Below, in pieces: positions 1-64,000 of a stretch of DNA of 64,000 nucleotides. Each line of letters begins with the position of its first letter. The first letter of the stretch is position 1. The stretch lies in NCBI GenBank assembly GCA_020058975.1, contig JAGVDA010000266.1, forward strand, positions 1 to 64,000, given 5' to 3'. The position numbers and the translations under genes were made by a program. This DNA is from Thermosynechococcus sp. WC_1 (GTDB lineage Bacteria; Cyanobacteriota; Cyanobacteriia; Thermosynechococcales; Thermosynechococcaceae). The notes below the pieces were generated by a model. That model searched no databases and was not told the DNA's origin. It saw only the letters and a list, made by a program, of their open reading frames with translations.

Positions 1-105
1 CAGCTCTCCTTTGCCTGTTCCTGAATGAGTGACGTTTGGTCCCCATTGAGTTTGATTTTTTGTTTGGTTATTTTGATCTGTGAGTTTGTAAACTTTGATT
101 GTCAT
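1..105 (-). CDS. Small phage protein, cut by left edge
   Basis: Reads leftward from an ATG at 105-103 and runs off the window at base 1, so only the first 35 residues are seen. An AGGAGA ribosome site lies 8 nt before the ATG. The visible peptide starts MTIKVYKLTD and is rich in Gln, Asn and Thr, with no recognised domain. It is the last visible member of the leftward operon of small genes. Function unknown. Confidence 0.6.
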   Translation of the reverse strand, partial: MTIKVYKLTDQNNQTKNQTQWGPNVTHSGTGKGEL

Positions 106-155
106 TTTGAAATCTCCTGAAATTGATCTGAAAAGCGTTCGCTAGAACAGGCTCC

Positions 156-305
156 CTAAGGGACAATCACTTTATCACCCTTGCGGTCCTGATAGCGATG
201 GTGATAGGTAGCCTCATCACCCTTGTCAACAACAAGGTTGACGTCAACAACAAGGTTGACGTCAACCTTTCCATCTTTACGCTTATGTGTTGCTTGAAAT
301 GTCAT
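156..305 (-). CDS. 49-aa protein with doubled KVDVNL repeat
   Basis: ATG at 305-303 overlaps the TGA of the upstream gene as ATGA, so translation is probably coupled. The protein starts MTFQATHKRK and contains two in-frame translations of the GGTTGACGTCAACC palindrome (KVDVNL then VDVNL) around residues 13-24. The tail is basic and ends KVIVP. The two palindromes look like a tandem duplication inside the gene. Function unknown; a longer ORF on the opposite strand here is probably a shadow. Confidence 0.55.
   Translation of the reverse strand: MTFQATHKRKDGKVDVNLVVDVNLVVDKGDEATYHHRYQDRKGDKVIVP
234..269. repeat. Palindrome copies 1 and 2 (tandem)
   Basis: AAGGTTGACGTCAAC at 234-248 and AAGGTTGACGTCAACCTT at 252-269. 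Both lie inside the 49-aa gene and are translated as KVDVNL/VDVNL. Confidence 0.9.
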
Positions 306-604
306 TTGCTTTCTCCTTCTAAAATTGTTCCGTTATTAACTTCCATTTCGATTGTAGTCGCAATTCTGTCTGCTACTCGTAGAGGATACAGAATTGCGAA
401 CTCTTTAGCACTCAGAATTAGGCGACTAATCCTGACTGGAATACCGTCTAGTTTAGCATACCAGAATAGAAAAGACCGATTGGAGCTATGATGTTTTCCC
501 AAGCGAGCGACCAGTGCTTCCCCATCTTTAGAATCGAGAATATGAAAACCGCTGGTTTGCGGGGGAAGCTCAACGTGGAGCATTTGTGGATAGCTAACAA
601 GCAT
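302..604 (-). CDS. Hypothetical protein, 100 aa
   Basis: Starts MLVSYPQMLH and overlaps its upstream neighbour (594..1163) by 11 nt and its downstream neighbour by 4 nt, which is typical of a packed operon. There are no transmembrane segments, Cys clusters or recognised motifs. The C-terminal half has mixed hydrophobic and basic strands (KEFAILYPLRVADRIATT). Function unknown. Confidence 0.6.
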   Translation of the reverse strand: MLVSYPQMLHVELPPQTSGFHILDSKDGEALVARLGKHHSSNRSFLFWYAKLDGIPVRISRLILSAKEFAILYPLRVADRIATTIEMEVNNGTILEGESK

Positions 605-1163
605 AACTTATCTCCTTAATAAAAGCAGTGTTTTGATTGGTATCAACTGTAAGAATAAATTGTTGGCCCTCAAAGTCGATTTCGGGGTAGGGAGTGCGAG
701 CAATGGTCTGATAAAGATCATAGGCATCAATTGAGGATTTATGCTGCTGCTGTGCCTTGTTATATCCGTTACAGAGAAGGTTGACCGTCAACCTTTTTAG
801 GTTTTCGTCCACCATGTCATGGGTTTTCTCTACCATTTCTGTAAAAATTTCTCTTTCCTCACATTCGAGGTCGGACAACTCTGGAAGAGTATCTCCATAG
901 CTTTCCATATCTTCCCAAACTGAGCTTATATCGCTCTCCAAGCGGATTGGTTCCCAAGGTGCTCGAACGAATTGGGTTGCCCCAATGGCTTCAAACTCAT
1001 TTTCAGCGGTCCCTTGAGGTTGACCGAAATGTTCAACAACATCATGGGCAATGAGACTCATATGAGTTGCGGCATTGAGGCGTTCATTATGTTCGGTCCC
1101 TTTAATATACAATCCTGTTTCTCTTAAATTCTCATCGGTTTTTACTATCAGGTGAATTTTCAT
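594..1163 (-). CDS. Hypothetical protein, 189 aa
   Basis: Largest gene of the left operon, and acidic in its middle (SDLECEEREIFTEMVEK). The start ATG at 1163 touches the end of the upstream gene. A variant palindrome with one extra central base (GGTTGACGGTCAACC on this strand) shifts the frame and is read as KRLTVNL near residues 122-128. This shows the DNA palindrome being kept while the encoded peptide changes. No family recognised. Confidence 0.65.
   Translation of the reverse strand: MKIHLIVKTDENLRETGLYIKGTEHNERLNAATHMSLIAHDVVEHFGQPQGTAENEFEAIGATQFVRAPWEPIRLESDISSVWEDMESYGDTLPELSDLECEEREIFTEMVEKTHDMVDENLKRLTVNLLCNGYNKAQQQHKSSIDAYDLYQTIARTPYPEIDFEGQQFILTVDTNQNTAFIKEISYAC
777..796. repeat. 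Palindrome copy 3 (odd centre)
   Basis: AAGGTTGACCGTCAACCTT-type copy with one extra central base, inside the 189-aa gene. Confidence 0.8.
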
Positions 1164-1501
1164 CAGAAACTCTCCAAAGGTTGACGGTCAACCCTTCTCG
1201 CTTTGTGAAGGTGAAAGAGAACTTGACGAGAACCTTTACGAACAAAATGAGGTTCGATTTCATATACTGAAACTTCAATACCCACTTGGCTCATTCTGCT
1301 GTCTTGACTGGATTTTGGGAACCAGTTACGCATTTGGGTAATTGACTCAAATCCACAATATTCGACGCCGTGTTCGGGACAACCTAAGCCTTCTTGATAA
1401 GGAGTCGGAACAGAAGGCTGCGAGTGGTCTGCTGCCTGATTATAGGCGTGCATGTAAACGCCAATTTGCGTGACTGTCTCAAGACGATATATCCTAATCA
1501 T
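1163..1501 (-). CDS. Hypothetical protein, 112 aa
   Basis: Starts MIRIYRLETVTQIGVYMHAY. The centre holds a Cys/His pattern (CPEHGVEYCGF, about residues 41-51) that could bind metal. The C-terminus RRVDRQPLESF is encoded by a palindrome copy read in another frame. It overlaps both neighbours by one to eight nt. Function unknown. Confidence 0.65.
   Translation of the reverse strand: MIRIYRLETVTQIGVYMHAYNQAADHSQPSVPTPYQEGLGCPEHGVEYCGFESITQMRNWFPKSSQDSRMSQVGIEVSVYEIEPHFVRKGSRQVLFHLHKARRVDRQPLESF
1176..1192. repeat. Palindrome copy 4
   Basis: AAGGTTGACGGTCAACC, again with an extra central base. It overlaps the 3' end of the 112-aa gene. Confidence 0.8.
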
Positions 1502-1775
1502 GGGGGTCAGCCTCCCGGATTAGTGAACGAGATTGGTCCAGAATGATTTTCTCAATTAGATTTGGGTCTGCATTTATTTGCGGAGCCAGCCAATTAGAAA
1601 ACTTGGTTTCGCAAATGAAACCGCAGGAATGAAAAGTCCAATCCTCACAATAAGAGGACATGATACCCACATCTGGTTCGGCTGGGAGCCAGTATGGTTT
1701 AAGTTCGACTTCAAATTCTATTTCGGAGTCGATTTCAAGGGTCTCGAATAGGTTGGTTTGATCGAAGGTAAGCAT
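1494..1775 (-). CDS. Hypothetical acidic protein, 93 aa
   Basis: Starts MLTFDQTNLFETLEIDSEIE after a good AGGAG site 8 nt upstream (TTTAGGAGATTATT). Acidic, with scattered Trp and Cys and no known domain. It overlaps the next gene by 8 nt. Function unknown. Confidence 0.65.
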   Translation of the reverse strand: MLTFDQTNLFETLEIDSEIEFEVELKPYWLPAEPDVGIMSSYCEDWTFHSCGFICETKFSNWLAPQINADPNLIEKIILDQSRSLIREADPHD

Positions 1776-1902
1776 AATAATCTCCTAAACTGTCTTGATT
1801 ACGATGTAGTGGGTTAGGAAACTGACTAAGGTTGACGTCAACCTTTATTAGTTGAGAATGAGAAAGCTTATAATCCTCACTGAAAATATCAGCAGCCACC
1901 AT
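1735..1902 (-). CDS. Possible 55-aa protein with KVDVNL
   Basis: ATG at 1902 opens a 55-codon frame starting MVAADIFSED, with the palindrome again translated as IKVDVNLS near residues 20-25. It overlaps the start of the 93-aa gene by 41 nt and has no good ribosome site. I list it mainly because the palindrome sits in the same reading frame as in several neighbouring genes. Confidence 0.4.
   Translation of the reverse strand: MVAADIFSEDYKLSHSQLIKVDVNLSQFPNPLHRNQDSLGDYYAYLRSNQPIRDP
1828..1845. repeat. Palindrome copy 5
   Basis: AAGGTTGACGTCAACCTT, a perfect 18-bp palindrome. Confidence 0.9.
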
Positions 1903-2003
1903 TTTGAGGGAAATTTAATATAAATTTTGCTGCCTCATGCTGGGCCTGTAATCGACCTAAAACCGGGGGGTTTTGTTTTGTGATCTATCAATTTGGTTTT
2001 CGG

Positions 2004-2207
2004 TTATCGGTTATCGTAATAGCCCTTGACGTATAAGTCATGTAAAGCAGACACAGAGCTGTCTTTTCGGATAGGAATGCGCCTGTCATTGAAGATGAAA
2101 ATGAATTTAGCATCATCAGGAAATGTTTGGACGAGATTTATAGCATCCTCCAAACATTTCCTAATGTGGCCCGAATAGGGTTTTAGGGTGATTTCAAACA
2201 GGGTCAT
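2004..2207 (-). CDS. Hypothetical protein, 67 aa
   Basis: Starts MTLFEITLKPYSGHIRKCLE and ends YVKGYYDNR. The start overlaps the end of the RMF-like gene upstream by 14 nt. It looks like a compact alpha/beta protein, but no family is recognised. Confidence 0.6.
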   Translation of the reverse strand: MTLFEITLKPYSGHIRKCLEDAINLVQTFPDDAKFIFIFNDRRIPIRKDSSVSALHDLYVKGYYDNR

Positions 2208-2553
2208 TGTTGAGATAGCCTTTTAACCAGAGTTGATGCTCTTTCGGGTTGTTTTTCTTCGTGTATGGATTGGATTTTATCGGCTGTTTTCGCTCCCATG
2301 CGTAGAAGCCTTCTGCTTCTGGGTCTAGGTTGACGTCAACCTTTTTCGGTTGGGCCATGCGCCGTCTAGCGTTGATGAGTCGTACCATTTGGAGCTGCTT
2401 TTCCCAGTTAGGAATTGGGGTTTGATCTGGCACCCCCTGGGCAAAAGGTAAAGTGCTGCCCTTTGATGTAGACATATCCATGACGTCAGGAATTACAAAT
2501 TGAATACCTGTGGATAGTAACGGAGCAGGATGGGGGTCAGCATTGGTAAACAT
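2194..2553 (-). CDS. RMF-like C-terminal domain protein
   Basis: I place the start at the ATG at 2553 (MFTNADPHPA), 9 nt after AAGGAG, giving 119 aa; a longer frame upstream has a poorer site. The C-terminus (EGFYAWERKQP, SNPYTKKN, LWLKGY) resembles the ribosome modulation factor family pattern: Gly/Ala helix, N/C-P-Y, then W..GY. RMF proteins bind 70S ribosomes and promote hibernating dimers, so this may act on host ribosomes (inference). The palindrome is translated as QPKKVDVNL just before this domain. A second RMF-like gene lies at 62.1 kb. Confidence 0.5.
   Translation of the reverse strand: MFTNADPHPAPLLSTGIQFVIPDVMDMSTSKGSTLPFAQGVPDQTPIPNWEKQLQMVRLINARRRMAQPKKVDVNLDPEAEGFYAWERKQPIKSNPYTKKNNPKEHQLWLKGYLNNDPV
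2327..2343. repeat. Palindrome copy 6
   Basis: AGGTTGACGTCAACCTT followed by TTTCGGTTGGGC. The longer unit recurs at 2922 and 3767. Confidence 0.9.
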
Positions 2554-2554
2554 T

Positions 2555-2713
2555 TCAAAATCTCCTTGGGCCTTCATGGCACATTTCAATGTCGCCGTAG
2601 CGTTCGCAATCGGCTTCCCACATTTTAACCATTGCTCGGTCGAATACGAATAGCAGAATTGTAAGCAAGATTAGGGCTGTGATTGTGATTGTGATTGTGA
2701 TTGTGCGTCTCAT
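2555..2713 (-). CDS. 52-aa single-pass membrane peptide
   Basis: ATG at 2713 overlaps the upstream stop as ATGA. The N-terminus is MRRTITITITIT, encoded by a hexanucleotide repeat, and runs into a hydrophobic helix (ALILLTILLFVF, about residues 13-24), then a soluble tail ending CHEGPRRF. This predicts an N-in membrane anchor. Function unknown; small early phage membrane proteins often inhibit host functions, but nothing here proves that. Confidence 0.6.
   Translation of the reverse strand: MRRTITITITITALILLTILLFVFDRAMVKMWEADCERYGDIEMCHEGPRRF
2679..2705. repeat. TGATTG hexanucleotide repeat
   Basis: About four to five tandem copies of a TGATTG-type hexamer. They encode the Thr-Ile repeats of the 52-aa membrane peptide. 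Confidence 0.85.
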
Positions 2714-2898
2714 CTGTGAAAACTCACTGGAGCCGTGCTCCGGTAATAACCGTCTTTGGTTTTGGACGTATTCGCTTTGGCAGCGGCTTTCTGGCTGGCA
2801 GTTCTGTAGGGTTTACGGTTGAGGGTGTTGATTGTTGGGCTTTTGTCGCCCTGACGATGCATTCTTGTGAATTGCGTTTCATAACTGGAGATATTCAT
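2710..2898 (-). CDS. Hypothetical basic protein, 62 aa
   Basis: Starts MNISSYETQF and is strongly basic (PYRTASQKAAAKANTSKTK), so nucleic-acid binding is possible. Its upstream 53 bp (2888-2940) is duplicated at 3246-3299, including the start MNIS and a palindrome. Confidence 0.55.
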   Translation of the reverse strand: MNISSYETQFTRMHRQGDKSPTINTLNRKPYRTASQKAAAKANTSKTKDGYYRSTAPVSFHR

Positions 2899-2940
2899 TT
2901 CTAAATCCTTTTCTGGTTGTTAAGGTTGACGTCAACCTTT
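2888..2940 (-). repeat. Duplicated leader, copy A
   Basis: Near-identical to 3246-3299. It contains a palindrome, an AAAAGGA ribosome site and an ATG reading MNIS. In copy B the ORF stops after nine codons. Confidence 0.75.
2922..2939. repeat. Palindrome copy 7
   Basis: AAGGTTGACGTCAACCTT, with the same TTTTCGGTTGGGC extension as copy 6. Its TGA supplies the stop codon of the 34-aa ORF. Confidence 0.9.
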
Positions 2941-3036
2941 TTCGGTTGGGCTTTTGTCGCTGTCACTGGCGAGCATAGCAGCGGGTGTGTTTGGGTTAAG
3001 GGGCAGGCTTTGCAAAAATAATTGTTCGTTGGTCAT
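2932..3036 (-). CDS. Possible 34-aa peptide
   Basis: ATG at 3036 overlaps the TGA of the upstream 55-aa gene (ATGA). Starts MTNEQLFLQS. The stop codon lies inside palindrome copy 7, so insertion of the repeat may have shortened an older gene. Function unknown. Confidence 0.4.
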   Translation of the reverse strand: MTNEQLFLQSLPLNPNTPAAMLASDSDKSPTEKG

Positions 3037-3200
3037 GGTTTAGGCGTCCTCTTTTCCTGCTCTAGTAAATAATCCAGTAGGTCTTGCAGTACGTATCCCA
3101 CACTGTCTTGACATTCACCTTCACTTTCACTTTCACTTTCACCTACACAATCGTATCTTATACGGTAAAGCCGGTCTGAAAGGTGCGTGATTACACTCAT
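3033..3200 (-). CDS. 55-aa acidic protein with Glu-Ser repeat
   Basis: Starts MSVITHLSDR after AGAGGAT. The centre is GESESESEGE, encoded by an AGTGAA-type hexanucleotide repeat (3115-3146 on the plus strand). The C-terminus looks helical (YVLQDLLDYLLEQ). Function unknown. Confidence 0.55.
   Translation of the reverse strand: MSVITHLSDRLYRIRYDCVGESESESEGECQDSVGYVLQDLLDYLLEQEKRTPKP
3115..3146. repeat. TTCACT hexanucleotide repeat
   Basis: Tandem TTCACT units inside the 55-aa gene, encoding Glu-Ser repeats. Confidence 0.8.
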
Positions 3201-3245
3201 ATTTTATATCCTCTCAAGAACGCTTGTTAGTTTGTCATAGTCATA

Positions 3246-3299
3246 GAGATATTCATTTCTAAGTCCTTTTCGGATTGTTAAGGTTGACGTCAACCTTTT
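3246..3299 (-). repeat. Duplicated leader, copy B, with palindrome 8
   Basis: Second copy of the 53-bp leader, with palindrome 8 (AAGGTTGACGTCAACCTT) at 3280-3297. The attached reading frame (MNISMTMTN) ends after nine codons, so this is a promoter or leader duplication, not a working gene. Confidence 0.7.
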
Positions 3300-3302
3300 G
3301 CT

Positions 3303-3349
3303 GCTTAAATTTTAGGCACAGGGACTCCACGACTGCCTAAAATTTAAGC
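3303..3349. terminator. Perfect 16-bp inverted repeat
   Basis: GCTTAAATTTTAGGCA (3303-3318) pairs exactly with 3334-3349 around a 15-nt loop. There is no long T-run. It could be a transcription terminator, a processing site or part of a replication origin. Confidence 0.6.
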
Positions 3350-3446
3350 AATCTTTTAAAATACCAACAACTCGGAATTTTCACTAATTGTTGGTTAGTA
3401 GCCCAGACCCACACCCACATTCAAATTCACATTCTTAAAAATAAAT

Positions 3447-3560
3447 CACATTGTAATGTGATTATGAATCACATTCACACTTACACCCACATTCAAATTC
3501 ACATTGTAATGTGATTATGAATCACACTCACACTCACACTCAAATTCACATTTTAATGTG
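3447..3560. repeat. Three CACATT..AATGTG repeats
   Basis: CACATTGTAATGTG at 3447-3460 and 3500-3513, and CACATTTTAATGTG at 3547-3560, each followed by ATTATGAAT. Spacing is 53 and 47 bp, and each core is an inverted repeat. Iteron-like. Confidence 0.8.
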
Positions 3561-3634
3561 ATTATGAATAGAACCTGAATGACTTTTATTCTCTATTAAA
3601 TATTTTAGACATTCCCACGCGAAGAAAAAAATAA

Positions 3635-3653
3635 TACAAGTTGCATACTTGTA
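3635..3653. promoter_or_regulatory. ACAAGT-TGCA-ACTTGT palindromic box
   Basis: TACAAGTTGCATACTTGTA, nearly palindromic. Related boxes occur at 5005, 12867 and 56423, each beside a transcription-unit boundary. Probably a protein-binding site. Confidence 0.5.
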
Positions 3654-3657
3654 ACAA

Positions 3658-3816
3658 TTATAAGAAAATCCAGTGCTCGCCTTTCTCAAGAATTGGCACA
3701 AATTCCAATTCCCCATTATACAAGTCGTCAAAGTCTCTATCTATTAGGAATTGATTATCTTGGTTTAGGTTGACGTCAACCTTTTTCGGTTGGACCATAA
3801 AGTCGGAATTTTCCAT
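3658..3816 (-). CDS. 52-aa protein with QPKKVDVNL
   Basis: ATG at 3816 follows AAGGA (AGAAAGGAAAAGCA). Starts MENSDFMVQP, then the palindrome reads KKVDVNL (residues 11-17), then an acidic C-terminus ending EHWIFL. The QPKKVDVNL stretch matches the RMF-like gene at 2.2 kb exactly. Function unknown. Confidence 0.55.
   Translation of the reverse strand: MENSDFMVQPKKVDVNLNQDNQFLIDRDFDDLYNGELEFVPILEKGEHWIFL
3767..3783. repeat. Palindrome copy 9
   Basis: AGGTTGACGTCAACCTT with the TTTCGGTTGGAC extension, inside the 52-aa gene. Confidence 0.9.
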
Positions 3817-3868
3817 TGCTTTTCCTTTCTATCAAGAACCAGACACAAACAATCAGCGGGATTGTGGG

Positions 3869-4480
3869 TTATGCCGCCTTCATAGCTTGCTCTAGGTTAG
3901 CGCTAACCTTAGCTTCCAGTTTGGCAATCTTAACCACTAAGTCCGCTAATTGCGCGTTAGCTGCTAAGCTATGAGCTAGAGCATTATCTGCCATTGCGTT
4001 GTCAATATGGTAGTTAAGACTAGATATGGCATGGCTTAGGGTTGCCATATCGGGCGCTTTCTTAGGATTGCTCTCTGCTTGTTGTTGTCGGGGGGCAGTG
4101 TCGCGCCGTACAGTGGTTAGACTTTCACCATTCACCACGCGGTTTATGTGTTCTGAACCCGCGGCTATCACCCGTTTTAAGTCATAAAACCACCCTTTGA
4201 TGGTTGAACCGCAATCGCCGATTGTTGCGCTATCACAGTCAAACTCTTGTTGTGCTTCACCTTTTAACACTTGCAAACGATAATCGTTGATTAGCTGTTT
4301 TTCAACCGCTTCAATTGTTAGCTCACCAAGCGCAATACCGCTTGCGGCGAGCATTGCCCAATTATTCTTGACTTGGGCAGTGGCGGCAATAACGCCGTCA
4401 ATTTTATTAGCTGCGTGGAAACAGCGAGCGCTTGCCAATTCGAAGGCTTTTTGATCAAACTTCATTGTCTTAACTTTCAT
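3869..4480 (-). CDS. Hypothetical protein, 203 aa
   Basis: Starts MKVKTMKFDQ; the sixth-codon ATG is an alternative. Ala-rich and helical, with a C-terminal heptad-like stretch (LADLVVKIAKLEAKVSANLEQ) that could be a coiled coil. KVSANL comes from a compensated palindrome variant (GGTTAGCGCTAACC). First gene of the left operon, preceded by a degenerate palindrome at 4484. Function unknown. Confidence 0.6.
   Translation of the reverse strand: MKVKTMKFDQKAFELASARCFHAANKIDGVIAATAQVKNNWAMLAASGIALGELTIEAVEKQLINDYRLQVLKGEAQQEFDCDSATIGDCGSTIKGWFYDLKRVIAAGSEHINRVVNGESLTTVRRDTAPRQQQAESNPKKAPDMATLSHAISSLNYHIDNAMADNALAHSLAANAQLADLVVKIAKLEAKVSANLEQAMKAA
3893..3908. repeat. Palindrome copy 10 (compensated)
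   Basis: AGGTTAGCGCTAACCT. The core changed on both arms, so it is still a perfect palindrome. Confidence 0.75.
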
Positions 4481-4483
4481 TGT

Positions 4484-4501
4484 TAGGTTGACACGGCAAC
4501 C
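4484..4501. repeat. Palindrome copy 11 (degenerate)
   Basis: AGGTTGACACGGCAACCT, directly upstream of the 203-aa gene. Confidence 0.6.
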
Positions 4502-4929
4502 TATGGTTTAAGGGCATAGCTTGGGCGTCTCCAAAAGCGCTTGGGGTGCTTTAGGTTTGCGTCGTTTCGCTATGGTTAGAGTTATGAGGTAAGACTAATA
4601 GATTGTCAATCACCAATTAGGTTAAAATGATAAGTCATTGAAATGATTGGATTATTTCTTTGATGTTGCTTGTTTGTTCTTGCTTTGGGGTCGCGGGGAA
4701 GGGTAGGAGGGGGGTCTTGTTCTGGGTCTGTTCTGCACTCCGATAGTCCCCTAGGGAAATTTCTGAAAATTTTTCCAAAATCTGGGGAGGAGCTAGCGGC
4801 AACTGCTCCTCCCCCATCACCTTCGCAAGGAACACACTGAGGAAAACACGCAAAACCCAATGTGTATTAGGCCATTAGGGTGGGATGATGTAGGAGTCAA
4901 GAGCCACACCCAGAAAAACATAAAAATTG

Positions 4930-5032
4930 CCCTATATTATATACTTATTATATTTTTTAAGTCGTAGTGCGTTAATAAAATATAATATATATAATAACTT
5001 AGTATACAAGTTGCAAACTTACCCTATTTTTT
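4930..5032 (+). promoter_or_regulatory. AT-rich inward-pointing element, left copy
   Basis: About 100 bp of A/T-rich DNA with a conserved core at 4953-4975 and a TACAAGTTGCAAACTTACC box at 5005-5023. The core is repeated exactly, in inverted orientation, at 56471-56493, and the flanks also align. Its orientation points into the rightward tail/head block, so I read it as a promoter or operator. Confidence 0.65.
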
Positions 5033-5230
5033 ACGTTTTCAGCGACACAGCAACAGAACAACTTGGTTTTATCCTAAAAGTAACCCCAACAAACCCTTCC
5101 CCGAGCTTCTCAATCATGTTGAGAAACTGGTTGGTGGTTCTAGAGTCCTCAAAAATAAAACTCAGGAGCATCATCGTCAATGTTACACTTGGCGTCTGTG
5201 TGGAGCTAACAACATTCTAACTGTTTTGAT

Positions 5231-5290
5231 CCCGTTCGGGATAATTTGGTCTAAATTACCCCGCAAATCTCAAAAATGACCCCGAACGGG
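5231..5290. terminator. CCCGTTCGGG / CCCGAACGGG hairpins
   Basis: CCCGTTCGGG (5231-5240) and its reverse complement (5281-5290) can each fold or pair together; both are followed by ATAATTT. They lie just past the stop of the leftward hydrolase gene, so a terminator is likely. Confidence 0.5.
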
Positions 5291-5298
5291 ATAATTTT

Positions 5299-5625
5299 CT
5301 ACCAAAAGACATGATTTCCTATTCGGATACGTCCTTTTCCGAGAGAAAAATGCTTAAAAAATAGGCATCCAATAACCGGATTTTTCTCAAGACCCCCTAA
5401 AACAGACCGAGCTAAAGCCTCATACTGTTTCCAACCAGAGTGATATTTAAGTCCACTAAATTGTCTAGGACTCCACACTACATTGTGGATAGAACGACCC
5501 CATCTACCAGTCCTGACTCGATTCACAATTACCCAAGCTACGGCCAACTGGCCTAAGCGACTTTCGCCTCGCGCTTCGTGATACACCACATTGGCAAGTT
5601 CCTTGACATCATTTTCATTTAGCAT
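5299..5625 (-). CDS. SleB-type cell-wall hydrolase
   Basis: A 108-aa protein matching the SleB/CwlJ hydrolase family (Hydrolase_2) pattern: VYHEARGE near residues 13-20 with the candidate catalytic Glu, then AVAWVIVNRVR and WSPRQFSG. These enzymes cut peptidoglycan glycan strands. There is no signal peptide, so it needs a holin or works from the virion. It is leftward between two rightward regions. It is small, but the family core is complete. The phage also has an amidase at 8.1 kb. Confidence 0.8.
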   Translation of the reverse strand: MLNENDVKELANVVYHEARGESRLGQLAVAWVIVNRVRTGRWGRSIHNVVWSPRQFSGLKYHSGWKQYEALARSVLGGLEKNPVIGCLFFKHFSLGKGRIRIGNHVFW

Positions 5626-5691
5626 TATAGGCAGCTACAAGTCCCGCATCCAAATAACAACCTCATAGAGGTAAACCGAGAGAATAACACG

Positions 5692-6039
5692 ATGATTCCT
5701 TACATTTTCAGACGCGGAGAAGACATTGTAATCGAATTGGATGCCCCTGAAGATAATATCAGTAGTATAACTTCCATAGAAGCTCATATTAGACTCCAAA
5801 AGAATCAGACCCTAACCCCGGGCGATCCCGCACCTCTAGCTTTAGTAGTAATACCTAGACCAAGCACCTCCCAACACCCTAATGGTTGGAGTCTTAAATT
5901 ATCTGCTAATCAGTCAGCCCATCTTATTCCCAACAATATATATGTCGTGGATGCAAAACTGGTTACAAACGGTTCGGTAGACATTACTAGCGTTAGTGCT
6001 ATGTTAAAGGTAACTGAATCTGCGAGTAGTCCTGTATGA
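5692..6039 (+). CDS. Small structural protein, 115 aa
   Basis: Starts MIPYIFRRGEDIVIELDAPED and is a beta-rich protein without Cys. It is the first of five tightly packed rightward genes that end in tail-fibre-type proteins, overlapping the next by 4 nt (ATGA). Probably a virion accessory or baseplate protein, by position only. Confidence 0.55.
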   Translation: MIPYIFRRGEDIVIELDAPEDNISSITSIEAHIRLQKNQTLTPGDPAPLALVVIPRPSTSQHPNGWSLKLSANQSAHLIPNNIYVVDAKLVTNGSVDITSVSAMLKVTESASSPV

Positions 6040-6359
6040 GACTTGAGTGGCGTCGTAAGCAGTCTTTGAGACTGAATTGGAGAGGACCCGATAATCGGGT
6101 TCTAGCGATTCCTTACGATGAAGCTATGAAAGTTTTGGCGGAACTACCTTCAGGCTCGAGAAACTCTGATCCGATCATTTATATCCAATCACTGCCTGCG
6201 TCTATTTGGACAATAGCACATAATCTAAATCATTATCCCGATGTCACTCTTTACGATGATACGGATGATCAGATTTTTGGAAATATTCATCACGATGATG
6301 CAAATCAAGTAAGTATTATTTTTTCTACCCCGATAGCTGGAAGAGCTAGAATTGATTAA
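6036..6359 (+). CDS. Tail protein with H-N-L fibre motif
   Basis: 107 aa. The C-terminal half (WTIAHNLNHYPDVTLYDD, then VSIIFSTPIAGRARI) follows the pattern common near the ends of phage tail proteins: W-x-I-x-HNL, P-x-V-T, F-S-x-P-x-x-G. A related HNL strand occurs in the next gene (FTITHNLNTLDVHV). Structural, probably part of the tail fibre. Confidence 0.6.
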   Translation: MRLEWRRKQSLRLNWRGPDNRVLAIPYDEAMKVLAELPSGSRNSDPIIYIQSLPASIWTIAHNLNHYPDVTLYDDTDDQIFGNIHHDDANQVSIIFSTPIAGRARID

Positions 6360-6371
6360 AAGGAATAGAGA

Positions 6372-7034
6372 ATGAAGTATTTAGCCCCAATAGACATGGT
6401 TCTGAACTCTATTCTTAGACTTGTTCTAGAGAAGCTATCAAGTGATCCAACAGGGACCGAGGGTAGAGTTTATTACAACACTACTTCTAAAGAAATTCGT
6501 TATCATAACGGCACAGCTTGGGCAACAATTGGGGCAAATATGACTGCCTCTCAAATTCTTACTCAGCTGCTCACTGTTGATGGAGCAGGATCAGGTCTAG
6601 ATGCCGATTTACTCGATGGTTTGAACGCTTCGGCGTTTGCTCTTGCTGCTCATACACATACTGCCTCCCAAATCACCGATTTTAATACCGTTGTTGATTC
6701 TCGTATTATGGCGGCGTTTACTAACCAAGCGGTCGATGCCACTGTGGATACTATCGCTGAGTTTACTCAACTTATCAAAGATAACCAAGCTAACATCGCT
6801 GCGGTTCTCTCAGTGAAACGCTACCAAACCAATATCGGTAATGGTTCTTTAACAACTTTTACGATTACTCATAACCTAAATACTCTCGACGTGCATGTTC
6901 AGGTAGTGGAAATTTCAACGGGTGAAACTATATGGATTGATGTTGCCAGAAATGGTGTCAATAGTTGTATTCTGACTTTTGGGGCTGGAAATGTTCCTAC
7001 CAATAACCAGTATCGCGTGATTGTTATCGCATGA
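6372..7034 (+). CDS. Tail fibre protein
   Basis: 220 aa with classic tail-fibre repeats: YYNTTSKEIRYHNGTAWATI near residues 34-53, then LLTVDGAGSGLDADLLDGLN and AAHTHTASQITDF. The C-terminus has an HNL beta-strand domain. Such proteins form trimeric fibres or fibre tips that touch the host surface. Good ribosome site AGGAATAGAG. Overlaps the next gene by 4 nt. Confidence 0.75.
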   Translation: MKYLAPIDMVLNSILRLVLEKLSSDPTGTEGRVYYNTTSKEIRYHNGTAWATIGANMTASQILTQLLTVDGAGSGLDADLLDGLNASAFALAAHTHTASQITDFNTVVDSRIMAAFTNQAVDATVDTIAEFTQLIKDNQANIAAVLSVKRYQTNIGNGSLTTFTITHNLNTLDVHVQVVEISTGETIWIDVARNGVNSCILTFGAGNVPTNNQYRVIVIA

Positions 7035-7867
7035 TCACTAATAGAGACCAGCTAATAGATGCTTTAGCGAATAACTCTTCTCGAATTATTTTCGATAAAG
7101 TATCTATTGCCTCTCAAACTGCAAACTCTTTTTGCTCGATGTGGAGAGCTACAGGACAGCCGGGGCAAGGTTCTATTCCTGCTGTTGCTGCAATATGTAA
7201 CAATAACACAATCGGATGTGTTGGCTTTAACCAGCAGACAGCCCCAGCTACCAGTTATTTGGGACTATTAGAGGCTATTTCTTCTAACTCTGCTATGACT
7301 TTCGAGCTTCATGATCGCCTAATGCACATGGGGGGTCTAAATGGAACTCTCACTACGGCTCAAACAGTAGGTATAGATTTAAGTACAAACTTAGGAACAG
7401 ATAATTTAGAGGCTCGTAAAGGGGACACTAATTATTCCGACGTCCAGTGGTGGCTCGAATGGTATACTGCCACCGGTGCTACTGTTGTAAATATTACAGT
7501 AAATGTAACCTATAATGACGGGACGGTAGGAAATCTAAGTACTTTTTCTTTGGCTGCGACTCGACCTGCCTCCCATATGCTTCCATTAAATGGGTATATA
7601 CCTGCGGCACAAAGCGGCAAATATATTAGAGCAGTCAATTCAATCACTTTATCTGCCACAACCGGTGTAGTGGGTAGTTTCGGGGTTACAGCTACTAGAT
7701 ACAGAGGAGCACTAGCCCTACCAATGGCTAATGTACGGTGGTCAGCAGATTGGGCAGGATTGGGCTTAACTAACATTATAAATAACAGTTGTCTTTTTGC
7801 TATACTTCTTACCAGCACTACCTCAAGCGGGACTCTCAGAGCAACAGGTAAAATTATACATGGGTGA
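7031..7867 (+). CDS. Probable tail-fibre/receptor protein, 278 aa
   Basis: Starts MITNRDQLIDALANNS. Beta-rich, with many Asn, Thr and Gly, one Trp-rich patch (VQWWLEWYTATG) and repeated LSA/TTG strands. No family recognised, but its composition and its place between the fibre gene and the short YRGA protein suggest a virion surface role. Confidence 0.5.
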   Translation: MITNRDQLIDALANNSSRIIFDKVSIASQTANSFCSMWRATGQPGQGSIPAVAAICNNNTIGCVGFNQQTAPATSYLGLLEAISSNSAMTFELHDRLMHMGGLNGTLTTAQTVGIDLSTNLGTDNLEARKGDTNYSDVQWWLEWYTATGATVVNITVNVTYNDGTVGNLSTFSLAATRPASHMLPLNGYIPAAQSGKYIRAVNSITLSATTGVVGSFGVTATRYRGALALPMANVRWSADWAGLGLTNIINNSCLFAILLTSTTSSGTLRATGKIIHG

Positions 7868-8075
7868 TTTGTGGGGTCAGCATGATAATAAATTATCAGG
7901 AGCATCAGCCCTTTGGGACAGTGATTTAGTGGATTCAATTTTTTCGAAAGATTATTTTGTAACTATTACCGTTCTAAGTTATATTTATAGAGGGGCAAAA
8001 ACTTTTTCTCAAGTCTATAGGGGAGCTAAGACAGAAGCTCAGATTTACAGGGGAGCAGGGAATTTATTTCCTTAA
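7860..8075 (+). CDS. 71-aa protein with triple YRGA repeat
   Basis: I choose the ATG at 7860 (MGDLWGQHDN), overlapping the upstream stop by 8 nt; a longer frame reads back into the previous gene. The C-terminus is three tandem copies of a ten-residue unit: YIYRGAKTFS, QVYRGAKTEA, QIYRGAGNLF. It sits at the end of the fibre cluster. Function unknown; the repeat may bind sugar or the fibre. Confidence 0.5.
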   Translation: MGDLWGQHDNKLSGASALWDSDLVDSIFSKDYFVTITVLSYIYRGAKTFSQVYRGAKTEAQIYRGAGNLFP

Positions 8076-8110
8076 TTTGACAAAATGGAACTTTTGGAGT
8101 AGTATGAGTT

Positions 8111-8914
8111 ATGAAAATTGAAAACCACAACCTGACTGCTCCAGCAAGTCACAACAAAAAAGCCACCAAGAACAAGGGAGGAGTCATTACTCCTAAAATT
8201 ATTGTTCTTCACTACACCGCCTCTGGAGGCGAGGATGGTTCTGGAGATGCTGATTACCTTTCTAGAGCAACGACAAGAGCCTCAGCTCAGGTTGTCGTAG
8301 GTCGTGAAGGTGATATTCACCAACTTATGCCTCTCAATAATCGAGCATGGCATGCCGGAGAATCTGCCTATAAAGGAAAATCCGATGTTAATTCATTCTC
8401 TATCGGAATCGAAATCGATAATTGGGGGTGGCTCAATAACGAAGGGTATTCTCATGCTGGTGTCAAAGTCCCAGAAGAATTTCAATTCAAAGGAACAAGA
8501 AATGGTCCTTCGCTTTGGGAAGCTTATCGCTCTGAGCAACTTGAGGCGGTTTCGCAAGTCATTGCAGCAATCTGTGATTACTACGACATAGAAGATATCG
8601 TAGGTCATGAGGACGTTTCCCCGGGTCGTAAACAAGACCCCGGCCCCGCACTAGATGGATTTATTAGCCAAATGAAAAAAGAACATCTGAAAGATTTTCC
8701 GGTTGAAGGAAAATCCCAAATCATTCCGGCAAAAGGCACTAAGAAAACGACCACAGGCTTAAATCTTCGTCAGGATGCGGATAAGACTTCATTGATTTTG
8801 ACCACAATTCCAAAAGGCTCGTCGGTAGAAATTCTTAAAGAACCCTATCCGGGTTGGTTCCAAGTGAGGTTTGGCAATCGCATTGGCTTCGTAGTCGGAA
8901 AGTATTTGACATAA
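8111..8914 (+). CDS. N-acetylmuramoyl-L-alanine amidase endolysin
   Basis: 267 aa. An N-terminal Amidase_2/PGRP-type zinc amidase (residues 25-185) has zinc-ligand candidates H34 (VLHYTA), H166 (VGHEDVSPGR) and D176 (KQDPGP), plus AWHAGES typical of the fold. It cleaves the amide bond between MurNAc and L-Ala. The C-terminal SH3b domain (residues 210-267, GLNLRQDADK to GFVVGKYL) should bind the wall. No signal peptide, so release needs the holin-like genes at 44.6 kb. Confidence 0.88.
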   Translation: MKIENHNLTAPASHNKKATKNKGGVITPKIIVLHYTASGGEDGSGDADYLSRATTRASAQVVVGREGDIHQLMPLNNRAWHAGESAYKGKSDVNSFSIGIEIDNWGWLNNEGYSHAGVKVPEEFQFKGTRNGPSLWEAYRSEQLEAVSQVIAAICDYYDIEDIVGHEDVSPGRKQDPGPALDGFISQMKKEHLKDFPVEGKSQIIPAKGTKKTTTGLNLRQDADKTSLILTTIPKGSSVEILKEPYPGWFQVRFGNRIGFVVGKYLT

Positions 8915-8958
8915 TCTTTAAAATTGGATAGCGCTTTTTCTCCATAAAGGAGAATACG

Positions 8959-9501
8959 ATGTTTAATAAATTAAGAGATAAAGTTCATGCCTCAAATGTC
9001 GAAGCTGGTTGGTGGAGTGATCTTAGGACTGGTGAGTCCATTCTTTCCACTAGGAATAGACCTGAATTGCTATGTCTCATTACTAGCGAACTTTGTGAGG
9101 CAGCAGTTGATGGTTATAAGCCAGATAGTCACCTCCCACAATTTCCCGCCCTGCACGTCGAAGTAGCAGATACGGCTATTCGCATATTAGATTTGGCCGG
9201 AGCCGATCAGATTGACTTAGAGACTGGCGACCCCTACCGAATAATCTTTCATGGGGATATGCTGAAAGATTTAATGAATCTGGTGATTTTGATTTCAAGC
9301 TATGCTCTTGAAGGAGTTCGAAAACGGAACACCGAGTTGTATCACCAGTCGATTGCCGATGCTTACCAGTGTCTTTTTAAATTTGCAGATTTGTATGAGT
9401 TCGATCTGGATGAATGTATCCAAGCTAAGTGTGACTATAATTCTAATCGTGAAGATCATAAAGTAGAGAATCGTAGAGCACCGGGTGGAAAACAAATCTA
9501 A
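8959..9501 (+). CDS. MazG-like nucleotide pyrophosphohydrolase
   Basis: 180 aa, all-alpha NTP-pyrophosphatase pattern: SELCEAAVDGYK (acidic metal site), then HVEVADTAIRILDLAG, then KCDYNSNRED near the C-terminus, matching the K-x-x-Y-N-x-x-R end of this superfamily. Such enzymes hydrolyse dNTPs or alarmones to monophosphates. AAGGAG site directly upstream. It is followed by two hairpins that close the rightward unit. Confidence 0.75.
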   Translation: MFNKLRDKVHASNVEAGWWSDLRTGESILSTRNRPELLCLITSELCEAAVDGYKPDSHLPQFPALHVEVADTAIRILDLAGADQIDLETGDPYRIIFHGDMLKDLMNLVILISSYALEGVRKRNTELYHQSIADAYQCLFKFADLYEFDLDECIQAKCDYNSNREDHKVENRRAPGGKQI

Positions 9502-9507
9502 TGATTC

Positions 9508-9544
9508 ATATGTAAGTCATTATCTAACTTAATGACTTACATAT
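9508..9544. repeat. Perfect 14-bp inverted repeat
   Basis: ATATGTAAGTCATT (9508-9521) pairs with 9531-9544, loop 9 nt. It lies directly after the MazG-like stop codon and before the GC-rich terminator. Confidence 0.75.
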
Positions 9545-9550
9545 AAGACA

Positions 9551-9579
9551 AGAAAGGCCCCAGAAGGGGCCTTTCTTTT
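9551..9579. terminator. Bidirectional terminator
   Basis: AGAAAGGCCCC..GGGGCCTTTCTTTT hairpin between convergent genes, with A-run and T-run on either side, so it can stop transcription from both directions. Confidence 0.9.
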
Positions 9580-9611
9580 GTCCGAAATTTGTGTACATTT
9601 TTCGGACAAAT

Positions 9612-9788
9612 TTAAGAGGTGTAAATACTTAGAACCATATTTTCTTGAACTCTCCAATGCTCTCTCATGGAACCCCCCTGTGGTGGTTGTCTGTAGAAAA
9701 TTACCCATCCCCCCGTAATTTCATATCTATCAGCTTCGATATCTCGAATATCTCCTTGGAGTCCTAATTCTAACCTGTATTTTTTCAT
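9612..9788 (-). CDS. Hypothetical protein, 58 aa
   Basis: ATG at 9788 overlaps the helicase stop as ATGA, showing translational coupling. Starts MKKYRLELGLQGDIRDIEAD, then a Trp/Tyr-rich strand (GGWVIFYRQPP) and MREHWRVQEN. No family recognised. It closes the leftward primase operon just before the terminator. Confidence 0.65.
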   Translation of the reverse strand: MKKYRLELGLQGDIRDIEADRYEITGGWVIFYRQPPQGGSMREHWRVQENMVLSIYTS

Positions 9789-10939
9789 TTTCTGTCTCCA
9801 TAGTTAATAGTGACATCTTCGACCAACCAGTCTTGATGCCCCATACCATCATCTTTGAGTTGGATAACGTAGTCGAGGTCTTCAAGCATTTGATTAAATC
9901 TTTCGAATGTAACTGCGGCACCTCTACCAATATCTTTTTGATGGAAGGTATACTGATCATATAGGTCCCGGGCCATTGTAACTTCACCTTTTTTCCGAGC
10001 AATATTCTTATTACTGTCGAGAAAGGCTTTGACTGAGTTATTTATCCTTCGAAGCTGCTCCATTCTGAAATTATGGGATAAACTTTTGGTATAATCCCCT
10101 TGCTTACGTAGCCTCACCATACCCTCCAAAGCCCAAGCAGCAATAGCTTCCCGCTCATCCGCAACAATGCTTTCAGCAAGATTCTTAACTCTAAGATGCT
10201 CCGGAACGACATTACTAAAATCCCATATAAGCCAACGGCGGATGAAGCCCATCGAACTATCTTTACTGGTAGGCATAAAATTGGACCCGAACCAATGAGC
10301 CGCAATCGGACGATATAGAAATTTATCTCTACCCTTGTACTCGGTTTCCTGAGGAGACCCCTCAACCACCTGCTTAAAGATGTTGCCTGTGATCACTCCC
10401 GACTCTGGCAGTTCTGCACAGATATTAGCTACTTTCCCCACTAATCTGGTTTGAGCAAACTGTTTTCCCCATTCTTCAGGACTAAGCGATGATATAGCGT
10501 CGGGAGGTAGAAGAGACCTCAAAATATCTAATAATACTGTTTTACCAGTCCCGGCCTTACCTACAAATAGCAGTGCTCTTTGAAAGTCAGTCGCTACCCC
10601 AAATAGGGTAGCAGCGAATCCCTCTTGAAGTCCTTGAACTCTCTCCCGAAAATCAGGCTCATTACCCCAACAATCTCCTAAGAACTCAAAAAACCTATTG
10701 GCTCTAGAAGCCAATTCAGGCTTGTATTCAAATGGAAGAGTAAAGGTAGCACCATATTTTGGAGAGTGCTCATCAATCGACAAATCTTCGGAGACCCAAC
10801 CATTTGCAAAGTTAATACCGTTTTCCATTCTTTCGATCAGAGGTTTTCTACACATTCTCTCTAAGACTTTTGTTACGCTGGCGTAATCATTATGTCGTTG
10901 AACGAGTTTTGAACCTTTGATATTATTTGCAATTTGCAT
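9785..10939 (-). CDS. SF3 (D5-type) replicative helicase half
   Basis: 384 aa from the first in-frame ATG. It has Walker A GKAGTGKT near residues 127-134, a downstream acidic segment (NICAELPESG) and RRWLIWDF, as in helicases of P4/D5-type phage primases; it unwinds DNA at the fork. The frame stays open for 26 codons before this ATG (including FWQWNGSCF, a motif normally internal to such proteins) back to the TGA ending the primase gene. Joined, the two halves give about 820 aa, usual for a fused primase-helicase. The stop may be read through, or this half may restart at the ATG. Confidence 0.8.
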   Translation of the reverse strand: MQIANNIKGSKLVQRHNDYASVTKVLERMCRKPLIERMENGINFANGWVSEDLSIDEHSPKYGATFTLPFEYKPELASRANRFFEFLGDCWGNEPDFRERVQGLQEGFAATLFGVATDFQRALLFVGKAGTGKTVLLDILRSLLPPDAISSLSPEEWGKQFAQTRLVGKVANICAELPESGVITGNIFKQVVEGSPQETEYKGRDKFLYRPIAAHWFGSNFMPTSKDSSMGFIRRWLIWDFSNVVPEHLRVKNLAESIVADEREAIAAWALEGMVRLRKQGDYTKSLSHNFRMEQLRRINNSVKAFLDSNKNIARKKGEVTMARDLYDQYTFHQKDIGRGAAVTFERFNQMLEDLDYVIQLKDDGMGHQDWLVEDVTINYGDRK

Positions 10940-11017
10940 ATAAATTTCTTCGTGGGGGACGTGCTTAAAGCATGATCCGTTCCACTGCCAAAATTTATCT
11001 TTATCAAATCTTATTTC

Positions 11018-12253
11018 TCAAATTCTTTCAATCTGCTCAAGAACAGCTCGGGCAATGGTTTCATGGTCTTCCCAATCTTCTCCTCCCTCAGCTTTTCTTT
11101 TAGCAGCTTTATAGCCTTGAAGAAGGTCTGCCTTCCCAAGTTTGAGATTATCGGAACTGGCAATTTTCTGAATGAAACCAAGCAAAGCTCTAAAGTCCAT
11201 TTCTGAAAATTTATCATCTTTAGCTACTAGAGATAATAATTCTTGGACCCTAGCCATAGCCCAATCGTCATCTCCCGGTTGCTCGGCCAATTTTCCCCGA
11301 AGCCAATCTCTAGCCTTTACTACTGTCCATCGTGACACCTGATTCTTTTCAGCAATCAGTTTAATTGATTCATTTGCAAGCCAGTGTTCAGTGAGATTTG
11401 CATCCCACCCTTCGGGTAAAGACTTTCCTTTTTCCAAGTCTTTGATCAAAAACTCGAAAAGTTTTGCTATCCCTTTGCCGGGGTCCATATTGTCCCCACT
11501 GGAAACAGTTGTGGTAAACTGGCGAACCCAATGAGTCATATGATCAATGGCTTCTTGTAGGGAGAATTGAGCGGCCTTATCCATGCCTAGAACAACTCTT
11601 GCAAGATAGCCTGCATGACGAATCATTTGAACATCACGTTCGCCCTCTGGAACGATATCTACGGGGCCGGAACGAGTTCCCTTTGCCACCGAGAAACCTC
11701 TAGCGTTAAGTAAGTCTCGTAACTGACTATCGATATCATCTGCCAAAGGTAGTATCTGATCGATAACCTCATAAAGATTAGTGTTTGCTTTATAAGGTTT
11801 CCCCGTATCTGGGTGAATAGAAGGTGGAACCACCATTTGGTTACCTAAGCCCAAAAATTCGCAAATCATTCCATCCTGATCACTGCGAAGTTTGAAGTTA
11901 CGCTGACCAGACCAACGATAAATCAGACCCATACCCTTGGCACCAATACGAACCCAAGGGGACTTAGGAAGAATATCAAGAATGGCTTTTACCAACTCTT
12001 CATTCTCAGTATCAATATCTATAGCACACAGACCAGAAGCTGACCCGAAAGGTAATCCAATATTACAGTCAGGATAACTGTTAAGCCAAGCCTGCTTTTC
12101 GGTATCAGTCGGCATGACTGAGCCAAATTTCGGCCAATCATTTAGTATCGGAGCTTTACCCCGACCTTTTTGATCCACATTATGTGGTTTCAAAGGAATC
12201 ACTGGTAGGCCTGCTGCCCAATACAGTGGTGCGTGTTCTGCAAAAATTGTCAT
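11018..12253 (-). CDS. Primase-polymerase N-terminal half
   Basis: 411 aa starting MTIFAEHAPLYWAAGLPVIPL, the typical beginning of bifunctional DNA primase/polymerase (Prim-Pol) domains. AIDIDTEN near residues 93-100 supplies the acidic catalytic pair and GLIYRWSG follows. Middle and C-terminal regions look like the linker of P4-type primases. It ends QIERI-TGA, with the helicase continuing in the same frame straight after. Start ATG lies 1 nt after the stop of the upstream gene. Confidence 0.8.
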   Translation of the reverse strand: MTIFAEHAPLYWAAGLPVIPLKPHNVDQKGRGKAPILNDWPKFGSVMPTDTEKQAWLNSYPDCNIGLPFGSASGLCAIDIDTENEELVKAILDILPKSPWVRIGAKGMGLIYRWSGQRNFKLRSDQDGMICEFLGLGNQMVVPPSIHPDTGKPYKANTNLYEVIDQILPLADDIDSQLRDLLNARGFSVAKGTRSGPVDIVPEGERDVQMIRHAGYLARVVLGMDKAAQFSLQEAIDHMTHWVRQFTTTVSSGDNMDPGKGIAKLFEFLIKDLEKGKSLPEGWDANLTEHWLANESIKLIAEKNQVSRWTVVKARDWLRGKLAEQPGDDDWAMARVQELLSLVAKDDKFSEMDFRALLGFIQKIASSDNLKLGKADLLQGYKAAKRKAEGGEDWEDHETIARAVLEQIERI

Positions 12254-12254
12254 A

Positions 12255-12845
12255 TCATTCCTCTGCCGCGAAGGGTTCTAATTTTTCAATTATTCTTAAA
12301 CGTAAATCTTGAGGTAATTCATCTTCCATAAGCTGAATAACTATAGAGATAAAATCTTGCTGTTTTTTTATGCTTTCAATCCTCTCTTTCATTGAGAGGA
12401 TTTTCTCTACTAGAGCCGCTCTGGTTTTAACAACTTGTATCCGCTCATGTGGTTCTAGGCCCTTCGCGTCAAGTTTAAGTTGCCTGATTTCTTCCCTCAG
12501 ATCATTAAATTCTTTTTCAAGTTCTCCAATAGGAATACCTGAGTTTTTTAGAGGTCTTCCTGATTTTTTTCGCCCATCAGGTTTCTCCACCAAGGTGGCT
12601 TCCACAACCGGATCAAGAACAAAAGTTTTCAATAACTCTCTGGTAGTTTTGTCATATGGACAGACTCGACCATCTAGGTAGGTAGGATCATTCGAGACAT
12701 TGGTCACTATCGTTTTGAATTTTTGTAATTCAGTTAGGCTGATTGTAGGGTATTTATCCATACCGATCTTTCTCCTTGCTAAAAGCCCCTTAGTTGTGCT
12801 ATCTGAGGACATAATTGCTATACACAGCTCTCTCTCATAGTTCAA
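12255..12845 (-). CDS. Hypothetical protein, possible small terminase
   Basis: Up to 196 aa from a TTG at 12845; an ATG at 12812 (MSSDSTTKGL) is an alternative, and neither has a clear ribosome site. It has a Lys/Arg-rich patch (GRKKSGRPLKNSG) and a long charged helical region (ELEKEFNDLREEIRQLKLD, then VEKILSMKERIESIKKQ). It lies divergently beside the large terminase, where small terminases are often found, and its helical C-terminus would suit that role, but it is transcribed with the primase. Identity unsure. Confidence 0.5.
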   Translation of the reverse strand: MNYERELCIAIMSSDSTTKGLLARRKIGMDKYPTISLTELQKFKTIVTNVSNDPTYLDGRVCPYDKTTRELLKTFVLDPVVEATLVEKPDGRKKSGRPLKNSGIPIGELEKEFNDLREEIRQLKLDAKGLEPHERIQVVKTRAALVEKILSMKERIESIKKQQDFISIVIQLMEDELPQDLRLRIIEKLEPFAAEE

Positions 12846-12906
12846 CCCCCTCGCGTGAAAAATTATGACAAGTTTGCAACCTGATAGAAAAAGGTAATAA
12901 AAACAA
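12846..12906. promoter_or_regulatory. Divergent promoter region with TTTGCAAC box
   Basis: 61 bp between the leftward primase operon and the rightward terminase gene. It holds GACAAGTTTGCAACCTGAT at 12867-12885, related to the boxes at 3635, 5005 and 56423. Probably controls one or both directions. Confidence 0.45.
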
Positions 12907-14640
12907 GTGTTTAAAGAACTTCATAAATTTGCTTCTCAGAAGTTTAAGGCTTCGGGAGATGATGTTCCCATCGCAGATTGGATAACCGAGCATACTACTC
13001 TTGCTCGTAAGCCTTTCTCTTTTAAGAGATATCCTTTTCAAGAGCAAATCGCCAATGATATGCACCCAAATCTGAGCGTCATCAAATGCAGCCAGATCGG
13101 CTTAACGGAAATTCAGGTTCGAAAATTTTTAGCATTTCTCCGACGAATGAATGGAGTTAGTGGCATTTTTACGCTGCCTACAGAAGATATGGCAAAAAGA
13201 GTTTATACGACCCGCATGTCCCCGATCCTTAGAGTCGATGATGTTTTTAATCCTCCGATGTTAGACAAACCTGTCAGGCGTCAAGATTTGATTCAAGTTC
13301 AAGACTCATGGGGCTATATAACTCCATGTATCGAAGGGCCAGCAACATCTATTCCAGCGGATATCCTTTTTCACGACGAATTAGATTTATCAGACGAAGC
13401 GATGGTGGGATTGTTTCAGTCTCGACTACAAAACTCAGAATTCAAAATTACTCAGGCATTTTCTACCCCGACTTATCTTGGATATGGAGTAGATAAAAAT
13501 TTCAATCTAACTGATCAATTTTATTATCTTGTAAGATGTTCTAAGTGTAACCATCATCAATTTCCCCGATTTGAGCACGACTTCATACACATAGCCGGTA
13601 TGAGTTTTGAAGTCGATAAGCTTACTGACATGACTGCTGAACAAATAACTGGGCTTAATTTGAAAGATTCCTATGTTAAGTGTGCTAAATGCAGCAGTCG
13701 ATTAGATTTATCGGATGTATCTTTACGAGAATGGGTAGCAAAATATCCAAGTAAGGATCAGTTTAGAGGGTATAAGGTAAATCCTTTCTCTACTGATAGA
13801 ATTTCACTCGAATATATTTTTCAACAGCTTGCTAAGTATAAGATGCAGGAGAATGAAAAGGGATTCCATAATACTGTTCTCGGAGAACCTTATAGTCCTG
13901 CTTCTGCCCAAATTCCTGAGGATTGTATTCGCTCGGCAATGACACCTCATGGCAGACCAATAACACCCGACTGGGATAGAGCTGTTTTTATGGGTATCGA
14001 CATGGGAGCCATTTGCCACATAAGCTTGGTTGGTGAATATACTGATGGGAAAGACCCTTGGTTCTTATTCAAGACATGCCACGTATCTCAACTTTCGGCA
14101 ACTATTTCTGAACTTCAAAAAGAATATAACATCGTTCAGGCTTGTGCTGATCGCTACCCCTATACTCCGGAGGTTGATCAACTTCGAGAAAACACAAATG
14201 GTATGTTAATGCCTATATCTTACAGGGGTAATGCTATTATCGCACCTCGTAAAGACGAGGCAGATAATCTCATATATTATGATGCTAATAGAACCTTCGC
14301 ACTAGACATGGTTAGAACATCAATCGTGAACAATATTGCGGTTCTTGGTGGTTACACTTCTAATAAAGATGTGTTGGTGGCACACTTAAGAGATATGATC
14401 AGGGAGGAAAGTCCCGAAAAAGAGCCACGCTGGGTTAAATTAAATGGTAACGATCACTTTTTTCACTCTATGGCCTATGCCCTATTAGCTAGAAGAGTGT
14501 CCGAGCATTTATTTTTGCATAATCTCGGAGATAGTGCTATGACTCTATCTATCGTAGGTATGGATGTTGGTGAGCAAAAAAATGATCCAACTAACAAATT
14601 CTTAGGTAAGGGTGTGAGAAAATATGGCTTCACTGGATAG
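12907..14640 (+). CDS. terL: Terminase large subunit, GpA family
   Basis: 577 aa from a GTG at 12907; AAAGG lies about 14 nt upstream, a weak site. It packages DNA using an N-terminal ATPase and a C-terminal nuclease. Walker A-like CSQIGLTE is at residues 61-68, as in GpA terminases, and Walker B ADILFHDELD at 151-160. Two CxxC pairs (CSKC about residue 210, CAKC about 258) fit the GpA zinc site. The nuclease half has FMGIDMGA and NDHFFHSMAYALLA. Overlaps the portal gene by 17 nt. Confidence 0.92.
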   Translation: MFKELHKFASQKFKASGDDVPIADWITEHTTLARKPFSFKRYPFQEQIANDMHPNLSVIKCSQIGLTEIQVRKFLAFLRRMNGVSGIFTLPTEDMAKRVYTTRMSPILRVDDVFNPPMLDKPVRRQDLIQVQDSWGYITPCIEGPATSIPADILFHDELDLSDEAMVGLFQSRLQNSEFKITQAFSTPTYLGYGVDKNFNLTDQFYYLVRCSKCNHHQFPRFEHDFIHIAGMSFEVDKLTDMTAEQITGLNLKDSYVKCAKCSSRLDLSDVSLREWVAKYPSKDQFRGYKVNPFSTDRISLEYIFQQLAKYKMQENEKGFHNTVLGEPYSPASAQIPEDCIRSAMTPHGRPITPDWDRAVFMGIDMGAICHISLVGEYTDGKDPWFLFKTCHVSQLSATISELQKEYNIVQACADRYPYTPEVDQLRENTNGMLMPISYRGNAIIAPRKDEADNLIYYDANRTFALDMVRTSIVNNIAVLGGYTSNKDVLVAHLRDMIREESPEKEPRWVKLNGNDHFFHSMAYALLARRVSEHLFLHNLGDSAMTLSIVGMDVGEQKNDPTNKFLGKGVRKYGFTG

Positions 14641-16087
14641 TATTCAATTCATCCTTCCGAAGAAAAAACAAAAAACAGGTGGTCAATCCGCCACACCGGG
14701 CTATAATGCCAACGATGAGGTCCGTTCTGTACCTCGATACGCAAATCATCGTAATGATATTTTCGATTCAAGACAATCTGGGGATAGTAGAACTCTGTTG
14801 GATGATCTGGTTCGTCACGATCCAGATGTTTCTTCTGCTATTTTTGCGTTTGGAACTATTTCTAGTTCTGCTCAAATGTACATGGTTGCTTATGATACTA
14901 ATAATGAAGTTGACGCTGATGGAATAAAGCTGGCTCAAGCTATTTCAAATAGACTTTTTACTGCCAATGATTATTCAATAGGCTTTAATGCAAAAATGTC
15001 CGAAAAGCAATTTCTTGATGATCTGAGATATAGCACTATACTGCATGGAGCATATGGATTTGAGCTAGTTTATGATAAGGCTCTAGAACCATATGAGTTA
15101 CGTATAGTCGATATGAAATCTGTCGAGTGGCAAGAATCAAAACCCGGACTGTACAAGCCTTTCCAAAAAGTCACGGGTGTAAATGATTCTGTTTCTTTGG
15201 ATATTCCTACTTTCTTCACAGAAAAATTCCACCAGAATCCCAATGACATTTATGGGTATTCTTTGTTTGTTTCGGCTATAAACACGATTGCTGCCCGTCA
15301 GCAGGTGATAAATGATTTATATAGAATCATGCAGTTCACTGGATATCCTCGATTGGATATAACAGTTCTCGAATCAGTGCTTATGCAGAACGCACCTCCG
15401 GCTTTAAGAAACGATCCAAAGAAGCGACAACAATTTGTCGATCAGCAGCTTAGTGCTATTCGGGGTCAATTTACAACAATTAGACCCGATCAAGCTTTCG
15501 TGCATACAGATGCTGTTAAAACCGGTATGGTAAATGATAAGAATCCCGGAGCAAGTTTACAAATTAAAGAGGTCATAGAAACTCTGAATGCCCAAAACCA
15601 AGCGGCCTTAAAAACAATGCCTTCTGTTGTGGGTAAAGGTCAGAATGGGGATACTGCTTCTACGGAAAGTAGACTTTTTGCTATAAGCTGTGATAGCTTG
15701 AACAAAACTCTCGCCTCTGGACTTTCCGAAGCTTTAACCCTAGCTGCAAGAATAGCTGGTTTTCAAGGTAGGGTAGAAGTTTGTTTTACGCCTATTGAGC
15801 TTAGGCCTACTCTCGAACTTGAACCTCATTTCACTATGAAGGCTTCTCGATTGAAGCAAGACCTATCTCTCGGAGTCATAACTGATCTTGAATATCACAT
15901 GCAAATGTACAATCGTCCACCACCAGCCGGGTACAAAAAATTATCAGGAACCAATTTTCTTGATCAACAGACTGTAGATGTACAGGCAGATAAGATTAGT
16001 CCTAATGACGACCCAAATGGTAGAGGTCAAGTTTCTGAGGGCGGAAAAAATGCAAAATCTAACCGAACAAAAAGTGGTGAGGTTTGA
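14624..16087 (+). CDS. Portal protein
   Basis: 487 aa. It matches the portal type found next to GpA terminases: RHDPDVSSAIFAFGTISSSAQM near residues 64-85, an FLDDLRYSTILHGAYGFELVYD core and ILRMQFTGYP-like helix (RIMQFTGYPRLDITVLE). The portal forms the dodecameric DNA entry ring and the head-tail joint. Position directly after TerL supports the call. The C-terminus is polar and basic. Confidence 0.85.
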   Translation: MASLDSIQFILPKKKQKTGGQSATPGYNANDEVRSVPRYANHRNDIFDSRQSGDSRTLLDDLVRHDPDVSSAIFAFGTISSSAQMYMVAYDTNNEVDADGIKLAQAISNRLFTANDYSIGFNAKMSEKQFLDDLRYSTILHGAYGFELVYDKALEPYELRIVDMKSVEWQESKPGLYKPFQKVTGVNDSVSLDIPTFFTEKFHQNPNDIYGYSLFVSAINTIAARQQVINDLYRIMQFTGYPRLDITVLESVLMQNAPPALRNDPKKRQQFVDQQLSAIRGQFTTIRPDQAFVHTDAVKTGMVNDKNPGASLQIKEVIETLNAQNQAALKTMPSVVGKGQNGDTASTESRLFAISCDSLNKTLASGLSEALTLAARIAGFQGRVEVCFTPIELRPTLELEPHFTMKASRLKQDLSLGVITDLEYHMQMYNRPPPAGYKKLSGTNFLDQQTVDVQADKISPNDDPNGRGQVSEGGKNAKSNRTKSGEV

Positions 16088-16088
16088 T

Positions 16089-16139
16089 ATGGTTAACTTG
16101 AATGATTTTAAGAAAGATCGTAGAGGACTGTTGATATGA
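16089..16139 (+). CDS. Possible 16-aa coupling peptide
   Basis: ATG GTT AAC start, ending at a TGA that overlaps the protease start (ATATGA). The frame MVNLNDFKKDRRGLLI could serve to couple protease translation to the portal gene. May be chance. Confidence 0.25.
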   Translation: MVNLNDFKKDRRGLLI

Positions 16140-17317
16140 AAGAATTAGTAAAGACTCCTTTTATCACAGCTCTGCTGACGAAAGCGGCGGGACCTGATGT
16201 TGATTTGAATAAGCTTCATGTATTTGAAGTTAGAGCTACCAGTACTGTACCTCTTCGGGGTAAAAAAGGAACAATTTTTGAAAGGGCTACAATTAGTCCT
16301 CACACTATCTCTCTGTTAGCTAAGTCCGTTAATGAGGATGCTGTACCACTGATGATGGACCATGAGCTTGATGGTGCACCATATGGTAAATTTTTCTATG
16401 CTGAATCTGTTCCAATGGAATCGGGAGATATAGAGCTTAGAGGATACATCTATGTAGACGATAGTGAAGAAGTAATTCTTACAAAGCTTGAGACTGGATC
16501 GATTGATGAAGTATCAATTCAGTTCCTTTCAAGTCATATGCTTTGTTCAGAATGTGGGTTTGATTATTTTGAAGCTGCGGCGAATGATAATTTTCTTCCC
16601 CTTATGAGTCATACTTGCGAACAAGGCCACGTAATTGGTAGAGAAGGTGTTCATGTTCGTCTTGTTGGCGTAGAAGAAATGATAGAACTAAGTTTGGTTA
16701 GTCGTGGTGCAGCAAAAAATTCCAAGATTATAGGATCATCTGATGCTATGTTGGGCGAATCAGCACAAAGATTAGCCGCAAGCGGCGTCGATGTGCGAAA
16801 TGATTATTATTGCACAGCGTCGATCAACGATGAAGGAGTTAATGACGTGGATTTCAAAGACCTAACGGCCAAGCTGACTGCTTTGACCGACGACAAGATC
16901 GACCTAGCAACCAAATTGGTAGCAGCCGAAGCTCAAGTGACAGCACTTACCTCAGATCGAGATTCTGAAAAAGCTCGTGCCGATTCAGCAGAAGCTCAAG
17001 TAACTAAACTTACAGAAGCAGCTGCTACTGCCAGTCAGGAAGCCGAAGGTGTTCCAACAAGTGAAACAGTCACAGCCATGTCTGCCTTGATCGGTAAAAA
17101 CTATGTGGCTTTGAAAGCTCTAGATGGTGAAGCAGACGCAAATGTTCCCGAGGATATTACCGAAGCTGTGAAGTTTATTGAGGACAATCAGGCTCGCCTC
17201 AGTGCTCTAATTCCGGCTGGTGGAGTAACTGTTCAGGCAGGTGGGAGCCAAGGTAATCTGACAGAAGGTCAGAAGAAACTGCAAATCGCACAAGTTAGTG
17301 CTTTCAAGTCGAACTAA
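16136..17317 (+). CDS. Prohead protease fused to scaffold domain
   Basis: 393 aa. The first 200 residues look like an S78-type prohead serine protease: MMDHELDGAPYGK supplies the His and IDEVSIQF the Ser, with ELSLVSRGA after. CSECG and CEQGH around residues 140-165 could bind zinc, an insertion unusual for this family. The C-terminal part (about 235-310) is heptad-rich (KLTALTDDKIDLATKL) and should be the scaffold that is digested during head maturation. Confidence 0.8.
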   Translation: MKELVKTPFITALLTKAAGPDVDLNKLHVFEVRATSTVPLRGKKGTIFERATISPHTISLLAKSVNEDAVPLMMDHELDGAPYGKFFYAESVPMESGDIELRGYIYVDDSEEVILTKLETGSIDEVSIQFLSSHMLCSECGFDYFEAAANDNFLPLMSHTCEQGHVIGREGVHVRLVGVEEMIELSLVSRGAAKNSKIIGSSDAMLGESAQRLAASGVDVRNDYYCTASINDEGVNDVDFKDLTAKLTALTDDKIDLATKLVAAEAQVTALTSDRDSEKARADSAEAQVTKLTEAAATASQEAEGVPTSETVTAMSALIGKNYVALKALDGEADANVPEDITEAVKFIEDNQARLSALIPAGGVTVQAGGSQGNLTEGQKKLQIAQVSAFKSN

Positions 17318-17330
17318 GGAGTGAAGAAAA

Positions 17331-17717
17331 ATGACCTTTAATACAAGCCAAGTAATCCTTGACGGCTTCACAATGGATGATTTCATCTTCACGATGTTCA
17401 TCAGTGGCACTGTAACTCAGGAAGATATCGGTAAAGCTGTTTCGCTAGATACCGCCGCTCCTGCTACTGTTAAGCTTGCCGCAGATAATGATGTAGTTTA
17501 TGGACGTATTTTCCAAGTTGAAGATCGCTCACAGGAAGGCGTTACTACTGTTTCCGTAGAAACTAAATTCCGTAAACGCCTTCCGAAAACCGGTGCAGTA
17601 ACTATTGGAGCAAGTGTTGTGGGTGCAGGAGCTGGTGTTGTTAAAGCAGCAGCTGCATCTTCTGCTAATGTCGTACTAGCAGTCGGCACTGATTATGTTA
17701 TTGTGCAAAAGAACTAA
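17331..17717 (+). CDS. Head decoration protein
   Basis: 128 aa, Ala/Val/Gly-rich beta protein (KAVSLDTAAPATVKLAADND) resembling the lambda-D/DUF2190-type capsid decoration proteins. These sit directly before the major capsid gene and bind the three-fold sites of the expanded head. Good GGAG site. Confidence 0.7.
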   Translation: MTFNTSQVILDGFTMDDFIFTMFISGTVTQEDIGKAVSLDTAAPATVKLAADNDVVYGRIFQVEDRSQEGVTTVSVETKFRKRLPKTGAVTIGASVVGAGAGVVKAAAASSANVVLAVGTDYVIVQKN

Positions 17718-17735
17718 GAACAGGAGTAATTTTTA

Positions 17736-18950
17736 ATGCCTAACTTTAAGCCTCTAACGGATTTGACCACAGCTCGGGTTTCTGCCGAACAGCTTGTTGG
17801 TAAGCTGAAATCCAACAGCCAAACGGAGTCGTTGGAGGCAGGTATGAACCTGCTTTCTCAGGCGCGCGAATATGGTCTAAATATTGCTGACTACCTACGT
17901 CTAAAGGTGCAACCGGACGGTCTCGCTCTTGAGGCAGGCCTCGATGGTTATGAAGCTGTTAAGATGTATCTTGGCCTGCCTACGAAGGATGATTACCGCA
18001 ATGGTGTTGTGCTTCAAGCAGCTGCGGATGCGTTTTCCAGCTATCGTGGTGTTCGCGCCCTCTTCCCTGAGGTTGTAGACGACGTAGTTCAGTGGAAATA
18101 TCGTCAAACAGACTTTGAAAGTCCTGACGCCCTGATTTCGCAGAGCCGCACGATTAACGGAACTGAGTTGATCACCACTGTTGTCAACGACAACAAGGAA
18201 GACTACGAGCGTTATGGCATGATTGCCGAAGGTGCGCGTGTGCCAGTTTGGTCAATCAAAGCTTCGGAACATTCGGTTAAGATTTTCAAGTTCGGTATCG
18301 GACTAGAGTGGACTTACGAATTTGGACGTCGTGCTAGCCTTGATCTTATTGCACCTTACGCCCTTCGTGCTGAAAAGCAAACGAAGCGCGCCCAGACTGC
18401 AACGGCTTACGCTATGTTGAAGAACGGAGATGCTGTTGCTTCTCATGCTGCCGCCCCGGTGCGGAACGCCTCGGCAATTAACACTGACAACAATCTTGGT
18501 GTCACTGGGGTAGCCGCTGGCAAGTTGAACTGGGAAATTCTCCTTGCTTGGCTTGTCGAGCGAGCGAAAGCAGGTGCTCCTATTGATACGGTAGCTGGTA
18601 ACTGGGATACATTCCTACAATGGAAGCTGATGTTTGCCAAAAACACACTCAGCGACGGTTTGACTCAGATCGAAGCACTGCAACGTGCAGGGGTTACAGT
18701 TGCGCAGGAAAATCCTCGTTTCGACCTCAACCTTAATTTCGCACTGGTTTCCAGCGCGAGTGCTAATGAGTTGCTTGGTTTCTCGAAGGCGGATACTCTT
18801 GAGGAACTTATTGAGAACGGTTCGGATATCGAGGAATCGGAGCGCGTTATGCAGAACCAGAAGGTTAATCTGTATAGCACAAAGAATGCAGGTTACCGCC
18901 TGATCTTTGGTGACACCCGCTCGGTCCTAAACCTTAACGCTATTGCTTAA
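17736..18950 (+). CDS. Major capsid protein
   Basis: 404 aa, HK97-fold capsid protein by position and composition: N-terminal helices (ARVSAEQLVGKLKSNSQTE), no Cys, higher GC codon choice than its neighbours, which suggests strong expression. It follows protease and decoration genes and precedes a strong hairpin. ALFPEVVDDVVQWKYRQTD resembles the N-arm/E-loop boundary. Confidence 0.8.
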   Translation: MPNFKPLTDLTTARVSAEQLVGKLKSNSQTESLEAGMNLLSQAREYGLNIADYLRLKVQPDGLALEAGLDGYEAVKMYLGLPTKDDYRNGVVLQAAADAFSSYRGVRALFPEVVDDVVQWKYRQTDFESPDALISQSRTINGTELITTVVNDNKEDYERYGMIAEGARVPVWSIKASEHSVKIFKFGIGLEWTYEFGRRASLDLIAPYALRAEKQTKRAQTATAYAMLKNGDAVASHAAAPVRNASAINTDNNLGVTGVAAGKLNWEILLAWLVERAKAGAPIDTVAGNWDTFLQWKLMFAKNTLSDGLTQIEALQRAGVTVAQENPRFDLNLNFALVSSASANELLGFSKADTLEELIENGSDIEESERVMQNQKVNLYSTKNAGYRLIFGDTRSVLNLNAIA

Positions 18951-18960
18951 GGTAAAATCT

Positions 18961-18988
18961 AGAGGGGCGGAGAATTCTCCGCCCCTCT
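18961..18988. terminator. 28-bp perfect palindrome after capsid gene
   Basis: AGAGGGGCGGAGAA followed by its exact reverse complement. There is no T-run, so it may protect the capsid mRNA or act as a partial terminator. Confidence 0.75.
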
Positions 18989-19012
18989 CAAAATCACAAT
19001 AGGACAAGTAGT

Positions 19013-19231
19013 ATGGCTAACAAACCTGATAATCAAAATATTGAAAAAGTCGAGAAGGCTGAGAAAGTCGAATCAAAAAATGGCGATTTGATTCGAGTAG
19101 AAACTACAGGAAATTTTGGTCTTATTGATCCGGTAACCAATCTTGACATTTCTCATGAAGGTGTTACTGAAACTGTTAGAACACCTTTCATCGAACGCAT
19201 GTTAAATATAAAGAGACTAAAAGAGGTATGA
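19013..19231 (+). CDS. Hypothetical protein, 72 aa
   Basis: Starts MANKPDNQNIEKVEKAEKVE after AGGACA. The highly charged N-terminus may be disordered; the rest ends IERMLNIKRLKEV. It lies between capsid and connector genes, so probably head-completion related. No family recognised. Confidence 0.5.
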   Translation: MANKPDNQNIEKVEKAEKVESKNGDLIRVETTGNFGLIDPVTNLDISHEGVTETVRTPFIERMLNIKRLKEV

Positions 19232-19232
19232 C

Positions 19233-19934
19233 TTGGAAAGTGGAACTGACCTAAAGCATTTAGTGCTCTTCAACAAGGGTCAACCGACCAGCAACCTCAC
19301 TTATACATTATTTAATCAAGATGGAAATATAGTTGAGACCGATTCGGTCTCAACTAATCTTGGTCAAATGAGCTATCTTATCGAAATTGCTGGAAGCTCA
19401 AATACCTTATCTAAGCCTCTTTATGAACAGATGAAATTACAGTGGAGCTACACTACTGCCGATTCGGCCATCGTAGACTCTTTCAAATATTTGCTACACA
19501 CCCCTATCCTCTTTGCTGTCTCAAAAGACTCAGTTCGTAGTCTTTTAGGAGTAAATGAGGACGAACTTACAGACCAAGAAATTGATCTATTTGCTGGCTA
19601 TCTTGCCTTTCTAGATAAATTACCGACTGGGGCTGACTTAAGTGCCTACGAGAACGCTGGCACCTTTAATAGCTATAGAATATCTGGAGCGATTGAAGCC
19701 TCGACTGCTTTGTCCATTTTTCCAACAATGCAAATACGCTTACCAAAACGCTATGGTTCGGGAACCTCCGAATATGAGCGTTGGACTTCGATTGACTGGG
19801 AAGCTTTGGGAGCAGAATTGTCCTCTAAATTGATGACCGGCTTAAATGTTATTGACCCAGATTTACAGTTATTTGAACTAACAGATATTTTTGGACTTTC
19901 TACGGCACCCGTAGATGTAATCACGGCGACTTGA
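19233..19934 (+). CDS. Probable head-tail connector, 233 aa
   Basis: Begins at a TTG at 19233 (MESGTDLKHL) preceded by AAGAGGT. The middle, SVRSLLGVNEDELTDQEIDLFAGYLAFLDKL, is helical like adaptor proteins. Position between capsid and tail-terminator genes supports a neck role. Family not certain. Confidence 0.5.
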   Translation: MESGTDLKHLVLFNKGQPTSNLTYTLFNQDGNIVETDSVSTNLGQMSYLIEIAGSSNTLSKPLYEQMKLQWSYTTADSAIVDSFKYLLHTPILFAVSKDSVRSLLGVNEDELTDQEIDLFAGYLAFLDKLPTGADLSAYENAGTFNSYRISGAIEASTALSIFPTMQIRLPKRYGSGTSEYERWTSIDWEALGAELSSKLMTGLNVIDPDLQLFELTDIFGLSTAPVDVITAT

Positions 19935-19935
19935 T

Positions 19936-20403
19936 ATGGCTAGTAGATTTGATATTCCAACAGTTTACGCAACTCTGGTTACCAAAGTCAAAGAGATTAT
20001 AGATGACTTAAAAACTCAAGGCATTTCTGAGAAAATAGAATATATGGCTTGGGATGCTAGACAAGATACAAATACTGAGCTACCTAATGTTGACCTAATA
20101 GGGTTGGCTGATTGGACCTTTGATGAGGCAGATCACATGCCGGAAATAGAGTGCGTCATTCTACTTTCTGTTGTAAATGACGCTAATCTATTTCGAGAGG
20201 TTGAAATAGCTAATGTGATAAGAAATAAGTGTGTTCATCCAATTCGTCCTGAATACTTGACTTGGACTGTTAGAGATTCTGAGAATAATCCATTTTCACA
20301 ACTTACAGTTACAAATTTTACCATGTTGCCCTCAGGGGAATCAGAAGCTCGAACAGTTCGGCAATTCGGTATCAGCTTGAAACGAGCTGATTATGGGAAA
20401 TGA
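19936..20403 (+). CDS. Probable tail terminator/neck protein, 155 aa
   Basis: Starts MASRFDIPTVYATLVTKVKE. An alpha/beta protein with HMPEIECVILLSVVND and a C-terminal ESEARTVRQFGISLKRADYG strand, typical in shape of tail-terminator proteins. Starts 1 nt after the upstream stop and overlaps the next gene by 11 nt. Inference from size and order. Confidence 0.5.
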   Translation: MASRFDIPTVYATLVTKVKEIIDDLKTQGISEKIEYMAWDARQDTNTELPNVDLIGLADWTFDEADHMPEIECVILLSVVNDANLFREVEIANVIRNKCVHPIRPEYLTWTVRDSENNPFSQLTVTNFTMLPSGESEARTVRQFGISLKRADYGK

Positions 20404-21199
20404 TCTGAATATTGTTCTTCAATTTCAGTTCAAACCTAGAACCAAATTTTCTGAAATTGAGGGTAAAGGCTTAGCCAATTACGTCATTCAAGATATTGCC
20501 TTCAAAGCTGGCGAACGTCAAAGACTCAATCTTTCAAAGAATCTACGTAGAGATTTTGCTCCAATAGTTGAGCGAGAATTAAGCAAAATGGCTAGGCAGG
20601 TGGCTACATTAGCTTTAGGACTTTCTGGGTCAACCAACGCACCTACAGGATCATTAAAGATAGATGGACAAATTTCAAAAGCCATGAGGGCGAATTCAAG
20701 TCCGATGAATATTTCCAGTGTTACTGGAGCTTGGAAAGAGAGAAGTAAAGCTTACCTAAAATGGAAAACAAAAACCTATAAAACCAGAAAATGGTTCAAA
20801 AATACTGGGCAATTACAATCTGAATTAAAAAATACTGCTGCATATCATCAGGCTTATGGTCCAATGGGTGTAAAATTTATTCCTGCTAGAGGAACCCAAC
20901 CCACTCTTTCTAGTCTTGGACGCTCTAGAGGCCGCCTCTCTAATTTTATTGTAACTGGAAGATTGGAAGTTACCGTATTTCGGAGGCTTGGACTTAACGA
21001 TCTTCCTAAAATTGGAGAACAAGCAACCTATTCAAAAAAAAGACTATCTGGTTTCGCTGATAGTATTGAAAAGAAGCTAACTGGTCCCGACCCTAAAAAA
21101 GCTTATAGACCTATAGTTGAGCCTTTCTTGACGTATTACATGAATAGGCGTATCCCTAATGCCATTTTTCGTAAGGTAGAACAAAGCGTATTAGGCTAA
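20393..21199 (+). CDS. Hypothetical neck/tail protein, 268 aa
   Basis: Starts MGNDLNIVLQFQFKPRTKFS and is very basic (KAYLKWKTKTYKTRKWFK). Its TAA and the TAA of the convergent gene share the palindromic sequence TTAGGCTAA. Likely a head-tail or tail completion protein by position. No family recognised. Confidence 0.5.
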   Translation: MGNDLNIVLQFQFKPRTKFSEIEGKGLANYVIQDIAFKAGERQRLNLSKNLRRDFAPIVERELSKMARQVATLALGLSGSTNAPTGSLKIDGQISKAMRANSSPMNISSVTGAWKERSKAYLKWKTKTYKTRKWFKNTGQLQSELKNTAAYHQAYGPMGVKFIPARGTQPTLSSLGRSRGRLSNFIVTGRLEVTVFRRLGLNDLPKIGEQATYSKKRLSGFADSIEKKLTGPDPKKAYRPIVEPFLTYYMNRRIPNAIFRKVEQSVLG

Positions 21200-21733
21200 A
21201 ATTGCCCCGTAAAGTCCTAAAGCATCGTGGACCTCAATTACTGCTTCACCATCTATGATGTCACCTCTTTTAATTGGATGATTCGTAATCATTCTAGTCT
21301 TTTCGTTAGGAATACGAAGCTGCCTATCGAAGGCTTCTTGTAGAGGCTCATAGCTCACATAGATACTGATAGGCTCGCTTTCAGGACCTTCTTTTTCTAG
21401 TCCTGTTCTAATATCAGTTATAGTACTTCTCTTAACCAGTTGAGCTACTGAATTAGTTTGATATAGTTTGAAAGCATTGAAGGGAGAACCTTGTGAGGTT
21501 TCACTTATCGCATGCTCTGCCACCATATATTTAACACCAGTGGGGGTTTGAATAACCATTCCTGCTTTCAGATGTAGCACAGAGGGGGCTTTCAAAATTC
21601 TTCTAGGTGCGACCCAAGTTATGGTAGCTCCTTCCGCCAATTGGATATCTTCTAATGCTCCAAAGAATTGTCCAGAGCCTCCTTCGATAACATCGAAGCG
21701 AATATCAAACTTAGACCGAGTGGCTTTCATCAT
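21191..21733 (-). CDS. Inverted-cassette protein, possible head closure
   Basis: 180 aa starting MMKATRSKFDIRFDVIEGGS. Beta-rich; GMVIQTPTGVKYMVAEHA and HPIKRGDIIDGEAVIEVHD recall small stopper/head-closure proteins, but that is weak. It is leftward, coupled to the chaperone frame (ATATGATGA), in a cassette flanked on both sides by rightward structural genes. Confidence 0.5.
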   Translation of the reverse strand: MMKATRSKFDIRFDVIEGGSGQFFGALEDIQLAEGATITWVAPRRILKAPSVLHLKAGMVIQTPTGVKYMVAEHAISETSQGSPFNAFKLYQTNSVAQLVKRSTITDIRTGLEKEGPESEPISIYVSYEPLQEAFDRQLRIPNEKTRMITNHPIKRGDIIDGEAVIEVHDALGLYGAILA

Positions 21734-22406
21734 ATCTTAAAAAACTCATTCAAGGCAGATACGGCCTGTTCTGGCTGCATATCATTCACAAGTCTACCCT
21801 TATTACTTCCGCTTTTAGACCCTCCAAAAGCAGCGTCCAATACTTTTAGCATAGCGTAATGATGCTGTAAATGACCAATGGTGGCCTCACCGAGTCTCAC
21901 CCTTATCTGATAATATACATCATACCAAATTTCTTTGGATGCTAAATCATAATATTGGCTTGGACGTATCCCGTAGGCCCAGCAAACTTGTTCAATATGG
22001 TCTAAACTGGAGTACCAGTCTCGGAACGGTCTGAGGACATCATCTTCTTTGCCTGCTCCGGATATTTTTTCATTCTTTTCTGGAGCTTCTCGGCCTGACT
22101 CATAAAAAAATAGGTAACGTGTTCAATCACCCAAGCAAGAACATCATCTATTTCGTAGATGCTGATACCCATCTCTTCTACGGGAATCAAATCTTTTGAA
22201 TCCTCAATAGGCTTTTTATAATTACTCAAAAGCCTGCGTAGGATCAAATCTCTGGTATCTTGACTAGTCATAATAGAGGCAATCGCTTCGTCGGGCGTAC
22301 CCACAAAGCGAAGAATGTCGTTAAAAATAACATAAGTCATACGAATAGGTTCTTCCCGTCCGGTGACTTTAATCTCTTCTTCGGGTCTTTCAAGCTTATC
22401 GGCCAC
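21730..22406 (-). CDS. Tail assembly chaperone GT fusion (-1 frameshift)
   Basis: The -1 frame stays open from the slippery heptamer T TTT TTT (22110-22104, codons TTT TTT of the G gene) to a TGA at 21730. Slippage there gives 101 residues of G plus 124 more, starting YESGREAPEK and containing HIEQVCWAYG, YYDLASKEIWYD and NEFFKI: 225 aa in all. This is the arrangement of lambda G/G-T chaperones, which bind the tape measure and recruit tube subunits. The ratio of the two products would be set by the slip rate. Confidence 0.8.
22002..22406 (-). CDS. Tail assembly chaperone G
   Basis: 134 aa zero-frame product starting MADKLERPEE. Acidic and helical, ending SSDRSETGTPV. It contains the slippery site at residues 99-100 (TYFF). 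It overlaps the RHH gene by 11 nt. Unusually, it is on the opposite strand from the tail tube and tape-measure genes it should serve. Confidence 0.75.
   Translation of the reverse strand: MADKLERPEEEIKVTGREEPIRMTYVIFNDILRFVGTPDEAIASIMTSQDTRDLILRRLLSNYKKPIEDSKDLIPVEEMGISIYEIDDVLAWVIEHVTYFFMSQAEKLQKRMKKYPEQAKKMMSSDRSETGTPV
22104..22110 (-). promoter_or_regulatory. Slippery heptamer for -1 frameshift
   Basis: T TTT TTT on the minus strand, in register with the chaperone G frame. Slipping -1 keeps TTT in both ribosomal sites, then enters the open T frame. Confidence 0.8.
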
Positions 22407-22632
22407 TGATAATTTCCTTTAGTTTTTCAGGAGGAACAACTTCCAAAATAAATTGACTGAGAATTTTATCTCTTTCTGAGGTCACCTCAAGACCCGCACT
22501 AAGAAGAGCAATCACAGCTGAATTTAGAGATGGTAAGTCCTTATCAATTCCATGTTGGGAAACATTAAGATAAAGGTCCATAGGGATGCGAATAGAGAGG
22601 GTTCTAACCTCTTTTGGTTTACTTTGGTTCAT
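22396..22632 (-). CDS. Ribbon-helix-helix DNA-binding protein
   Basis: 78 aa from the ATG at 22632 (MNQSKPKEVR) after TAGGTG; the frame extends further upstream, but that part overlaps the tail tube gene. VRTLSIRIPMDLYLNVSQHG then LNSAVIALLSAGLE fits the Arc/CopG beta-strand plus two helices. It heads the inverted chaperone cassette, so it may regulate it. Confidence 0.65.
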   Translation of the reverse strand: MNQSKPKEVRTLSIRIPMDLYLNVSQHGIDKDLPSLNSAVIALLSAGLEVTSERDKILSQFILEVVPPEKLKEIISGR

Positions 22633-22704
22633 ATTGCACCTACTAATCTTTTCTTCTATACAAGTCAAGCATAAATTGCTGAAACCCAGATATAGGAAAT
22701 TCCA

Positions 22705-23535
22705 ATGGCTGACGTAAAAGACAACAAATTTGTAATCGGTAACGCTACGGTCATGCTTGCTCCGTTTAGTGCAGATGTGTTTGCCCTTAATCCCGATACC
22801 CATTCTGTTGGTATGGTTAAAGCGGTAACTATCACGCAAGAAGCTGACCAAATCATGCTGAAAAACGGTATTACCCAAAATACTGTGGACACCCAGAAAT
22901 CGAATGTCAACATGACTACGACATTTGAAGGTTATGAGTTTAGTGCCAAGAACTTGATGTATGCTTTGGGTCTTCAAGGTTCGGTAGTTAAGCGTCTGCG
23001 AGGTAAATTGACTGCTGCTGCTGCCGCCGCCGCGACCTCATTCTCGGTAGAATCTTATCCTATTCCGGGGGATGCCGCTTCTCTCATCGACGCAGTGGGA
23101 GACATCCCTAACGGAGCTACTTTGCTTTTGCAAAAAGCTGATCAACCAGATAACGTCTACCCCTGTAAAGCTGTAGCAGCCACTACGGGAACAGGTCCCT
23201 ACGTCGTGACTATTGATGCTCTTCCAGCAGGTGTTTCTTTTGCAGTTGGCGACACTGTCTGGGTGGTGAACGAGATTAACGCAGGTTCGACTGAGCAAGA
23301 CCAGTATTTCTGTGCCAAGATTGTTGGTAAGCTTTCTTCGAACAATGAGCCGATTGTTGTCGTTATGCCTAAGGTTAAAGTGGCTAAAGGATTCAACCTG
23401 AGCTTTAGTGAGCAGGATCATTCGAACATGCCTTTCGAACTAACCCCCTTGGTCATGACTAAGACGGAAACAACTTCGACACCGAAACTGGCCGGTTTCG
23501 AAAAAACTATTGCAAAGGCATACGTCGGCGGTTAA
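22705..23535 (+). CDS. Major tail tube protein
   Basis: 276 aa starting MADVKDNKFVIGNATVMLAP, with SVGMVKAVTITQEADQIML and FEGYEFSAKNLMYALGL, typical of siphovirus tube subunits. These stack in hexameric rings around the tape measure. It lies just before a strong terminator and the tape-measure gene. GC-richer codons suggest high expression. Confidence 0.75.
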   Translation: MADVKDNKFVIGNATVMLAPFSADVFALNPDTHSVGMVKAVTITQEADQIMLKNGITQNTVDTQKSNVNMTTTFEGYEFSAKNLMYALGLQGSVVKRLRGKLTAAAAAAATSFSVESYPIPGDAASLIDAVGDIPNGATLLLQKADQPDNVYPCKAVAATTGTGPYVVTIDALPAGVSFAVGDTVWVVNEINAGSTEQDQYFCAKIVGKLSSNNEPIVVVMPKVKVAKGFNLSFSEQDHSNMPFELTPLVMTKTETTSTPKLAGFEKTIAKAYVGG

Positions 23536-23562
23536 GGGGATTTATCCTTGCCAAACCTTTGA

Positions 23563-23594
23563 GGCCGCTGTATTTATGCAGCGGCCTTTTTTTT
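23563..23594 (+). terminator. Strong terminator between tube and tape measure
   Basis: GGCCGCTG stem, 8-nt loop, CAGCGGCC, then eight Ts. It should reduce read-through so the tube is made in excess of the tape measure. Confidence 0.9.
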
Positions 23595-23607
23595 ATTCAG
23601 GTAAACA

Positions 23608-26600
23608 ATGACTGACGCTACGATTAAATCCACTGTCGGTATTCAAATGTCCCCGGAGGGCATGGCCTCCGCAGCAAAACAGCTCGATGGTATTCTTCAA
23701 AGAACTATTGCTAATCTAAACACAGCAGCTAAAACTGCGGAAAAAGCTATTGATAGTTCAGGAAAAGCTGGTCAAGTTGCCACCAATCAAATAAATGGTC
23801 AATTAAAAGCTCTTGCTATTACATTAAGTCAAATTAAAACTCTTCAAAATACTCTTCAAAGTACGGGAGCTTCTGGAGGACTTAATGCAGCTAGACTTCT
23901 TGGGGATTTCTCTTCATCTGGAAGAGTTGGAAAGCAAGCTAGAGAATTAGCAGATTACACAAATAGTTTGCGTGGAGCCTCGTCAGCTATGACGACTCTA
24001 AAAGATCGCGCTCGTCAATTTGACGTCCAAGCTGGTAACCTTGCAAAAAATGGTCAGCTTCTTTCTAACAGCCAAATTATGAAGGCTGAGAAGATCGAAG
24101 CAACCGCGAAAGCCTATTCTAAAATAAGTAATGAAATTGGCAGCATTAGAGCAAGAGTAGCTTTACTCAGCACCGATGGTCAAAAAGCATTCAAGCCCCT
24201 TCTAGATAATCTGCAACAACTTGAAAAAGTGAATGCTAAAGCTTTTAGTAATCGGCGTCGTTCGGAGTACGGTCCAGAGTTAGCAACTACTAGAGATGCT
24301 GTGAGAGGTCTTCAAGAAAGGTTAATAGCAAGAGAAAAACTGGAAGCCAAAACTAGACTGAATGTTGAAGCTCTTCGTAAAGAGGGGATTGAACTTACCC
24401 GCCTAACGACTCTAGAGAGAGAAGCAGCACTTGCTGCTAAAGTGCGTTCAGCTAATAGTCGATTTAATAATGCACAGCTCACCGGAACCATTATTTCTCG
24501 TAGGGATACCGATCAAGTTTCTAGATTCACTAGAGCTGCGGCGCTTGCAGCTACTACCCAAAATCAATTAGTTTCAGCCTTAAATAAACCCAATGTTTCT
24601 GCGGAGAGGCTGCAAACCCTTATCAATAGACACAAGACTTTACAAAGAGAGATTGCCGAGAGTATTGCTCAGCAAAATAGAATGGGCGGCGATCCTAAGG
24701 GAGGATTCTTTGCCGGAATCAAAAGCAGTGCCAGCAATCTTCTGGGCGGGGGTGAAGGAGGTTTTGGTGCGGGTGCTCTGCTGGGAAGAGTGGGGGCCTA
24801 CGCGGGAGCTGCTGCTGTAGTTTACGGTCTAATCAGTGCTCTTCAACAAGCTGTTTCATTCTCTATCCAGTTTGAAGATTCTTTAGCTCAACTACAAGCC
24901 ATCTCTGGTTCGACCAATTATGAGATGCGTGATTTGAGTCAAAGCATTTTTGCTGTCGCCAAGAATAGTGCTGACAGTGTGTTAGAAATAACTAAATCAG
25001 CCACGGCTATCGCTCAAGCTGGCTATAAGGGAAAAGAGCTTTCTCAAGTTCTATCCGCTTCGGTTAATCTTTCGGCAGCAAGTGGCGCATCTCCTGCTGA
25101 CTCCGTAGATATCCTTACCTCCGCGCTTGGTTCATTTCAATTGGCTGGCACTGAAGCCACCAGAGTTGCTGATGCTTTTGTTGCGGCACTCAACAATTCA
25201 AAACTGGGTGTGGCTCAGATTCAGGCCGGTATCCAGTATGTTGGTTCAACTGCTAATCAACTAGATATTTCTCTTAACGAGTTGGCGGGAACACTCGCAG
25301 TTATTGCAGACACTGGTATCAGGGGTACAACAGGACCGACCGGGCTTAGACAACTTCTTGTCGATTTAGTTGACCCGTCAGAAAAAGTAAAAGAAGAACT
25401 TAAGCAAGTAGGACTTACAGTAGCTGATATAGACGTAAAAGTCTTAGGATTTTCAGAGGTATTAAAAAGACTCAATAACGCAGGTTTTGATCCTTTTGCT
25501 GCGGGTATCGAAGTCCGAGCGGCCAACGTCTATAATGCTATTGCGGGTTCTACGGACGAAATATTAAAACAAACTCAAGCAACTTTAGATCAGGGAGCAG
25601 CACAAGAAGCCGCTCAAGTTAGAACCGAAAGCGTTTCTGCAACTTGGCAGAAAATGATAAATACCGTTAGTGAATTAGCTGCAAGCATTGGTAATGATCT
25701 TGCTCCGGTCTTGAAATTTCTAATTGACCTTCTAGGTGTGGCAGCCACAGTAGGTTTGGGACTGATAAAAGTTTTATCTTCCACTGTAAATTTTGTGGTA
25801 ACTCTAGGTGGAACTTTTGATAAAACGGGGGTGTCTGGCGAGGCTCTTAATTCTAAATTGCAGGATTTAGGATACACAGCAGATCAGGTAAATCTTAGTC
25901 ATAAACAACTGACGGGGGGTTTAGAAGACGTCCAATCGGCTTTGAAAGCTAGTGAAGCGGAAACAGACTCTCTTAAAGCTCAGCAGCTTTCTTTAGCTCA
26001 AGAAACTGAAAAACTGATGGTTCGTCAAGATAGTTTAGTGGGAAAGAATGGAGATTTAACTGAAACCACTTCGGAGGTTAGGGTCGCTGTTGAAGAATTA
26101 TCTCTACGTTTCCCGGGTCTCCGGGAGGAGTTTGATAAGACGGAAGGTGGAGTACAGGGACTACTTAAGGCTTTCGAAGCTTTGGATGAGCAAATTCAAA
26201 GAACTATGGTAAACGCTGCCCGGACTCAAAAAATTACCGCTGAAGCTGCCAGAGATGTGGCCTTAGAGAAATTAGAAGATGATACTTCCTTCTACAAAAA
26301 TTTAGGCCCAAATGGTTGGATATATCGGGATGTTGGGCTGAAAGAATATGGTGATCCTAGACGCCGAGGGGGTTTGGGTACTCCTCTTAATACCTCTCAA
26401 CAAAAAGAAAGCTTTAATATTGAGAGTTTATTAAAAGCAGGAGACCCTGATAGTATCAGAAAAGCAAGAAACCTTATTCAAGATAGTAAAGATACACTTA
26501 TTAAAGCGATTTACGGGGAACTATTAGTAAAAATAAATACCTCAATAAGTGACTATGATAGTGCAATATTAAAATCCAAAGAAGCTGATGAGCTGCTTGG

Positions 26601-28905
26601 AGGCTATGCTGCTGCTCAATCTGAGGTAGGTAAAAAAATTAGAACTGCGAGGAGAGCTAATTCAACTGCCACCGTTACTGCTAGTTCTCAAGGTGCGGCG
26701 GGAGGTAGGTCTACTGCTCAAATTTTGCTCGAATTACAGCAAGAAGTTGGACAATTAAAAAGAAGACTGTCTGAAACAAAAGACCCGGAAGAGATTAAGC
26801 TACTAGATAGAGCACTAATAGGAGCTAAAGCTGATATCGCTAAACTTAGTCGTAATCCAAATAATCCAAATAATCCAAATAAACCAAAACGAGGGGAGCA
26901 ACAATACACTGGACAAGCCCGTAAAGACGCTGAGTATTTAGAAAATTGGGTAAGAGCGCAAGGATTTAGAGTTGGCGAAAGAGGCTCTCAAGACCCAATA
27001 CATAAAGGTGCGGGGCATAGGGAGTGGAGAGCTATAGATGTTAATTTAGCTTCAGGAGAAGGTGAAAGATTAGACCCTAAGCTTCGTTTGCGTATGAACG
27101 AACTTGCCAGAAGTATTCAAGCTAAAGGGGGCGTGGTGTTATGGAATGGAGAAAGGTATGATCCTAGTGGAGCCATAACTCGTATTAAAGGAAGTCGAAA
27201 AGCTAAGCATTACACCCACCTTCATGGAGAAGTTCCTTTAGGAGGCCTTTTTTCAGACGGTAAGCCTAATGATGCAGAATATCAGTCCAGTGTTAATGAG
27301 GCCGAAAAAAAGGCACTTAAAGAACAAGAAGAAAGAATAAAAAAACAGTTAGCTGAGGCTGAAAGTCTAAGAAAGACTAGGGGTAAAATTGAGATTGAAG
27401 CTATAGAAGAAGAAATCTCAACGATTATGCGTAACGCAAAAACGGGTTCTTTTTCCCGAGAAGATTTGAATACTAAATTAGAAACAGCTATGGTTCTGAA
27501 ATACATGGCTGTTATGAATCAATTTGATTTAGAGAACTCAAAGGAAGGCTTGGGACCTGAGGGCCTTAAAGAGTGGGAATTAAAAAGAAACGCTCAAATC
27601 AATCTTTTTGAAAAACAATCTTTAGATGAGTTTGCAAAACTTTATGGATATATCGCTGATTCTTTTTCAAAAAGCATGGAATTATATGAGCAAGTAATCA
27701 AGAGTAATTTAGACAAAGCAGAGAGAGCAGCACAAGAAAAATTCAAGCGTTACGAGGAGAAAGAACGCTCTTACAACCTACCTAGTAATAGAGGCAGAGA
27801 TTTCGGAGCTGGGGATGAATACCTCCTAGGAGAAAGAAGAAGACAAGCGGAAATACTTCGAGACCAAGAAATAGTAGCTGCTCAAGATGTCTCTAACGGC
27901 AGTTTGTATAATGCCAATGAGCGCAGAAAAGATAACTATAAAAACACCTTTGGTCGAGAATTCCAAGAATACAAACCCGGCTCCACAGAAATGGAAAAGT
28001 TTTTTTCCACAGCAGGGGAAGAAGAAGCAGCAGCATGGAAAGAAATTCAATCAGCTTTAGATGCCTATAATGTTACTTTGGCTGAGACCGCTGAACTACA
28101 ACAACTTATAGATGAAAGAACAGGAAAAGTATCTGCAAGCCAGTTTACCTTTAAGCAAAGAATTGATGGGGCAGCAAAAGCTTGGCTTGATCAAAGTGGA
28201 GCTATGGACACTTGGGAGAAAACTGCTCAGAATAGCGTTGCACCGCTCTTGGACACTATAACTAATGGTCTTACGGACATGTTCAAAGGCCTCATCACTG
28301 GGCAACAAAGTCTTAAACAAAGCTTAAAGGCAATGCTATCTTCCATTGCTGATTTTGTTGCTCAGATGATCGCTAAAGCTCTGGCATTAGCTGCCGTCAA
28401 ATGGTTCCTACAAATGATAGGTCTTGATGTTTCGGGCTTGGGAGGCGCAGGTGGCGGAGGCTTTGGGGGTGAAGGCGGAAGCGGAGCTGGTGGATTGTTG
28501 GGTCAAATCCTATCCCCCGGAGGTGGAATTGGTGGGGGACTATGGAGAGGTGGAGAAGTTAAAAGCTATGCCCGGGGAGGTCAGATTACCTCAGGTCTGG
28601 CAACCAGAGACAGCACCCTGATTCATGCTGCAAAAGGAGAGTATGTTCTTCGTAATTCAGCTGTTGATAGTATTGGTACAGATATGCTCGATGCAATGAA
28701 TAGTCGAGGCGCGGCAGCTATCGCTAGCGCCGGTAGTAATATAATTCCGCTTCCAACATCAGCTCCTGTTGAAACAAATGTTTATGTGATAGCTCCAGAA
28801 GAGAAACCTACTTTAGGGCCAAACGATGTTATTGCAATCATCAGTAAAGATGTGCTACAGGGAGGACAGACCAAGCGGTTAATCAAAAAGGTGGCGAATG
28901 GCTGA
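23608..28905 (+). CDS. Tape measure protein with M15-like peptidase
   Basis: 1765 aa, so the tail is long. Coiled-coil N-terminus; a PhageMin_Tail-type region at about 420-650 (QFEDSLAQLQAISG, AIAQAGYKGKELSQVLSASV); hydrophobic segments near 392-412 and 706-740; Gly-rich C-terminus ending in GEYVLRNSAVDS, as in many tape measures. Inserted at about 1105-1215 is an LAS/M15-like zinc peptidase: GAGHREWRAIDVN gives H1137 and D1144, and HYTHLHGEV gives H1204 and H1206. It could open peptidoglycan crosslinks during DNA entry. Confidence 0.88.
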   Translation: MTDATIKSTVGIQMSPEGMASAAKQLDGILQRTIANLNTAAKTAEKAIDSSGKAGQVATNQINGQLKALAITLSQIKTLQNTLQSTGASGGLNAARLLGDFSSSGRVGKQARELADYTNSLRGASSAMTTLKDRARQFDVQAGNLAKNGQLLSNSQIMKAEKIEATAKAYSKISNEIGSIRARVALLSTDGQKAFKPLLDNLQQLEKVNAKAFSNRRRSEYGPELATTRDAVRGLQERLIAREKLEAKTRLNVEALRKEGIELTRLTTLEREAALAAKVRSANSRFNNAQLTGTIISRRDTDQVSRFTRAAALAATTQNQLVSALNKPNVSAERLQTLINRHKTLQREIAESIAQQNRMGGDPKGGFFAGIKSSASNLLGGGEGGFGAGALLGRVGAYAGAAAVVYGLISALQQAVSFSIQFEDSLAQLQAISGSTNYEMRDLSQSIFAVAKNSADSVLEITKSATAIAQAGYKGKELSQVLSASVNLSAASGASPADSVDILTSALGSFQLAGTEATRVADAFVAALNNSKLGVAQIQAGIQYVGSTANQLDISLNELAGTLAVIADTGIRGTTGPTGLRQLLVDLVDPSEKVKEELKQVGLTVADIDVKVLGFSEVLKRLNNAGFDPFAAGIEVRAANVYNAIAGSTDEILKQTQATLDQGAAQEAAQVRTESVSATWQKMINTVSELAASIGNDLAPVLKFLIDLLGVAATVGLGLIKVLSSTVNFVVTLGGTFDKTGVSGEALNSKLQDLGYTADQVNLSHKQLTGGLEDVQSALKASEAETDSLKAQQLSLAQETEKLMVRQDSLVGKNGDLTETTSEVRVAVEELSLRFPGLREEFDKTEGGVQGLLKAFEALDEQIQRTMVNAARTQKITAEAARDVALEKLEDDTSFYKNLGPNGWIYRDVGLKEYGDPRRRGGLGTPLNTSQQKESFNIESLLKAGDPDSIRKARNLIQDSKDTLIKAIYGELLVKINTSISDYDSAILKSKEADELLGGYAAAQSEVGKKIRTARRANSTATVTASSQGAAGGRSTAQILLELQQEVGQLKRRLSETKDPEEIKLLDRALIGAKADIAKLSRNPNNPNNPNKPKRGEQQYTGQARKDAEYLENWVRAQGFRVGERGSQDPIHKGAGHREWRAIDVNLASGEGERLDPKLRLRMNELARSIQAKGGVVLWNGERYDPSGAITRIKGSRKAKHYTHLHGEVPLGGLFSDGKPNDAEYQSSVNEAEKKALKEQEERIKKQLAEAESLRKTRGKIEIEAIEEEISTIMRNAKTGSFSREDLNTKLETAMVLKYMAVMNQFDLENSKEGLGPEGLKEWELKRNAQINLFEKQSLDEFAKLYGYIADSFSKSMELYEQVIKSNLDKAERAAQEKFKRYEEKERSYNLPSNRGRDFGAGDEYLLGERRRQAEILRDQEIVAAQDVSNGSLYNANERRKDNYKNTFGREFQEYKPGSTEMEKFFSTAGEEEAAAWKEIQSALDAYNVTLAETAELQQLIDERTGKVSASQFTFKQRIDGAAKAWLDQSGAMDTWEKTAQNSVAPLLDTITNGLTDMFKGLITGQQSLKQSLKAMLSSIADFVAQMIAKALALAAVKWFLQMIGLDVSGLGGAGGGGFGGEGGSGAGGLLGQILSPGGGIGGGLWRGGEVKSYARGGQITSGLATRDSTLIHAAKGEYVLRNSAVDSIGTDMLDAMNSRGAAAIASAGSNIIPLPTSAPVETNVYVIAPEEKPTLGPNDVIAIISKDVLQGGQTKRLIKKVANG

Positions 28906-29302
28906 GTTTGTTTTTAATTTTTGCCCCAACTCAAGAGTCGCTGAACTTCTGGCTCCAGAAGAGCCAGAAGTCAAAGACTTTAATGGTTGGGTATATCATC
29001 CGGTCCCGGTGCTTCCTTTTCGCCCTAATTTTCGGGTTACTCTCGAAGGTCTAAAGTGGTATCTAAATGGTGCTGGAACTGGATTGGATACTACCACTGA
29101 TCCTACTATAAACGCGGGACGTCTGGAAGCTTTCTATAAAACTCATCGTCTTTTCAAACCTTTTAATTTTACCCATGAATATCTTGGAACTTTGGAGTTA
29201 CGTTTCAGTGCACCGTTAAGCATACCTAAGGGATTGGTTAATGGTGGAGGAGCTGTAGAACCCCTTCAAATTAACATGATCCAACATAATGCGACCTACT
29301 AA
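28898..29302 (+). CDS. Minor tail protein, 134 aa
   Basis: Starts MAEFVFNFCPNSRVAELLAP and overlaps the tape-measure stop by 8 nt. Contains HPVPVLPFRPNFRVTLEGLKWYL. Its place corresponds to the lambda M position at the tail tip, but similarity is not obvious. Confidence 0.55.
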   Translation: MAEFVFNFCPNSRVAELLAPEEPEVKDFNGWVYHPVPVLPFRPNFRVTLEGLKWYLNGAGTGLDTTTDPTINAGRLEAFYKTHRLFKPFNFTHEYLGTLELRFSAPLSIPKGLVNGGGAVEPLQINMIQHNATY

Positions 29303-29784
29303 TGACTGTAAACACCGAAAACGCTCAGAAATTATCTCCAGATGCGGAGATCATTCTTTATGAATTGACTACTCTATCGGGTTCAACTATCTTTTTTAAG
29401 CCCGGGCCAGATGTTATGTATCTAGGAGACCCATATAAGGGAGTTCCTTGTAGTCTATCTAATGAGGTTCGATCAGTAGAAGCCGACCGACAGAGACAAA
29501 CCTTAACTATAGGTGGAGATAATGCTGATCTTGGGATTCTTAAGTCGGTATTATTTTCCGGTGAGGTAGATGGTGCCTCAATATTAAAGCACGTTGTTGA
29601 GCTTGAAGATTTGAAAAATAATGTCAACTCTAAAATGACATCAGCTTATACAGTGAAGCAAGTAGAGGGTTACTCTAGAAGTAAAATCAGTCTAGTTTTA
29701 GGAAGATTTTCCCCATCTAAACAAACGACTATCCCTTACCGGAAGTATAATCGACCAGCTTTTCCTTATGTGAGATTACAATGA
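29302..29784 (+). CDS. Minor tail protein, lambda L-like position
   Basis: 160 aa starting MTVNTENAQKLSPDAEIILYEL, with GSTIFFKPGPDVMYLGDPYKG and GDNADLGILKSVLFSG. Opening features (D-A-E-I-x-L-Y/F-E-L) match phage minor tail protein L-type proteins of the tail tip. Starts one base into the upstream stop codon. Confidence 0.65.
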   Translation: MTVNTENAQKLSPDAEIILYELTTLSGSTIFFKPGPDVMYLGDPYKGVPCSLSNEVRSVEADRQRQTLTIGGDNADLGILKSVLFSGEVDGASILKHVVELEDLKNNVNSKMTSAYTVKQVEGYSRSKISLVLGRFSPSKQTTIPYRKYNRPAFPYVRLQ

Positions 29785-30239
29785 TTCTTGTTTCAGAACC
29801 TTTTCAAGGTAAGGTTTTTAATTTAGGAGTTCAAGACTGTTTCAGTCTTTGTATTGACTTTTTCAAAGAGAATTTTGATATCAAAATTCCTAATATTTCC
29901 CGACCCCATGATTGGGATGCAAATAAGCTTGACCTTATCAATGATTTCTACCATCTGAGTGGTTTCAAAAAAATAGACGCCGAATCAGAATGGCCTCCTC
30001 GCCCCGCAGATGTTTTGGTCACGACAATTAGTGGAAGTAATCCAAACCACCTTGTGGTTTATTTAGGTTCAAATGAAATTTTACATCACCCAACCGGGCA
30101 ACTTTCTAAAAAAGAATTGATGAGACCTGTTTGGAAAAGATTCACCTCCTATATTTTAAGACACCCAGAGGTTCCTGACCTTACCGCATCTAAACCATTG
30201 GTAACATTAGAGGATATTTTAGATGAAAGATTTATTTAG
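29781..30239 (+). CDS. NlpC/P60-type tail-tip peptidase
   Basis: 152 aa. Candidate catalytic C20 in LGVQDCFSLC, H90 in NPNHLVVYLG and a following HHPTG. It corresponds to the C-terminal domain of lambda K, a cysteine peptidase that can cut peptidoglycan cross-bridges. Here it is a free-standing gene placed before the JAMM gene; in lambda K the JAMM domain comes first, in the same polypeptide. Confidence 0.75.
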   Translation: MILVSEPFQGKVFNLGVQDCFSLCIDFFKENFDIKIPNISRPHDWDANKLDLINDFYHLSGFKKIDAESEWPPRPADVLVTTISGSNPNHLVVYLGSNEILHHPTGQLSKKELMRPVWKRFTSYILRHPEVPDLTASKPLVTLEDILDERFI

Positions 30240-30555
30240 TCGCTACTCAGACGAAATTTTAGAGGAGAGATGTGGCCTTATTTTAGGTTCGGGGGAAATG
30301 TTAGAAGTTCAAAATTCTCATCCCGAACCTACCAAAGGTTTTGAGATTGACCCTGAGACTATAATCCGCTATCTGGATGAGATGAGCGGAACATGGCACA
30401 CTCACCCGGGGCAAAGTTCTGTATTAAGTGGGGAAGATCATCTCTGCTTTACAGCTTGGCCAACCTTGGAACACTACGTCGTTGGAAAAGATGGTATTAG
30501 ATTGTATAGAGTAGATAATGGAGCGGTTGTAGATGCAAATCATTTTCCACGGTAA
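30223..30555 (+). CDS. JAMM/Mov34 metalloprotease tail protein
   Basis: 110 aa with a full JAMM motif: H59-x-H61, then seven residues, S69-x-x-D72 (HTHPGQSSVLSGED), and an upstream acidic cluster EILEE near residue 14. It corresponds to the N-terminal domain of lambda K. The start lies inside the end of the NlpC/P60 gene (17-nt overlap) and the end overlaps the I-like gene by 23 nt. Confidence 0.8.
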   Translation: MKDLFSRYSDEILEERCGLILGSGEMLEVQNSHPEPTKGFEIDPETIIRYLDEMSGTWHTHPGQSSVLSGEDHLCFTAWPTLEHYVVGKDGIRLYRVDNGAVVDANHFPR

Positions 30556-31072
30556 GCTCGCTCAGGAATATGGAGCAACACATTTTATCGAGGCCAATTC
30601 GGTTCGTGAAGCTTTGGAAGCCATCTCCCGACAGTTGAAAATCTTCTCGGAAATAATGCTTGACAGGAGACCTCTTCTTCGAGTAGTAGGCCATCCCACA
30701 CAAGAATCCTTAAAGGAAAAACCGGAGAAGATCGACGTTGTTCCGGCTATGATAGGTGGTGGAGGATTTGCTAAAATCGTAATAGGAAGTCTCTTAATTG
30801 TAGCTGGTTTTGTCATTCCCGGCGCTCAGTTTCTTATCCCGATGGGTATCAGTTTAGTTATCGGAGGTATATCTCAGCTCTTTATCAAGGCACCATCCCT
30901 GTCCAAAGAACAGGACCCGGACGCCTCGAAATATCTCGGTCTTGGAAATAACACCACAAAGTTGGGCACTTTACGCTCATATAGTATGGGACGTGTGAAA
31001 GTAACTTCACCACACGTTATTGCTGTAAACGTAGACTCAAGTGACTTAGTGAAAGGTGAGTTTCCAGTATGA
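30533..31072 (+). CDS. Tail assembly protein, lambda I-like
   Basis: 179 aa. The ubiquitin-like N-terminus (QIIFHGKLAQEYG, EANSVREALEAISRQL), the VVPAMIGGGGF turn, then two hydrophobic helices (IVIGSLLIVAGFVI, FLIPMGISLVIGGISQL) match the lambda I family, which acts in tail-tip assembly before J. Confidence 0.8.
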   Translation: MQIIFHGKLAQEYGATHFIEANSVREALEAISRQLKIFSEIMLDRRPLLRVVGHPTQESLKEKPEKIDVVPAMIGGGGFAKIVIGSLLIVAGFVIPGAQFLIPMGISLVIGGISQLFIKAPSLSKEQDPDASKYLGLGNNTTKLGTLRSYSMGRVKVTSPHVIAVNVDSSDLVKGEFPV

Positions 31073-32130
31073 CTTCTCAAAAATTGATATTAGACGACAT
31101 GCTCTTGGTGTCAGAGAAAGTTGGCCAGACTTTAATCACCCGGGATCAATACCGGTCCCATGGGAAATTTTCTGATTATGACGTTCAGAAAAATTTCGGG
31201 AGTTTTAGGGCGGCACGAAGGGCTGCTGGTTTAGAGCCTACGAGAGGGAGCCAGCTACAGTTAAATGCAGTGGGACGGCATTCGGACCTTGATGCTTATC
31301 GCCAAATGAATATCGAAAAGGCTGATTACGCTCAAAAGTATGTTAAGCCAAAAGGAACTCGTTTCCAGACCATGCTTGTGGCCTCAGATATTCACGACGA
31401 ACTTTGTGATCCGTTTTGGAGAAGAATTTTTATAGACACTGTGCTTAGAACACAGCCTGATACAGTAATTCTCGGAGGGGATATCTTCGATCTGGCTGAG
31501 TTCGGACGGTACAGTGTAGACCCAAGAGATTGGGATATTGTCTCTAAAATCCGTTGGGTTCATGCTTTTCTTTCGGATATTCGAAACGCAGCAGCAGATA
31601 CCGAAATAGTTTTTATTGAAGGTAATCATGAGCACCGATTGCTTCGATATCTTACAGACAATGCTCCAACTTTGAAAGTTGTCCTCTCCGACCTCCATGG
31701 TTGGACAGTTCCAAAGCTTTTGGGCTTAGACAAATATGAGGTGCGGTATGTAGCCAGAGCCGATCTTGGTACTTTTAATCAGTCTAACGTGGTTAAAGAA
31801 ATTTCCAAAAATTACGAAGTGTTTCATAACTGCTTCTTAGTAGATCACTTCCCCTCAGGAAAAGAAAAAGGGCTACCGGGTGTAAACGGTCACCACCACT
31901 CTCACCTCGTAAACACTCTTTATAGCCATAATTACGGAAGCTACGAATGGCATCAATTGGGATGTGGGCATCGTAGACAAGCAGAATATTGCGCAGGAGA
32001 AAAATGGAACATGGGGTTCGCCACGGTTCATGTGGACACGCACAATCAACTTCCATTGATCGACTATCACTTCATTGGAGATTTTGCAAACATACACGGT
32101 AAATATTATCTCCGTGGTGAGAATGAGTAA
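31069..32130 (+). CDS. Calcineurin-like metallophosphoesterase
   Basis: 353 aa. Metal motifs: D107-x-H109 (ASDIHDE), GGD138IFD, GN186H187EHR and a late NGHHHSH. The N-terminal 60 residues (ITRDQYRSHGKFSDYDVQKNFGSF) are a separate basic helix-rich module resembling DNA-binding N-termini found on some phage enzymes. It may hydrolyse nucleic acid or nucleotide phosphodiesters. It sits between the I-like and J-like tail genes, an unusual place for an enzyme. Confidence 0.7.
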   Translation: MTSQKLILDDMLLVSEKVGQTLITRDQYRSHGKFSDYDVQKNFGSFRAARRAAGLEPTRGSQLQLNAVGRHSDLDAYRQMNIEKADYAQKYVKPKGTRFQTMLVASDIHDELCDPFWRRIFIDTVLRTQPDTVILGGDIFDLAEFGRYSVDPRDWDIVSKIRWVHAFLSDIRNAAADTEIVFIEGNHEHRLLRYLTDNAPTLKVVLSDLHGWTVPKLLGLDKYEVRYVARADLGTFNQSNVVKEISKNYEVFHNCFLVDHFPSGKEKGLPGVNGHHHSHLVNTLYSHNYGSYEWHQLGCGHRRQAEYCAGEKWNMGFATVHVDTHNQLPLIDYHFIGDFANIHGKYYLRGENE

Positions 32131-32168
32131 CCCTTTACTTTTTCACCCTTTAGCAGTAATAGGATTGA

Positions 32169-35100
32169 ATGCCTCGCCAAATTATTGGCTCTAAGGGCGG
32201 TGGGGGTGGTAGCAGTTTTGTTACCAAGCCAGATTCGCTGCGGAGCAATGATAGTTTTGAAATCCTTCTAGGCCTCGGTTCTGGCCGATGGAAGGGGATG
32301 GTCGATGGTTTAAAATCCCTAAAAATCAACGGAGTCCCATTGGAGAATACCGATGGGACTTCCAACTTTCAAGATGTGTATGCCGTTTTCGCAGACGGAA
32401 ATCCCCTTGAGAACCAGATCGTAAATTTTAAGCTTGGTGGAGGCGGTAACTCCCAATCGGTAACTACTCAGCTAGTAAATACTAACACAAATGGTCCCGG
32501 AGGTTGGGTAACTGGAGCGGTAAGTACTCCTAATGCGAATTTTATTGACCTCAGATTTATAGTTCAGCAGCTATTTTATCAAGATGATAAAAGTATTCGG
32601 GAAAATACTGCCACCATTGAGGTAGAAATGCGTCCTTCTGGAGGCAATTGGATAAACATTTTCTCGGCTCCAAGTTCTCAAGGAATTAGTTACGATCCGG
32701 ACGGTTACGATTATTATGAAGATGACGGTAATTATAACGCTCGGCTCTACTTAGGTAGGGGGTTATTCAACTCTAATGGTACAGGATTCAGAGCTTCCAG
32801 TAACCCTAACCTAAAAATAACGGGTAAAACCAGTTCGGCTTTTGCTAAAGAGCTTCGAATTGCAGTTCCCAATAAGGGAGCCTATGCTAATAAGACTTGG
32901 GAAGTTCGAGCACGACTTGTAGAGAAAGACACAATAGATAACGACCCCATCTCTGAGCGTCGCAACATTGTCTTTGAAACTGTCACCGCCATTATTACAG
33001 AGCCTCTCGGAGATCACCCAGATTGGGATGGACTTGTATGGTTACAAGTTCACGGAAAAGCCTCAGATCAATTTTCAGGTTTTCCCGAAATCACTTCTAT
33101 TTGTGATACCAAAATTTGTCAGGTCCCGGGGCCTTCTGTTTTTAATCCAGAAACCAGAGCGTACTCGCCAGCTACGTGGGATGGTTCATTTGTTGAGGCA
33201 TTTACCACAGACCCCGCGTGGCAGATAAAGGAATTCGTTGAAGACCCTGTGCATGGTCTAGCTGGAATATACCCCGGCTCCACTTTAGATAAATGGGATG
33301 CTCTAGAAGCCTCTAAATATTTTTCAGAGCAAGTTAGCGACGGCAACGGGGGAACACATCCTCGATTCAGTATGAATCTGACTATCAACGAAGCTAAAGA
33401 TATCGACGAGATGATGCAGTATCTCGCTGGTAGCGTAAATAGCTACACGGAGGATATTGGAAATGGGGTGTGGAGATTTAAGGTAGATAAGCCTGAGACT
33501 CCAGTTATGTTGTTTACCGAAGATAATGTCTTCGGGGAATTTCAATATAGTCACTCAGATATAGATACTAGATTCAATGATTGGCGAGGAACTTTCCTCG
33601 ACGAAAGTCTTGACTATGAGACTAATACAGTTAGAGTTTTTGACCAAGCTGATATAGACCAGAATGGAACCAAATTTACTGAGATTGCTTTGATTGGATG
33701 TACCCATCCTCAAGAAGCTTTACGCCGGTTGGTGTTTCGTTTGCGGGTTTCTTTGAATGAATTCCGCTCAGTAATTTTTGAAACCAATAGGGTCGGTCGT
33801 TATCTCAATCCCCTCGACACTATTTTGGTTGCTGATGGGGCATTGAATCCAGACCATTTAGTTAAAAGTACCAGTAGGGTTGCCTCCTACTCTGGGACAA
33901 CTGTGAATCTGTTGAGAGAATTGAGACTCGAACTTGGAGTTAATTACACTGTTCATTTTACTACAACTGATGGTGAGGTTGTTTCAAGAAACATCACTAA
34001 TAATTCATCTCAGAGAGGAGATGTTACCCAACTTATAATTAGTTCTCCACTCCCTACAAATATAATGCCTCAATCAGCAGTAGCTTTGAGTGCGGGGGGA
34101 TTAGCTGCACTCCCAGTTGCTTATAGAGTAATTAGCGTAGAACGCTCAGAAAATAACGAAGATAACTACGTAATTAACGCTGTTCAGATCGACACCGGAA
34201 AATGGGCAGCGATGGATAACGTCTCTCAGACAGATATTCTTGCTCAAGAATCGGCTATAGCTATAGGCTCTCCAACTGCCCCCGCTGGTGGTCTTTTCCA
34301 ACTTGTAGAGTATATTACTGATACTCAACACAAAAGAGTTCTTGAGATAAACTGGAACAGACCTGCAAGTAATTTCTTTGACGGTTATAGAGTAGAATAT
34401 CGGCTAAATAACGGCCCTTGGTTTCTCGCTAACGAGAACCAAAAAGATAGCTTCTTCGAGTTACAAAATCCAGAAGACGGAACCTATGATTTCAAAATCA
34501 CGGCTCTAGACCGTAGAGGTGTTCAATCAAATCCTCTAATTGGTCAGTATGTTCTTAATGGCAGTAGTTACGTAACTCCCCCAGCACATACCAGAGGACC
34601 TTTAACAACAAGACCTCCTCAAGGACCTTATGACGGTTTTCGTTTTACAGTTACGAATGCAAACCCGCCAGTCACACAAGTTTGGGAAGACGGTAACTGG
34701 AGAGATGAGGTAAATCTCGTCACAGAAGGAAGTCAGATTGGAGTAGAAAACGGAGCCACAGTTGGTATGACTCCTGCTGAGGAAGCCACCCTCTCTCAAA
34801 TTCTTGTTGATGTGGACGATCTCTATACCACATATGGCAGCACGGCGTCCGCAGCGGCTTCTGCTAGTGCTGCTCAGGCCTATTCAACTATCGCTCAGAC
34901 AGCTGCTACTAATTCTCAAACAGCAAACACCAACGCACAAAGCGCCATGACAGCGGCTCAGACTGCTAGAAATGATGCCATTACCCAAGCCACCAACGCG
35001 GCAGGTTCTGCATCAACGGCGGCTAGCAGTGCCACTACAGCTACCAATCAGGCTAATGCTGCCGCAGGTAGTGCTACTAGTGCTTCCGCTTCCGCAAATA

Positions 35101-38100
35101 TAGCCACCACTCAGGCTGGGAATGCCGCTACCAGCGCCACAGCGGCATCAACATCAGCATCAAGTGCGACTATATCTGCAACCAATGCGGGGACCTCAGC
35201 GGCAGCCGCTCAAGCCTCAGCAGTATCGGCTTCAACTAGTGCTTTACAAGCCGCTGCAAAAAATGGCCCAAGTTTGAATTATAACCCACATTTTGATCAG
35301 GGCAAAGAATATTGGTTTATTGGACCATCCGGAACTACTCAAACACTGGGAACAGTAGTTTCAGCTTTTCAAGGAAGAGCAAATGTTATTACGGGAAATT
35401 ATCTATATGGATATAGTGAAAGTATTCCCGTAACTCCGGGAAATAAATATGAATTAAGTATAAGTTTTTATGTTGCGAATGCTTCTTCCAGACACTACTT
35501 AGGAGTAGTTCCCTTTGACGCCAATGGAGTTAGTCTTACACCAAGCAGTGGTTATTATTTTGCCTTTTCTTACTCACAATTTCCAATAGGTTGGAAAACA
35601 ACCAGTGCTATCAATGATCTTTCTTCATATCCTACGGCAACTCATGTAAAGATAATTTACCTCGTTAATTATGAAGTACACTCAGGCACATACGGCGTTG
35701 ATTATATTCATTTTAATGAGGTAACTGCCAGAGAGGCAGCATCTGGCTCGGCCTCCGCAGCGGCAACCTCAGCATCGAATGCCTCCATAAGTGCCACCAA
35801 CGCTGGTAATAGTGCCTCTTCTGCTCTAACAAGTGCTACCAATGCTGCTAGCAGCGCCGGGGCTGCGAATACGTCAGCTGGAAATGCGGCTACCTCTGCC
35901 TCACAGGCAAGCACATCTGCAAGTAACGCAGCGGGTTCAGCCTCTACCGCAAGCACACAGGCGACTAACGCTGCAAACAGTGCGGGAGCGGCGGCAGGTT
36001 CTGCGTCAGCTGCTTCTGGTTCAGCCTCTACCGCAAGCACCCAGGCGACTAACGCTGCAAACAGTGCAACGGCAGCTCAAGGTTTTTCTGTGTCAGCATC
36101 ATCAAGTGCTACTGATGCTATTCGCACTGTTGCCTCATCTATGCCCGGAGACTTTGGAGAGGACGGTAGGTTCTTTGCGTATGTATACGGTAATGAAACA
36201 AATGCCTCTCGCATTGACCAAACTTATCCAAATGTAAGTTATCCAATTGATCCCGTTTATGGAAGAATCTTAAGGTTTGGTGCACCTAATTCAGGGTATC
36301 TAAACGCTACTATCCGTAAAAGGATTAGTACCGCAGTTGCCCGTAGATACCGACTCACTGCCTTTGTTCGTCAAAATAGCAGCTCCTATGGTGCTTTAAG
36401 TGTTTATGTTTTCATTTTCGGTTTAAGTTCTGATTATTCGACTTTGGTTTACGGAGGCCATTTGGCTGAAACATCCGTGCCTTCTGGGGAAGTCTCATTT
36501 GTAAGTAATTTGAATGGGGCAGGTGTTAAGAAGGTTGTCTTAGATTTTGTTCCTCAAGTCGGAGGTACAGCACCTTGGCTTGCTCCCGGAATTTATTTCT
36601 ATAATAATACGCCCGGGGATAATTATAATGCGGGGCAACCCGATATTCTTTCGATGAAAGTAGAGGATGTTACAGATAGTTACGCCGCTGCCGGTGCGGC
36701 TTCCGCAGCGGCAACGAGTGCTTCTCAGGCAAGTACATCTGCCTCAGCAGCAGGAGTGTCTGCAACTTCTGCTTCTAACTCCGCTAATATGGCGACTGCT
36801 CAAGCAGGAAACGCCTCAACCTCGGCGAGTGCAGCAGCAGGCTCTGCTGCTAATGCAAATACCTCAGCCGGTAATGCTGCCAATAGTGCTTCAAGTGCTG
36901 CTACTTTTTCTAATCTTGCCGCTTCTTTCAAAAACGATGTGGCTGCACTTGAGGGAAATCTTGAATTTAATAGAGGCTTTGAAGCTTGGTCCCTCAACCA
37001 AGATGGTTCAAGCCCCGGGGTTCTCACCTCTGGCTGCTACGTTTCAAATAGTTGGGAGGGAGGTAATTATTTAGTAGCTCCCTCCAATCAATATTTAGAG
37101 GTTTATTCGGTAAAAACATGGGATATTGACCCTAACAGAACCTATAAAATAAGTGCAAATTATGGGGTATGGGCTAATGGCTCACCGTCTAACACAGCTA
37201 GATTCTATATAGGATTTGTAGGCCTCAATGCTTTGGGAGCTTACGTGGATCATGGCAGCTATGGTTCTCTTAGATACTGTATTACTCACGGTGCGGGAGG
37301 AGGCCCAGCCGTCCTTACCGATGGACAGAGGGTAACTCCTTCTGTTTTAGTTACTGGTTCTGGTAATGATAGTTGGAATAAATTTCCTCCCGGAACTGTT
37401 AAAATTCGTCTAGCTGCATTTATGAACTATAACGAAGGAGACACAAGTAGAGCAGTAAATACCTATTTAGGATATATGAAAGTAGAAGATGTTACTGAAA
37501 GTCTTTCTGCTGCATCTTCGGCCACCGCAGCGGCGGGTAGCTCAGTTACTGCTGCTCAACATGCAGCTTCTGCACTCTCATACGCTGTGCTTTCTGCAAA
37601 TGTTTCTCGTGGTGCGATAAATCCTAATCCGGGGTTCGATGCGTATCCGAACTCGACAGGATATCCGACAAATTGGGCAGTGTATTCTTTAGATTCTGGT
37701 TATTCCGCTGTAAGCCGCGTGGCTGACAGCAATGGCGGTTGGTCCATGCGTGTTGCTTCTAGTGCTGGAAGTTTTGATAGTATTTTTCAGTATTACTCAG
37801 GAGGATTAGCTAATATAACCCCCTCCGGTTGGTATGTTGTAGAAGCAGACGTGACTTTAGAAAGTGGAACCCTCTCTGGCACTGGTATTTGGTGCGATTG
37901 TTGGTCTGCTCCAGATATAGGTTATTCGCTTGGAGCTGGCCTTTCGTTCTTTTCTGATCCAGATGTCACGGGAGCAGCTCCGGGGAGCGGAACGGCAGGT
38001 AAACGCTATCGCTATGCTAAACTAATTCAAGTAACATCCACAACAAATGTTATGCGCATTTATGCCACGAATAACTATGTCGGAGGTCCTTTCGGCTCTA

Positions 38101-38558
38101 CTGCTGGGGCCAAAACTTTGATCTGGCATTACGCAGCTATTCGTCCAGCTACTCAGGCAGAAATCAGAGATCGGACCGTCCTAGCTCCTCTACAAGCAAC
38201 TGTTGCTGTACATTCTGGAGCTATTGCTACTCTGCAAGGTGAAAGCACAGCCTATTGGCAAGTTGAAGGTAATGCTGGCTCTGGTGCGGATTTCTTTATC
38301 AGTGCTAGAGCTAGGTCAGCCTATGGTAGTGCACCTTCAAGTAATGTAAGCTTCGGAGCTAGAGAAATTCACCTCTACAACCCGAGTGGAGCCAACTGGA
38401 AGAAAGCATTATCTATTGAAAATGGCAATGCAGTGTTCTATGGAGAATTGGCTGTAGGGGGAACTTCTGGGGCAAGAACAACCATTAACAAAAACATCAT
38501 TAAAGTATTTGACACTTCGAATGTGGTTCGAATAAAAATTGGAGACTTGAGTCTATAA
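32169..38558 (+). CDS. Giant J-like central tail/receptor-binding protein
   Basis: 2129 aa. The N-terminal 700 residues resemble lambda J (IIGSKGGGGGSS, SLKINGVPL, EFRSVIFETNRVGRYLNP), with a fibronectin-like domain near 720-800 (LEINWNRPASNFFDGYRVEYR). After residue 890 come Ala/Ser/Thr/Asn-rich blocks (about 893-1032, 1191-1317, 1506-1583, 1780-1807) alternating with four domains that look like carbohydrate-binding jelly rolls, each opening like NYNPHFDQG, LEFNRGFEAW or NPNPGFDAYP. It should recognise the host surface. Confidence 0.82.
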   Translation: MPRQIIGSKGGGGGSSFVTKPDSLRSNDSFEILLGLGSGRWKGMVDGLKSLKINGVPLENTDGTSNFQDVYAVFADGNPLENQIVNFKLGGGGNSQSVTTQLVNTNTNGPGGWVTGAVSTPNANFIDLRFIVQQLFYQDDKSIRENTATIEVEMRPSGGNWINIFSAPSSQGISYDPDGYDYYEDDGNYNARLYLGRGLFNSNGTGFRASSNPNLKITGKTSSAFAKELRIAVPNKGAYANKTWEVRARLVEKDTIDNDPISERRNIVFETVTAIITEPLGDHPDWDGLVWLQVHGKASDQFSGFPEITSICDTKICQVPGPSVFNPETRAYSPATWDGSFVEAFTTDPAWQIKEFVEDPVHGLAGIYPGSTLDKWDALEASKYFSEQVSDGNGGTHPRFSMNLTINEAKDIDEMMQYLAGSVNSYTEDIGNGVWRFKVDKPETPVMLFTEDNVFGEFQYSHSDIDTRFNDWRGTFLDESLDYETNTVRVFDQADIDQNGTKFTEIALIGCTHPQEALRRLVFRLRVSLNEFRSVIFETNRVGRYLNPLDTILVADGALNPDHLVKSTSRVASYSGTTVNLLRELRLELGVNYTVHFTTTDGEVVSRNITNNSSQRGDVTQLIISSPLPTNIMPQSAVALSAGGLAALPVAYRVISVERSENNEDNYVINAVQIDTGKWAAMDNVSQTDILAQESAIAIGSPTAPAGGLFQLVEYITDTQHKRVLEINWNRPASNFFDGYRVEYRLNNGPWFLANENQKDSFFELQNPEDGTYDFKITALDRRGVQSNPLIGQYVLNGSSYVTPPAHTRGPLTTRPPQGPYDGFRFTVTNANPPVTQVWEDGNWRDEVNLVTEGSQIGVENGATVGMTPAEEATLSQILVDVDDLYTTYGSTASAAASASAAQAYSTIAQTAATNSQTANTNAQSAMTAAQTARNDAITQATNAAGSASTAASSATTATNQANAAAGSATSASASANIATTQAGNAATSATAASTSASSATISATNAGTSAAAAQASAVSASTSALQAAAKNGPSLNYNPHFDQGKEYWFIGPSGTTQTLGTVVSAFQGRANVITGNYLYGYSESIPVTPGNKYELSISFYVANASSRHYLGVVPFDANGVSLTPSSGYYFAFSYSQFPIGWKTTSAINDLSSYPTATHVKIIYLVNYEVHSGTYGVDYIHFNEVTAREAASGSASAAATSASNASISATNAGNSASSALTSATNAASSAGAANTSAGNAATSASQASTSASNAAGSASTASTQATNAANSAGAAAGSASAASGSASTASTQATNAANSATAAQGFSVSASSSATDAIRTVASSMPGDFGEDGRFFAYVYGNETNASRIDQTYPNVSYPIDPVYGRILRFGAPNSGYLNATIRKRISTAVARRYRLTAFVRQNSSSYGALSVYVFIFGLSSDYSTLVYGGHLAETSVPSGEVSFVSNLNGAGVKKVVLDFVPQVGGTAPWLAPGIYFYNNTPGDNYNAGQPDILSMKVEDVTDSYAAAGAASAAATSASQASTSASAAGVSATSASNSANMATAQAGNASTSASAAAGSAANANTSAGNAANSASSAATFSNLAASFKNDVAALEGNLEFNRGFEAWSLNQDGSSPGVLTSGCYVSNSWEGGNYLVAPSNQYLEVYSVKTWDIDPNRTYKISANYGVWANGSPSNTARFYIGFVGLNALGAYVDHGSYGSLRYCITHGAGGGPAVLTDGQRVTPSVLVTGSGNDSWNKFPPGTVKIRLAAFMNYNEGDTSRAVNTYLGYMKVEDVTESLSAASSATAAAGSSVTAAQHAASALSYAVLSANVSRGAINPNPGFDAYPNSTGYPTNWAVYSLDSGYSAVSRVADSNGGWSMRVASSAGSFDSIFQYYSGGLANITPSGWYVVEADVTLESGTLSGTGIWCDCWSAPDIGYSLGAGLSFFSDPDVTGAAPGSGTAGKRYRYAKLIQVTSTTNVMRIYATNNYVGGPFGSTAGAKTLIWHYAAIRPATQAEIRDRTVLAPLQATVAVHSGAIATLQGESTAYWQVEGNAGSGADFFISARARSAYGSAPSSNVSFGAREIHLYNPSGANWKKALSIENGNAVFYGELAVGGTSGARTTINKNIIKVFDTSNVVRIKIGDLSL

Positions 38559-38842
38559 TGGCACACGGAATGCAAATTTTCGATGCAGCAGGAAATCTCA
38601 TGCTGGATACGACTGATAATACTTTGAAGGATATTCTGTCTTACGCCAACGCGGTGGTAACCTCTAATGGAGATATTACGGGGGTCACTAGTTTGACTCC
38701 TGATAGTATCGCTTTAGTTGCAGACAACACTGGGGGTACCATCGATGTCCCTATAGTAGAACCAGATTATCTCAACAACAAGATAAAAGTCTATTATGGA
38801 AACTCTGGATTCGACGCAAGTATTCGAATGATGGAGTTCTAA
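38558..38842 (+). CDS. Tail tip accessory protein, 94 aa
   Basis: Starts MAHGMQIFDAAGNLMLDTTD. The opening G-M-x-I-F/Y-x-x-x-G pattern recurs twice in the next gene, so these are relatives of one small beta domain. The ATG overlaps the J stop by 1 nt. Presumably a receptor-binding accessory. Confidence 0.55.
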   Translation: MAHGMQIFDAAGNLMLDTTDNTLKDILSYANAVVTSNGDITGVTSLTPDSIALVADNTGGTIDVPIVEPDYLNNKIKVYYGNSGFDASIRMMEF

Positions 38843-39525
38843 TGGCTTACGGAGCAGAATTTTACAACGACTCAGGGAAGGTTCAGCTTTCTTCGGAAGT
38901 CTCCAATTTTTATATGGCTGAAAAAGGAACTATAACTCTTTCAACTTCCACCAGCACGATCACAATAACACCAACAGTTTCTTACGATGCCATAGCTTTG
39001 GTAATCGAGGGAGGAACTATTATTCCCGGAGAGATGTATGCAACCACAGTAGCCGCTAATACTTCCAAGACCTTTACAGTTCGGGGTACTTCGGCAACTG
39101 GTAGCGGCCCCTCAGGAGCGGTAATTAAATGGTACGCCTTTAGAAGTTATCGACATCTTTCTCCCGCAACAACCGGACATGGCATGGAAATCTATACTAG
39201 CACGGGGCAAGTGGCTTTCTCTTCTCTTTATCCTCAAATAATGAAGGGGTTCAAGATTCCAATCTCAAGCGCAAGCACCTTGGACACACCTTTGGACTCT
39301 TCGAAAACTTATGCCTTTATCAGTTATGGTACTAGTAGAGGAATAGGAACCTATAGTGAGCCTATGGGAGGAGGAGCAACTCTCACTGGTAACAGAAATC
39401 TGATGACTATCAAAACCTCTTCTTCAAATATAAGAGTAATCTTTTCTTCCCCCAGAACGTCACCAGCAGCTTTTCCTGCCGCATTTTCTGGAGGTTTGAT
39501 AGCCCTTGATGTTACAAATTATTGA
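38842..39525 (+). CDS. Tail fibre protein with duplicated domain, 227 aa
   Basis: Two copies of the domain seen in the previous gene: GAEFYNDSGKVQLSS near residue 4 and GMEIYTSTGQVAFSS near 114. It is Thr/Ser-rich with beta strands and likely forms the distal tail tip. Confidence 0.55.
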   Translation: MAYGAEFYNDSGKVQLSSEVSNFYMAEKGTITLSTSTSTITITPTVSYDAIALVIEGGTIIPGEMYATTVAANTSKTFTVRGTSATGSGPSGAVIKWYAFRSYRHLSPATTGHGMEIYTSTGQVAFSSLYPQIMKGFKIPISSASTLDTPLDSSKTYAFISYGTSRGIGTYSEPMGGGATLTGNRNLMTIKTSSSNIRVIFSSPRTSPAAFPAAFSGGLIALDVTNY

Positions 39526-39877
39526 AATCCTTGGTAAAGGTAGAGGAGTAATTTCAACAGAGGCTATTTCTCAAGACTCAGAAATTGCAAGGTATGAGCT
39601 ACTGATCTTAAATGAAATGACCGAGCAATTAAGACTGTATTCTTACCCCTACCCCTTTGATCTAAATGGCTTTTTTGAAGATGATTCTGGCCGATTTTGT
39701 TTAGCTTTAGGAGAAGCAACTCTCTTGAACACCTCGGCAGACCCAAACGTACAATGGGAAATAACTCCAGAGTTTCTGATAATTCGAGCAAAAAAAGCAA
39801 TTAAAGCTGGAAAAGAGTTGACAATCTCATATGGCTTCTCTAAGGAGGAAATTGATCAGAAAGGATGGATCACATGA
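39509..39877 (+). CDS. SET-domain protein
   Basis: 122 aa from the ATG at 39509 (MLQIIEILGKGRG). It shows the SET fold signatures: GKGRGVISTEAI (residues 9-20), LNTSADPNVQWE where eukaryotic SETs have N-H-S-x-x-P-N, and KAIKAGKELTISYGF at the end. SET enzymes methylate lysines with S-adenosylmethionine. The usual N-H-S is N-T-S here, so activity is not certain. It overlaps the fibre gene by 17 nt and the next gene by 4, so it is made late with virion proteins. Confidence 0.72.
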   Translation: MLQIIEILGKGRGVISTEAISQDSEIARYELLILNEMTEQLRLYSYPYPFDLNGFFEDDSGRFCLALGEATLLNTSADPNVQWEITPEFLIIRAKKAIKAGKELTISYGFSKEEIDQKGWIT

Positions 39878-40227
39878 AATATTTTGCAATCTTACTAGCC
39901 TTATTGGCTACTTCTGCTTATGCCTCTCAAAGAGTAGCTAAAGATTATTTCCACTGGGGTAAACCCGAATTCACTAATTCAAAAGTTCAAGTAGAAGTCA
40001 TTTATGTAGAATCTAGAAAAGAGCTTCTTGAACTCTTAATTGCTAAAGGTGGCTCCAATGAAAAGCGAGACGGAGAAAGTAAGCCTCCCAAATTGAACGC
40101 TTTCTCTATAGTTCGCAAGAATAAAGCCACATGCACAATTTACACTCTTAACCCTAAAGTAGAGTATAAGCCAGAGTTTTTGGGCCATGAAATGTTTCAT
40201 TGTCTTCATGGACGTTGGCACGATTAA
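39874..40227 (+). CDS. Secreted HExxH metalloprotease-like protein
   Basis: 117 aa from the ATG at 39874, 9 nt after AAAGG. Signal peptide MKYFAILLALLATSAYA followed by a likely cut before SQR. The C-terminus is GHEMFHCLHGRWHD: HExxH zinc motif (H105, E106, H109) with extra His at 112 and 116. It should act in the periplasm, but the protein is very short for a peptidase and the substrate is unknown. Confidence 0.6.
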   Translation: MKYFAILLALLATSAYASQRVAKDYFHWGKPEFTNSKVQVEVIYVESRKELLELLIAKGGSNEKRDGESKPPKLNAFSIVRKNKATCTIYTLNPKVEYKPEFLGHEMFHCLHGRWHD

Positions 40228-40238
40228 AGGAGAATAAG

Positions 40239-40721
40239 ATGCAGTTACCATTGATTAAACTACAACAATCTAATGAGCAGCCGCTTTATGTAAGTCCAGC
40301 CGATATTTTGGTGTTGGAGTCGGCTACCAAGCAGGAGAAAAAAGAAGATAAAGCTCACTCCAGTAGTGTTCTTTTTGGTTCGGAAAACAACTTGACTTAC
40401 GCTCGCCTGAATATCCCATTCGCTAGACTGAAAAAAATGGCTGGTAATAGGCCAAGAATTTCTTTGACTGCTGTTCCTGCTGATCAAGATTCAGGCCCAG
40501 AGAATGATCGAGAAATGTTAGTGCCAGTTGAGTGGGTGAGATCAATCGTGGGCATTACTGACCATAAGCGAGCAGCATCTCGGGTGTCGATTTCTTTCCC
40601 TCAAGGAATTCAATCTATTCCTGTAACCAACTCGGCGGAAGATATCTATGAGGCTATTTCTGCTGAAACCCCTCAACTTCCAGAAATCCCAGAAGGAGTA
40701 ACAGAAGATGGCGAAGAATGA
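40239..40721 (+). CDS. Hypothetical protein, 160 aa
   Basis: Start chosen at the ATG at 40239 (MQLPLIKLQQ) after AAGGAG; the frame extends further but without a site. Contains SPADILVLES and an acidic C-terminus (PEIPEGVTEDGEE). No family recognised. Overlaps the next gene by 14 nt. Confidence 0.6.
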   Translation: MQLPLIKLQQSNEQPLYVSPADILVLESATKQEKKEDKAHSSSVLFGSENNLTYARLNIPFARLKKMAGNRPRISLTAVPADQDSGPENDREMLVPVEWVRSIVGITDHKRAASRVSISFPQGIQSIPVTNSAEDIYEAISAETPQLPEIPEGVTEDGEE

Positions 40722-41004
40722 TACTGCAATTATTGAGGACCCACAAGAAGTAGAAGCCCTAAGGGTTAGGCTAACTGCTCACGAAACAGCAGTGGCTATG
40801 AAAGCTAGAGAAGAAAGAGCTGCTCAGGTTGAGCCTCTGAATAAGTTTCTTGCAGCTGAATCTACAAAAGAGTTTTTTGACACTATAGATAAGCTGCCAA
40901 AAGACTTAGATAATGATTCTGAGGTCGGGAGTTTGATTCAAGTTCTTCGAAGCACGAAAAGAGTTTTTGATAATTTGAGTTCTTATCCCTCACTACAAAA
41001 ATAA
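40708..41004 (+). CDS. Hypothetical helical protein, 98 aa
   Basis: Starts MAKNDTAIIEDPQEVEALRV; charged and helical throughout (coiled-coil-like). Last gene of the long rightward block, ending directly before the bidirectional terminator. Function unknown. Confidence 0.55.
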   Translation: MAKNDTAIIEDPQEVEALRVRLTAHETAVAMKAREERAAQVEPLNKFLAAESTKEFFDTIDKLPKDLDNDSEVGSLIQVLRSTKRVFDNLSSYPSLQK

Positions 41005-41031
41005 AAAAGGCCCCTAACGGGGCCTTTTTTT
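41003..41031. terminator. Bidirectional terminator
   Basis: AAAAAAGGCCCC, loop TAAC, GGGGCCTTTTTTT. It separates the rightward structural block from the leftward metabolism block. The stop of the pyrophosphohydrolase-like gene lies in its T-run. Confidence 0.92.
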
Positions 41032-41518
41032 ATTTATTGAATTTTCCTGTTTTCTGGAAGTTTGAAATCATTTCTCCCACCCTACCAGCTCGGGGCCGAT
41101 CATCATGAAGCATTTGATTCTCCTCGGCATCTATAAGAATAGCGCAAGAAGCCATGATGTGTGCAAGGTGACTCATACCGGATTCTGGGTCTACGCTCTC
41201 GCCATCCTGCCAAGATAATAGGTGACGACCTATGGCATCAACATAAGTTTCAGCCGGGACCGGTGTCTCCCTCCAATTGAAAGGTCCATATTTCTTAGCT
41301 CCAACTCGCATAACTTCTCCCAGATGAAGCAAGGCTGCGGTAGGAATAACACTGAACAGTGAAGGTTTTTTAGCGCCTGCCGCAGTTTTAGGATTCACAG
41401 CAGTCTGACCAGCTATAGAGGTCTCAGCAGGGAAAGTAACTGATAGATTTTGTTGAGTACTCTTATAAGCCGATACAGCGGCTCCAGTTGTGCTCGGGAT
41501 TACTTCATCTCTATCCAT
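41030..41518 (-). CDS. dATP/dGTP pyrophosphohydrolase-like protein
   Basis: 162 aa from the ATG at 41518, 8 nt after GGAG; the upstream ATG at 41536 lies inside the ThyX end. The core (LLHLGEVMRVGAKKYGPFNWRE, DAIGRHLLSWQDGESVDPESG, HLAHIMASCAILIDAE) matches the phage dATP/dGTP diphosphohydrolase family that includes MazZ. In 2-aminoadenine phages that enzyme feeds dGMP to PurZ; no PurZ is visible here, so plain pool control is the safer reading. Confidence 0.78.
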   Translation of the reverse strand: MDRDEVIPSTTGAAVSAYKSTQQNLSVTFPAETSIAGQTAVNPKTAAGAKKPSLFSVIPTAALLHLGEVMRVGAKKYGPFNWRETPVPAETYVDAIGRHLLSWQDGESVDPESGMSHLAHIMASCAILIDAEENQMLHDDRPRAGRVGEMISNFQKTGKFNK

Positions 41519-41519
41519 G

Positions 41520-42317
41520 TTAATTTCTCCGTCCAAATTCTTTCAATTCGCTAAGAAGCGAAGGATTACCGCTCAATATTTCCTCTAACTCATAATTATC
41601 CAACATTCTTTCAGCCAAAAATGTTGCTGCGTCTCTACTCAAAACCACTCGGTTCTGGATATGATTTTCGAACGCCGTAACTGCTATAGGAAAATGAGCT
41701 TTTAGCATCCTATGAATAGCCTCAGCATAAACTCGAATCTCATACTGAGCATGGCTATCTTCTCTTAAAAGAAGAAAGTGCATCAGATTATGAAGATCAA
41801 TTTTCCAGCGAACCTTAGTATAATAATTTACTGGAAGAACTGCTCTTGCCAGCTCTCGGGTCAATCCAAGGTCTAGTAGTTTTTTGTACTCACTGTAAGC
41901 TCCAATTGATTGATTATAAATTCGATGGCGAATTTCTTGAGCTACCATGATATCCAAAGATTCTGCCGAACCTTGTTTGTTAAAAGTACTCTGAGCTTGA
42001 CATCTTTCAGGCTCTGGAACATAAAACACATCCATAGCTTCTGTATATCGCATGGAGAATTCGTTAAACGCTCCAGTTCTATGTCTCATCCACTGACGAG
42101 CAACGAAAATAGGCATGGCTATTTCCATGACTACTCCACCGAATTCAATTGGACTTGTATGCCTATCCCTAACTAATCTAGTAACCAGATTAGCGTCTTT
42201 TTGGGGGTCTCCTGAGGATTGAGTAGAGGTTCTAGCAGTTTGAGCTAAGAACTCGTCGTCCCCATCAATTCGGACAAAATCCACGTAACCATGATCTAAT
42301 ACCTTTATAGCCGTCAT
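41520..42317 (-). CDS. thyX: Flavin-dependent thymidylate synthase
   Basis: 265 aa with the ThyX signature RHR-x7-S (R78, H79, R80, S88, in MRHRTGAFNEFSMRY). It makes dTMP from dUMP with methylene-tetrahydrofolate, FAD and NADPH. The ending LSRDAATFLAERML-type region and size fit the family. It overlaps neither neighbour's core; the stop TAA is followed at once by the next ATG. Confidence 0.93.
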   Translation of the reverse strand: MTAIKVLDHGYVDFVRIDGDDEFLAQTARTSTQSSGDPQKDANLVTRLVRDRHTSPIEFGGVVMEIAMPIFVARQWMRHRTGAFNEFSMRYTEAMDVFYVPEPERCQAQSTFNKQGSAESLDIMVAQEIRHRIYNQSIGAYSEYKKLLDLGLTRELARAVLPVNYYTKVRWKIDLHNLMHFLLLREDSHAQYEIRVYAEAIHRMLKAHFPIAVTAFENHIQNRVVLSRDAATFLAERMLDNYELEEILSGNPSLLSELKEFGRRN

Positions 42318-42707
42318 TTATGCCTCCGTCTTTAGATCAAAATAACCCGGTCGTGGCTTTCTAACAATCCGGGGGAAAGAATAAAGCAATATGTAGGGAC
42401 CATCTCGGCCCGTACCGAGTTCATGTGTACCTGCTTCAAATGCTTTTCGAGCCGCCGCAACCTCGGGAATTTCATTATTCCAAGTTTCAGTAGATGGCAT
42501 GCGTCCAACTAGGAATTTTCTCTTTTCTGGGTTTCCATAACCATCCCAACGACACTCACTAGTATCCAATTTTGGTGCAGTAGGGAGGTTGTCAATGACT
42601 TTTTTGACGTGGCTAACCTGCACTCCCAAGCTTTTGGCAGTCTTATACAGCGAGCCGTGTTTGGAATATTCTTCTAGAATATCCTTATCTATTTCTAGGT
42701 CAGCCAT
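42318..42707 (-). CDS. Small helix-turn-helix protein, 129 aa
   Basis: Starts MADLEIDKDILEEYSKHG; residues 20-38 (YKTAKSLGVQVSHVKKVID) look like a helix-turn-helix. The C-terminal half (GTGRDGPYILLYSFPRIVRKPR) is unrecognised. Wedged between ThyX and SbcC-like genes, overlapping the latter by 13 nt. Possibly regulatory. Confidence 0.5.
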   Translation of the reverse strand: MADLEIDKDILEEYSKHGSLYKTAKSLGVQVSHVKKVIDNLPTAPKLDTSECRWDGYGNPEKRKFLVGRMPSTETWNNEIPEVAAARKAFEAGTHELGTGRDGPYILLYSFPRIVRKPRPGYFDLKTEA

Positions 42708-44530
42708 ATGACCTCATCTCCTTCAAATTCTTTATGGGTTATAACGATAATTTGTTTCAAGCGAGACTTGAGTTTTTGAAGACTTTCATAAGTTGCCTTG
42801 GTTCTTTTCTCTGCCATGTTAGCGTCGATCTCATCAGCAAGAAAAAATGGTATCACTGATTGAGTTAGAACCTGACCCAGAGCAACCCTCAGAGCCAAGT
42901 TTACGACTGAAACACCTGAGCCTGATAGGGTACGAACGTGCTGCTTGTCAACATAAATTTCAAAATCATCGTCAATTATTATATTACGACGATTTCCATC
43001 AGTCATTTCTTCTAGTAAACCGCTAGATACCTTAGATAAGGCTGGAACAATATATTGCTTTATCTCACTGCGAATTTTTTTTAGGGCTTCGCTACCTCTT
43101 TTGTAACCATCCCGAGCTGCTTCTGCCTCAGCTATTTGTAGCTCTTGAGCCACATAAAATTCCAGAGTAGCTTCGTATTTTCCAAGTAGGGCTTCATATC
43201 GGATAGCCATGTCCAATTTCTCCCTAAGAAGGGGTTCTGGAGCAGGTAAGTTATCTATCTCGGCCTTCTTCTCTAGATAGTTTTCATATGGAATAAGTTG
43301 AGTTTCATAAACGATCAGACTTTCTTGATATTTTTGTAAGGCAGCAACATCCTCACTACAGTCGACCAATTCTGGTCCTAAACTATTAAGCTGATTAAGA
43401 AGGACCTGCCTCTCAGAATCAGCCTCCAAAGCTGCTTTTGCTTCTTTTAGCTCTCTCAAACCTAAGGGAGATATAGGTAAACTATCGTCATAGTTGTAGC
43501 CAGCCCAAGCTGCTTGGGCTTGTCTCTCGTCAGCGATTTCCTCTTTACTCAGCGGGGGAAGCTCGGGTAACTCTTCACCAACAACTATGGACCCACAGTT
43601 GTCACACTTTATTATTTTGCCTGCTTTAGACAATTGAATATGGGCATGATACCAAGATTCCAATTCTTTTGGAGTGTATCCTCTAGGATAATTTCCTCGG
43701 GCTTTTTGAGCCAAAGAGAGGGCAAATAATTCTAGCTCTTTAAGTGAATATGGATGATGAATTTCAGGGAGATTACTCAATCTATTTTTCAAATCTTTCC
43801 TAATAGCTTGATCTATCTCAAAAAGGCGATTATCCCTTAATACGGACAAACTCACCTCAGGTTTGTCTGGGCAGATTGGAGGCTGTAGGGGTTTTAGAGA
43901 GGATCGTAAAGCCTCATTATGAATTTCTTTGTCTAATCTTGCTCGGAGAGTTTCCGAAGCCTCATAATCATCAGGTTTTTCAGGCTCATCAAGTTCGATA
44001 ATTTGTGAACTTAAAGTTTCTGCGAGTTTTTTGAAGCTGTTTGATTCGCTTCGACACTCTTTTTCTACCTCTTCAAACTGGTCTAATCCTATAACCCTAT
44101 CTACCATTTCTCTGCGTTGGGCAGGTTTCATGTCCTTAGTGAGTTTATCCAATTCTCCTTGTTGAGCGTTAGCGCAAATATCAAAGACTTCCAAATTAAA
44201 TCCTAATAGACTAACAATGAAGTCATTAACCGAACTGGCACCTACGGCTTCGTTTATATTTACAGTAGCTTTGTTACCTTTTCTAATGATAGTGTAATCT
44301 CTACCCTTAATTTCAAGGATAAGTTTTACCTCAAGTGTATCATAATCGCTCCTGTTAGAGCGAAGGGCAGCACTACCAAATAATGCGTATCTGATCATCT
44401 CGAAAACGAAGGATTTTCCTGCCTCATTTTCGCCTCTCAATACGGTTATGCCCGGTTTGAAATTTAGCTGGTTTTTCAAGGTTCGACCTGTGCTATTAAA
44501 GGTCGCAAGGTAAGTCAGTTTTTTTATCAT
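42695..44530 (-). CDS. SbcC/Rad50-like recombination ATPase
   Basis: I prefer the ATG at 44530 (MIKKLTYLAT), the normal start of the family; the frame opens at 44560. Walker A GENEAGKS is at residues 33-40; a zinc-hook C309-x-x-C312 (KCDNCGS) is flanked by coiled coils; the signature LSGSGVSVVNLAL and Walker B FFLADEIDANM come near the end. With the SbcD-like nuclease at 46.0 kb it should form an end-resection complex like T4 gp46/gp47. Confidence 0.88.
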   Translation of the reverse strand: MIKKLTYLATFNSTGRTLKNQLNFKPGITVLRGENEAGKSFVFEMIRYALFGSAALRSNRSDYDTLEVKLILEIKGRDYTIIRKGNKATVNINEAVGASSVNDFIVSLLGFNLEVFDICANAQQGELDKLTKDMKPAQRREMVDRVIGLDQFEEVEKECRSESNSFKKLAETLSSQIIELDEPEKPDDYEASETLRARLDKEIHNEALRSSLKPLQPPICPDKPEVSLSVLRDNRLFEIDQAIRKDLKNRLSNLPEIHHPYSLKELELFALSLAQKARGNYPRGYTPKELESWYHAHIQLSKAGKIIKCDNCGSIVVGEELPELPPLSKEEIADERQAQAAWAGYNYDDSLPISPLGLRELKEAKAALEADSERQVLLNQLNSLGPELVDCSEDVAALQKYQESLIVYETQLIPYENYLEKKAEIDNLPAPEPLLREKLDMAIRYEALLGKYEATLEFYVAQELQIAEAEAARDGYKRGSEALKKIRSEIKQYIVPALSKVSSGLLEEMTDGNRRNIIIDDDFEIYVDKQHVRTLSGSGVSVVNLALRVALGQVLTQSVIPFFLADEIDANMAEKRTKATYESLQKLKSRLKQIIVITHKEFEGDEVIWLT

Positions 44531-44566
44531 CCTGACTTCATAATTAGACCGGGGGCGCATGTCAAT

Positions 44567-44866
44567 ATGGAAAAAAAGTATCCTAATTGGGTAGAATACT
44601 TCGTCAAACTGGCAAGACCCGGCTCAATGGTAGCTATGTTTGCTCTTCTGATTTTGGGTGGACTTCTATTCGCTGCGGTTGAATTTTTTTCTCCCGGCTC
44701 AGGACAAAGAGCATCAGAAGTTTTTACCGGGACTTTGACAAGTTTTCCGATAGCCTACTATGAGACCCTACAGTGGATGTTCGGCGCTTATGTTCTCGGT
44801 CGTTCTGGCCAAGAGATTGCCAAATCCTTGGTGACGAATAAGAAAGAGACGAGTGAAGATGTCTGA
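44567..44866 (+). CDS. Holin-like membrane protein
   Basis: 99 aa with a strong hydrophobic helix (MVAMFALLILGGLLFAAVEF, about 21-40) and a second amphipathic stretch (IAYYETLQWMFGAYVLGRSG). It resembles the GTA-type three-TM holin family. First gene of a four-gene rightward cassette with membrane and lipoprotein products, so lysis is the likely role. Confidence 0.6.
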   Translation: MEKKYPNWVEYFVKLARPGSMVAMFALLILGGLLFAAVEFFSPGSGQRASEVFTGTLTSFPIAYYETLQWMFGAYVLGRSGQEIAKSLVTNKKETSEDV

Positions 44867-45224
44867 GTTTTTATTGATGGACGTAAAAGGGAGCCTAATT
44901 GCTATCCTTCTGGCAGCGTTATTTACAGTCTTGGGAATTTGGATAAAGGGTTGGCTATCTAATAGTGGTAATATTGCTGTAGCCAAAATCAATGCCCATG
45001 TGTCACTTGGCGAGCAAGCTATGCAAGTCATGACAGCAGCTATGGAAGCTCTCAAAGATGAGAACCACAATCTGAAAAATACTATTAGTCAGATGAATAG
45101 CCAGATGGAGCGCATCATCGAGTATATTTTAATGATGATGAAAGCCGAGACGCAGAGTGAAGCAGATGATGCCGTTAGAAGATTGGAACAATATCTAAAA
45201 TCAATTGGACGATGGGCATACTAG
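44859..45224 (+). CDS. Membrane-anchored coiled-coil protein, spanin-like
   Basis: 121 aa from the ATG at 44859. N-terminal helix SLIAILLAALFTVLGIWIKGW, then a periplasm-sized helical segment (AMEALKDENHNLKNTISQMNSQMERI). This is the layout of an inner-membrane spanin or a pinholin. It overlaps the holin-like gene by 8 nt. Confidence 0.55.
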   Translation: MSEFLLMDVKGSLIAILLAALFTVLGIWIKGWLSNSGNIAVAKINAHVSLGEQAMQVMTAAMEALKDENHNLKNTISQMNSQMERIIEYILMMMKAETQSEADDAVRRLEQYLKSIGRWAY

Positions 45225-45272
45225 ACAAAGTAGTTTACATCTGCTACGAAGAATCATTGAAAGGAGTTCAAA

Positions 45273-45635
45273 ATGAAACGATTTATTTTGCTTACACTAC
45301 CTATCGCTTTGGTAGCTTGCACGCCCACTGGAATTACGAGTATTCCCCCTAGCCCTCAGGCTGTAGCTGAGACAACTATTCTTGATGAGCAGGCAGCTCT
45401 TGGTGTAGAGCTGGCATATCAAGCCGCAGCCCTAGCTGCTTTGACTGCTATGAAGAGTGGTCTGGTGGATGCAAAGACTAAAGTGGAAATTGCTAAAGCC
45501 GACACTTTTGCCTATGCACAAGTTCAGAAGGTTAGAGCAGCTTATGATGCTGGCAATTCTGCATCCTATGCTCAGACGCTACCAGTTGCGCGTACTGCTG
45601 TGGGATCGCTACTAGCTCTAGTGAAAGGTAAGTAA
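45273..45635 (+). CDS. Lipoprotein, possible outer-membrane spanin
   Basis: 120 aa. Signal MKRFILLTLPIALVAC with lipobox LVAC (Cys 16). The mature part is Ala-rich and helical. A lipoprotein next to a membrane-anchored coiled-coil protein suggests an i-spanin/o-spanin pair that fuses the two membranes at lysis, although the genes are not nested as in lambda. Confidence 0.6.
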   Translation: MKRFILLTLPIALVACTPTGITSIPPSPQAVAETTILDEQAALGVELAYQAAALAALTAMKSGLVDAKTKVEIAKADTFAYAQVQKVRAAYDAGNSASYAQTLPVARTAVGSLLALVKGK

Positions 45636-45636
45636 T

Positions 45637-45828
45637 ATGATTGATATTGGTAAAATCATCCACCTTGTGGAAACAGCAGTCAACATCACTCCTGAATTCT
45701 TGAAGCTTGGTGATGAGGTTGTAAAAATGGTCAAAGGCAAAGATCAGAAAGCACTGCAAACTGCTTTGGCTGATGCTCGAAAGCGATCAGATTCGCTTCA
45801 TAATCAAATTCAAAGCGAAGTCAAATAA
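45637..45828 (+). CDS. Hypothetical protein, 63 aa
   Basis: Starts MIDIGKIIHLVETAVNITPE; amphipathic helical with Lys/Asp patches. Starts 1 nt after the lipoprotein stop. Unknown role in the lysis cassette. Confidence 0.5.
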   Translation: MIDIGKIIHLVETAVNITPEFLKLGDEVVKMVKGKDQKALQTALADARKRSDSLHNQIQSEVK

Positions 45829-45831
45829 AAG

Positions 45832-46032
45832 TCACTCTGGTTTCTCGGGAGGATTAAACCACTTCAAGAGAAGGTGGTCGGAAGCTTGAATAAGAAAAAG
45901 AGCTACCATTCCCCCGAGAAACCATTTAGATATCAGGATAAATTGCTCTCTTAACATACTTTGATCAATGGTTGTAAATATCATTACAACTAAGGCAATC
46001 ATCAAAGCTCGAACTGCGTTAATCATCAACAT
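45832..46032 (-). CDS. Two-helix membrane protein, 66 aa
   Basis: Starts MLMINAVRALMIALVVMIFT and has a second helix WFLGGMVALFLIQ, ending PPEKPE. Leftward, convergent with the lysis cassette and overlapping the SbcD-like gene by 14 nt. Could be an antiholin, by location only. Confidence 0.55.
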   Translation of the reverse strand: MLMINAVRALMIALVVMIFTTIDQSMLREQFILISKWFLGGMVALFLIQASDHLLLKWFNPPEKPE

Positions 46033-46984
46033 TTAATTTACCCTTAATTTCGGTAGCTATGTCCTCGGGGACGTTATGCTCTGCGAGATTTCTTTTCACT
46101 ACATCCGAAACTTTGAAACCCTCAAAAGAGACTTGAGGCTCGTGGTCATCCATACTTTGTATTTTGGAAACTCTCTGAACTTTGAAGCCGAGACAGTCTG
46201 GAAGTTGTGTGACTTCCTCCCCTTTCTCGGCAAGAACTCTAACATATTTATTCTTAAGAATTTCTGGATTTGTTTCTAGATATTCTTCTAGGCTTAGAGT
46301 GACATAAAGCTTCCCATTAGGGTCCTCAGCATGGCTCATAGGCTGCATAGACCCGGTGCAAGTCACTGCAATTCCTTCTATTACGTATCTACCGGGTATG
46401 TGCCAGTGACCAGAGAAAATCTCTTCGGCCCCCATTTTGGTTAGCTCAAGAGCAGGACACATATGATCAGCATACATTTCATCATATTTAACTAAATCCC
46501 AATGACCTACAGCGTATCGAAATTTTAGTCCTCTAACATCTTCCAGTTGCTCAAGAGCTGTTCTATCCCATTCCCAAGGAAACAGAGCCACTTTGTTTAT
46601 GACTGTAGGTTTCATGACAACGATCAAATTCTTAACTAAGCCATTGAATAGGTTTAGAATATCGAAACCACCCTTGGTTTCTTTCTGAGCAGAGATATCG
46701 TGGTTTCCAGCCATCATGACAAATGTTCGGTATGGTTGACTGTAGGCAGATTTAAGAATCATTTCCAATATGCTGTAGAGGTCTTGGAGACTACAAAGAG
46801 GCTTTTCTAAGAGGTCACCGACCATAATCACCATAGGTTCGTCCCCAGAGTTAAGCCGCTCATTCAAATCAACAAAAAGAGAGCGTTCCCTCTCACCCTT
46901 ACGAGCAAGAGGGACTCCAAAATCAAATTTTCTGGTGATATGGGGATCACCAATCAGTTTGAAAGGTTGGGTTTGTTTATACAT
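46019..46984 (-). CDS. SbcD/Mre11-like nuclease
   Basis: 321 aa. Metallophosphoesterase motifs: IGDPHI (D13, H15), VGDLLE, AGNHDIS, VGHWD and SGHWHIPG. Similar in size to T4 gp47 and partner of the SbcC-like protein. It processes DNA ends for recombination-dependent replication. Overlaps the DEDDh exonuclease gene by 31 nt. Confidence 0.87.
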   Translation of the reverse strand: MYKQTQPFKLIGDPHITRKFDFGVPLARKGERERSLFVDLNERLNSGDEPMVIMVGDLLEKPLCSLQDLYSILEMILKSAYSQPYRTFVMMAGNHDISAQKETKGGFDILNLFNGLVKNLIVVMKPTVINKVALFPWEWDRTALEQLEDVRGLKFRYAVGHWDLVKYDEMYADHMCPALELTKMGAEEIFSGHWHIPGRYVIEGIAVTCTGSMQPMSHAEDPNGKLYVTLSLEEYLETNPEILKNKYVRVLAEKGEEVTQLPDCLGFKVQRVSKIQSMDDHEPQVSFEGFKVSDVVKRNLAEHNVPEDIATEIKGKLNVDD

Positions 46985-47526
46985 GTCTCTTCCTTAACTT
47001 TGGCAAGTAGCCTCAATTGTGTCAGACAATCAGACAAGGCATCATGGTGACTACCCACTCGATCAACATCTGGCTCATAAGCTCCGGGTTTATCATAACG
47101 ACCAGATATAAAGCTACGTAAGTCTTTAGCTTCTCGAAAATTGAAAGGCATTGCTAAATCGTGGTCGATAAAGTAGCTTTCTATAAAATTCCAATCGAAA
47201 TTTAGCCCCTTACACCAGAACCTCATATTCGGTTTTGCGACCGCCCAAGCATGAAATTCTAAGATCACTTCTCGATAATAGCGAGCCTCTCCCATTATTT
47301 TAAAATACACTTCCCGATTCTGACCCAACCAAAATTCTTGGGTGTTATCAGTCCAGAAGCGGTCTCTGGGCATTGTCAAACTTTGTTTGAACATAGATTT
47401 AGTATCTATAGCCATGTCGTCATAACGGAAGGGGACGGCACCTATCTGAATTATTGCAGCTTTATCTGGTTGTAGACCTGTGGTTTCAATATCTACCATG
47501 CAGTCAGTAAATTCATATCCTGCCAT
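46954..47526 (-). CDS. DEDDh 3'-5' exonuclease, DexA/DnaQ-like
   Basis: 190 aa. VDIETTGL (D12, E14), a middle Asp region (FDWNFIESYF) and SHHDALSD (H161, D166) form the DEDDh site. AAIIQIGAVPF matches the T4 DexA-type branch. It trims single-stranded 3' ends of DNA or RNA. Confidence 0.85.
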   Translation of the reverse strand: MAGYEFTDCMVDIETTGLQPDKAAIIQIGAVPFRYDDMAIDTKSMFKQSLTMPRDRFWTDNTQEFWLGQNREVYFKIMGEARYYREVILEFHAWAVAKPNMRFWCKGLNFDWNFIESYFIDHDLAMPFNFREAKDLRSFISGRYDKPGAYEPDVDRVGSHHDALSDCLTQLRLLAKVKEETCINKPNLSN

Positions 47527-47909
47527 TTAATTGATTTCCTTTTTTCGAGCACGACTGTGGTGTAAAATTGATCTGCATCCAATAAATACCACTGGTCGCT
47601 ACCAAGATTGTGGACATAAATACGGTATAAGCTACCAAACCCACCTTTATGAAATTTACTGATTGCAGATTTTTGAGCTGGTGTAAAGGAAGAAAGTGAA
47701 AAGCTCGTCATATTGGAGGAGCTTTTCACTTCTGCTAGATATAGTCCACCCCTTGTGGCGATAAGGTAATCACTAGGATTACCAAATGCTGCTACATTCT
47801 TACCACCATTAAGGCCTACTAAGTCTGCCTTATCCCTTAACCTAAAAACTGTTCCCTCAATATTATTCTCGAAGGTCGCCTCACTAGGTTTGCCAGTGTT
47901 ACGTGACAT
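47493..47909 (-). CDS. RecU-like Holliday-junction nuclease
   Basis: 138 aa from the ATG at 47909, 9 nt after AGAAG. PD-(D/E)xK features: GNPSDYLIATRGGLYLAEVKSS gives D and E-x-K, followed by FSLSSFTPAQKSAI, as in RecU-like resolvases. It would resolve recombination intermediates before packaging. Confidence 0.7.
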   Translation of the reverse strand: MSRNTGKPSEATFENNIEGTVFRLRDKADLVGLNGGKNVAAFGNPSDYLIATRGGLYLAEVKSSSNMTSFSLSSFTPAQKSAISKFHKGGFGSLYRIYVHNLGSDQWYLLDADQFYTTVVLEKRKSIKWQDMNLLTAW

Positions 47910-48252
47910 ATTGTTCATCTTCTAGAACTTGACCTCTAATGAAATCTACCACCTCTTCTACAGCATCTTCATCAAAGTCCCACTCCTCGATAATATGATA
48001 TTCATAAGAATCTGAATCAAGTTTTTCCAAACTTAGCGATTGATTTCCCTCATCGAATTCAAGTAAAAAAGGAGAATCTTCGATCGCAGCCCTTAGAATA
48101 TCCCCATCAAAGCTGACCATAACTGTGTCATAATTGGTTTCTAATTCCAAATGGGTCATAAAGAGAGGAAAAAACTCTTTTAATTCGCTGTCTCCATACA
48201 GCATCTGACTGAACTCACTCTGATCTGCATGAGACAAGAATTTAACCGACAT
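47899..48252 (-). CDS. Hypothetical acidic protein, 117 aa
   Basis: Starts MSVKFLSHADQSEFSQML; very acidic C-terminus (EEWDFDEDAVEEVVDF). Joined by 1-nt and 11-nt overlaps to polymerase and RecU-like genes. Acidic small proteins in replication operons can be DNA mimics or clamp-like, but nothing specific is seen. Confidence 0.6.
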   Translation of the reverse strand: MSVKFLSHADQSEFSQMLYGDSELKEFFPLFMTHLELETNYDTVMVSFDGDILRAAIEDSPFLLEFDEGNQSLSLEKLDSDSYEYHIIEEWDFDEDAVEEVVDFIRGQVLEDEQYVT

Positions 48253-50819
48253 TACCTACTCTCCATAATATGGTCAATGACCCGTTGAATTATATGTTCT
48301 GAAAGAGGCTTCCCTTCGTACTCTTCCGGAATTACTCCCTCAATTGGAGATGCTTCATCCAATTCTATCTGATCCTTAACACCAAATGTCTTACCAATTG
48401 CTACCGTGCAATGCAAGGGCAAAGTTTTTACGTAAGTAGGCTGCTGATTCATTGCGGCTTTAAGGATAGGAATGAACTCTAATATGTAATCTTTGTGAAC
48501 TGAAAACACTAGTTCATCATGAATCGGCATCATGAAACGAACATAGCGCATGTCCGCCGTTTCTCTTATTCGAAGAATAGCTTGCTTAGCCATTCCGGCG
48601 CAAGAACCTTGAATCATAGCATTCACTGCCTGATTTTTAGCTCTACTTTGCATCCCTTTCATAAAGAGTTCAGAGAAATTTTCCATCGCTCTGCCACCAC
48701 CTTGGGCAGCAAACTTTCTCTGCATATGAAGCCACCATGCTGGTGTTGCTTCAAATCTCTCTCGACGTTGGCCGTCTGGTAGTTCAATGTAGCCATAGCG
48801 TGCTACTTGCTCACATAAGTTTACTCTCCACTCCTCGGCCACAGAGAAGCGATCACGATAACGATCCACACCCAACCACATTTCATCAGTGGACCACTTC
48901 AATCGGTCTCCTACGTTCCCTAAAGCACCGGAATACCAATAGTTGAAGTTGGCCCCCTTACCTATTTCTGTTCGAATGTACTTAAAATATTTCTGGGGAG
49001 TCATTTCTTCGCCACTCTGTAAGTGACGAAGATCATAATTCAAAGGATTGCGACCATAGCGGAAGTCAAGAAAATGACTCTCAGTCAAGCCTTCCAAAGT
49101 CTTAACTGCGAGACAATCTGCTGCTGAGCCGCTGTGAAGGTCATCATAAGGAATCTGACCAAAGCAGCGCGCAAACTCCGGGTCTCCACTGTAATCTCCA
49201 ATGAGAACAAGCTCCACGCCAGACCAGTCAGCGGAAAGAACTACGTGATCTTTCGAATCAGACTCAAAATACGAGCGAACATAGGCACTATCCCCATATT
49301 TTGCTAGTTGCATGGCGTTAGGATTTGACATAGCCATACGTCTAGTAGCTAGAAGGCTGCTAATTGTGGGATAAACCTTGCCTGTCTCTGGGTCAATGAG
49401 ATGAGTATAAGGAGTAATGTAGAGTTTCATTGCCTGCTCTACTGAACTCAGCTTATTAAGAAGAGCCATGAGTTCTAATTTATCTGTCTCCCCATTTTTT
49501 GAGAATGTGAGTGTGATTCTACCTCTTGCTTCTGCATCAGATGCAATTTTTCCTGCAACTCGAACAGGTTTATGTTTAAGTAGATCGTAAAAAATCACTC
49601 TAGCTGTTTGCCAGTAATTTATATTGAGACGACCGTTTCCCTGAGTATTAGCCCAAGCATTACCGATAGGGTTAGAGACCTGTGTGACCATTTCAAATGG
49701 ATCGTCAGAATCTGGAGTTTTGACCCAATCAACAATTTGTTGACGTTTTTTGGCACCAGATTTAGCGTAATAAGATTGAGCTTTAGCCAGAGGTTCGTTG
49801 AGTTCTCTATCAAAAGGAAGAAGTTTGCGCAATGCAGCTTTAATCTCTCGCAAAAGTTGAGCTGTGTGAACTCTTTCCAACTCTTGTCGAGCATAGATTT
49901 CTTCTACATTTAGAGACAGACCTTCAACTTGAGCCTCTGCAAATACGTAGATCATAGGGTTTTCTTGCTTAAAGAAAGTAACCAAAGCTTTTGGATTTTG
50001 GGCAAGCAATTTAGCTTTCAAAGCCTTGAAAACTTGAACACACCAGTAAGCATCCTCGGCACCATAGCTCTTAGTTTCTTCTCCAGTCAACTGACCCATA
50101 TGTTCACGACCATTAAGGCACTGCTCATAGGTGGTCATATCATAATCAAAAAGACTTTTGGTCAGCTTCTTTAAGCCGTATCCATAAGCTATACGGTCCA
50201 CGAACCCATTATAGCTGTGAGCTGCTTTAGAGGATTTACCTGCAAATTGACCGTAGACGAACGCCTGATCCGCAGTTAGATTTCTTCCATGCTTCTCGGG
50301 ATCATATTGAGAAAATTCCTGTAGAATACTATCTATAATGGGTCGGATATTAGCTAGAGTACTCTTTGAAAAGACCTCGTGGTCATAGTTGTCAGGGCCA
50401 TGCGCTGTCACAGCCAGCTGCATAGAGCACACAAGATTAGGCAACCAGAGGTTGTATCTTTGCTTGAAAGTCGTCAACTCATAGGGGGCGTTATGAGCAA
50501 TACCCATTGCACTCTTAGGAATGGCATTGAACCACCGAAAGACAAAACTATCTGGTAATCTATTCTCTATGTCGGCATGATTAAGATTAACATAGTAGGC
50601 CACATTTGACCTATCCACATACCAAGAGAAGCCTGTTACGACCGAACGCCGATGGTCAAAGATCAATTTCTTTGAGCCTAGTTTTTTGATTCCATCATGA
50701 GCTTGAGAGTTTTGAGTTTCACAGTCAACCCCATAAAGACTGCAAGCCGACAGTTCTTCCAGAGCCTGCATTATCACAGGCTCTGGAGTACGGGCATCAA
50801 TTAAAATAGTTTCAATCAT
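48252..50819 (-). CDS. DNA polymerase, family A
   Basis: 855 aa from the ATG at 50819, which overlaps the upstream stop by 8 nt; the frame extends to 50882. Exonuclease motifs: VDCETQ (D32, E34) and GIAHNAPYE. Polymerase motif A is SADWSGVELV (D531), motif B RTEIGKGANFNYWYSG, motif C IHDELVF (H767-D768-E769). No 5' nuclease domain is present; that is the separate gene upstream. Motifs A (SG for the usual SQ) and B are divergent for the family. Confidence 0.9.
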   Translation of the reverse strand: MIETILIDARTPEPVIMQALEELSACSLYGVDCETQNSQAHDGIKKLGSKKLIFDHRRSVVTGFSWYVDRSNVAYYVNLNHADIENRLPDSFVFRWFNAIPKSAMGIAHNAPYELTTFKQRYNLWLPNLVCSMQLAVTAHGPDNYDHEVFSKSTLANIRPIIDSILQEFSQYDPEKHGRNLTADQAFVYGQFAGKSSKAAHSYNGFVDRIAYGYGLKKLTKSLFDYDMTTYEQCLNGREHMGQLTGEETKSYGAEDAYWCVQVFKALKAKLLAQNPKALVTFFKQENPMIYVFAEAQVEGLSLNVEEIYARQELERVHTAQLLREIKAALRKLLPFDRELNEPLAKAQSYYAKSGAKKRQQIVDWVKTPDSDDPFEMVTQVSNPIGNAWANTQGNGRLNINYWQTARVIFYDLLKHKPVRVAGKIASDAEARGRITLTFSKNGETDKLELMALLNKLSSVEQAMKLYITPYTHLIDPETGKVYPTISSLLATRRMAMSNPNAMQLAKYGDSAYVRSYFESDSKDHVVLSADWSGVELVLIGDYSGDPEFARCFGQIPYDDLHSGSAADCLAVKTLEGLTESHFLDFRYGRNPLNYDLRHLQSGEEMTPQKYFKYIRTEIGKGANFNYWYSGALGNVGDRLKWSTDEMWLGVDRYRDRFSVAEEWRVNLCEQVARYGYIELPDGQRRERFEATPAWWLHMQRKFAAQGGGRAMENFSELFMKGMQSRAKNQAVNAMIQGSCAGMAKQAILRIRETADMRYVRFMMPIHDELVFSVHKDYILEFIPILKAAMNQQPTYVKTLPLHCTVAIGKTFGVKDQIELDEASPIEGVIPEEYEGKPLSEHIIQRVIDHIMESR

Positions 50820-51018
50820 AGGTAATAGTGACCAGACGGACATTTTCTCTAGGAAAAAATGTGTCTCTATTTGTTGTTCCATTTGGTTCTACACTGTTAA
50901 ATATCAACATATCATCCTCTTCCGTAAAAGAGATAACAGCTATTAAAGTTACAATTGACTCCTCTGGATCGAGACCAAATTCAGGTTTCAAATAGATAGT
51001 AGCTTTGGAATTTGTCAT
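50812..51018 (-). CDS. Hypothetical protein, 68 aa
   Basis: Starts MTNSKATIYLKPEFGLDPEE, coupled by ATGA to the 5' nuclease gene and overlapping the polymerase start. Beta-strand-like pattern, no motif recognised. Confidence 0.55.
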   Translation of the reverse strand: MTNSKATIYLKPEFGLDPEESIVTLIAVISFTEEDDMLIFNSVEPNGTTNRDTFFPRENVRLVTITYD

Positions 51019-51782
51019 ATTAAAAATTTTCCCATAAATAGCTCAGCGGCTGTAAGATTGAAAGAACCAACTCTGGTTCCGGCTTTTATTTCCTCCTCAG
51101 GAACTGTCCAGTAACTGTTGAGATGGTAGTACAAGCACAGCTCATTAAAAAGGTCAACAGTTATTTTTACTCTTTTAGGCCACTCCTCATAAGTGACTGT
51201 CTCGAATCTCTGGAAGTCTTTGCTTTCAATACATTCTATAATTCTATGGCGAGTCTCCTTTGTCATGGCTTTGAAAGAAATTTCTCCAAATCCAGTGATT
51301 CCCGGGATACCATCTTTAGTGTCCCCCACGGAGGCTTTATATAGTAAGCACTCTTTGGCACTCATCCACTTCCACTTAGTGGAAATCATAGGAAGAAAAG
51401 CTTTCTCTGAATGTTGCCAATAGTCTCCATCGTTAGATTCAACTTTAAGTTTATGCTTAGTATGTAATTGTTCTATAAGAGTTCCTATAACATCATCAGC
51501 TTCCCAATTAGGACACTCAACTTGAATAGTAGGAGTAAACCTTAGTACTCCCTTGGCCATATCAAAAAACTTGTATCTACTTTCCTCTTTAGGTCTGCGA
51601 TTCTGCTTATACGGAGGGAAAAGTTTCTTTCTTTGAAAATTACCGAAAGGTCCGTCCCAGACAATTATGGTTGTCTCATTGGGAGCACAGTACTTCGTAA
51701 AGATATGTCGGACGGGGTGAATTCCCCATCCGACAATTTCAGCTTCCCTGTGAAGCATGTTATTACCATCTATGATTTTCAT
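51015..51782 (-). CDS. FEN-type 5'-3' exonuclease
   Basis: 255 aa. Family motifs: IDGNNML (first metal Asp), PPYKQNRRPK, NWEADDVIGTL, SNDGDYWQ and GDTKDGIPGITGFG (helix-hairpin-helix). It removes RNA primers and flaps, supplying the domain missing from the polymerase. Overlaps its upstream neighbour by 4 nt. Confidence 0.9.
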   Translation of the reverse strand: MKIIDGNNMLHREAEIVGWGIHPVRHIFTKYCAPNETTIIVWDGPFGNFQRKKLFPPYKQNRRPKEESRYKFFDMAKGVLRFTPTIQVECPNWEADDVIGTLIEQLHTKHKLKVESNDGDYWQHSEKAFLPMISTKWKWMSAKECLLYKASVGDTKDGIPGITGFGEISFKAMTKETRHRIIECIESKDFQRFETVTYEEWPKRVKITVDLFNELCLYYHLNSYWTVPEEEIKAGTRVGSFNLTAAELFMGKFLI

Positions 51783-52075
51783 GATGGGTCAACTTGATAA
51801 AAAGGTTTACCATTCTTTGCTTTTTGTCGATCAAGGCTTTCCACAGCCGCGACGGCTATAGCCGCAACTTTAATCATACACTCCCGGAAAAGGGAGACTG
51901 TATCAGAATTAAGCGTGTAATAGCCATTGGACCAATTTGTGCTGTATTTGGAAATGTAAGTCAACCACATCCACGGTGTGTTTATAGCATCGTCAGAATG
52001 GTCTCCCCATCTATGTTGTTGACGAACTCTCTCAAGCCTAATCTCGTTAAGCACTGTGTTAGTTAGATTTCTCAT
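51779..52075 (-). CDS. Small NTP-pyrophosphatase-like protein
   Basis: 98 aa. EIRLERVRQQHRWGDHSDD then FRECMIKVAAIAVAAVESLDR is the pattern of short phage proteins related to all-alpha NTP pyrophosphatases (E-R-x-R-Q-x-x-x-W-G, then R/E-x-x-I-K-x-A-A). Would be the third candidate nucleotide-pool enzyme of this type here. Confidence 0.6.
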   Translation of the reverse strand: MRNLTNTVLNEIRLERVRQQHRWGDHSDDAINTPWMWLTYISKYSTNWSNGYYTLNSDTVSLFRECMIKVAAIAVAAVESLDRQKAKNGKPFYQVDPS

Positions 52076-52077
52076 CT

Positions 52078-54564
52078 CTATTTTCCTCGGGTATTAAAAT
52101 CGACGGGGCAAGCACCTCCCGCACAGTCAATATGTTCTTTACCTATATCTTCGACTTGAACATTATTTATTTCTCTCAAGATTTCCTCAAAACGAACCTT
52201 GGTCACTGGCTCTTCCGGAAGATATTCATAAGATTGACCTTCTTCTTGAGGCATAACAGAAGCACATCTTATTGTAGATTGCTGCTTCCTTATAATCTCA
52301 GAGAACTTCGATAAAGAGACTTCCTCAGGTTTGTACTTCAAAGTATAGCTAATTTGATTTCCAAACCTTACTTCACCATGTCTTGGGTCTTCATTTTCCA
52401 CATACTCAATGACGGTGCCACCTTCTATCCAAAAAAACTCTCCAAGTCTCAACCACTCATACTGTTCTTCGGGAGTAGCATCTCCCGCTAGAACCAACTT
52501 ATCTCCAATATCAAGAGAGGAAATTGCCGGGGCGGTCGGAAAACCCACAATGCTAGTGCCTTGATAAGTTTTCAAATTATGCCGAACTGGATACCCATTC
52601 TGCTCATATTCTTGAATATTGGGATCATCGTGCCTAAATTGTACCCACCGAAGATAGTGAGCTAATGCTGGTAAATGCCATCCTTCTGACAGGCCAAAAA
52701 GTTTACTGGTGGTGCCTGCGGGTTTAATTGTCATCACCGTATGAGGAACATTCATACCAAGTTTTGCTGAGTAAAATGCGGCATGTCGAATGGTACTGCG
52801 AGAGAACTGTCCCTGTACTTCCCAAAAAGCCGCAGCCCTTTCCCTGTCCGAGAGAATATCTTTCCGCAACATATCTTCTACAACTTCTAAATAACCCTCA
52901 CTAAGACCGTAGTTTTCCATTTTAGAGAGGAATCCTTTGAAATCTGGATTTACCAAGTCTCTAAATCCTACACGAAAATATTTCCATGCGAATTCATGCA
53001 CTCCAGTTTGACCTACACCAATTCTATTGGTTCTCTTAACCTCCTTGTTATAGACGCTATCCATTGAGTTGACTCGAATCAAAGCACGAGCTGCAACCTT
53101 GAAAGCATCCTCAGCCTCAGAAAGATTTTGAGCATGGTAGGCCACCACGTCTGCAATAACGCAGAAAGCACCATTAAGATAAAGCACAATTTCTCCACAA
53201 GGATTTACAATCATACAGTAATCTTTTTTATTAGCCCGAGCCGCTAAGCCAGCGAGAAGGATTCTAGTCTCCAAATCTACACTGTATCGTGCTGAGCCTA
53301 CATAATTACCATTCTCGTGTTTCTCGACACCTTCCCGCTTTTCCACCAGTTTGTCAAGGTTAATAAAGCCGGGTTCACCAGTGCCGTCCCCGTAGGAGCA
53401 GCGGGTAACCGCCTCGAATACTGCTCGGGCATGTTGTGTAAGTTTAGAATTGTAGTGAGGGTCATCAGGAGTCAACTCTAGTCGATGCCAGAAGTCAGCA
53501 TCTACTCCGATGCTATTATTAGAAGACCAAAGGAAAGACATAAAATTGGCTTTTTCTCTAAGATTTTCTACCTGTTTGGCGCTCTTATTATAAAACTCAA
53601 TGGGTCTCTTAATCTCGATAAAATCGAGAACCGTCTTATCTTTCCAATATTTTACAGCCATACGAGCCGCACGACGAGCACCACCGACGAGCACTGGTTC
53701 AGCAAGATAATGATCCACATACATTGCCTGCATCCATCTCGGTAGACCAGCACCTTTCAAGGTGACCAATTTATGAATGGCCATCATAAGTGGCACTGGA
53801 CCGGATGAGGGTCTGTTCTGCATTCCTCCGATTGCGGCTCCTTGAGGCCGAACTTTTGAAAAGTCCAAAATAAGAATGCTATCCTTGAAAGCTTTCTGGT
53901 AGGTCATAGTTTCAAGTTTCTCTAAGGCTTTTGCCCATCCTTCTCTACTATCTTCTACTTCAAACCAAATTACATCCTGACCACGCCCATATTTATGTCT
54001 AGCGTCACGCACCGATTCATGTTCCTGAAAATTAAAGTCAGCGTGAGACTCATCTAAAACACACCGAACATTAGGCATGTAATTCCAATCAACAAGCATC
54101 ATATCATCATCGTAAACTCTACCAACACCACTACCATTAAGCAGGAGATAAAAAAGCATAAAACTGGTTGAAGCAGTGGAACAATTAGTAAACACCTCCA
54201 TATTTCGCTTACTCTGATTTATATCTCCATGTTGGAGATGGCGTCCAGACATGAGAATATTGGCATTGGCAATATGTTTTGCCAATAGCTCTTCTTCACC
54301 TTCTTCGGGATAGAGGCTCACATTACCTTGTGCTACTCGTTTTGCAACTTCATCCCAACTTTCCCAACGAACTCCAACAGGCTCTGCCTGATTAGTCTCA
54401 TCAACTACAAATTCTTTACCATGTGTTTCGCAGTAGAGCTTTATATGATCATGATTAGGGTCATTCTGACTTACTTTCAAAGTCGAAGGATTGATTGGAA
54501 TTTTACGAAGAATTGTACGTTCTGCTACTGCCTGCCCCATGCCGGGGTGGAATTGTCGTGCCAT
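52078..54564 (-). CDS. Class II (B12-dependent) ribonucleotide reductase
   Basis: 828 aa. Active site N454-P-C456-G-E458 (NPCGEIVLYL), upstream disulfide Cys in FTNCSTAS, matching GAFCVIADV, and a C-terminal shuttle CAGGACP. Single-subunit size, with no R2 or glycyl-radical gene nearby, supports the adenosylcobalamin class (NrdJ/RTPR-like). It makes deoxyribonucleotides with or without oxygen, but needs host vitamin B12. Confidence 0.85.
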   Translation of the reverse strand: MARQFHPGMGQAVAERTILRKIPINPSTLKVSQNDPNHDHIKLYCETHGKEFVVDETNQAEPVGVRWESWDEVAKRVAQGNVSLYPEEGEEELLAKHIANANILMSGRHLQHGDINQSKRNMEVFTNCSTASTSFMLFYLLLNGSGVGRVYDDDMMLVDWNYMPNVRCVLDESHADFNFQEHESVRDARHKYGRGQDVIWFEVEDSREGWAKALEKLETMTYQKAFKDSILILDFSKVRPQGAAIGGMQNRPSSGPVPLMMAIHKLVTLKGAGLPRWMQAMYVDHYLAEPVLVGGARRAARMAVKYWKDKTVLDFIEIKRPIEFYNKSAKQVENLREKANFMSFLWSSNNSIGVDADFWHRLELTPDDPHYNSKLTQHARAVFEAVTRCSYGDGTGEPGFINLDKLVEKREGVEKHENGNYVGSARYSVDLETRILLAGLAARANKKDYCMIVNPCGEIVLYLNGAFCVIADVVAYHAQNLSEAEDAFKVAARALIRVNSMDSVYNKEVKRTNRIGVGQTGVHEFAWKYFRVGFRDLVNPDFKGFLSKMENYGLSEGYLEVVEDMLRKDILSDRERAAAFWEVQGQFSRSTIRHAAFYSAKLGMNVPHTVMTIKPAGTTSKLFGLSEGWHLPALAHYLRWVQFRHDDPNIQEYEQNGYPVRHNLKTYQGTSIVGFPTAPAISSLDIGDKLVLAGDATPEEQYEWLRLGEFFWIEGGTVIEYVENEDPRHGEVRFGNQISYTLKYKPEEVSLSKFSEIIRKQQSTIRCASVMPQEEGQSYEYLPEEPVTKVRFEEILREINNVQVEDIGKEHIDCAGGACPVDFNTRGK

Positions 54565-54635
54565 TATGATGGGTCTCCGAATTAGGGGTTGATCTATAGT
54601 CGTAGATCATTTTAGTCTAGGAAAAAAGAGAAAAT

Positions 54636-54658
54636 GAGGGGTGATAAGCTCACCCCTC
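54636..54658 (-). terminator. Terminator before RNR gene
   Basis: CACCCCTC-type 8-bp stem with a 7-nt loop; on the minus strand it is followed by CATTTTCTCTTTTTT. It would end transcripts of the 226-aa protein gene. Confidence 0.75.
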
Positions 54659-54679
54659 GGAAGCTGTTGACAAATTGAA

Positions 54680-55360
54680 TTAAGCCTTAGCAAATCCAAC
54701 TACGCCCCAAGTGTAACTTGCGTTACTCTTTTCAATGTGGGAGGCACGGACTTGCACATTACCACTGAGGGCATCATTAGCGCCGACAACAACATCACCA
54801 CTTTGAATCACCTCAGCCAAGAAGCTCTGGAATGCTCCAAAGCCTGTGACAGCCGTGGTGTATCCAATTTTCTTACCCGCCTCAATAGTTTGAGCACCCT
54901 GCTTAACCGGCTCAGACAAGACCATAAGAATGTCAGCCCCACGATATTGTTCAGCTGGCTCAGCCGCCCGAGCGTTTGCTTCTTGAACAGCTGTAGCCCA
55001 CGGCTTTCCTGTTTTAGCCTCAGTTCGTCCGTCATAAGACTTAATATACTCGAACTTATTGCCCGGCAGTTTAACTCGAAGGCCAACAAACAATTTAACC
55101 TGTGAAAAATCAAGATCGGCAATAAAATCATCAATAACCGCCTTCTCAGTCTTAATGAGTTTTAGTCCGGTGTCTTTGACATCGAGCCAAATGTCTGGCT
55201 GTAGGCCTCCTGATTTCAGGAACGAGGTTACACCCATATCCACAGGTGTGTTAGCACTTGGAGCTGTCAAAGCAGTAGTCTGGGCAGGTGTCTTTACTTC
55301 TGGGGTAGCTGCTGCGGCTGCTTCTGCTTCTGCGATTGCATCTTCGATACCATTACTCAT
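54680..55360 (-). CDS. Hypothetical abundant-type protein, 226 aa
   Basis: Starts MSNGIEDAIAEAEAAAAATP: an Ala/Thr-rich flexible N-terminus, then a beta-rich core (VKLFVGLRVKLPGNKFEYIKSYDGR). GC-rich codon choice and its own terminator suggest high expression. In a replication block lacking a recognised single-stranded DNA-binding protein, that role is a guess; no OB-fold signature or acidic tail is obvious. Confidence 0.5.
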   Translation of the reverse strand: MSNGIEDAIAEAEAAAAATPEVKTPAQTTALTAPSANTPVDMGVTSFLKSGGLQPDIWLDVKDTGLKLIKTEKAVIDDFIADLDFSQVKLFVGLRVKLPGNKFEYIKSYDGRTEAKTGKPWATAVQEANARAAEPAEQYRGADILMVLSEPVKQGAQTIEAGKKIGYTTAVTGFGAFQSFLAEVIQSGDVVVGANDALSGNVQVRASHIEKSNASYTWGVVGFAKA

Positions 55361-55372
55361 AATTTCAATTCC

Positions 55373-55825
55373 TCATTTATGTGATTCTTGTGTAATAGAG
55401 ACTGCCTCTAAAAACACAAGAGTTTTACAAGCTTCAATTCCTTGAAGCAAGATAGGAGCTGTTATAATCAAGCGAGACTCTCCCGCGCCAACTCCTTCCT
55501 TTGGCCAAGCTATGCTTCCTCCTGCTCTCAGGTGGTTGCGTAGAGTGGCAAAAGCTTTTATGATTTCTAAGATGATATGGCCATATGGACCATCGTAGCC
55601 AAAGTCAACTTCTTTTATTGGGTGACCAATAAGGTCGTCAAAGATATGTTCTGTCGGGGAAATTTTTGTAGGTATACCAACGGCGTTCGGACATCCTCTG
55701 GCTGCTGCTGATTGACCTATGAATCCTACACGTTGTAAGTTATCTTCAAATGCAAAGAGCACATCGGGATTCGCTTGAATGAGGGCTTTAGAGTAGCCTT
55801 CTACGATGATCACTCTTCCATTCAT
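55373..55825 (-). CDS. Conserved phage protein, 150 aa
   Basis: Residues 22-52 (VLFAFEDNLQRVGFIGQSAA then RGCPNAVGIPTKISP) form a pattern I recognise from uncharacterised phage/bacterial proteins (possibly DUF7831; name from memory). Function unknown. The conserved F-x-D-N, G-Q, R-G-x-P-N-A-x-G-I-P-T-K residues suggest an enzyme or ligand-binding site. Confidence 0.55.
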   Translation of the reverse strand: MNGRVIIVEGYSKALIQANPDVLFAFEDNLQRVGFIGQSAAARGCPNAVGIPTKISPTEHIFDDLIGHPIKEVDFGYDGPYGHIILEIIKAFATLRNHLRAGGSIAWPKEGVGAGESRLIITAPILLQGIEACKTLVFLEAVSITQESHK

Positions 55826-56382
55826 TCGAAATAACCTAATATTTGATCCTGATAGTAACCTAAGGCTTTCTCATACATAGCTTGCATATCATTGTCAACC
55901 TTAAATGTTCTAACTCGATCATTACCCAAAGCATTGGCCCCATCAAGATGTTTTTGCAGATCATCCCAGAAATCGAAACGATGCTCCGGATAGAAACCAA
56001 GTAGTGTTCGGATTACTTCTGCTTTTGGAGTGTTGCCCAATGTGAACACTCTCATTGGCCTAAGATCATAGCAATCAAGAAATTCAAACATTCTCTTAAT
56101 CGCATAATAGTCTGAACGAGCAGTAAGAATCATATAATTACCTGTCGCTTCACCAAACATAGGCCCCTGAGAGATGTTATCTCCCATTCTGTGCATGATT
56201 CCTTGCATACACATGTATCTCAAAGAGTGCTTTCTTTCATATTCTCCTCGTAAGCCCAGAAGCTCTGTCGCTTTCTCAATGAAAGCAACGTCTTTATCAG
56301 ACTCAGGAAGCTGAAAAAGAGCCTCTTCTAAAGGAGAGCCTAAAACTCCATCGAAATCGAATAATTTGATTCTCTCCAGCAT
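55822..56382 (-). CDS. HAD-family phosphatase, RNA-repair-like
   Basis: 186 aa. FDFDGVL (residues 8-14, catalytic Asp pair), ILTARSDY (motif II) and a late FWDDLQKHLDG acidic motif. It resembles the HAD family described as Swiss-army-knife RNA-repair-like, which could remove end phosphates from RNA before ligation. The RNA ligase at 60.4 kb makes that role plausible. It is the first gene downstream of the right AT-rich element. Confidence 0.65.
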   Translation of the reverse strand: MLERIKLFDFDGVLGSPLEEALFQLPESDKDVAFIEKATELLGLRGEYERKHSLRYMCMQGIMHRMGDNISQGPMFGEATGNYMILTARSDYYAIKRMFEFLDCYDLRPMRVFTLGNTPKAEVIRTLLGFYPEHRFDFWDDLQKHLDGANALGNDRVRTFKVDNDMQAMYEKALGYYQDQILGYFE

Positions 56383-56412
56383 GGGTCTTATCCTTTCAAA
56401 CGCTAAATCTTA

Positions 56413-56512
56413 TAAAAATACCCTAAGTTGCATACTTGTATTATATATTATTGTTTTTATTATATTTTATTTAACGCACTACGACTTAAAAAATAATAAA
56501 TATATAACTTAA
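56413..56512 (-). promoter_or_regulatory. AT-rich inward-pointing element, right copy
   Basis: Reverse-complement relative of 4930-5032: exact 23-bp core at 56471-56493 and the box CTAAGTTGCATACTTGTA at 56423-56440, with alignable A/T flanks. It lies directly upstream of the leftward HAD gene, so a promoter/operator is the best reading. Confidence 0.65.
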
Positions 56513-57720
56513 GGCAAAAAACGTGTTTTTATATGATCAAAAGTTTCGTTCAACATCCACTCCCTCAAACTGGCTCCCGACACCGGGACATAGTAGTTTT
56601 CTAACTCCTCGAATTGTTCCCAATCTTCTCTAAGGAGTCTAGCCATATCTTTGAATTGTTTCCAATTAAGTTTGCTTAGCAGCGCTCTGTGGTCAAAACG
56701 ACCTGATCGAGTTAGTGCGGAGTCCAACACCTCTGGACAGTTTGTCGTAGCAATAATGATCAGACCTTCCGGAGTAACTAAGCCATCTAGTAAATTCAAC
56801 ATGCTGCTCAACGCAATCGTTTTTGATTGATTTTTTCGATCAACCGCTATCCGACTAACATCAATATCCTCTAAAACTAAAATCACATTGCTCCAATTGA
56901 TTTGGTTTGATATCAGATTCGATAATTCCGCATCATTTTCTATCGCTGCTAAATTCAGAAAAGCTATTTCTCTACCAGATTCGGAAGCTAAAGCGTGTAT
57001 CAAAGAAGTCTTTCCGGTTCCGGGTTCTCCTTCTAAAAGAATACCCATATGCCAAGGAATACCCTTGCGCTGATATTCTTCTTGTTTGTTAGAAAATTCT
57101 CTAATTTTTTCTAATAGATCATAACCCACATCATCAGTAGTAAAGACAGTATTCATTCCTCTCCTAGAGATTTTAGTTCCTATTTTCCAGCTTGATCCCC
57201 AGTTTACTCTGATCGTAACTTTATCGGAAAATACTCTTTTCCGTAGAAGAATGGAAATTTCTTCTGAAAGTTTTTCTACTGGACGCGCAGAACGTCCAAA
57301 GAATTGGACTGTTAATATTTCTTTGAAGTTATTTGTCTGTGTGTTTTCCTCAAGAGTTCTAGTTACAATTACTGGGTAACCTTCATACCATCCCCAATGA
57401 CTACCATACCCAATACTAACTCCAGTGAATATTTCTTCATTTCTTTCCTCAACATTGTTCCATAAATATAGAGTATCATAAGAAAATCCCCTGGATAACT
57501 TAGGAAGAATTATTTTATCAAGTATTAACTTGTTTACAACGACATACTGATCCATATCTGATTTGAATGTTATAGTATAGGTGAACATATTTTTGATTGA
57601 GCTATAAACTTTTTCAGGAAGTTCTCTCAAAGCGTACATTAAGGCCGTGGTAGGAGCAGCTAAAATAACACCTTGAGCTACTTGATTTGTTTTAATTACC
57701 TCTATAAGCCAGTCTATCAT
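56509..57720 (-). CDS. BCS1-like AAA ATPase
   Basis: 403 aa. N-terminal hydrophobic segment (VAQGVILAAPTTALMYAL, about 14-31), a BCS1-type middle domain (GYGSHWGWYEGYPVIVTRT), then AAA: Walker A GEPGTGKT 231-238, Walker B VILVLEDID, sensor TTNCPE and Arg finger SGRFD. Mitochondrial BCS1 moves folded proteins across a membrane; bacterial and phage relatives are unexplained. Overlaps the helicase gene by 4 nt. Confidence 0.8.
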   Translation of the reverse strand: MIDWLIEVIKTNQVAQGVILAAPTTALMYALRELPEKVYSSIKNMFTYTITFKSDMDQYVVVNKLILDKIILPKLSRGFSYDTLYLWNNVEERNEEIFTGVSIGYGSHWGWYEGYPVIVTRTLEENTQTNNFKEILTVQFFGRSARPVEKLSEEISILLRKRVFSDKVTIRVNWGSSWKIGTKISRRGMNTVFTTDDVGYDLLEKIREFSNKQEEYQRKGIPWHMGILLEGEPGTGKTSLIHALASESGREIAFLNLAAIENDAELSNLISNQINWSNVILVLEDIDVSRIAVDRKNQSKTIALSSMLNLLDGLVTPEGLIIIATTNCPEVLDSALTRSGRFDHRALLSKLNWKQFKDMARLLREDWEQFEELENYYVPVSGASLREWMLNETFDHIKTRFLP

Positions 57721-59099
57721 GTTAGGCCTTTCACATTCTGCATGACAGTATTAGAGAGATTTTCTTTCACAATCACAATTTTTCTGACTTTCTGGTCTAC
57801 AGACCTCTCATATTCTAAGAAATAAATTGTTAGAGGAAACTGCCTCAATTCTCGTTCACCTCTACGTATAGATTGTTCAAGATTTGAATCCAAATAATCC
57901 AAACTGGTGTAGACAATGATTTTAGTTCTTTGCCAGTTCCAGCCCGTTGAGGCTACCGCAGGGGTGGCACATATTGCATCAAGCTCTCCAGTCTGATAGG
58001 CTTCATCAACCGCTACTCGCTCCTTATGTGGGATTTTTCCGTGCATAACACCTACTTTGAGACCTAAATCTCTGAGGATTTGAGCATTAGCTTCAACCTC
58101 ATCCGGCATTGACGAAAAGACAATCATACCTGACTCCGCAATTCCTTCCAAATATTCTTGTTTCGAAGTTTTCTCTTCGATTCCAAATATTTGTGGGCAA
58201 TTGATAATTTGTCTAGCTCTCATAGTAGCAACACCGGGGTTAGTGCCGTCTAACATGAGTCCGTCTAGTTCTACACAAGCCATTTGATCAAATTCGTCAT
58301 ATGCCTCACGCATTTTAGGTTTCATTTCAAGATCATCAATAATGATGATGTCTCTATCCTGATCGCCATGAATATCTTTCCAGAGACGACGAACTCCATG
58401 ACGATTGAGAATTTCGGTCACTTTTTCCTCATTAACCCAATACAAGACTTTACCATAATCATCTACGAAACCGGCATGCTGTGCCAAGAACCCTTGGTAA
58501 GAGCCGTAATAGCTCGGCTCGATGATATGAGTCGCAGCAAAGCAACTGTCCAGACGTCCATCAATTGGAGTCCCGGTGCAGTAGTAGAATCCCTTACAGT
58601 AGTCCATCAGTTTATAAAGTTCAGCTGAGGCTTTGCTGTTATAGGTTTTGTAGCCTAAATGTCCTTCATCTACAATTACTAAATCTATCTCTGGATGAAG
58701 ATCAATTAAGTCAGTCCAATGATTTTTTAGAAACGTGAAACCTACGCAAAAAACCTTAGCATCTGGATCATCTATATAATTGATGTAACCTGTCTCTTGA
58801 CAAGCATTACTATATGCTCTTCGTTTGTGGGGTCCCAAAACCTCGTGAGCTTTTTCCAGAACCACCACTTCCTCAGGCTTAAATCCTGTGAATCGTATAA
58901 CCTCTAAGCGATTTTTGGAGCGAAGGTGATTGGGCTGCACAATAATTGTTTTTTTCGCTTTCTTTGTCCAATAATAATACGACAAAGCACAAAAAATAGG
59001 TGTCTTACCTGTACCCGGTTCGGAGATGTTCAGCGAACGAGGATTACGAATAGCAACCGCAAGGTCTGCTATCTGGGTTGCTTTAAGAGTTGCTGTCAT
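57717..59099 (-). CDS. SNF2/DEAD-like superfamily 2 helicase
   Basis: 460 aa. Motif I EPGTGKTPI, Ia VQPNHL, II VDEGH, III TGTPI, V region ATPAVASTGWNW and VI SIRRGER. Likely an ATP-driven DNA translocase in replication, repair or transcription. The substrate cannot be told from sequence. Confidence 0.85.
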   Translation of the reverse strand: MTATLKATQIADLAVAIRNPRSLNISEPGTGKTPIFCALSYYYWTKKAKKTIIVQPNHLRSKNRLEVIRFTGFKPEEVVVLEKAHEVLGPHKRRAYSNACQETGYINYIDDPDAKVFCVGFTFLKNHWTDLIDLHPEIDLVIVDEGHLGYKTYNSKASAELYKLMDYCKGFYYCTGTPIDGRLDSCFAATHIIEPSYYGSYQGFLAQHAGFVDDYGKVLYWVNEEKVTEILNRHGVRRLWKDIHGDQDRDIIIIDDLEMKPKMREAYDEFDQMACVELDGLMLDGTNPGVATMRARQIINCPQIFGIEEKTSKQEYLEGIAESGMIVFSSMPDEVEANAQILRDLGLKVGVMHGKIPHKERVAVDEAYQTGELDAICATPAVASTGWNWQRTKIIVYTSLDYLDSNLEQSIRRGERELRQFPLTIYFLEYERSVDQKVRKIVIVKENLSNTVMQNVKGLT

Positions 59100-59287
59100 A
59101 AATATTTTGCAACAAGCTTACCAGCTTCTGTGAGAGTTCCAGAGCGATAGTTGGAAAAACCTTGCTCTGCTAAATACTCCCAGAGGGCGGCTGCTTCTGC
59201 TCCTTTCGGTTTATAGCTACCATTAAGTGTTTGGATTTCTATTTTGATCAGATTTCTAGCGTAATATCTTGCTTGAATTTCTTCCAT
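59096..59287 (-). CDS. Hypothetical protein, 63 aa
   Basis: I start at the ATG at 59287 (MEEIQARYYARNLIKIEIQT); a longer frame runs through two overlapping small genes. LWEYLAEQGFSNYRSGTLTEAGKLVAKY looks like a small winged-helix. Overlaps the helicase gene by 4 nt. Confidence 0.6.
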   Translation of the reverse strand: MEEIQARYYARNLIKIEIQTLNGSYKPKGAEAAALWEYLAEQGFSNYRSGTLTEAGKLVAKYL

Positions 59288-59412
59288 AAAAATTCTACAA
59301 AGCCTAGCGATGCTTTTGGACAGAAAGAATATTCCCACCGTCTAGTATATTGTTTTCCATTGAAAGTGTAACCGGTAAGAAGTTTTTGAGGTCTGGGGTA
59401 GCTATTATCCAC
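59248..59412 (-). CDS. 54-aa protein, GTG start
   Basis: GTG at 59412 follows AAGGAGG at ideal spacing. The protein begins (M)DNSYPRPQKLLTGYTFNGKQ and ends LWKKFKQDITLEI; basic and aromatic-rich. Overlaps the 63-aa gene by 40 nt. Function unknown. Confidence 0.6.
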   Translation of the reverse strand: MDNSYPRPQKLLTGYTFNGKQYTRRWEYSFCPKASLGFVEFLWKKFKQDITLEI

Positions 59413-59581
59413 ATAACTCCTCCTTAAAGGACTTACAGAAATCAGATAATTTAATTGAGCTTGATCTTCTCCATATTTTTGTGATCATTTTACCTTCAAA
59501 GTAAGTTGTCACAATAATTGGAGGATAAAGCTCTGGAGCCATTAGCGCGTAAAATTTGAAATCCTTAAAAGGATGAATCAT
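59405..59581 (-). CDS. 58-aa protein
   Basis: ATG at 59581 follows AAGGATTAGATC. Starts MIHPFKDFKFYALMAPELYP and ends KEELCG; overlaps the next gene by 8 nt. Unknown function. Confidence 0.6.
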   Translation of the reverse strand: MIHPFKDFKFYALMAPELYPPIIVTTYFEGKMITKIWRRSSSIKLSDFCKSFKEELCG

Positions 59582-59601
59582 GATCTAATCCTTAGATTGG
59601 G

Positions 59602-59639
59602 GTGAAGTTCGGGTAACGATCCCGATACTCAGGCTTCAC
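59602..59639. other. Two-stem hairpin in leader
   Basis: GTGAAG/CTTCAC and CGGG/CCCG stems can form just upstream of the 58-aa gene. May be an mRNA leader structure or terminator after the tRNA-Trp gene. Confidence 0.35.
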
Positions 59640-59679
59640 AAACCCGCGTGTATCCCTCAACACTTACAACACCATAAAT

Positions 59680-59755
59680 TGGCACAGGCACAAAGACTCG
59701 AACTTTGCTCTTCGGTTTTGGAGACCGATACATCACCTCTAAATGCTTTACCTGC
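59680..59755 (-). tRNA. tRNA-Trp (CCA)
   Basis: Acceptor GCAGGTA/TGCCTGT, D stem GCAT/ATGT, anticodon arm TCGGT-CTCCAAA-ACCGA, T arm CAAAG-TTCGAGT-CTTTG, encoded CCA. Two G-U pairs in the acceptor and one in the D stem. Confidence 0.85.
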
Positions 59756-59841
59756 TCTACAGGTACCTCCTAAACCATCCACTCTAGTCATTTTACACTC
59801 ACAAGGAGGACCATGAGGGCATCGTGCTGGGTAGATATACT

Positions 59842-59916
59842 TGGTAGTTCCGGAGAGATTCGAACTCTCACCCCGGCCCTTATGAGGGGCTGGCTCTACC
59901 ATTGAGCTACGGAACT
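59842..59916 (-). tRNA. tRNA-Met (CAT), copy a
   Basis: Acceptor AGTTCCG/CGGAACT, anticodon loop CTCATAA, T arm GAGAG-TTCGAAT-CTCTC, encoded CCA. A fully paired first base argues against initiator; it could be an Ile tRNA read after lysidine modification. Confidence 0.88.
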
Positions 59917-59944
59917 ACAGATTTTCATAGACCTAATGAGCCAG

Positions 59945-59995
59945 TCAAAATGGGAGAACCAGAGCAGCGGGGAAATCCTCGAAGAGATTGGACAT
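59945..59995 (-). CDS. Possible 16-aa peptide between tRNAs
   Basis: AGGAG, 7 nt, then ATG; the frame reads MSNLFEDFPAALVLPF. Very short, so this may be chance, but the ribosome site is perfect. Confidence 0.25.
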   Translation of the reverse strand: MSNLFEDFPAALVLPF

Positions 59996-60012
59996 TCTAA
60001 TTCTCCTAAAAA

Positions 60013-60103
60013 TGGTCTGGAAGGTCAGATTCGAACTGACAAGGGATATTACTCCACCCGCTTCCAAAGCGGGACCGCTACCTGATTACGGGCCTACTCC
60101 CAG
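60013..60103 (-). tRNA. tRNA-Pro (TGG) with long variable arm
   Basis: Acceptor CTGGGAG/CTTCCAG, anticodon arm CCCGC-TTTGGAA-GCGGG, T arm GTCAG-TTCGAAT-CTGAC, encoded CCA; 91 nt. The variable region is 16 nt, as in Ser/Leu/Tyr tRNAs, which is abnormal for Pro. Confidence 0.7.
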
Positions 60104-60110
60104 AGAAATT

Positions 60111-60187
60111 TGGCTGACCATGTAGGACTCGAACCTACCATATGCAGATTAACAGTCTGCCCCGTCCACCTTGTTCGGCTATGGCCA
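60111..60187 (-). tRNA. tRNA-Asn (GTT)
   Basis: Acceptor TGGCCAT/ATGGTCA, anticodon arm GCAGA-CTGTTAA-TCTGC, T arm GTAGG-TTCGAGT-CCTAC, encoded CCA. Confidence 0.9.
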
Positions 60188-60204
60188 TCATTGCTTGAAA
60201 ATTT

Positions 60205-60279
60205 TGGTAGCGGGAGAAGGACTCGAACCTTCGACCTTCAACTTATGAGGCTGACGAGCTGCCACTGCTCTATCCCGCT
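60205..60279 (-). tRNA. tRNA-Met (CAT), copy b
   Basis: Acceptor AGCGGGA/TCCCGCT, D arm GAGC..GCTC, anticodon loop CTCATAA, T arm GAAGG-TTCGAGT-CCTTC, encoded CCA. Confidence 0.88.
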
Positions 60280-60356
60280 ACACCTAGTTTGATGCTTAAA
60301 CCCCACAGGGGGTTATGCCATCGTATCTGCCTCAGAGATACTCTATGATTTTTCAC
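60270..60356 (-). CDS. Possible 28-aa peptide running into tRNA-Met
   Basis: GTG at 60356 after AAAGGAGAG; the frame (M)KNHRVSLRQIRWHNP continues to a TAG made of tRNA-Met bases 8-10. A good ribosome site, but short. Confidence 0.3.
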   Translation of the reverse strand: MKNHRVSLRQIRWHNPLWGLSIKLGVAG

Positions 60357-60415
60357 GTTTCTCTCCTTTCCAGATTGAGTTGATAACTTTCCTTTAGAGG
60401 AAATTTTTATATGTG

Positions 60416-61021
60416 TCAACTCTTCATTTCAGCCCACTTACCTTGTTCATCATAATCGAAAGTTTTTTTGAATGCTACACCAGATTTACGGTGAAACATA
60501 ACAATACCTTCTGGGTCCATGAAGCCGGGGGCGTGATAGCTTCCATTTTCCTTTAACATGGTCATTATGCCTTGAGCCGCACCATCCGGATTATTCAGAT
60601 ACTCATCTTGAATAAAAGTGTGAACAACCTCACAACATTGAGGACGATCTGGATTATCTTTCCAACGCAAGCTGTTGAAAAGTGCAAATCTTTTTTCTCC
60701 GCCAGTCAGCCCATAACCTCGCTTGATTCCAGAACCATACCACTCTCCGAAGTGTCGGCCTTCCCCTAGTTTGAAAAGCTCACTAACATTATGTGAAACA
60801 AATCGAGCAAAACCCATGTTATCCTTATCTAAGGATAACCAGCGGTTGCGCGAACCAGCAAATAGATAATAGCCCTCATGCTCTGTCAGAGCAGCTCCGG
60901 GTTCTGATTGATAATCAGCCTTAGGTCGCCAAGCAACCTGCGCATTAGTTCCATCAAGTTTTTCAGTTATCGTCCAACCCTGACTAAAACGAGTCAAACT
61001 AGAAAAGCGTTCAAAGTCCAT
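60416..61021 (-). CDS. RNA ligase, Rnl2-like
   Basis: 201 aa. Nucleotidyltransferase motifs: I EKLDGTNAQ with AMP-acceptor K21, III-like GEWYGSG (92-98), IV DPEGIVMF, V AFKKT. No C-terminal extension, so this is a minimal ligase core. It would seal nicked RNA, for example tRNA cut by host anticodon nucleases; it lies among the tRNA genes. Overlaps the truncated phosphoesterase by 11 nt. Confidence 0.85.
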   Translation of the reverse strand: MDFERFSSLTRFSQGWTITEKLDGTNAQVAWRPKADYQSEPGAALTEHEGYYLFAGSRNRWLSLDKDNMGFARFVSHNVSELFKLGEGRHFGEWYGSGIKRGYGLTGGEKRFALFNSLRWKDNPDRPQCCEVVHTFIQDEYLNNPDGAAQGIMTMLKENGSYHAPGFMDPEGIVMFHRKSGVAFKKTFDYDEQGKWAEMKS

Positions 61022-61235
61022 TGATAATCTCCATCAAGTCTATTGGGGTGTAATTGATTTGTTCCATGCTCACACAACGGTAGCGAGGGTCTGAATAATT
61101 TCCATAGAAGATTTCTCCTACTTTTGACTGTATCAATTTATCATGAGTATGCCCATGCACATTTAATTTCCATCTATTCATGGATTGAGGGTGAATAGGA
61201 ATATGAGACATGATCAACCCATGCTCCGGCTTCAC
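61011..61235 (-). pseudogene. Truncated metallophosphoesterase fragment
   Basis: About 66-74 aa (GTG at 61235 or ATG at 61211). EHGLIMSHIPIHPQ and LNVHGHTHDKL are the last two motifs of calcineurin-like phosphoesterases; the first three motifs (DxH, GD, GNH) are missing and the upstream DNA is tRNA-Gln. A perfect AGGAGA-ATG pair just upstream opens a different frame (MAREAGAWVD, 22 codons). Probably a gene remnant left by tRNA insertion or deletion. Confidence 0.6.
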
Positions 61236-61258
61236 GAGCCATATGTATCTCCTAAAAC

Positions 61259-61335
61259 TGGTTCCCCGCTCAGGCCTCGAACCTGTTTCTTGGGATTCAA
61301 AGTCCCAGATTTTAACCAAATTAAACTATCGGGGA
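61259..61335 (-). tRNA. tRNA-Gln (TTG)
   Basis: Acceptor TCCCCGA/GCGGGGA with one mismatch at the inner end, anticodon arm TGGGA-CTTTGAA-TCCCA, T loop TTCGAGG, encoded CCA. Confidence 0.8.
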
Positions 61336-61336
61336 A

Positions 61337-61410
61337 TGGAGCGGAATGCGGGACTCGAACCCGCTTCTTTAGCTTGGAAGGCTAAGGCACAACCCATATA
61401 CCAAATCCGC
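61337..61410 (-). tRNA. tRNA-Gly (TCC)
   Basis: Acceptor GCGGATT/ATTCCGC with one mismatch, anticodon arm TTAGC-CTTCCAA-GCTAA, T arm GCGGG-TTCGAGT-CCCGC, T then CCA. 1 nt from tRNA-Gln. Confidence 0.85.
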
Positions 61411-61415
61411 AATGA

Positions 61416-61484
61416 TGGAGCATAACGGAGTTGAACCGTTCCTAGCTCCTTGCAGGGGAACCGTCGGCACCCCCTCGGATGACC
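61416..61484 (-). tRNA. Degenerate tRNA-like sequence (TGC?)
   Basis: Good T arm AACGG-TTCAACT-CCGTT and a possible anticodon arm GTTCC-CCTGCAA-GGAGC (TGC), but base 33 would be C, the 5' half is about 3 nt short and the acceptor pairs poorly. Likely a decaying tRNA; the amino acid is not certain. Confidence 0.35.
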
Positions 61485-61694
61485 TTAAACTTGTATGTAA
61501 TCAAATCTTCCTTTTACATTCTCGTTAAAGAAAATTCCAACTGAATTTGCTATGATCATAGATTCATAAATTGTTTTTGGAACCGCATCATATTCATAAA
61601 CAAGTCCTGAGTTGAACTCCACTTCCAAAGTCTCTGTAGACTCATCATATCCCACAGCAGCAATATTTGAACTTGAGACCGATATTCTATCCAT
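61485..61694 (-). CDS. KTSC-domain protein
   Basis: 69 aa from the ATG at 61694, 7 nt after AGGAG. SSSNIAAVGYDESTETLEVEF, VYEYDAVPKTIYESMI and SVGIFFNENVKGRFDY match the KTSC domain, a small fold often fused to or found beside nucleic-acid enzymes. Exact role unknown. Inserted between two tRNAs. Confidence 0.8.
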   Translation of the reverse strand: MDRISVSSSNIAAVGYDESTETLEVEFNSGLVYEYDAVPKTIYESMIIANSVGIFFNENVKGRFDYIQV

Positions 61695-61709
61695 TTTCAT
61701 TCTCCTAAA

Positions 61710-61784
61710 TGGTGCCGGATTGAGGACTCGAACCCCATTCTTTCGCTTACAAGGCGACTGCATCCCCACTATTGCTCATCCGGC
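61710..61784 (-). tRNA. tRNA-Thr (TGT)
   Basis: Acceptor GCCGGAT/ATCCGGC, anticodon loop CTTGTAA, T arm TGGGG-TTCGAGT-CCTCA, encoded CCA. Confidence 0.87.
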
Positions 61785-61786
61785 GC

Positions 61787-61862
61787 TGGTGTAGAAGGTA
61801 GGACTCGAACCCACATCTGCGAGGCTTCAACTCGCCGCTAAGACCTCATCAGCTACTTCTAC
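61787..61862 (-). tRNA. tRNA-Phe (GAA)
   Basis: Acceptor GTAGAAG/CTTCTAC, anticodon arm GCGAG-TTGAAGC-CTCGC, T arm GTGGG-TTCGAGT-CCTAC, encoded CCA. Confidence 0.88.
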
Positions 61863-61863
61863 A

Positions 61864-61944
61864 TGGACCCCCAGACAGGATTCGAACCTGCATTTTCATC
61901 CAGTTATCCGTTTCTTGGTTCGTAGCCAAGGGGAATACTGAGGG
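61864..61944 (-). tRNA. Atypical tRNA-Arg (ACG), no normal D arm
   Basis: Acceptor CCCTCAG/CTGGGGG, anticodon arm CTTGG-CTACGAA-CCAAG, T arm GCAGG-TTCGAAT-CCTGT, encoded CCA; 81 nt. Only 7 nt separate acceptor and anticodon stems, so no D arm can form, while the variable region is 22 nt. It fits between neighbours with 1-nt gaps. Confidence 0.55.
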
Positions 61945-61945
61945 A

Positions 61946-62020
61946 TGGTAGTCCGTGAGAATTATGCTATCCCGACCTTCCCCTTGTAAGGGGGACGCTC
62001 TACTTCTGAGCTAACGGACC
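61946..62020 (-). tRNA. tRNA-Val (TAC) with odd T loop
   Basis: Acceptor GGTCCGT/ACGGACT, D arm GCTC..GAGC, anticodon arm TCCCC-CTTACAA-GGGGA, encoded CCA. The T arm lacks TTCGA; a GGGA/TCTC stem closes the loop TAGCATAAT. Confidence 0.65.
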
Positions 62021-62022
62021 AT

Positions 62023-62098
62023 TGGTTGTTCCAGTAGGACTCGAACCTACGACACAGCGATTATCAGTCGCTTGCTCTACCAACTGAGCTATGGAACA
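62023..62098 (-). tRNA. tRNA-Ile (GAT)
   Basis: Complete cloverleaf: acceptor TGTTCCA/TGGAACA, anticodon arm AGCGA-CTGATAA-TCGCT, T arm GTAGG-TTCGAGT-CCTAC, encoded CCA. Confidence 0.92.
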
Positions 62099-62238
62099 TC
62101 ATTCTTAACGTCAAAATATCCTTTCAACCAAATCCATTTATTTTTCCCTCGTTTGAAAGGACAATCTGAATGAGAAAGACCATTATATGCCGCTGATCTT
62201 CCATTGTTTTCTACTGAACCTTCATTCCAATGTAGCAC
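62089..62238 (-). CDS. RMF-like 49-aa protein
   Basis: GTG at 62238 lies 7 nt after AGGAG. NEGSVENNGRSAAYNGLSHS, CPFKRGKNKW and WLKGYFDVKND fit ribosome modulation factor (E-G..A-x-x-G....C-P-F/Y....W..G). The TAG stop is formed by bases 8-10 of tRNA-Ile. With the RMF-like gene at 2.2 kb it suggests the phage handles host ribosomes. Confidence 0.55.
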   Translation of the reverse strand: MLHWNEGSVENNGRSAAYNGLSHSDCPFKRGKNKWIWLKGYFDVKNDVP

Positions 62239-62251
62239 ATCATATCTCCTT

Positions 62252-62326
62252 TGGTCGGCCCGAGGGGAATCGAACCCCCATTTCCTGATTGAAAGTCAAG
62301 CGTCTTAGCCATTAGACGACGGGTCG
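62252..62326 (-). tRNA. tRNA-Glu (TTC)
   Basis: Acceptor CGACCCG/CGGGCCG with one A-C mismatch, anticodon arm CTTGA-CTTTCAA-TCAGG, T arm GGGGG-TTCGATT-CCCCT, encoded CCA. Confidence 0.85.
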
Positions 62327-62512
62327 TCTACCAGCTTAACTCAATTCTCAATGTAGGAGTTGGGTTTAGACTAGTAGAGAGGTTCAGCCGAAGCGAATCT
62401 CTCGTTCACGCACGACAGCGAACCCACCTTGGCGGGTCGCTGTCGTTCCAATAAAGGTTGCGTTACTAGTCATAATGATCAACCCATAGCAAGGTAAATG
62501 ACCTATGTCAAG
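62327..62512. other. Intergenic region with strong hairpin
   Basis: ACGACAGCGA (62412-62421) pairs exactly with 62437-62446. A leftward 29-codon frame (MTSNATFIGTTATRQGG) spans it but has no ribosome site. No other gene seen. Confidence 0.45.
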
Positions 62513-62570
62513 TGGAGCGACGAACAGGACTCGAACCTGCATGTTCTTGAGCCATTTCCGCCACCGTCGC
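62513..62570 (-). tRNA. 58-nt tRNA-like acceptor/T-arm RNA
   Basis: Acceptor GCGACGG/TCGTCGC, T arm GCAGG-TTCGAGT-CCTGT and TCCA end are intact, but only 23 nt join acceptor and T stem, so there is no anticodon arm. A deletion remnant or a deliberate tRNA mimic. Confidence 0.45.
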
Positions 62571-62582
62571 TAAAGAAAGAAG

Positions 62583-62659
62583 TGGTGAACGGCCCTAGAC
62601 TTGAACTCGGAACCCCCGACTTAAAAGGACGGTGCTCTAACCTATTGAGCTAGCCGTTC
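62583..62659 (-). tRNA. tRNA-Lys (TTT)
   Basis: Acceptor GAACGGC/GCCGTTC, D arm GCTC..GAGC, anticodon loop CTTTTAA, T loop TTCAAGT, encoded CCA. Mismatches in the anticodon and T stems. Confidence 0.8.
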
Positions 62660-62971
62660 ACGAATAAAAGCACCTTTGGTGCTGAAAAAACCATAACGAT
62701 GCTTGGCTTGCTCTGCCCTAGCAAACGCACCGAGCAGAGTTTCTCTTGAATATGTTTCGGGACTCCATTGACCTTCTAGACCATAACAGGAACAATGTCC
62801 ACCTGAAACATAATAGTATGTGTCTCCATTTCTATACAGAACATCAGCACTACCATCGCAACCATAAGCTTCATGATCATACTGAGCATATAGAACCTCA
62901 TCTGGTTCTGGGTCGTTCATCGCAAATTCTCTTTGAACATCTCCCCAATTACTGAACAGATCATAATACAT
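62642..62971 (-). CDS. Conserved phage protein, 109 aa
   Basis: Starts MYYDLFSNWGDVQREFAMND, followed by VLYAQYDHEAYGCDGSAD and VSGGHCSCYGLEGQWSP, a pattern I recognise from hypothetical phage proteins. Cys/His spacing suggests a metal site. Its last codons and TAG stop lie inside the D arm of tRNA-Lys (18-nt overlap). Function unknown. Confidence 0.65.
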   Translation of the reverse strand: MYYDLFSNWGDVQREFAMNDPEPDEVLYAQYDHEAYGCDGSADVLYRNGDTYYYVSGGHCSCYGLEGQWSPETYSRETLLGAFARAEQAKHRYGFFSTKGAFIRERLAQ

Positions 62972-62988
62972 ACTATTCTCCTTAAAAA

Positions 62989-63066
62989 TGGTGCGCCTAG
63001 TAGGACTCGAACCTACAACCTACCGATTAGAAGTCGGCAACTCTATTCCAGTTGAGCTATAGGCGC
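62989..63066 (-). tRNA. tRNA-Arg (TCT)
   Basis: Acceptor GCGCCTA/TAGGCGC, anticodon arm GCCGA-CTTCTAA-TCGGT, T arm GTAGG-TTCGAGT-CCTAC, encoded CCA. It is just downstream of the tmRNA. Confidence 0.92.
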
Positions 63067-63072
63067 AAAAAC

Positions 63073-63302
63073 TATGGCCCGTTCTGTTCCACGGTGGGCC
63101 AAGCCGGTGTCAAGAGCAGTTAAGCTGCGAGACGAAGTGCCATTTCTGGCTGGTTATCATTGACAGTTATCAATGTTGATCTTTTAAGGTAATCACACCT
63201 ACAACCTCACACTAGCTTATCCCGTCAGTCGATACCCTTTCACCCCCATTATGGTGGAGGTGGGCGCACTCGAAGCGCCGTCCTGTCCGTATTCACTAGT
63301 GG
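63073..63302 (-). ncRNA. ssrA: Circularly permuted (two-piece) tmRNA
   Basis: Acceptor piece comes first: T arm GGCGC-TTCGAGT-GCGCC (63079-63063), CACCTCC, A, CCA (to 63252). After 4 nt the coding piece begins GGGGGTG (63247-63241), pairing with CACCTCC including the alanine-identity G3-U70 wobble. GGGTATCGACTGACGGG resembles the tmRNA D-loop region, and CTAGTG pairs with CACTAG of the acceptor piece as helix 2. After ATAACT the tag frame reads VNDNQPEMALRLAA-stop (63164-63120). A TGGCCC/GGGCCA fold (63101-63075) closes it. Exact ends are estimates. Confidence 0.9.
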
Positions 63303-63434
63303 TCAGCGATTGTTCCTCAAAACTTCCTGCATAAACTTCTTAAAGTCGGCATCACTTCCGGTTCCTTTGCCTAAATTAGCAGCGGTGCAAACAAATTGCA
63401 CATTTCCTTCTCCGCTGTCAACAGATAGTTTCAC
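63303..63434 (-). CDS. 43-aa protein, GTG start
   Basis: GTG at 63434 overlaps the end of the nucleotidyltransferase gene. Reads (M)KLSVDSGEGNVQFVCTAANL then GTGSDADFKKFMQEVLRNNR and stops directly before the tmRNA. Function unknown. Confidence 0.55.
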   Translation of the reverse strand: MKLSVDSGEGNVQFVCTAANLGKGTGSDADFKKFMQEVLRNNR

Positions 63435-63993
63435 TCACCATATCCGTGAAGTTTAGATCAACCCCTAAAATCCACTTATGTGAAGGATACCTTGGAACCC
63501 AACGAGAAAACCTATGAACACTGCTAGCCAGCGCCAGTGGTGATTCTGATCTTATCAGGCGAAAAACCTTATCATCATGATCTTCCAAATAGCCCTTGCT
63601 TCTTTCCAAGTATTTTCCATTAAAAGAAATTTGACAAAGACCATAATCGAATCTCTGAGTTATATATTGAATACTCCAATTCACAAAAATTAGTTGGATT
63701 GGGGGAAGTCCTTCAACATCCATATTAGTCACTAATATAATTTCTCTCATAGATTCAGGATACCAAGCATCGGTATCATTTTGCTCAGGTTCTTTTCCCC
63801 CTAATAATTTGTTAAGGGCTGTAGCTTCACTTTCTGAGCCACAAGCTACAAAGAAATCTAAATCTTTTACATCTAGGCCATGATCTAAATCTCTTAAAGA
63901 CCCTCCAGCAAGAACTACTTTAGAATGAATAGTTTGAAACTTAAGTAGAAGATCGACCCATTCTTTTGGAATGTCTTTTTCGGTAATCATCAC
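63418..63993 (-). CDS. Nucleotidyltransferase, CCA-adding-like head domain
   Basis: 191 aa. VVLAGGSLRDLDHGLDVKDLDFFV (about residues 26-49) is the G-G-S/R-D..D-L-D signature of the polymerase-beta fold used by CCA-adding enzymes and poly(A) polymerases; QLIFVNW may give the third acidic strand region. It lacks the helical tail of full CCA enzymes. All tRNAs here already encode CCA, so repair of trimmed ends or another nucleotidyl transfer is more likely. Start ATG at 63993 or 63990. Confidence 0.65.
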   Translation of the reverse strand: MMITEKDIPKEWVDLLLKFQTIHSKVVLAGGSLRDLDHGLDVKDLDFFVACGSESEATALNKLLGGKEPEQNDTDAWYPESMREIILVTNMDVEGLPPIQLIFVNWSIQYITQRFDYGLCQISFNGKYLERSKGYLEDHDDKVFRLIRSESPLALASSVHRFSRWVPRYPSHKWILGVDLNFTDMVSETIC

Positions 63994-64000
63994 ACATCCC

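Follow-up and report, generated by a model that had tools for sequence, protein, structure and literature searches.

The left end of a contig assigned to Thermosynechococcus sp. WC_1 carries the same short palindrome many times over, partly inside genes, which raises the question of what reads it. We analyzed the first 64,000 nucleotides (the window) of this 75-kb phage contig, here called W. The repeat is real, as had been claimed: W contains 12 perfect 7+7 copies of the AAGGTTGACGTCAACCTT type, with a spacer of 0 or 1, against at most 1 in dinucleotide shuffles, and 8 matches lie within 3 mismatches of the palindrome, compared to a chance mean of 1.37. The perfect copies listed in the original prediction were confirmed at 252, 1828, 2922, and 3280 (18-bp form AAGGTTGACGTCAACCTT) and at 2327 and 3767 (16-bp form), with a perfect GGTTGACGTCAACC at window positions 254, 1830, 2328, 2924, 3282, and 3768, but the copy placed at 234 spans 236-249 and lacks the last C. 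The cluster goes on beyond the window, at 68.7-74.4 kb of this contig, and together with the left end this makes one ~11-kb zone on a circular map. The motif search of genome and relatives that had been proposed found palindrome families in about 25 relatives, and a pattern search of the 579 remaining contigs of the assembly gave no copy. Because only phage contigs carry the sites, an explanation by cyanobacterial small dispersed repeats or HIP1 was dropped. The phage sequence collection contained no direct DNA match to the W palindrome, and no mention of the exact 14-mer was found in the literature.

The copies and their surroundings are listed in Table 1. The even copies inside genes share one frame (14 of 14, W and relatives together), in agreement with the original prediction, and encode mostly KVDVNL, but also VVDVNL, KVDVNP, KVDVNS, LVDVNP, and RVDVNL. 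It was also correct that some copies supply a stop codon or precede starts, several lying just 5' of a start codon. The idea that variants keep their symmetry by paired changes applies to a single copy in W (3894-3909); the copy at 4486-4501 is asymmetric, and core changes elsewhere in the family are mostly one-sided (29 versus 3). What is conserved is the nucleic acid palindrome and not the peptide, as had been proposed, since relatives carry other palindromes at the same positions, so that the DNA symmetry is constant and the residues are not. Both 14- and 15-base copies occur in W, and the central base differs from copy to copy. Intergenic copies extend further, with at least 4 extra complementary arm pairs in 11 of 73 (0.3 by chance) and a longest palindrome of 36 bp, and their arms vary in sequence.

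Table 1. Palindromic sites and the candidate regulator gene in the window
Feature	Position	Strand	Context
Palindrome copy GGTTGACGTCAACA, outermost base (last C) lost	236..249		Tandem with the 252 copy; in frame in ORF 156-305 (-)
Palindrome AAGGTTGACGTCAACCTT	252..269		In frame as KVDVNL, ORF 156-305 (-)
Odd-center palindrome AAGGTTGACCGTCAACCTT, one extra central base (C or G)	777..795		Within ORF 594-1163 (-)
Odd-center palindrome GGTTGACGGTCAACC, extra central base (C or G)	1179..1193		3' end of ORF 1163-1501 (-); ~16 nt 5' of ORF 594-1163 (-)
Palindrome AAGGTTGACGTCAACCTT	1828..1845		~52 nt 5' of ORF 1494-1775 (-)
Palindrome AGGTTGACGTCAACCT	2327..2342		KVDVNL frame in ORF 2194-2577 (-); relative G003 has a site at this position (RVDVNL)
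Palindrome AAGGTTGACGTCAACCTT	2922..2939		Supplies TGA stop of ORF 2932-3036 (-); ~23 nt 5' of ORF 2710-2898 (-)
Palindrome AAGGTTGACGTCAACCTT	3280..3297		Following - strand leader closely resembles that of the 2922 copy (ending AGAAATGAATATCTC)
Palindrome AGGTTGACGTCAACCT	3767..3782		KVDVNL frame in ORF 3658-3816 (-)
Symmetric variant AGGTTAGCGCTAACCT	3894..3909		3' end of P203 gene, near the 3' bracketing site of P203 in relatives
Degenerate copy GGTTGACACGGCAACC, asymmetric, 2-base spacer (- strand GGTTGCCGTGTCAACC)	4486..4501		5 nt 5' of P203 start codon; 5' bracketing site
P203 gene, candidate cognate DNA-binding regulator	3869..4480	-	203 aa, Ala-rich, all-helical, no known family

The same palindrome search was run on related phages, including Seuss, JWF, Lumi, KB12-38, and many IMG/VR contigs. 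The families found there are usually lineage-specific in sequence and restricted to the early-gene region; among control loci, even a two-copy family occurred in only 2 of 50. Sites within 60 nt 5' of a start codon were strongly enriched (82 of 155, with 13.6 expected) and lay 1-57 nt upstream, while sites inside genes were depleted (32 versus 103 expected). In the families counted, the 5-bp half-sites are about one helical turn apart. Lumi has TTACT-N5-AGTAA 17 times, every copy with a spacer of 5, and the bases inside the 5-bp ends are mostly non-complementary. In Seuss, the Shine-Dalgarno sequence falls within the palindrome, and in KB12-38 a unit of palindrome, leader, and ATG recurs. Several phages have a second palindrome family (KB12-38, with GGGCTGACTCAGCCC, and L079, L104, and L067). 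The family in EAb13 is uncertain, since there is a single clear site per terminal repeat, and the prophage-like relatives L143-L148, L152, and L154 have no palindrome family within 10 kb. Loci found with the 15-mer alone (L014, L016-L020, L022, and L023) have single copies, probably by chance. Palindromes go unmentioned in the papers on Seuss, Lumi, Mystique, TCUP2199, and JWF. We read the phage-specific palindromes as a widespread control system in this family of large phages, most likely with a matching reader protein encoded between two of the copies.

The candidate for this reader is P203. In relatives the gene at its position encodes 195-292 aa, is the first of the early region, and lies inside the long direct terminal repeat of Seuss, JWF, Lumi, and EAb13, where the repeat is known. 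Palindromes bracket the gene on the 5' side in 27 of 27 cases and on the 3' side in 24 of 27 (0.86 expected), although some circularity enters the 5' count from the IMG/VR loci, in which the gene following the first palindrome was the one selected. Half-sites are more alike where P203 is homologous (4.63 versus 1.36; 0 of 5000 permutations). G003 and G005 have primases that are 94% identical, yet both their P203 proteins and their palindromes are unrelated, whereas W and G001 (primase 61%, homologous P203 at 27%) share one palindrome. Phages with JWF-type P203 proteins have half-sites that resemble each other only in part, which counts against the P203 reading. As judged from these sequences, the palindrome goes with P203 and not with phylogeny. 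Pfam and PHROGs searches of P203 gave no recognizable DNA-binding domain and no match of known function, a ParB scan of the P203 proteins gave no match, and fold searches with P203 models (pLDDT 63 and 76) gave nothing above helical-bundle background. TetR fold matches had a Z of 4.6 or less and were not credited. A P203 tblastn against the phage collection had no match, the gene in the named relatives being located by position, and scans for further P203 relatives returned only already known phages.

Of the readings offered originally, an operator series fits best. We consider it probable that the palindromes serve as operators for a sequence-specific DNA-binding regulator encoded by the phage, for which P203 is the most likely candidate, best read as an autoregulating, fast-diverging putative repressor. 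A P203 dimer would bind two half-sites of 5-7 bp, one helical turn apart. One site immediately precedes the P203 start codon and another sits at the 3' end of the gene, so P203 would be expected to control its own expression. Elsewhere the sites occur where early genes begin and end, inside transcribed operons, so that RNA polymerase in elongation would be stopped by the bound protein, a stoperator-like silencing instead of competition at promoters. Early genes would thereby be throttled, the dormant state could be held in temperate members, and phages bearing the same site would be excluded. Because the protein has to fit its sites, cassettes carrying the regulator would diverge or be swapped, after which a new palindrome would spread through the early genes. 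More tentatively, P203-type proteins may form an undescribed superfamily of putative immunity regulators of phages whose targets are palindromic stoperators, with a site of its own in each lineage of these widespread long-terminal-repeat siphophages; the cassette would be swapped between near-identical phages and the site set then rebuilt through the early genes. The coexistence of 14- and 15-base copies in W is unusual for a rigid dimer, and no tyrosine integrase was seen in W; both count against P203 as the reader of an operator set.

The palindromes could also act as RNA hairpins beside ribosome-binding sites, through which P203 or another phage protein controls translation and mRNA ends. 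The distance of the sites to start codons, the Shine-Dalgarno sequence within the Seuss palindrome, the recurring KB12-38 unit, and the long, differing arms of intergenic copies would suit such translational operators, and these arms suggest that a hairpin may form as well. We nevertheless find this unlikely, because core sequence is kept and not pairing alone, core changes are one-sided, pairing inside the Lumi ends is mostly absent, the central base varies, and in-gene copies have no arms. The fixed Lumi spacing, the one-turn distance between half-sites, and the one-sided changes argue for recognition of DNA rather than RNA. It is quite unlikely that P203 is a passenger and that the sites serve a host protein or some other linked regulator. 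The lack of a known DNA-binding domain in P203 and the second palindrome families would fit this, but the sites co-vary with P203 and bracket its gene, and a host protein would leave unexplained why the near-identical phages G003 and G005 use different sites and why the other host contigs have none. Still, the binder might be the product of a different P203-linked gene, which counts against P203.

Long arms at gene 3' ends, and T-rich sequence after some copies (W 2922, KB12-38), might point to intercistronic terminators or RNA-processing hairpins. This is very improbable: the T run that follows the GC-rich hairpin of an intrinsic terminator is absent from most long-arm copies, and many copies occur within genes or at ribosome-binding sites. 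Moreover, RNase III cleavage and intrinsic termination require neither identity within a phage nor change between phages. A replication-protein site, as offered in the original prediction, has nothing specific in its favor, the sites being spread over the beginnings and ends of many early genes and not gathered in one origin cluster. The third proposal was a mobile coding-tolerant repeat of the Rickettsia palindromic element or REP type. Rickettsia palindromic elements are palindromes translated in frame within genes, and they are insertions, much longer than the sites here. In-frame translation is shared, and many copies exist, some with shared flanks (2327, 2922, and 3767, as well as 2922 and 3280). 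However, the KVDVNL stretch in a relative's PTH2 aligns gap-free to solved PTH2 structures, so that the site there arose by substitution in place, orthologues in W and G003 keep the same site position, and related phages differ in sequence while positions stay, which makes a mobile repeat hardly credible.

The proposed operator set of P203 has partial precedents. Cluster A mycobacteriophages such as L5 and Bxb1 have 20-30 short repressor sites (stoperators) per genome, mostly away from promoters and many in short intergenic operon gaps, with a subcluster-specific consensus that co-varies with the repressor (PMC6550527, PMC9283540). The sites described here are likewise numerous, most of them away from promoters, within early operons and close to where genes start or stop, and their phage-specific consensus co-varies with the candidate repressor P203. 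In contrast, the L5 site is 13 bp, asymmetric, and oriented with transcription, compared to palindromes of 14-18 bp here; the L5 repressor binds as a monomer and has an HTH and a Stoperator domain, and P203 matched no family of known function in Pfam or PHROGs; and here sites flank the regulator gene, whose place is in or near the terminal repeat. In cluster K mycobacteriophages, SAS and ESAS repeats lie beside the points where translation of non-structural genes begins. The whole cluster shares a single asymmetric 13-bp SAS, ESAS has a subcluster-specific inverted-repeat consensus with imperfect 17-mer arms and a variable spacer, and no binder of these repeats was known (PMC3203893). The association with translation starts is shared, but a 13-bp asymmetric GGGATAGGAGCCC-type repeat at starts is not found here.

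A repeat in hypothetical genes thus becomes a testable regulator-operator system, common to phages of Caulobacter, Achromobacter, Xylophilus, Pseudoalteromonas, Burkholderia, and marine bacteria, some of which are considered for therapy while their lysogeny is unexplained. JWF is reported to form turbid plaques and to be reinducible by UV (PMC3899368), and its deposited annotation names neither integrase nor repressor. If the proposal is true, the P203 system would be the missing immunity of such temperate phages. More than 15 site specificities are visible across the phage lineages. Together with the matching candidate proteins they would offer a natural series for the co-evolution of protein-DNA specificity, which bears on what drives immunity groups apart and may yield orthogonal DNA-binding parts.

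The phage on this contig, here called W, carries a palindrome with the half-site GGTTGAC in 12 perfect 7+7-bp copies with a spacer of 0 or 1, and dinucleotide shuffles gave at most one such occurrence for any half-site. Six perfect 14-mers lie inside the window, which covers bases 1-64000 of the 75,082-bp contig (G000:C559). The palindromes described in the original prediction were confirmed with small corrections only: one copy is short, some have odd centres and one is asymmetric. A pattern search of the other 579 contigs of the assembly found no copies. The IMG/VR record UViG_2830687482_000006 is identical to the W contig in size and palindrome sites.

Coordinates of palindrome copies and other features
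Feature	Position	Remarks
Two further perfect 14-mers	contig 72,923 and 74,360	
One-base-short copy	236	
Odd-centre forms	779, 1179, 68,740, 69,676	extra C or G
Symmetric variant	3,895	
Asymmetric variant	4,486	
P203 gene	window 3869-4480	minus strand
CACATT/CACACTCAC imperfect tandem repeats	window 3405-3565	with ATGTGATTATGAATC units; adjoin palindromes
28-bp perfect palindrome	window 18961-18988	unrelated to the family; terminator-like in appearance, after ORF 17736-18950
20-bp perfect palindrome	window 29870-29889	unrelated to the family
Primase/helicase	window 9785-12253	two ORFs, 411 and 384 aa
12 tRNA genes and tmRNA	window 59680-63344	clustered; tmRNA of the starred (permuted) type
RNA-ligase-like ORF	window 60416-61021	PF09414 score slightly below cut-off
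rIIB and rIIA homologues	L005 9717-12906 (contig 69717-72906)	within palindrome zone
Second family of KB12-38 (L058)	55608, 67097, 71546, 76792	downstream leader same as that of the first family

Exact scans of IMG/VR found the W palindrome in three other contigs, G001 (57 kb, 13 copies), G002 (46 kb, 5 copies) and G003 (34 kb, 6 copies). G002 and G003 may be a single phage, as they share a sample of origin and complement each other in the parts of the gene map that they span. Several intergenic copies in G001 and G002 are the cores of longer perfect palindromes of up to 36 bp, with differing arms. The W palindrome is absent from the nearest contigs by primase, such as G005, which has a different palindrome, ATCGCATAWTATGCGAT, in three copies at the corresponding place.

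Within genes, the even copies of W, G001 and G003 all share one frame (14/14), in which they mostly encode KVDVNL; the remaining frames would give a stop codon or, probably, rarer codons. In G001, one copy is located where a gene for peptidyl-tRNA hydrolase 2 (PTH2, PF01981) ends, and the alignment with PTH2 proteins of solved structure needs no gap there. The site position is also identical in a W/G003 orthologue pair. Both observations argue that the palindrome forms by substitution at positions that can accommodate the peptide, and they oppose the mobile repeat that had been proposed as one option.

Named relatives were identified by tblastn with the primase (Caulobacter phage Seuss, Achromobacter phages JWF and 2-1, Xylophilus phage Lumi and Acinetobacter EAb13-type phages), and a terminase search added Pseudoalteromonas phage KB12-38; Seuss, Lumi and EAb13 have long direct terminal repeats. 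An unbiased search showed that these phages have palindrome families of their own: TTTACCT-S-AGGTAAA in Seuss, GGTTCGT-W-ACGAACC in JWF and 2-1, TTACTAG-W-CTAGTAA in Lumi, and GGGTAACGTTACCC (nine copies) plus GGGCTGACTCAGCCC (four copies) in KB12-38. Scanning with a primase alignment of eight phages revealed about 18 further relatives with their own family 3' of the primase, for example CCAAAAATTTTTGG (seven copies), GTGCGAC-N-GTCGCAC (10 copies) and TCCCCGGCCGGGGA (five copies). As a control, 50 other loci were searched, of which just two had a family, with two copies at most. Second families, perhaps reflecting a second regulator, also occur in the related contigs L079, L104 and L067. In L057 and KB12-38, a leader of the form palindrome-TAATTAAACTAAAACT..GGATTGAC..ATG is repeated 5' of many early genes.

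Placement was counted for 155 sites, using genes from a simple custom caller and random placement as the expectation. A start codon followed within 60 nt 3' of 82 sites (13.6 expected), 22 were at stop codons (10.0 expected), and 32 were inside genes, fewer than the 103 expected. Positions are conserved in part: W and G002 both have a site 5' of rIIA and a doublet 3' of rIIB, and this shared rIIA site is absent in G005 and G001. A single gene of 195-292 aa is constantly linked to the sites, including P203 in W, Seuss gp3, JWF gp2 and Lumi_003, the last three within the terminal repeat. A site lies 5' of this P203-type gene in 27/27 cases, and in 24/27 there is another close to its stop codon (0.86 expected per 27 windows), the 5' count being partly circular for IMG/VR loci and the 3' count not. 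By eye, JWF and Lumi have a sigma-70-like promoter sequence roughly 100 nt ahead of the 5' site, which would probably place this site in the transcribed leader rather than in the promoter.

There are several groups of P203 proteins, and no similarity was detected from one group to another. Half-sites resemble each other among phages whose P203 proteins are homologous (mean score 4.63 for 26 pairs, versus 1.36 for others; permutation 0/5000). When primase identity was matched, pairs with divergent P203 scored 4.24 versus 1.23 for pairs with unrelated P203. The strongest contrasts come from two pairs of phages. The primases of G003 and G005 are 94% identical, but neither their P203 proteins nor their palindromes are related; W and G001 share one palindrome, with identities of 61% for the primase and 27% for P203. 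The palindrome therefore tracks the P203 locus. In the JWF-type group the half-sites GGTTCGT, GGTTCAA, AGTGCAG and GTGCGAC are alike only in part, as expected if specificity moves. Pfam and PHROGs gave no match of known function for P203 and its counterparts, the JWF type being phrog_33934, of unassigned function. AlphaFold models are all-helical, both for P203 (pLDDT 63, three sequences) and for the L104 type (pLDDT 76), the latter comprising a helical domain at the N-terminus, modelled with confidence, then a disordered linker and further helices at the C-terminus; a structural search with P203-type models gave no convincing match.

Several features point to recognition of duplex DNA by a dimer. 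The Lumi motif TTACT-N5-AGTAA occurs 17 times, always with spacer 5 and never with other spacers from 0 to 12, and the bases inside its 5-bp ends are mostly unpaired. Most families have 5-bp half-sites with a gap of 4-5 bp, about one helical turn, and single core changes were one-sided in 29 cases versus three symmetric. A reading based purely on DNA may be incomplete, however, since at least 4 extra complementary pairs flank 11 of 73 intergenic copies (0.3 expected) and none of 15 in-gene copies, and since W has spacer 0 and spacer 1 forms side by side. Judging from these arms, a hairpin may have an additional role in untranslated regions.

In placement, the sites are closer to the stoperators found in cluster A mycobacteriophages than to classic promoter operators: they lie between the regulator promoter and start codon and at starts and stops in early operons. 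The system works like stoperators but is not classed with them, because an asymmetric, oriented site is one of their defining features and the one here is palindromic. The repeats at gene starts are also reminiscent of the start-associated sequences of cluster K. JWF is reported to be temperate, with turbid plaques and UV reinduction (PMC3899368), and neither an integrase nor a repressor is named in the annotation deposited for it. The KB12-38 annotation includes an integrase, and a 290-kb contig of Burkholderia paludis MSh1 holds a relative's palindrome family. Based on these parallels and the stoperator-like sites, we favour P203 as a candidate immunity-type repressor, lysogeny in W itself being conjectural: a P203 dimer would bind the palindromes and repress early genes as a roadblock, conferring immunity, and regulator cassettes may have been swapped between phages. 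Throttling of early genes in a lytic phage is also possible; the W contig has no tyrosine integrase.

Elsewhere in the W genome, the primase/helicase, a single ORF of ~816 aa in relatives, might be divided by a frameshift, a sequencing error or a true split, and the tmRNA overlaps a tRNA-Arg call.

Follow-up and report, generated by a model that had tools for sequence, protein, structure and literature searches.

The minus strand of the window, the whole 64,000-nucleotide stretch of DNA that was analysed (bases 1–64000 of a 75,082-bp tailed-phage contig), encodes a complete, phage-borne, circularly permuted tmRNA (ssrA) gene with the alphaproteobacterial-style order of its parts, a reading to which we assign a probability of about 0.88. 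ARAGORN called a permuted tmRNA (tmRNA*) at positions 63344–63029 of the minus strand, with the tag VNDNQPEMALRLAA and a stop. The Rfam model RF04321 (tmRNA_permuted), which has a gathering score of 47, matched positions 63314–63120 of the same strand with 100.7 bits (E = 2e-18) over 213 of 213 model positions. The original prediction of a phage-encoded circularly permuted tmRNA, for which a covariance model of permuted architecture had been proposed as a check, is borne out by the agreement of the two methods, and all the elements that it listed are present. It located the gene at 63073–63302 without giving a strand; the gene is there, on the minus strand, with its core at 63314–63120. Because the ARAGORN span overlaps the downstream tRNA-Arg at 63066–62989, the true 3′ end of the tmRNA is more likely at about 63067 than at 63029, and processing of the tRNA-Arg 5′ end could define it. 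The sequence alone does not fix where the acceptor piece starts, and the upstream limit of 63344 is approximate.

The sequence, read by eye, has the gene order acceptor piece, 4-nt spacer and coding piece (Table 1). As had been predicted, the acceptor half is placed before the GGGGGTG 5′ half, with CCA followed by TAAT and then by G1. The acceptor stem contains the proposed seven base pairs, including the alanine identity pair G3-U70 (63245 opposite 63258), and the helix-2 strands CAG/CTG, CACTAG/CTAGTG and ACAA/TTGT pair, by eye, in the way described. The predicted tag frame ending in TAA was recovered by both ARAGORN and translation.

Table 1. Features of the permuted tmRNA locus in the window.
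Feature	Position	Strand	Basis and details
Circularly permuted tmRNA (ssrA) gene, approximate full extent	63067–63344	−	ARAGORN tmRNA*, RF04321
Acceptor piece: helix-2 5′ strands, T-arm, acceptor 3′ strand, A73, CCA	63252–63314	−	Sequence, RF04321 alignment
T-arm GGCGC-TTCGAGT-GCGCC	63279–63263	−	Sequence; T-loop UUCGAGU intact
Acceptor 3′ strand CACCTCC	63262–63256	−	Sequence
A73; CCA	63255; 63254–63252	−	Sequence
Intervening sequence UAAU (TAAT), 4 nt, predicted to be removed in maturation	63248–63251	−	Sequence
5′ half of tRNA-like domain: acceptor 5′ strand, GGTATCGAC D-loop-like box, helix-2 3′ strands	63201–63247	−	RF04321, sequence
Acceptor 5′ strand GGGGGTG	63247–63241	−	Sequence; G1 is 63247
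Pseudoknot PK1	63177–63200	−	S1 AGGT/ACCT 63200–63197/63190–63187; S2 TGATT/GATCA 63195–63191/63181–63177
Tag reading frame VNDNQPEMALRLAA and TAA	63120–63164	−	ARAGORN, translation; codons 63164–63123, stop 63122–63120
3′ hairpin of coding piece, TGGCCC(ACCGTGGAACAGAAC)GGGCCA	63075–63101	−	Sequence; loop carries alpha-type ACC..G..AACAGAA motif
tRNA-Arg(UCU), directly downstream of tmRNA	62989–63066	−	ARAGORN, Rfam
Upstream gene, 191 aa, nucleotidyltransferase-like by eye	63418–63993	−	Counterpart in sister phage

The resume codon of the tag is GUC (63164–63162), which encodes valine, an uncommon residue at this position. The tag frame ends with hydrophobic residues and AA, followed by the stop. 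Its start (-ND-) and end (-LAA) resemble those of most sampled viral permuted tmRNA tags, such as ANDNYQPEMALAA and ANDNNQPEMALAA, and also those of alphaproteobacterial tags. A motif similar to that in the loop of the 3′ hairpin occurs in the alpha_tmRNA consensus and in the tmRNA of a sister phage described below. The window gene shares with the alphaproteobacterial permuted tmRNA (RF01849; Caulobacter ssrA) the gene order, the -ND-/-LAA tag and the AACAGAA hairpin motif, but it differs in its 4-nt intervening sequence and in its score of 41.8 bits with RF01849 (alpha_tmRNA), which is below the cut-off of 50. The scores with beta_tmRNA (RF01850, 61.3 bits, cut-off 84) and cyano_tmRNA (RF01851, 43.8 bits for a partial model match, cut-off 70) are also below the cut-offs, and therefore the window tmRNA is divergent.

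A sister phage, IMGVR_UViG_3300025126_000016 (74,263 bp), has a terminase 77% identical to that of the window phage. It was the only one of 21 related records with a match to RF04321 (94.4 bits). The records comprise the sister, seven named phages (Seuss, KB12-38, JWF, 2-1, Lumi, EAb13 and Mystique) and 13 other viral contigs, most of them fragments, and RF04321 was not found in any of the named phages or the other contigs. The two genomes share the order of DNA ligase, the 191-aa gene or its relative, tmRNA, tRNA cluster and helicase. The ligases of this shared region are 69% identical, and the 191-aa protein, for which there was no Pfam hit, is 38% identical over 106 aa to its sister counterpart (E = 1e-21). 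In the sister, this relative is split into two overlapping reading frames (L059 7228–7853) by a frameshift or a sequencing error.

In both tmRNA genes, the distance from G1 is 47 nt to the start of PK1 and 83 nt to the resume codon, and PK1 has the same geometry (S1 of 4 bp, L1 of 1 nt, S2 of 5 bp, L2 of 0 and L3 of 5 nt). The stems differ: AGGU/ACCU and UGAUU/GAUCA in the window, and GAGC/GCUU and UGGCU/AGCCA in the sister. The sister tag, ANDNDMPVMKMAIAA and a stop, differs from that of the window, with ND near the start and AA at the end retained. The PK1 geometry, with no more than one G-U pair allowed, occurred in 0.14% of dinucleotide shuffles of the window sequence and 0.24% of shuffles of the sister sequence, figures that serve as a guide rather than a strict test, as the geometry was picked after viewing both sequences. 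A generic PK1 search in 204 viral permuted tmRNAs was barely above shuffles (33% versus 26%), and therefore the support for PK1 is drawn from the sister-phage comparison only. Since the PK1 and tag offsets are identical despite the changed stems, the RNA appears to be maintained and functional. The comparison of these two sequences is the main evidence, and it argues for the window tmRNA being kept by selection.

Host ssrA genes are common integration sites of phages (PMC9004378), and the window gene could be a degenerate or captured, non-functional remnant of a host ssrA, for example from imprecise prophage excision. The low scores with the lineage-specific models would fit such an origin. 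We consider it very improbable: a tyrosine integrase was not detected on the contig, none of the acceptor stem, T-arm, PK1 and tag frame is disrupted, and the retention of the structure at the same locus of a diverged sister, with changed stems, speaks strongly against it. The permuted tmRNA of the window is probably working.

The sister tmRNA differs from that of the window in passing the RF01849 cut-off (100.6 bits) and in containing an 88-nt intervening sequence (L058 1562–1650) in place of the 4 nt. This intervening sequence is tRNA-like (RF00005, 25.1 bits, cut-off 29, E = 1e-3), with a 10-bp closing helix and the T-arm GCAGG-TTCAATT-CCTGC. Besides the sister phage, 24 distinct viral sequences were seen to hold a tRNA or tRNA-like element in the segment that would be removed. 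A targeted scan with a tmRNA-signature filter gave 35 loci (within L299–L394) with 25 distinct intervening sequences of 76–96 nt and a tRNA-type T-loop, TTCRANT, which is present by construction because the scan selected for it. Closing helices of 9–14 bp surround nearly all of these sequences, and several members have only two paired T-stem positions. One intervening sequence (L340) contains an intact tRNA-Ala(TGC). An intact tRNA-Ala inside the permuted tmRNA of a nominally archaeal genome was previously reported as a single case and called unique (PMC11915505). We speculate, tentatively, that phage permuted tmRNAs might be sites where nested tRNAs or tRNA-mimic processing signals recur. The window holds the minimal-spacer form only.

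The contig encodes a terminase, portal, major head protein, DNA polymerase, ribonucleotide reductase, helicase and primase. The permuted tmRNA gene is positioned at the 5′ end of a cluster of twelve tRNAs called by ARAGORN and two further Rfam tRNA hits. The two hits, at 61949–62020 (47.3 bits) and 61867–61944 (29.5 bits), were not called by ARAGORN, and the first has an unusual T-arm. The cluster also includes a weakly RNA ligase-like protein (60416–61021; PF09414, 26.6 bits, cut-off 27), which could be a tRNA-repair enzyme. No matching stretch of at least 20 bases was found at the contig ends, and the contig may be incomplete. A lytic-type lifestyle of the phage is plausible, given that a search of the contig for a tyrosine integrase gave none. 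No match to SmpB was found on the contig, and therefore SmpB of the host would be needed.

The contig was binned into a cyanobacterial metagenome-assembled genome (MAG), and it is extremely unlikely that the tmRNA gene belongs to this cyanobacterium instead of a phage. The terminase, portal, capsid, DNA polymerase, primase and tRNA cluster of the contig, as well as its listing in IMG/VR, argue against cyanobacterial ownership, and a separate, one-piece tmRNA with the tag ANNIVPFARKTVLATA is encoded in the bin. This tmRNA (C37 of the MAG, 2063–2454) differs in form from that of the phage, and a protein encoded next to it is 76% identical to one from an Acaryochloridaceae MAG. The single SmpB of the MAG is on another contig. 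Because the MAG tmRNA is one-piece with another tag and the MAG SmpB is elsewhere, the bin does not identify the host of the phage. Among named phages, those with the most similar terminases infect proteobacteria; by terminase and portal (37–48% identity), the nearest are Seuss (Caulobacter), JWF and 2-1 (Achromobacter), Lumi (Xylophilus) and KB12-38 (Pseudoalteromonas). Together with the type of tag, the terminase relatives lead us to infer a proteobacterial host. A search for terminase relatives in genome contigs found none and gave no host assignment.

The original prediction considered a permuted tmRNA in such a phage unusual, which did not hold. Two-piece tmRNAs of phages are already published, with 53 putative ones in a 2022 survey (PMC9004378), and in a 2025 tmRNA database bacteriophages account for 79 sequences and permuted forms for 11,946 in total (PMC11915505). 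Exact-pattern scans of IMG/VR gave at least 120 matches with intervening sequences of 0–30 nt and at least 120 with 61–91 nt, which indicates well over 200 permuted tmRNAs, some of them on contigs that may carry host DNA. From the matches listed, 233 distinct sequences were extracted, and ARAGORN gave 164 tmRNA calls for this set. A spacer of 4 nt is among the shortest there but is recurrent: seven sampled sequences, including that of the window, have this length, and one has 3 nt. Permuted tmRNAs are thus already known from many phages, and the window gene adds one. When the tmRNA region was compared with named phages at the DNA level, all the matches listed were to tRNAs, and a megablast of 24 kb found nothing. 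The tmRNAs of mycobacteriophages of the Bxz1/Wildcat type are one-piece and not permuted. Mycobacteriophages such as Bxz1 and Wildcat resemble the window phage in carrying ssrA in the phage genome (PMC4131195). Methylophilales phage Melnitz and its relatives share with the window a phage-borne permuted ssrA of alphaproteobacterial style, and in Melnitz, too, an integrase was not found (PMC9004378). Melnitz is a 141-kb myophage in which ssrA is linked to a glutamine riboswitch (PMC9004378), whereas no Rfam riboswitch was found beside the window tmRNA. Unlike Melnitz, the window phage is related to Seuss and JWF, and its ssrA heads a tRNA cluster.

Based on established tmRNA biology, the function of the window RNA can be proposed. 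The tmRNA would be transcribed together with the tRNA cluster as a single precursor. RNase P would cut before G1 and before the adjacent tRNA-Arg, and 3′ trimming would remove the UAAU spacer to give a two-piece RNA. The A73-CCA end would be charged by AlaRS, and the two-piece RNA, together with host SmpB and EF-Tu, would enter ribosomes stalled on broken or nonstop mRNAs, which is likely to be frequent while host mRNAs are degraded in infection. The tag A-VNDNQPEMALRLAA would be added and the ribosome freed, and through the LAA end of the tag the product would be targeted to ClpXP-type proteases of the host. Alternatively, the RNA could mainly inhibit host trans-translation through competition for SmpB, as proposed for mycobacteriophage DS6A, the domain-only tmRNA of which provides a precedent (PMC4131195, PMC11915505). 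This inhibitory role has only a slight chance of being correct, as the window RNA, unlike that of DS6A, retains PK1 and a complete tag frame with its stop codon, none of which a decoy would need. The phage probably carries the tmRNA, like its tRNAs, to sustain translation capacity during infection, with tag-directed redirection of proteolysis as a possible secondary role. The previously suggested rescue of ribosomes on cleaved mRNAs and redirection of host proteolysis are reasonable inferences.

The gene adds a structurally intact permuted tmRNA for a lineage of phages whose distant relatives include Seuss (Caulobacter) and JWF (Achromobacter). Comparison with the diverged sister suggests that PK1 and the tag frame are under selection. 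Because one and the same locus can hold an intervening sequence of 4 nt or one that is tRNA-like, the processing of two-piece tmRNAs becomes testable.
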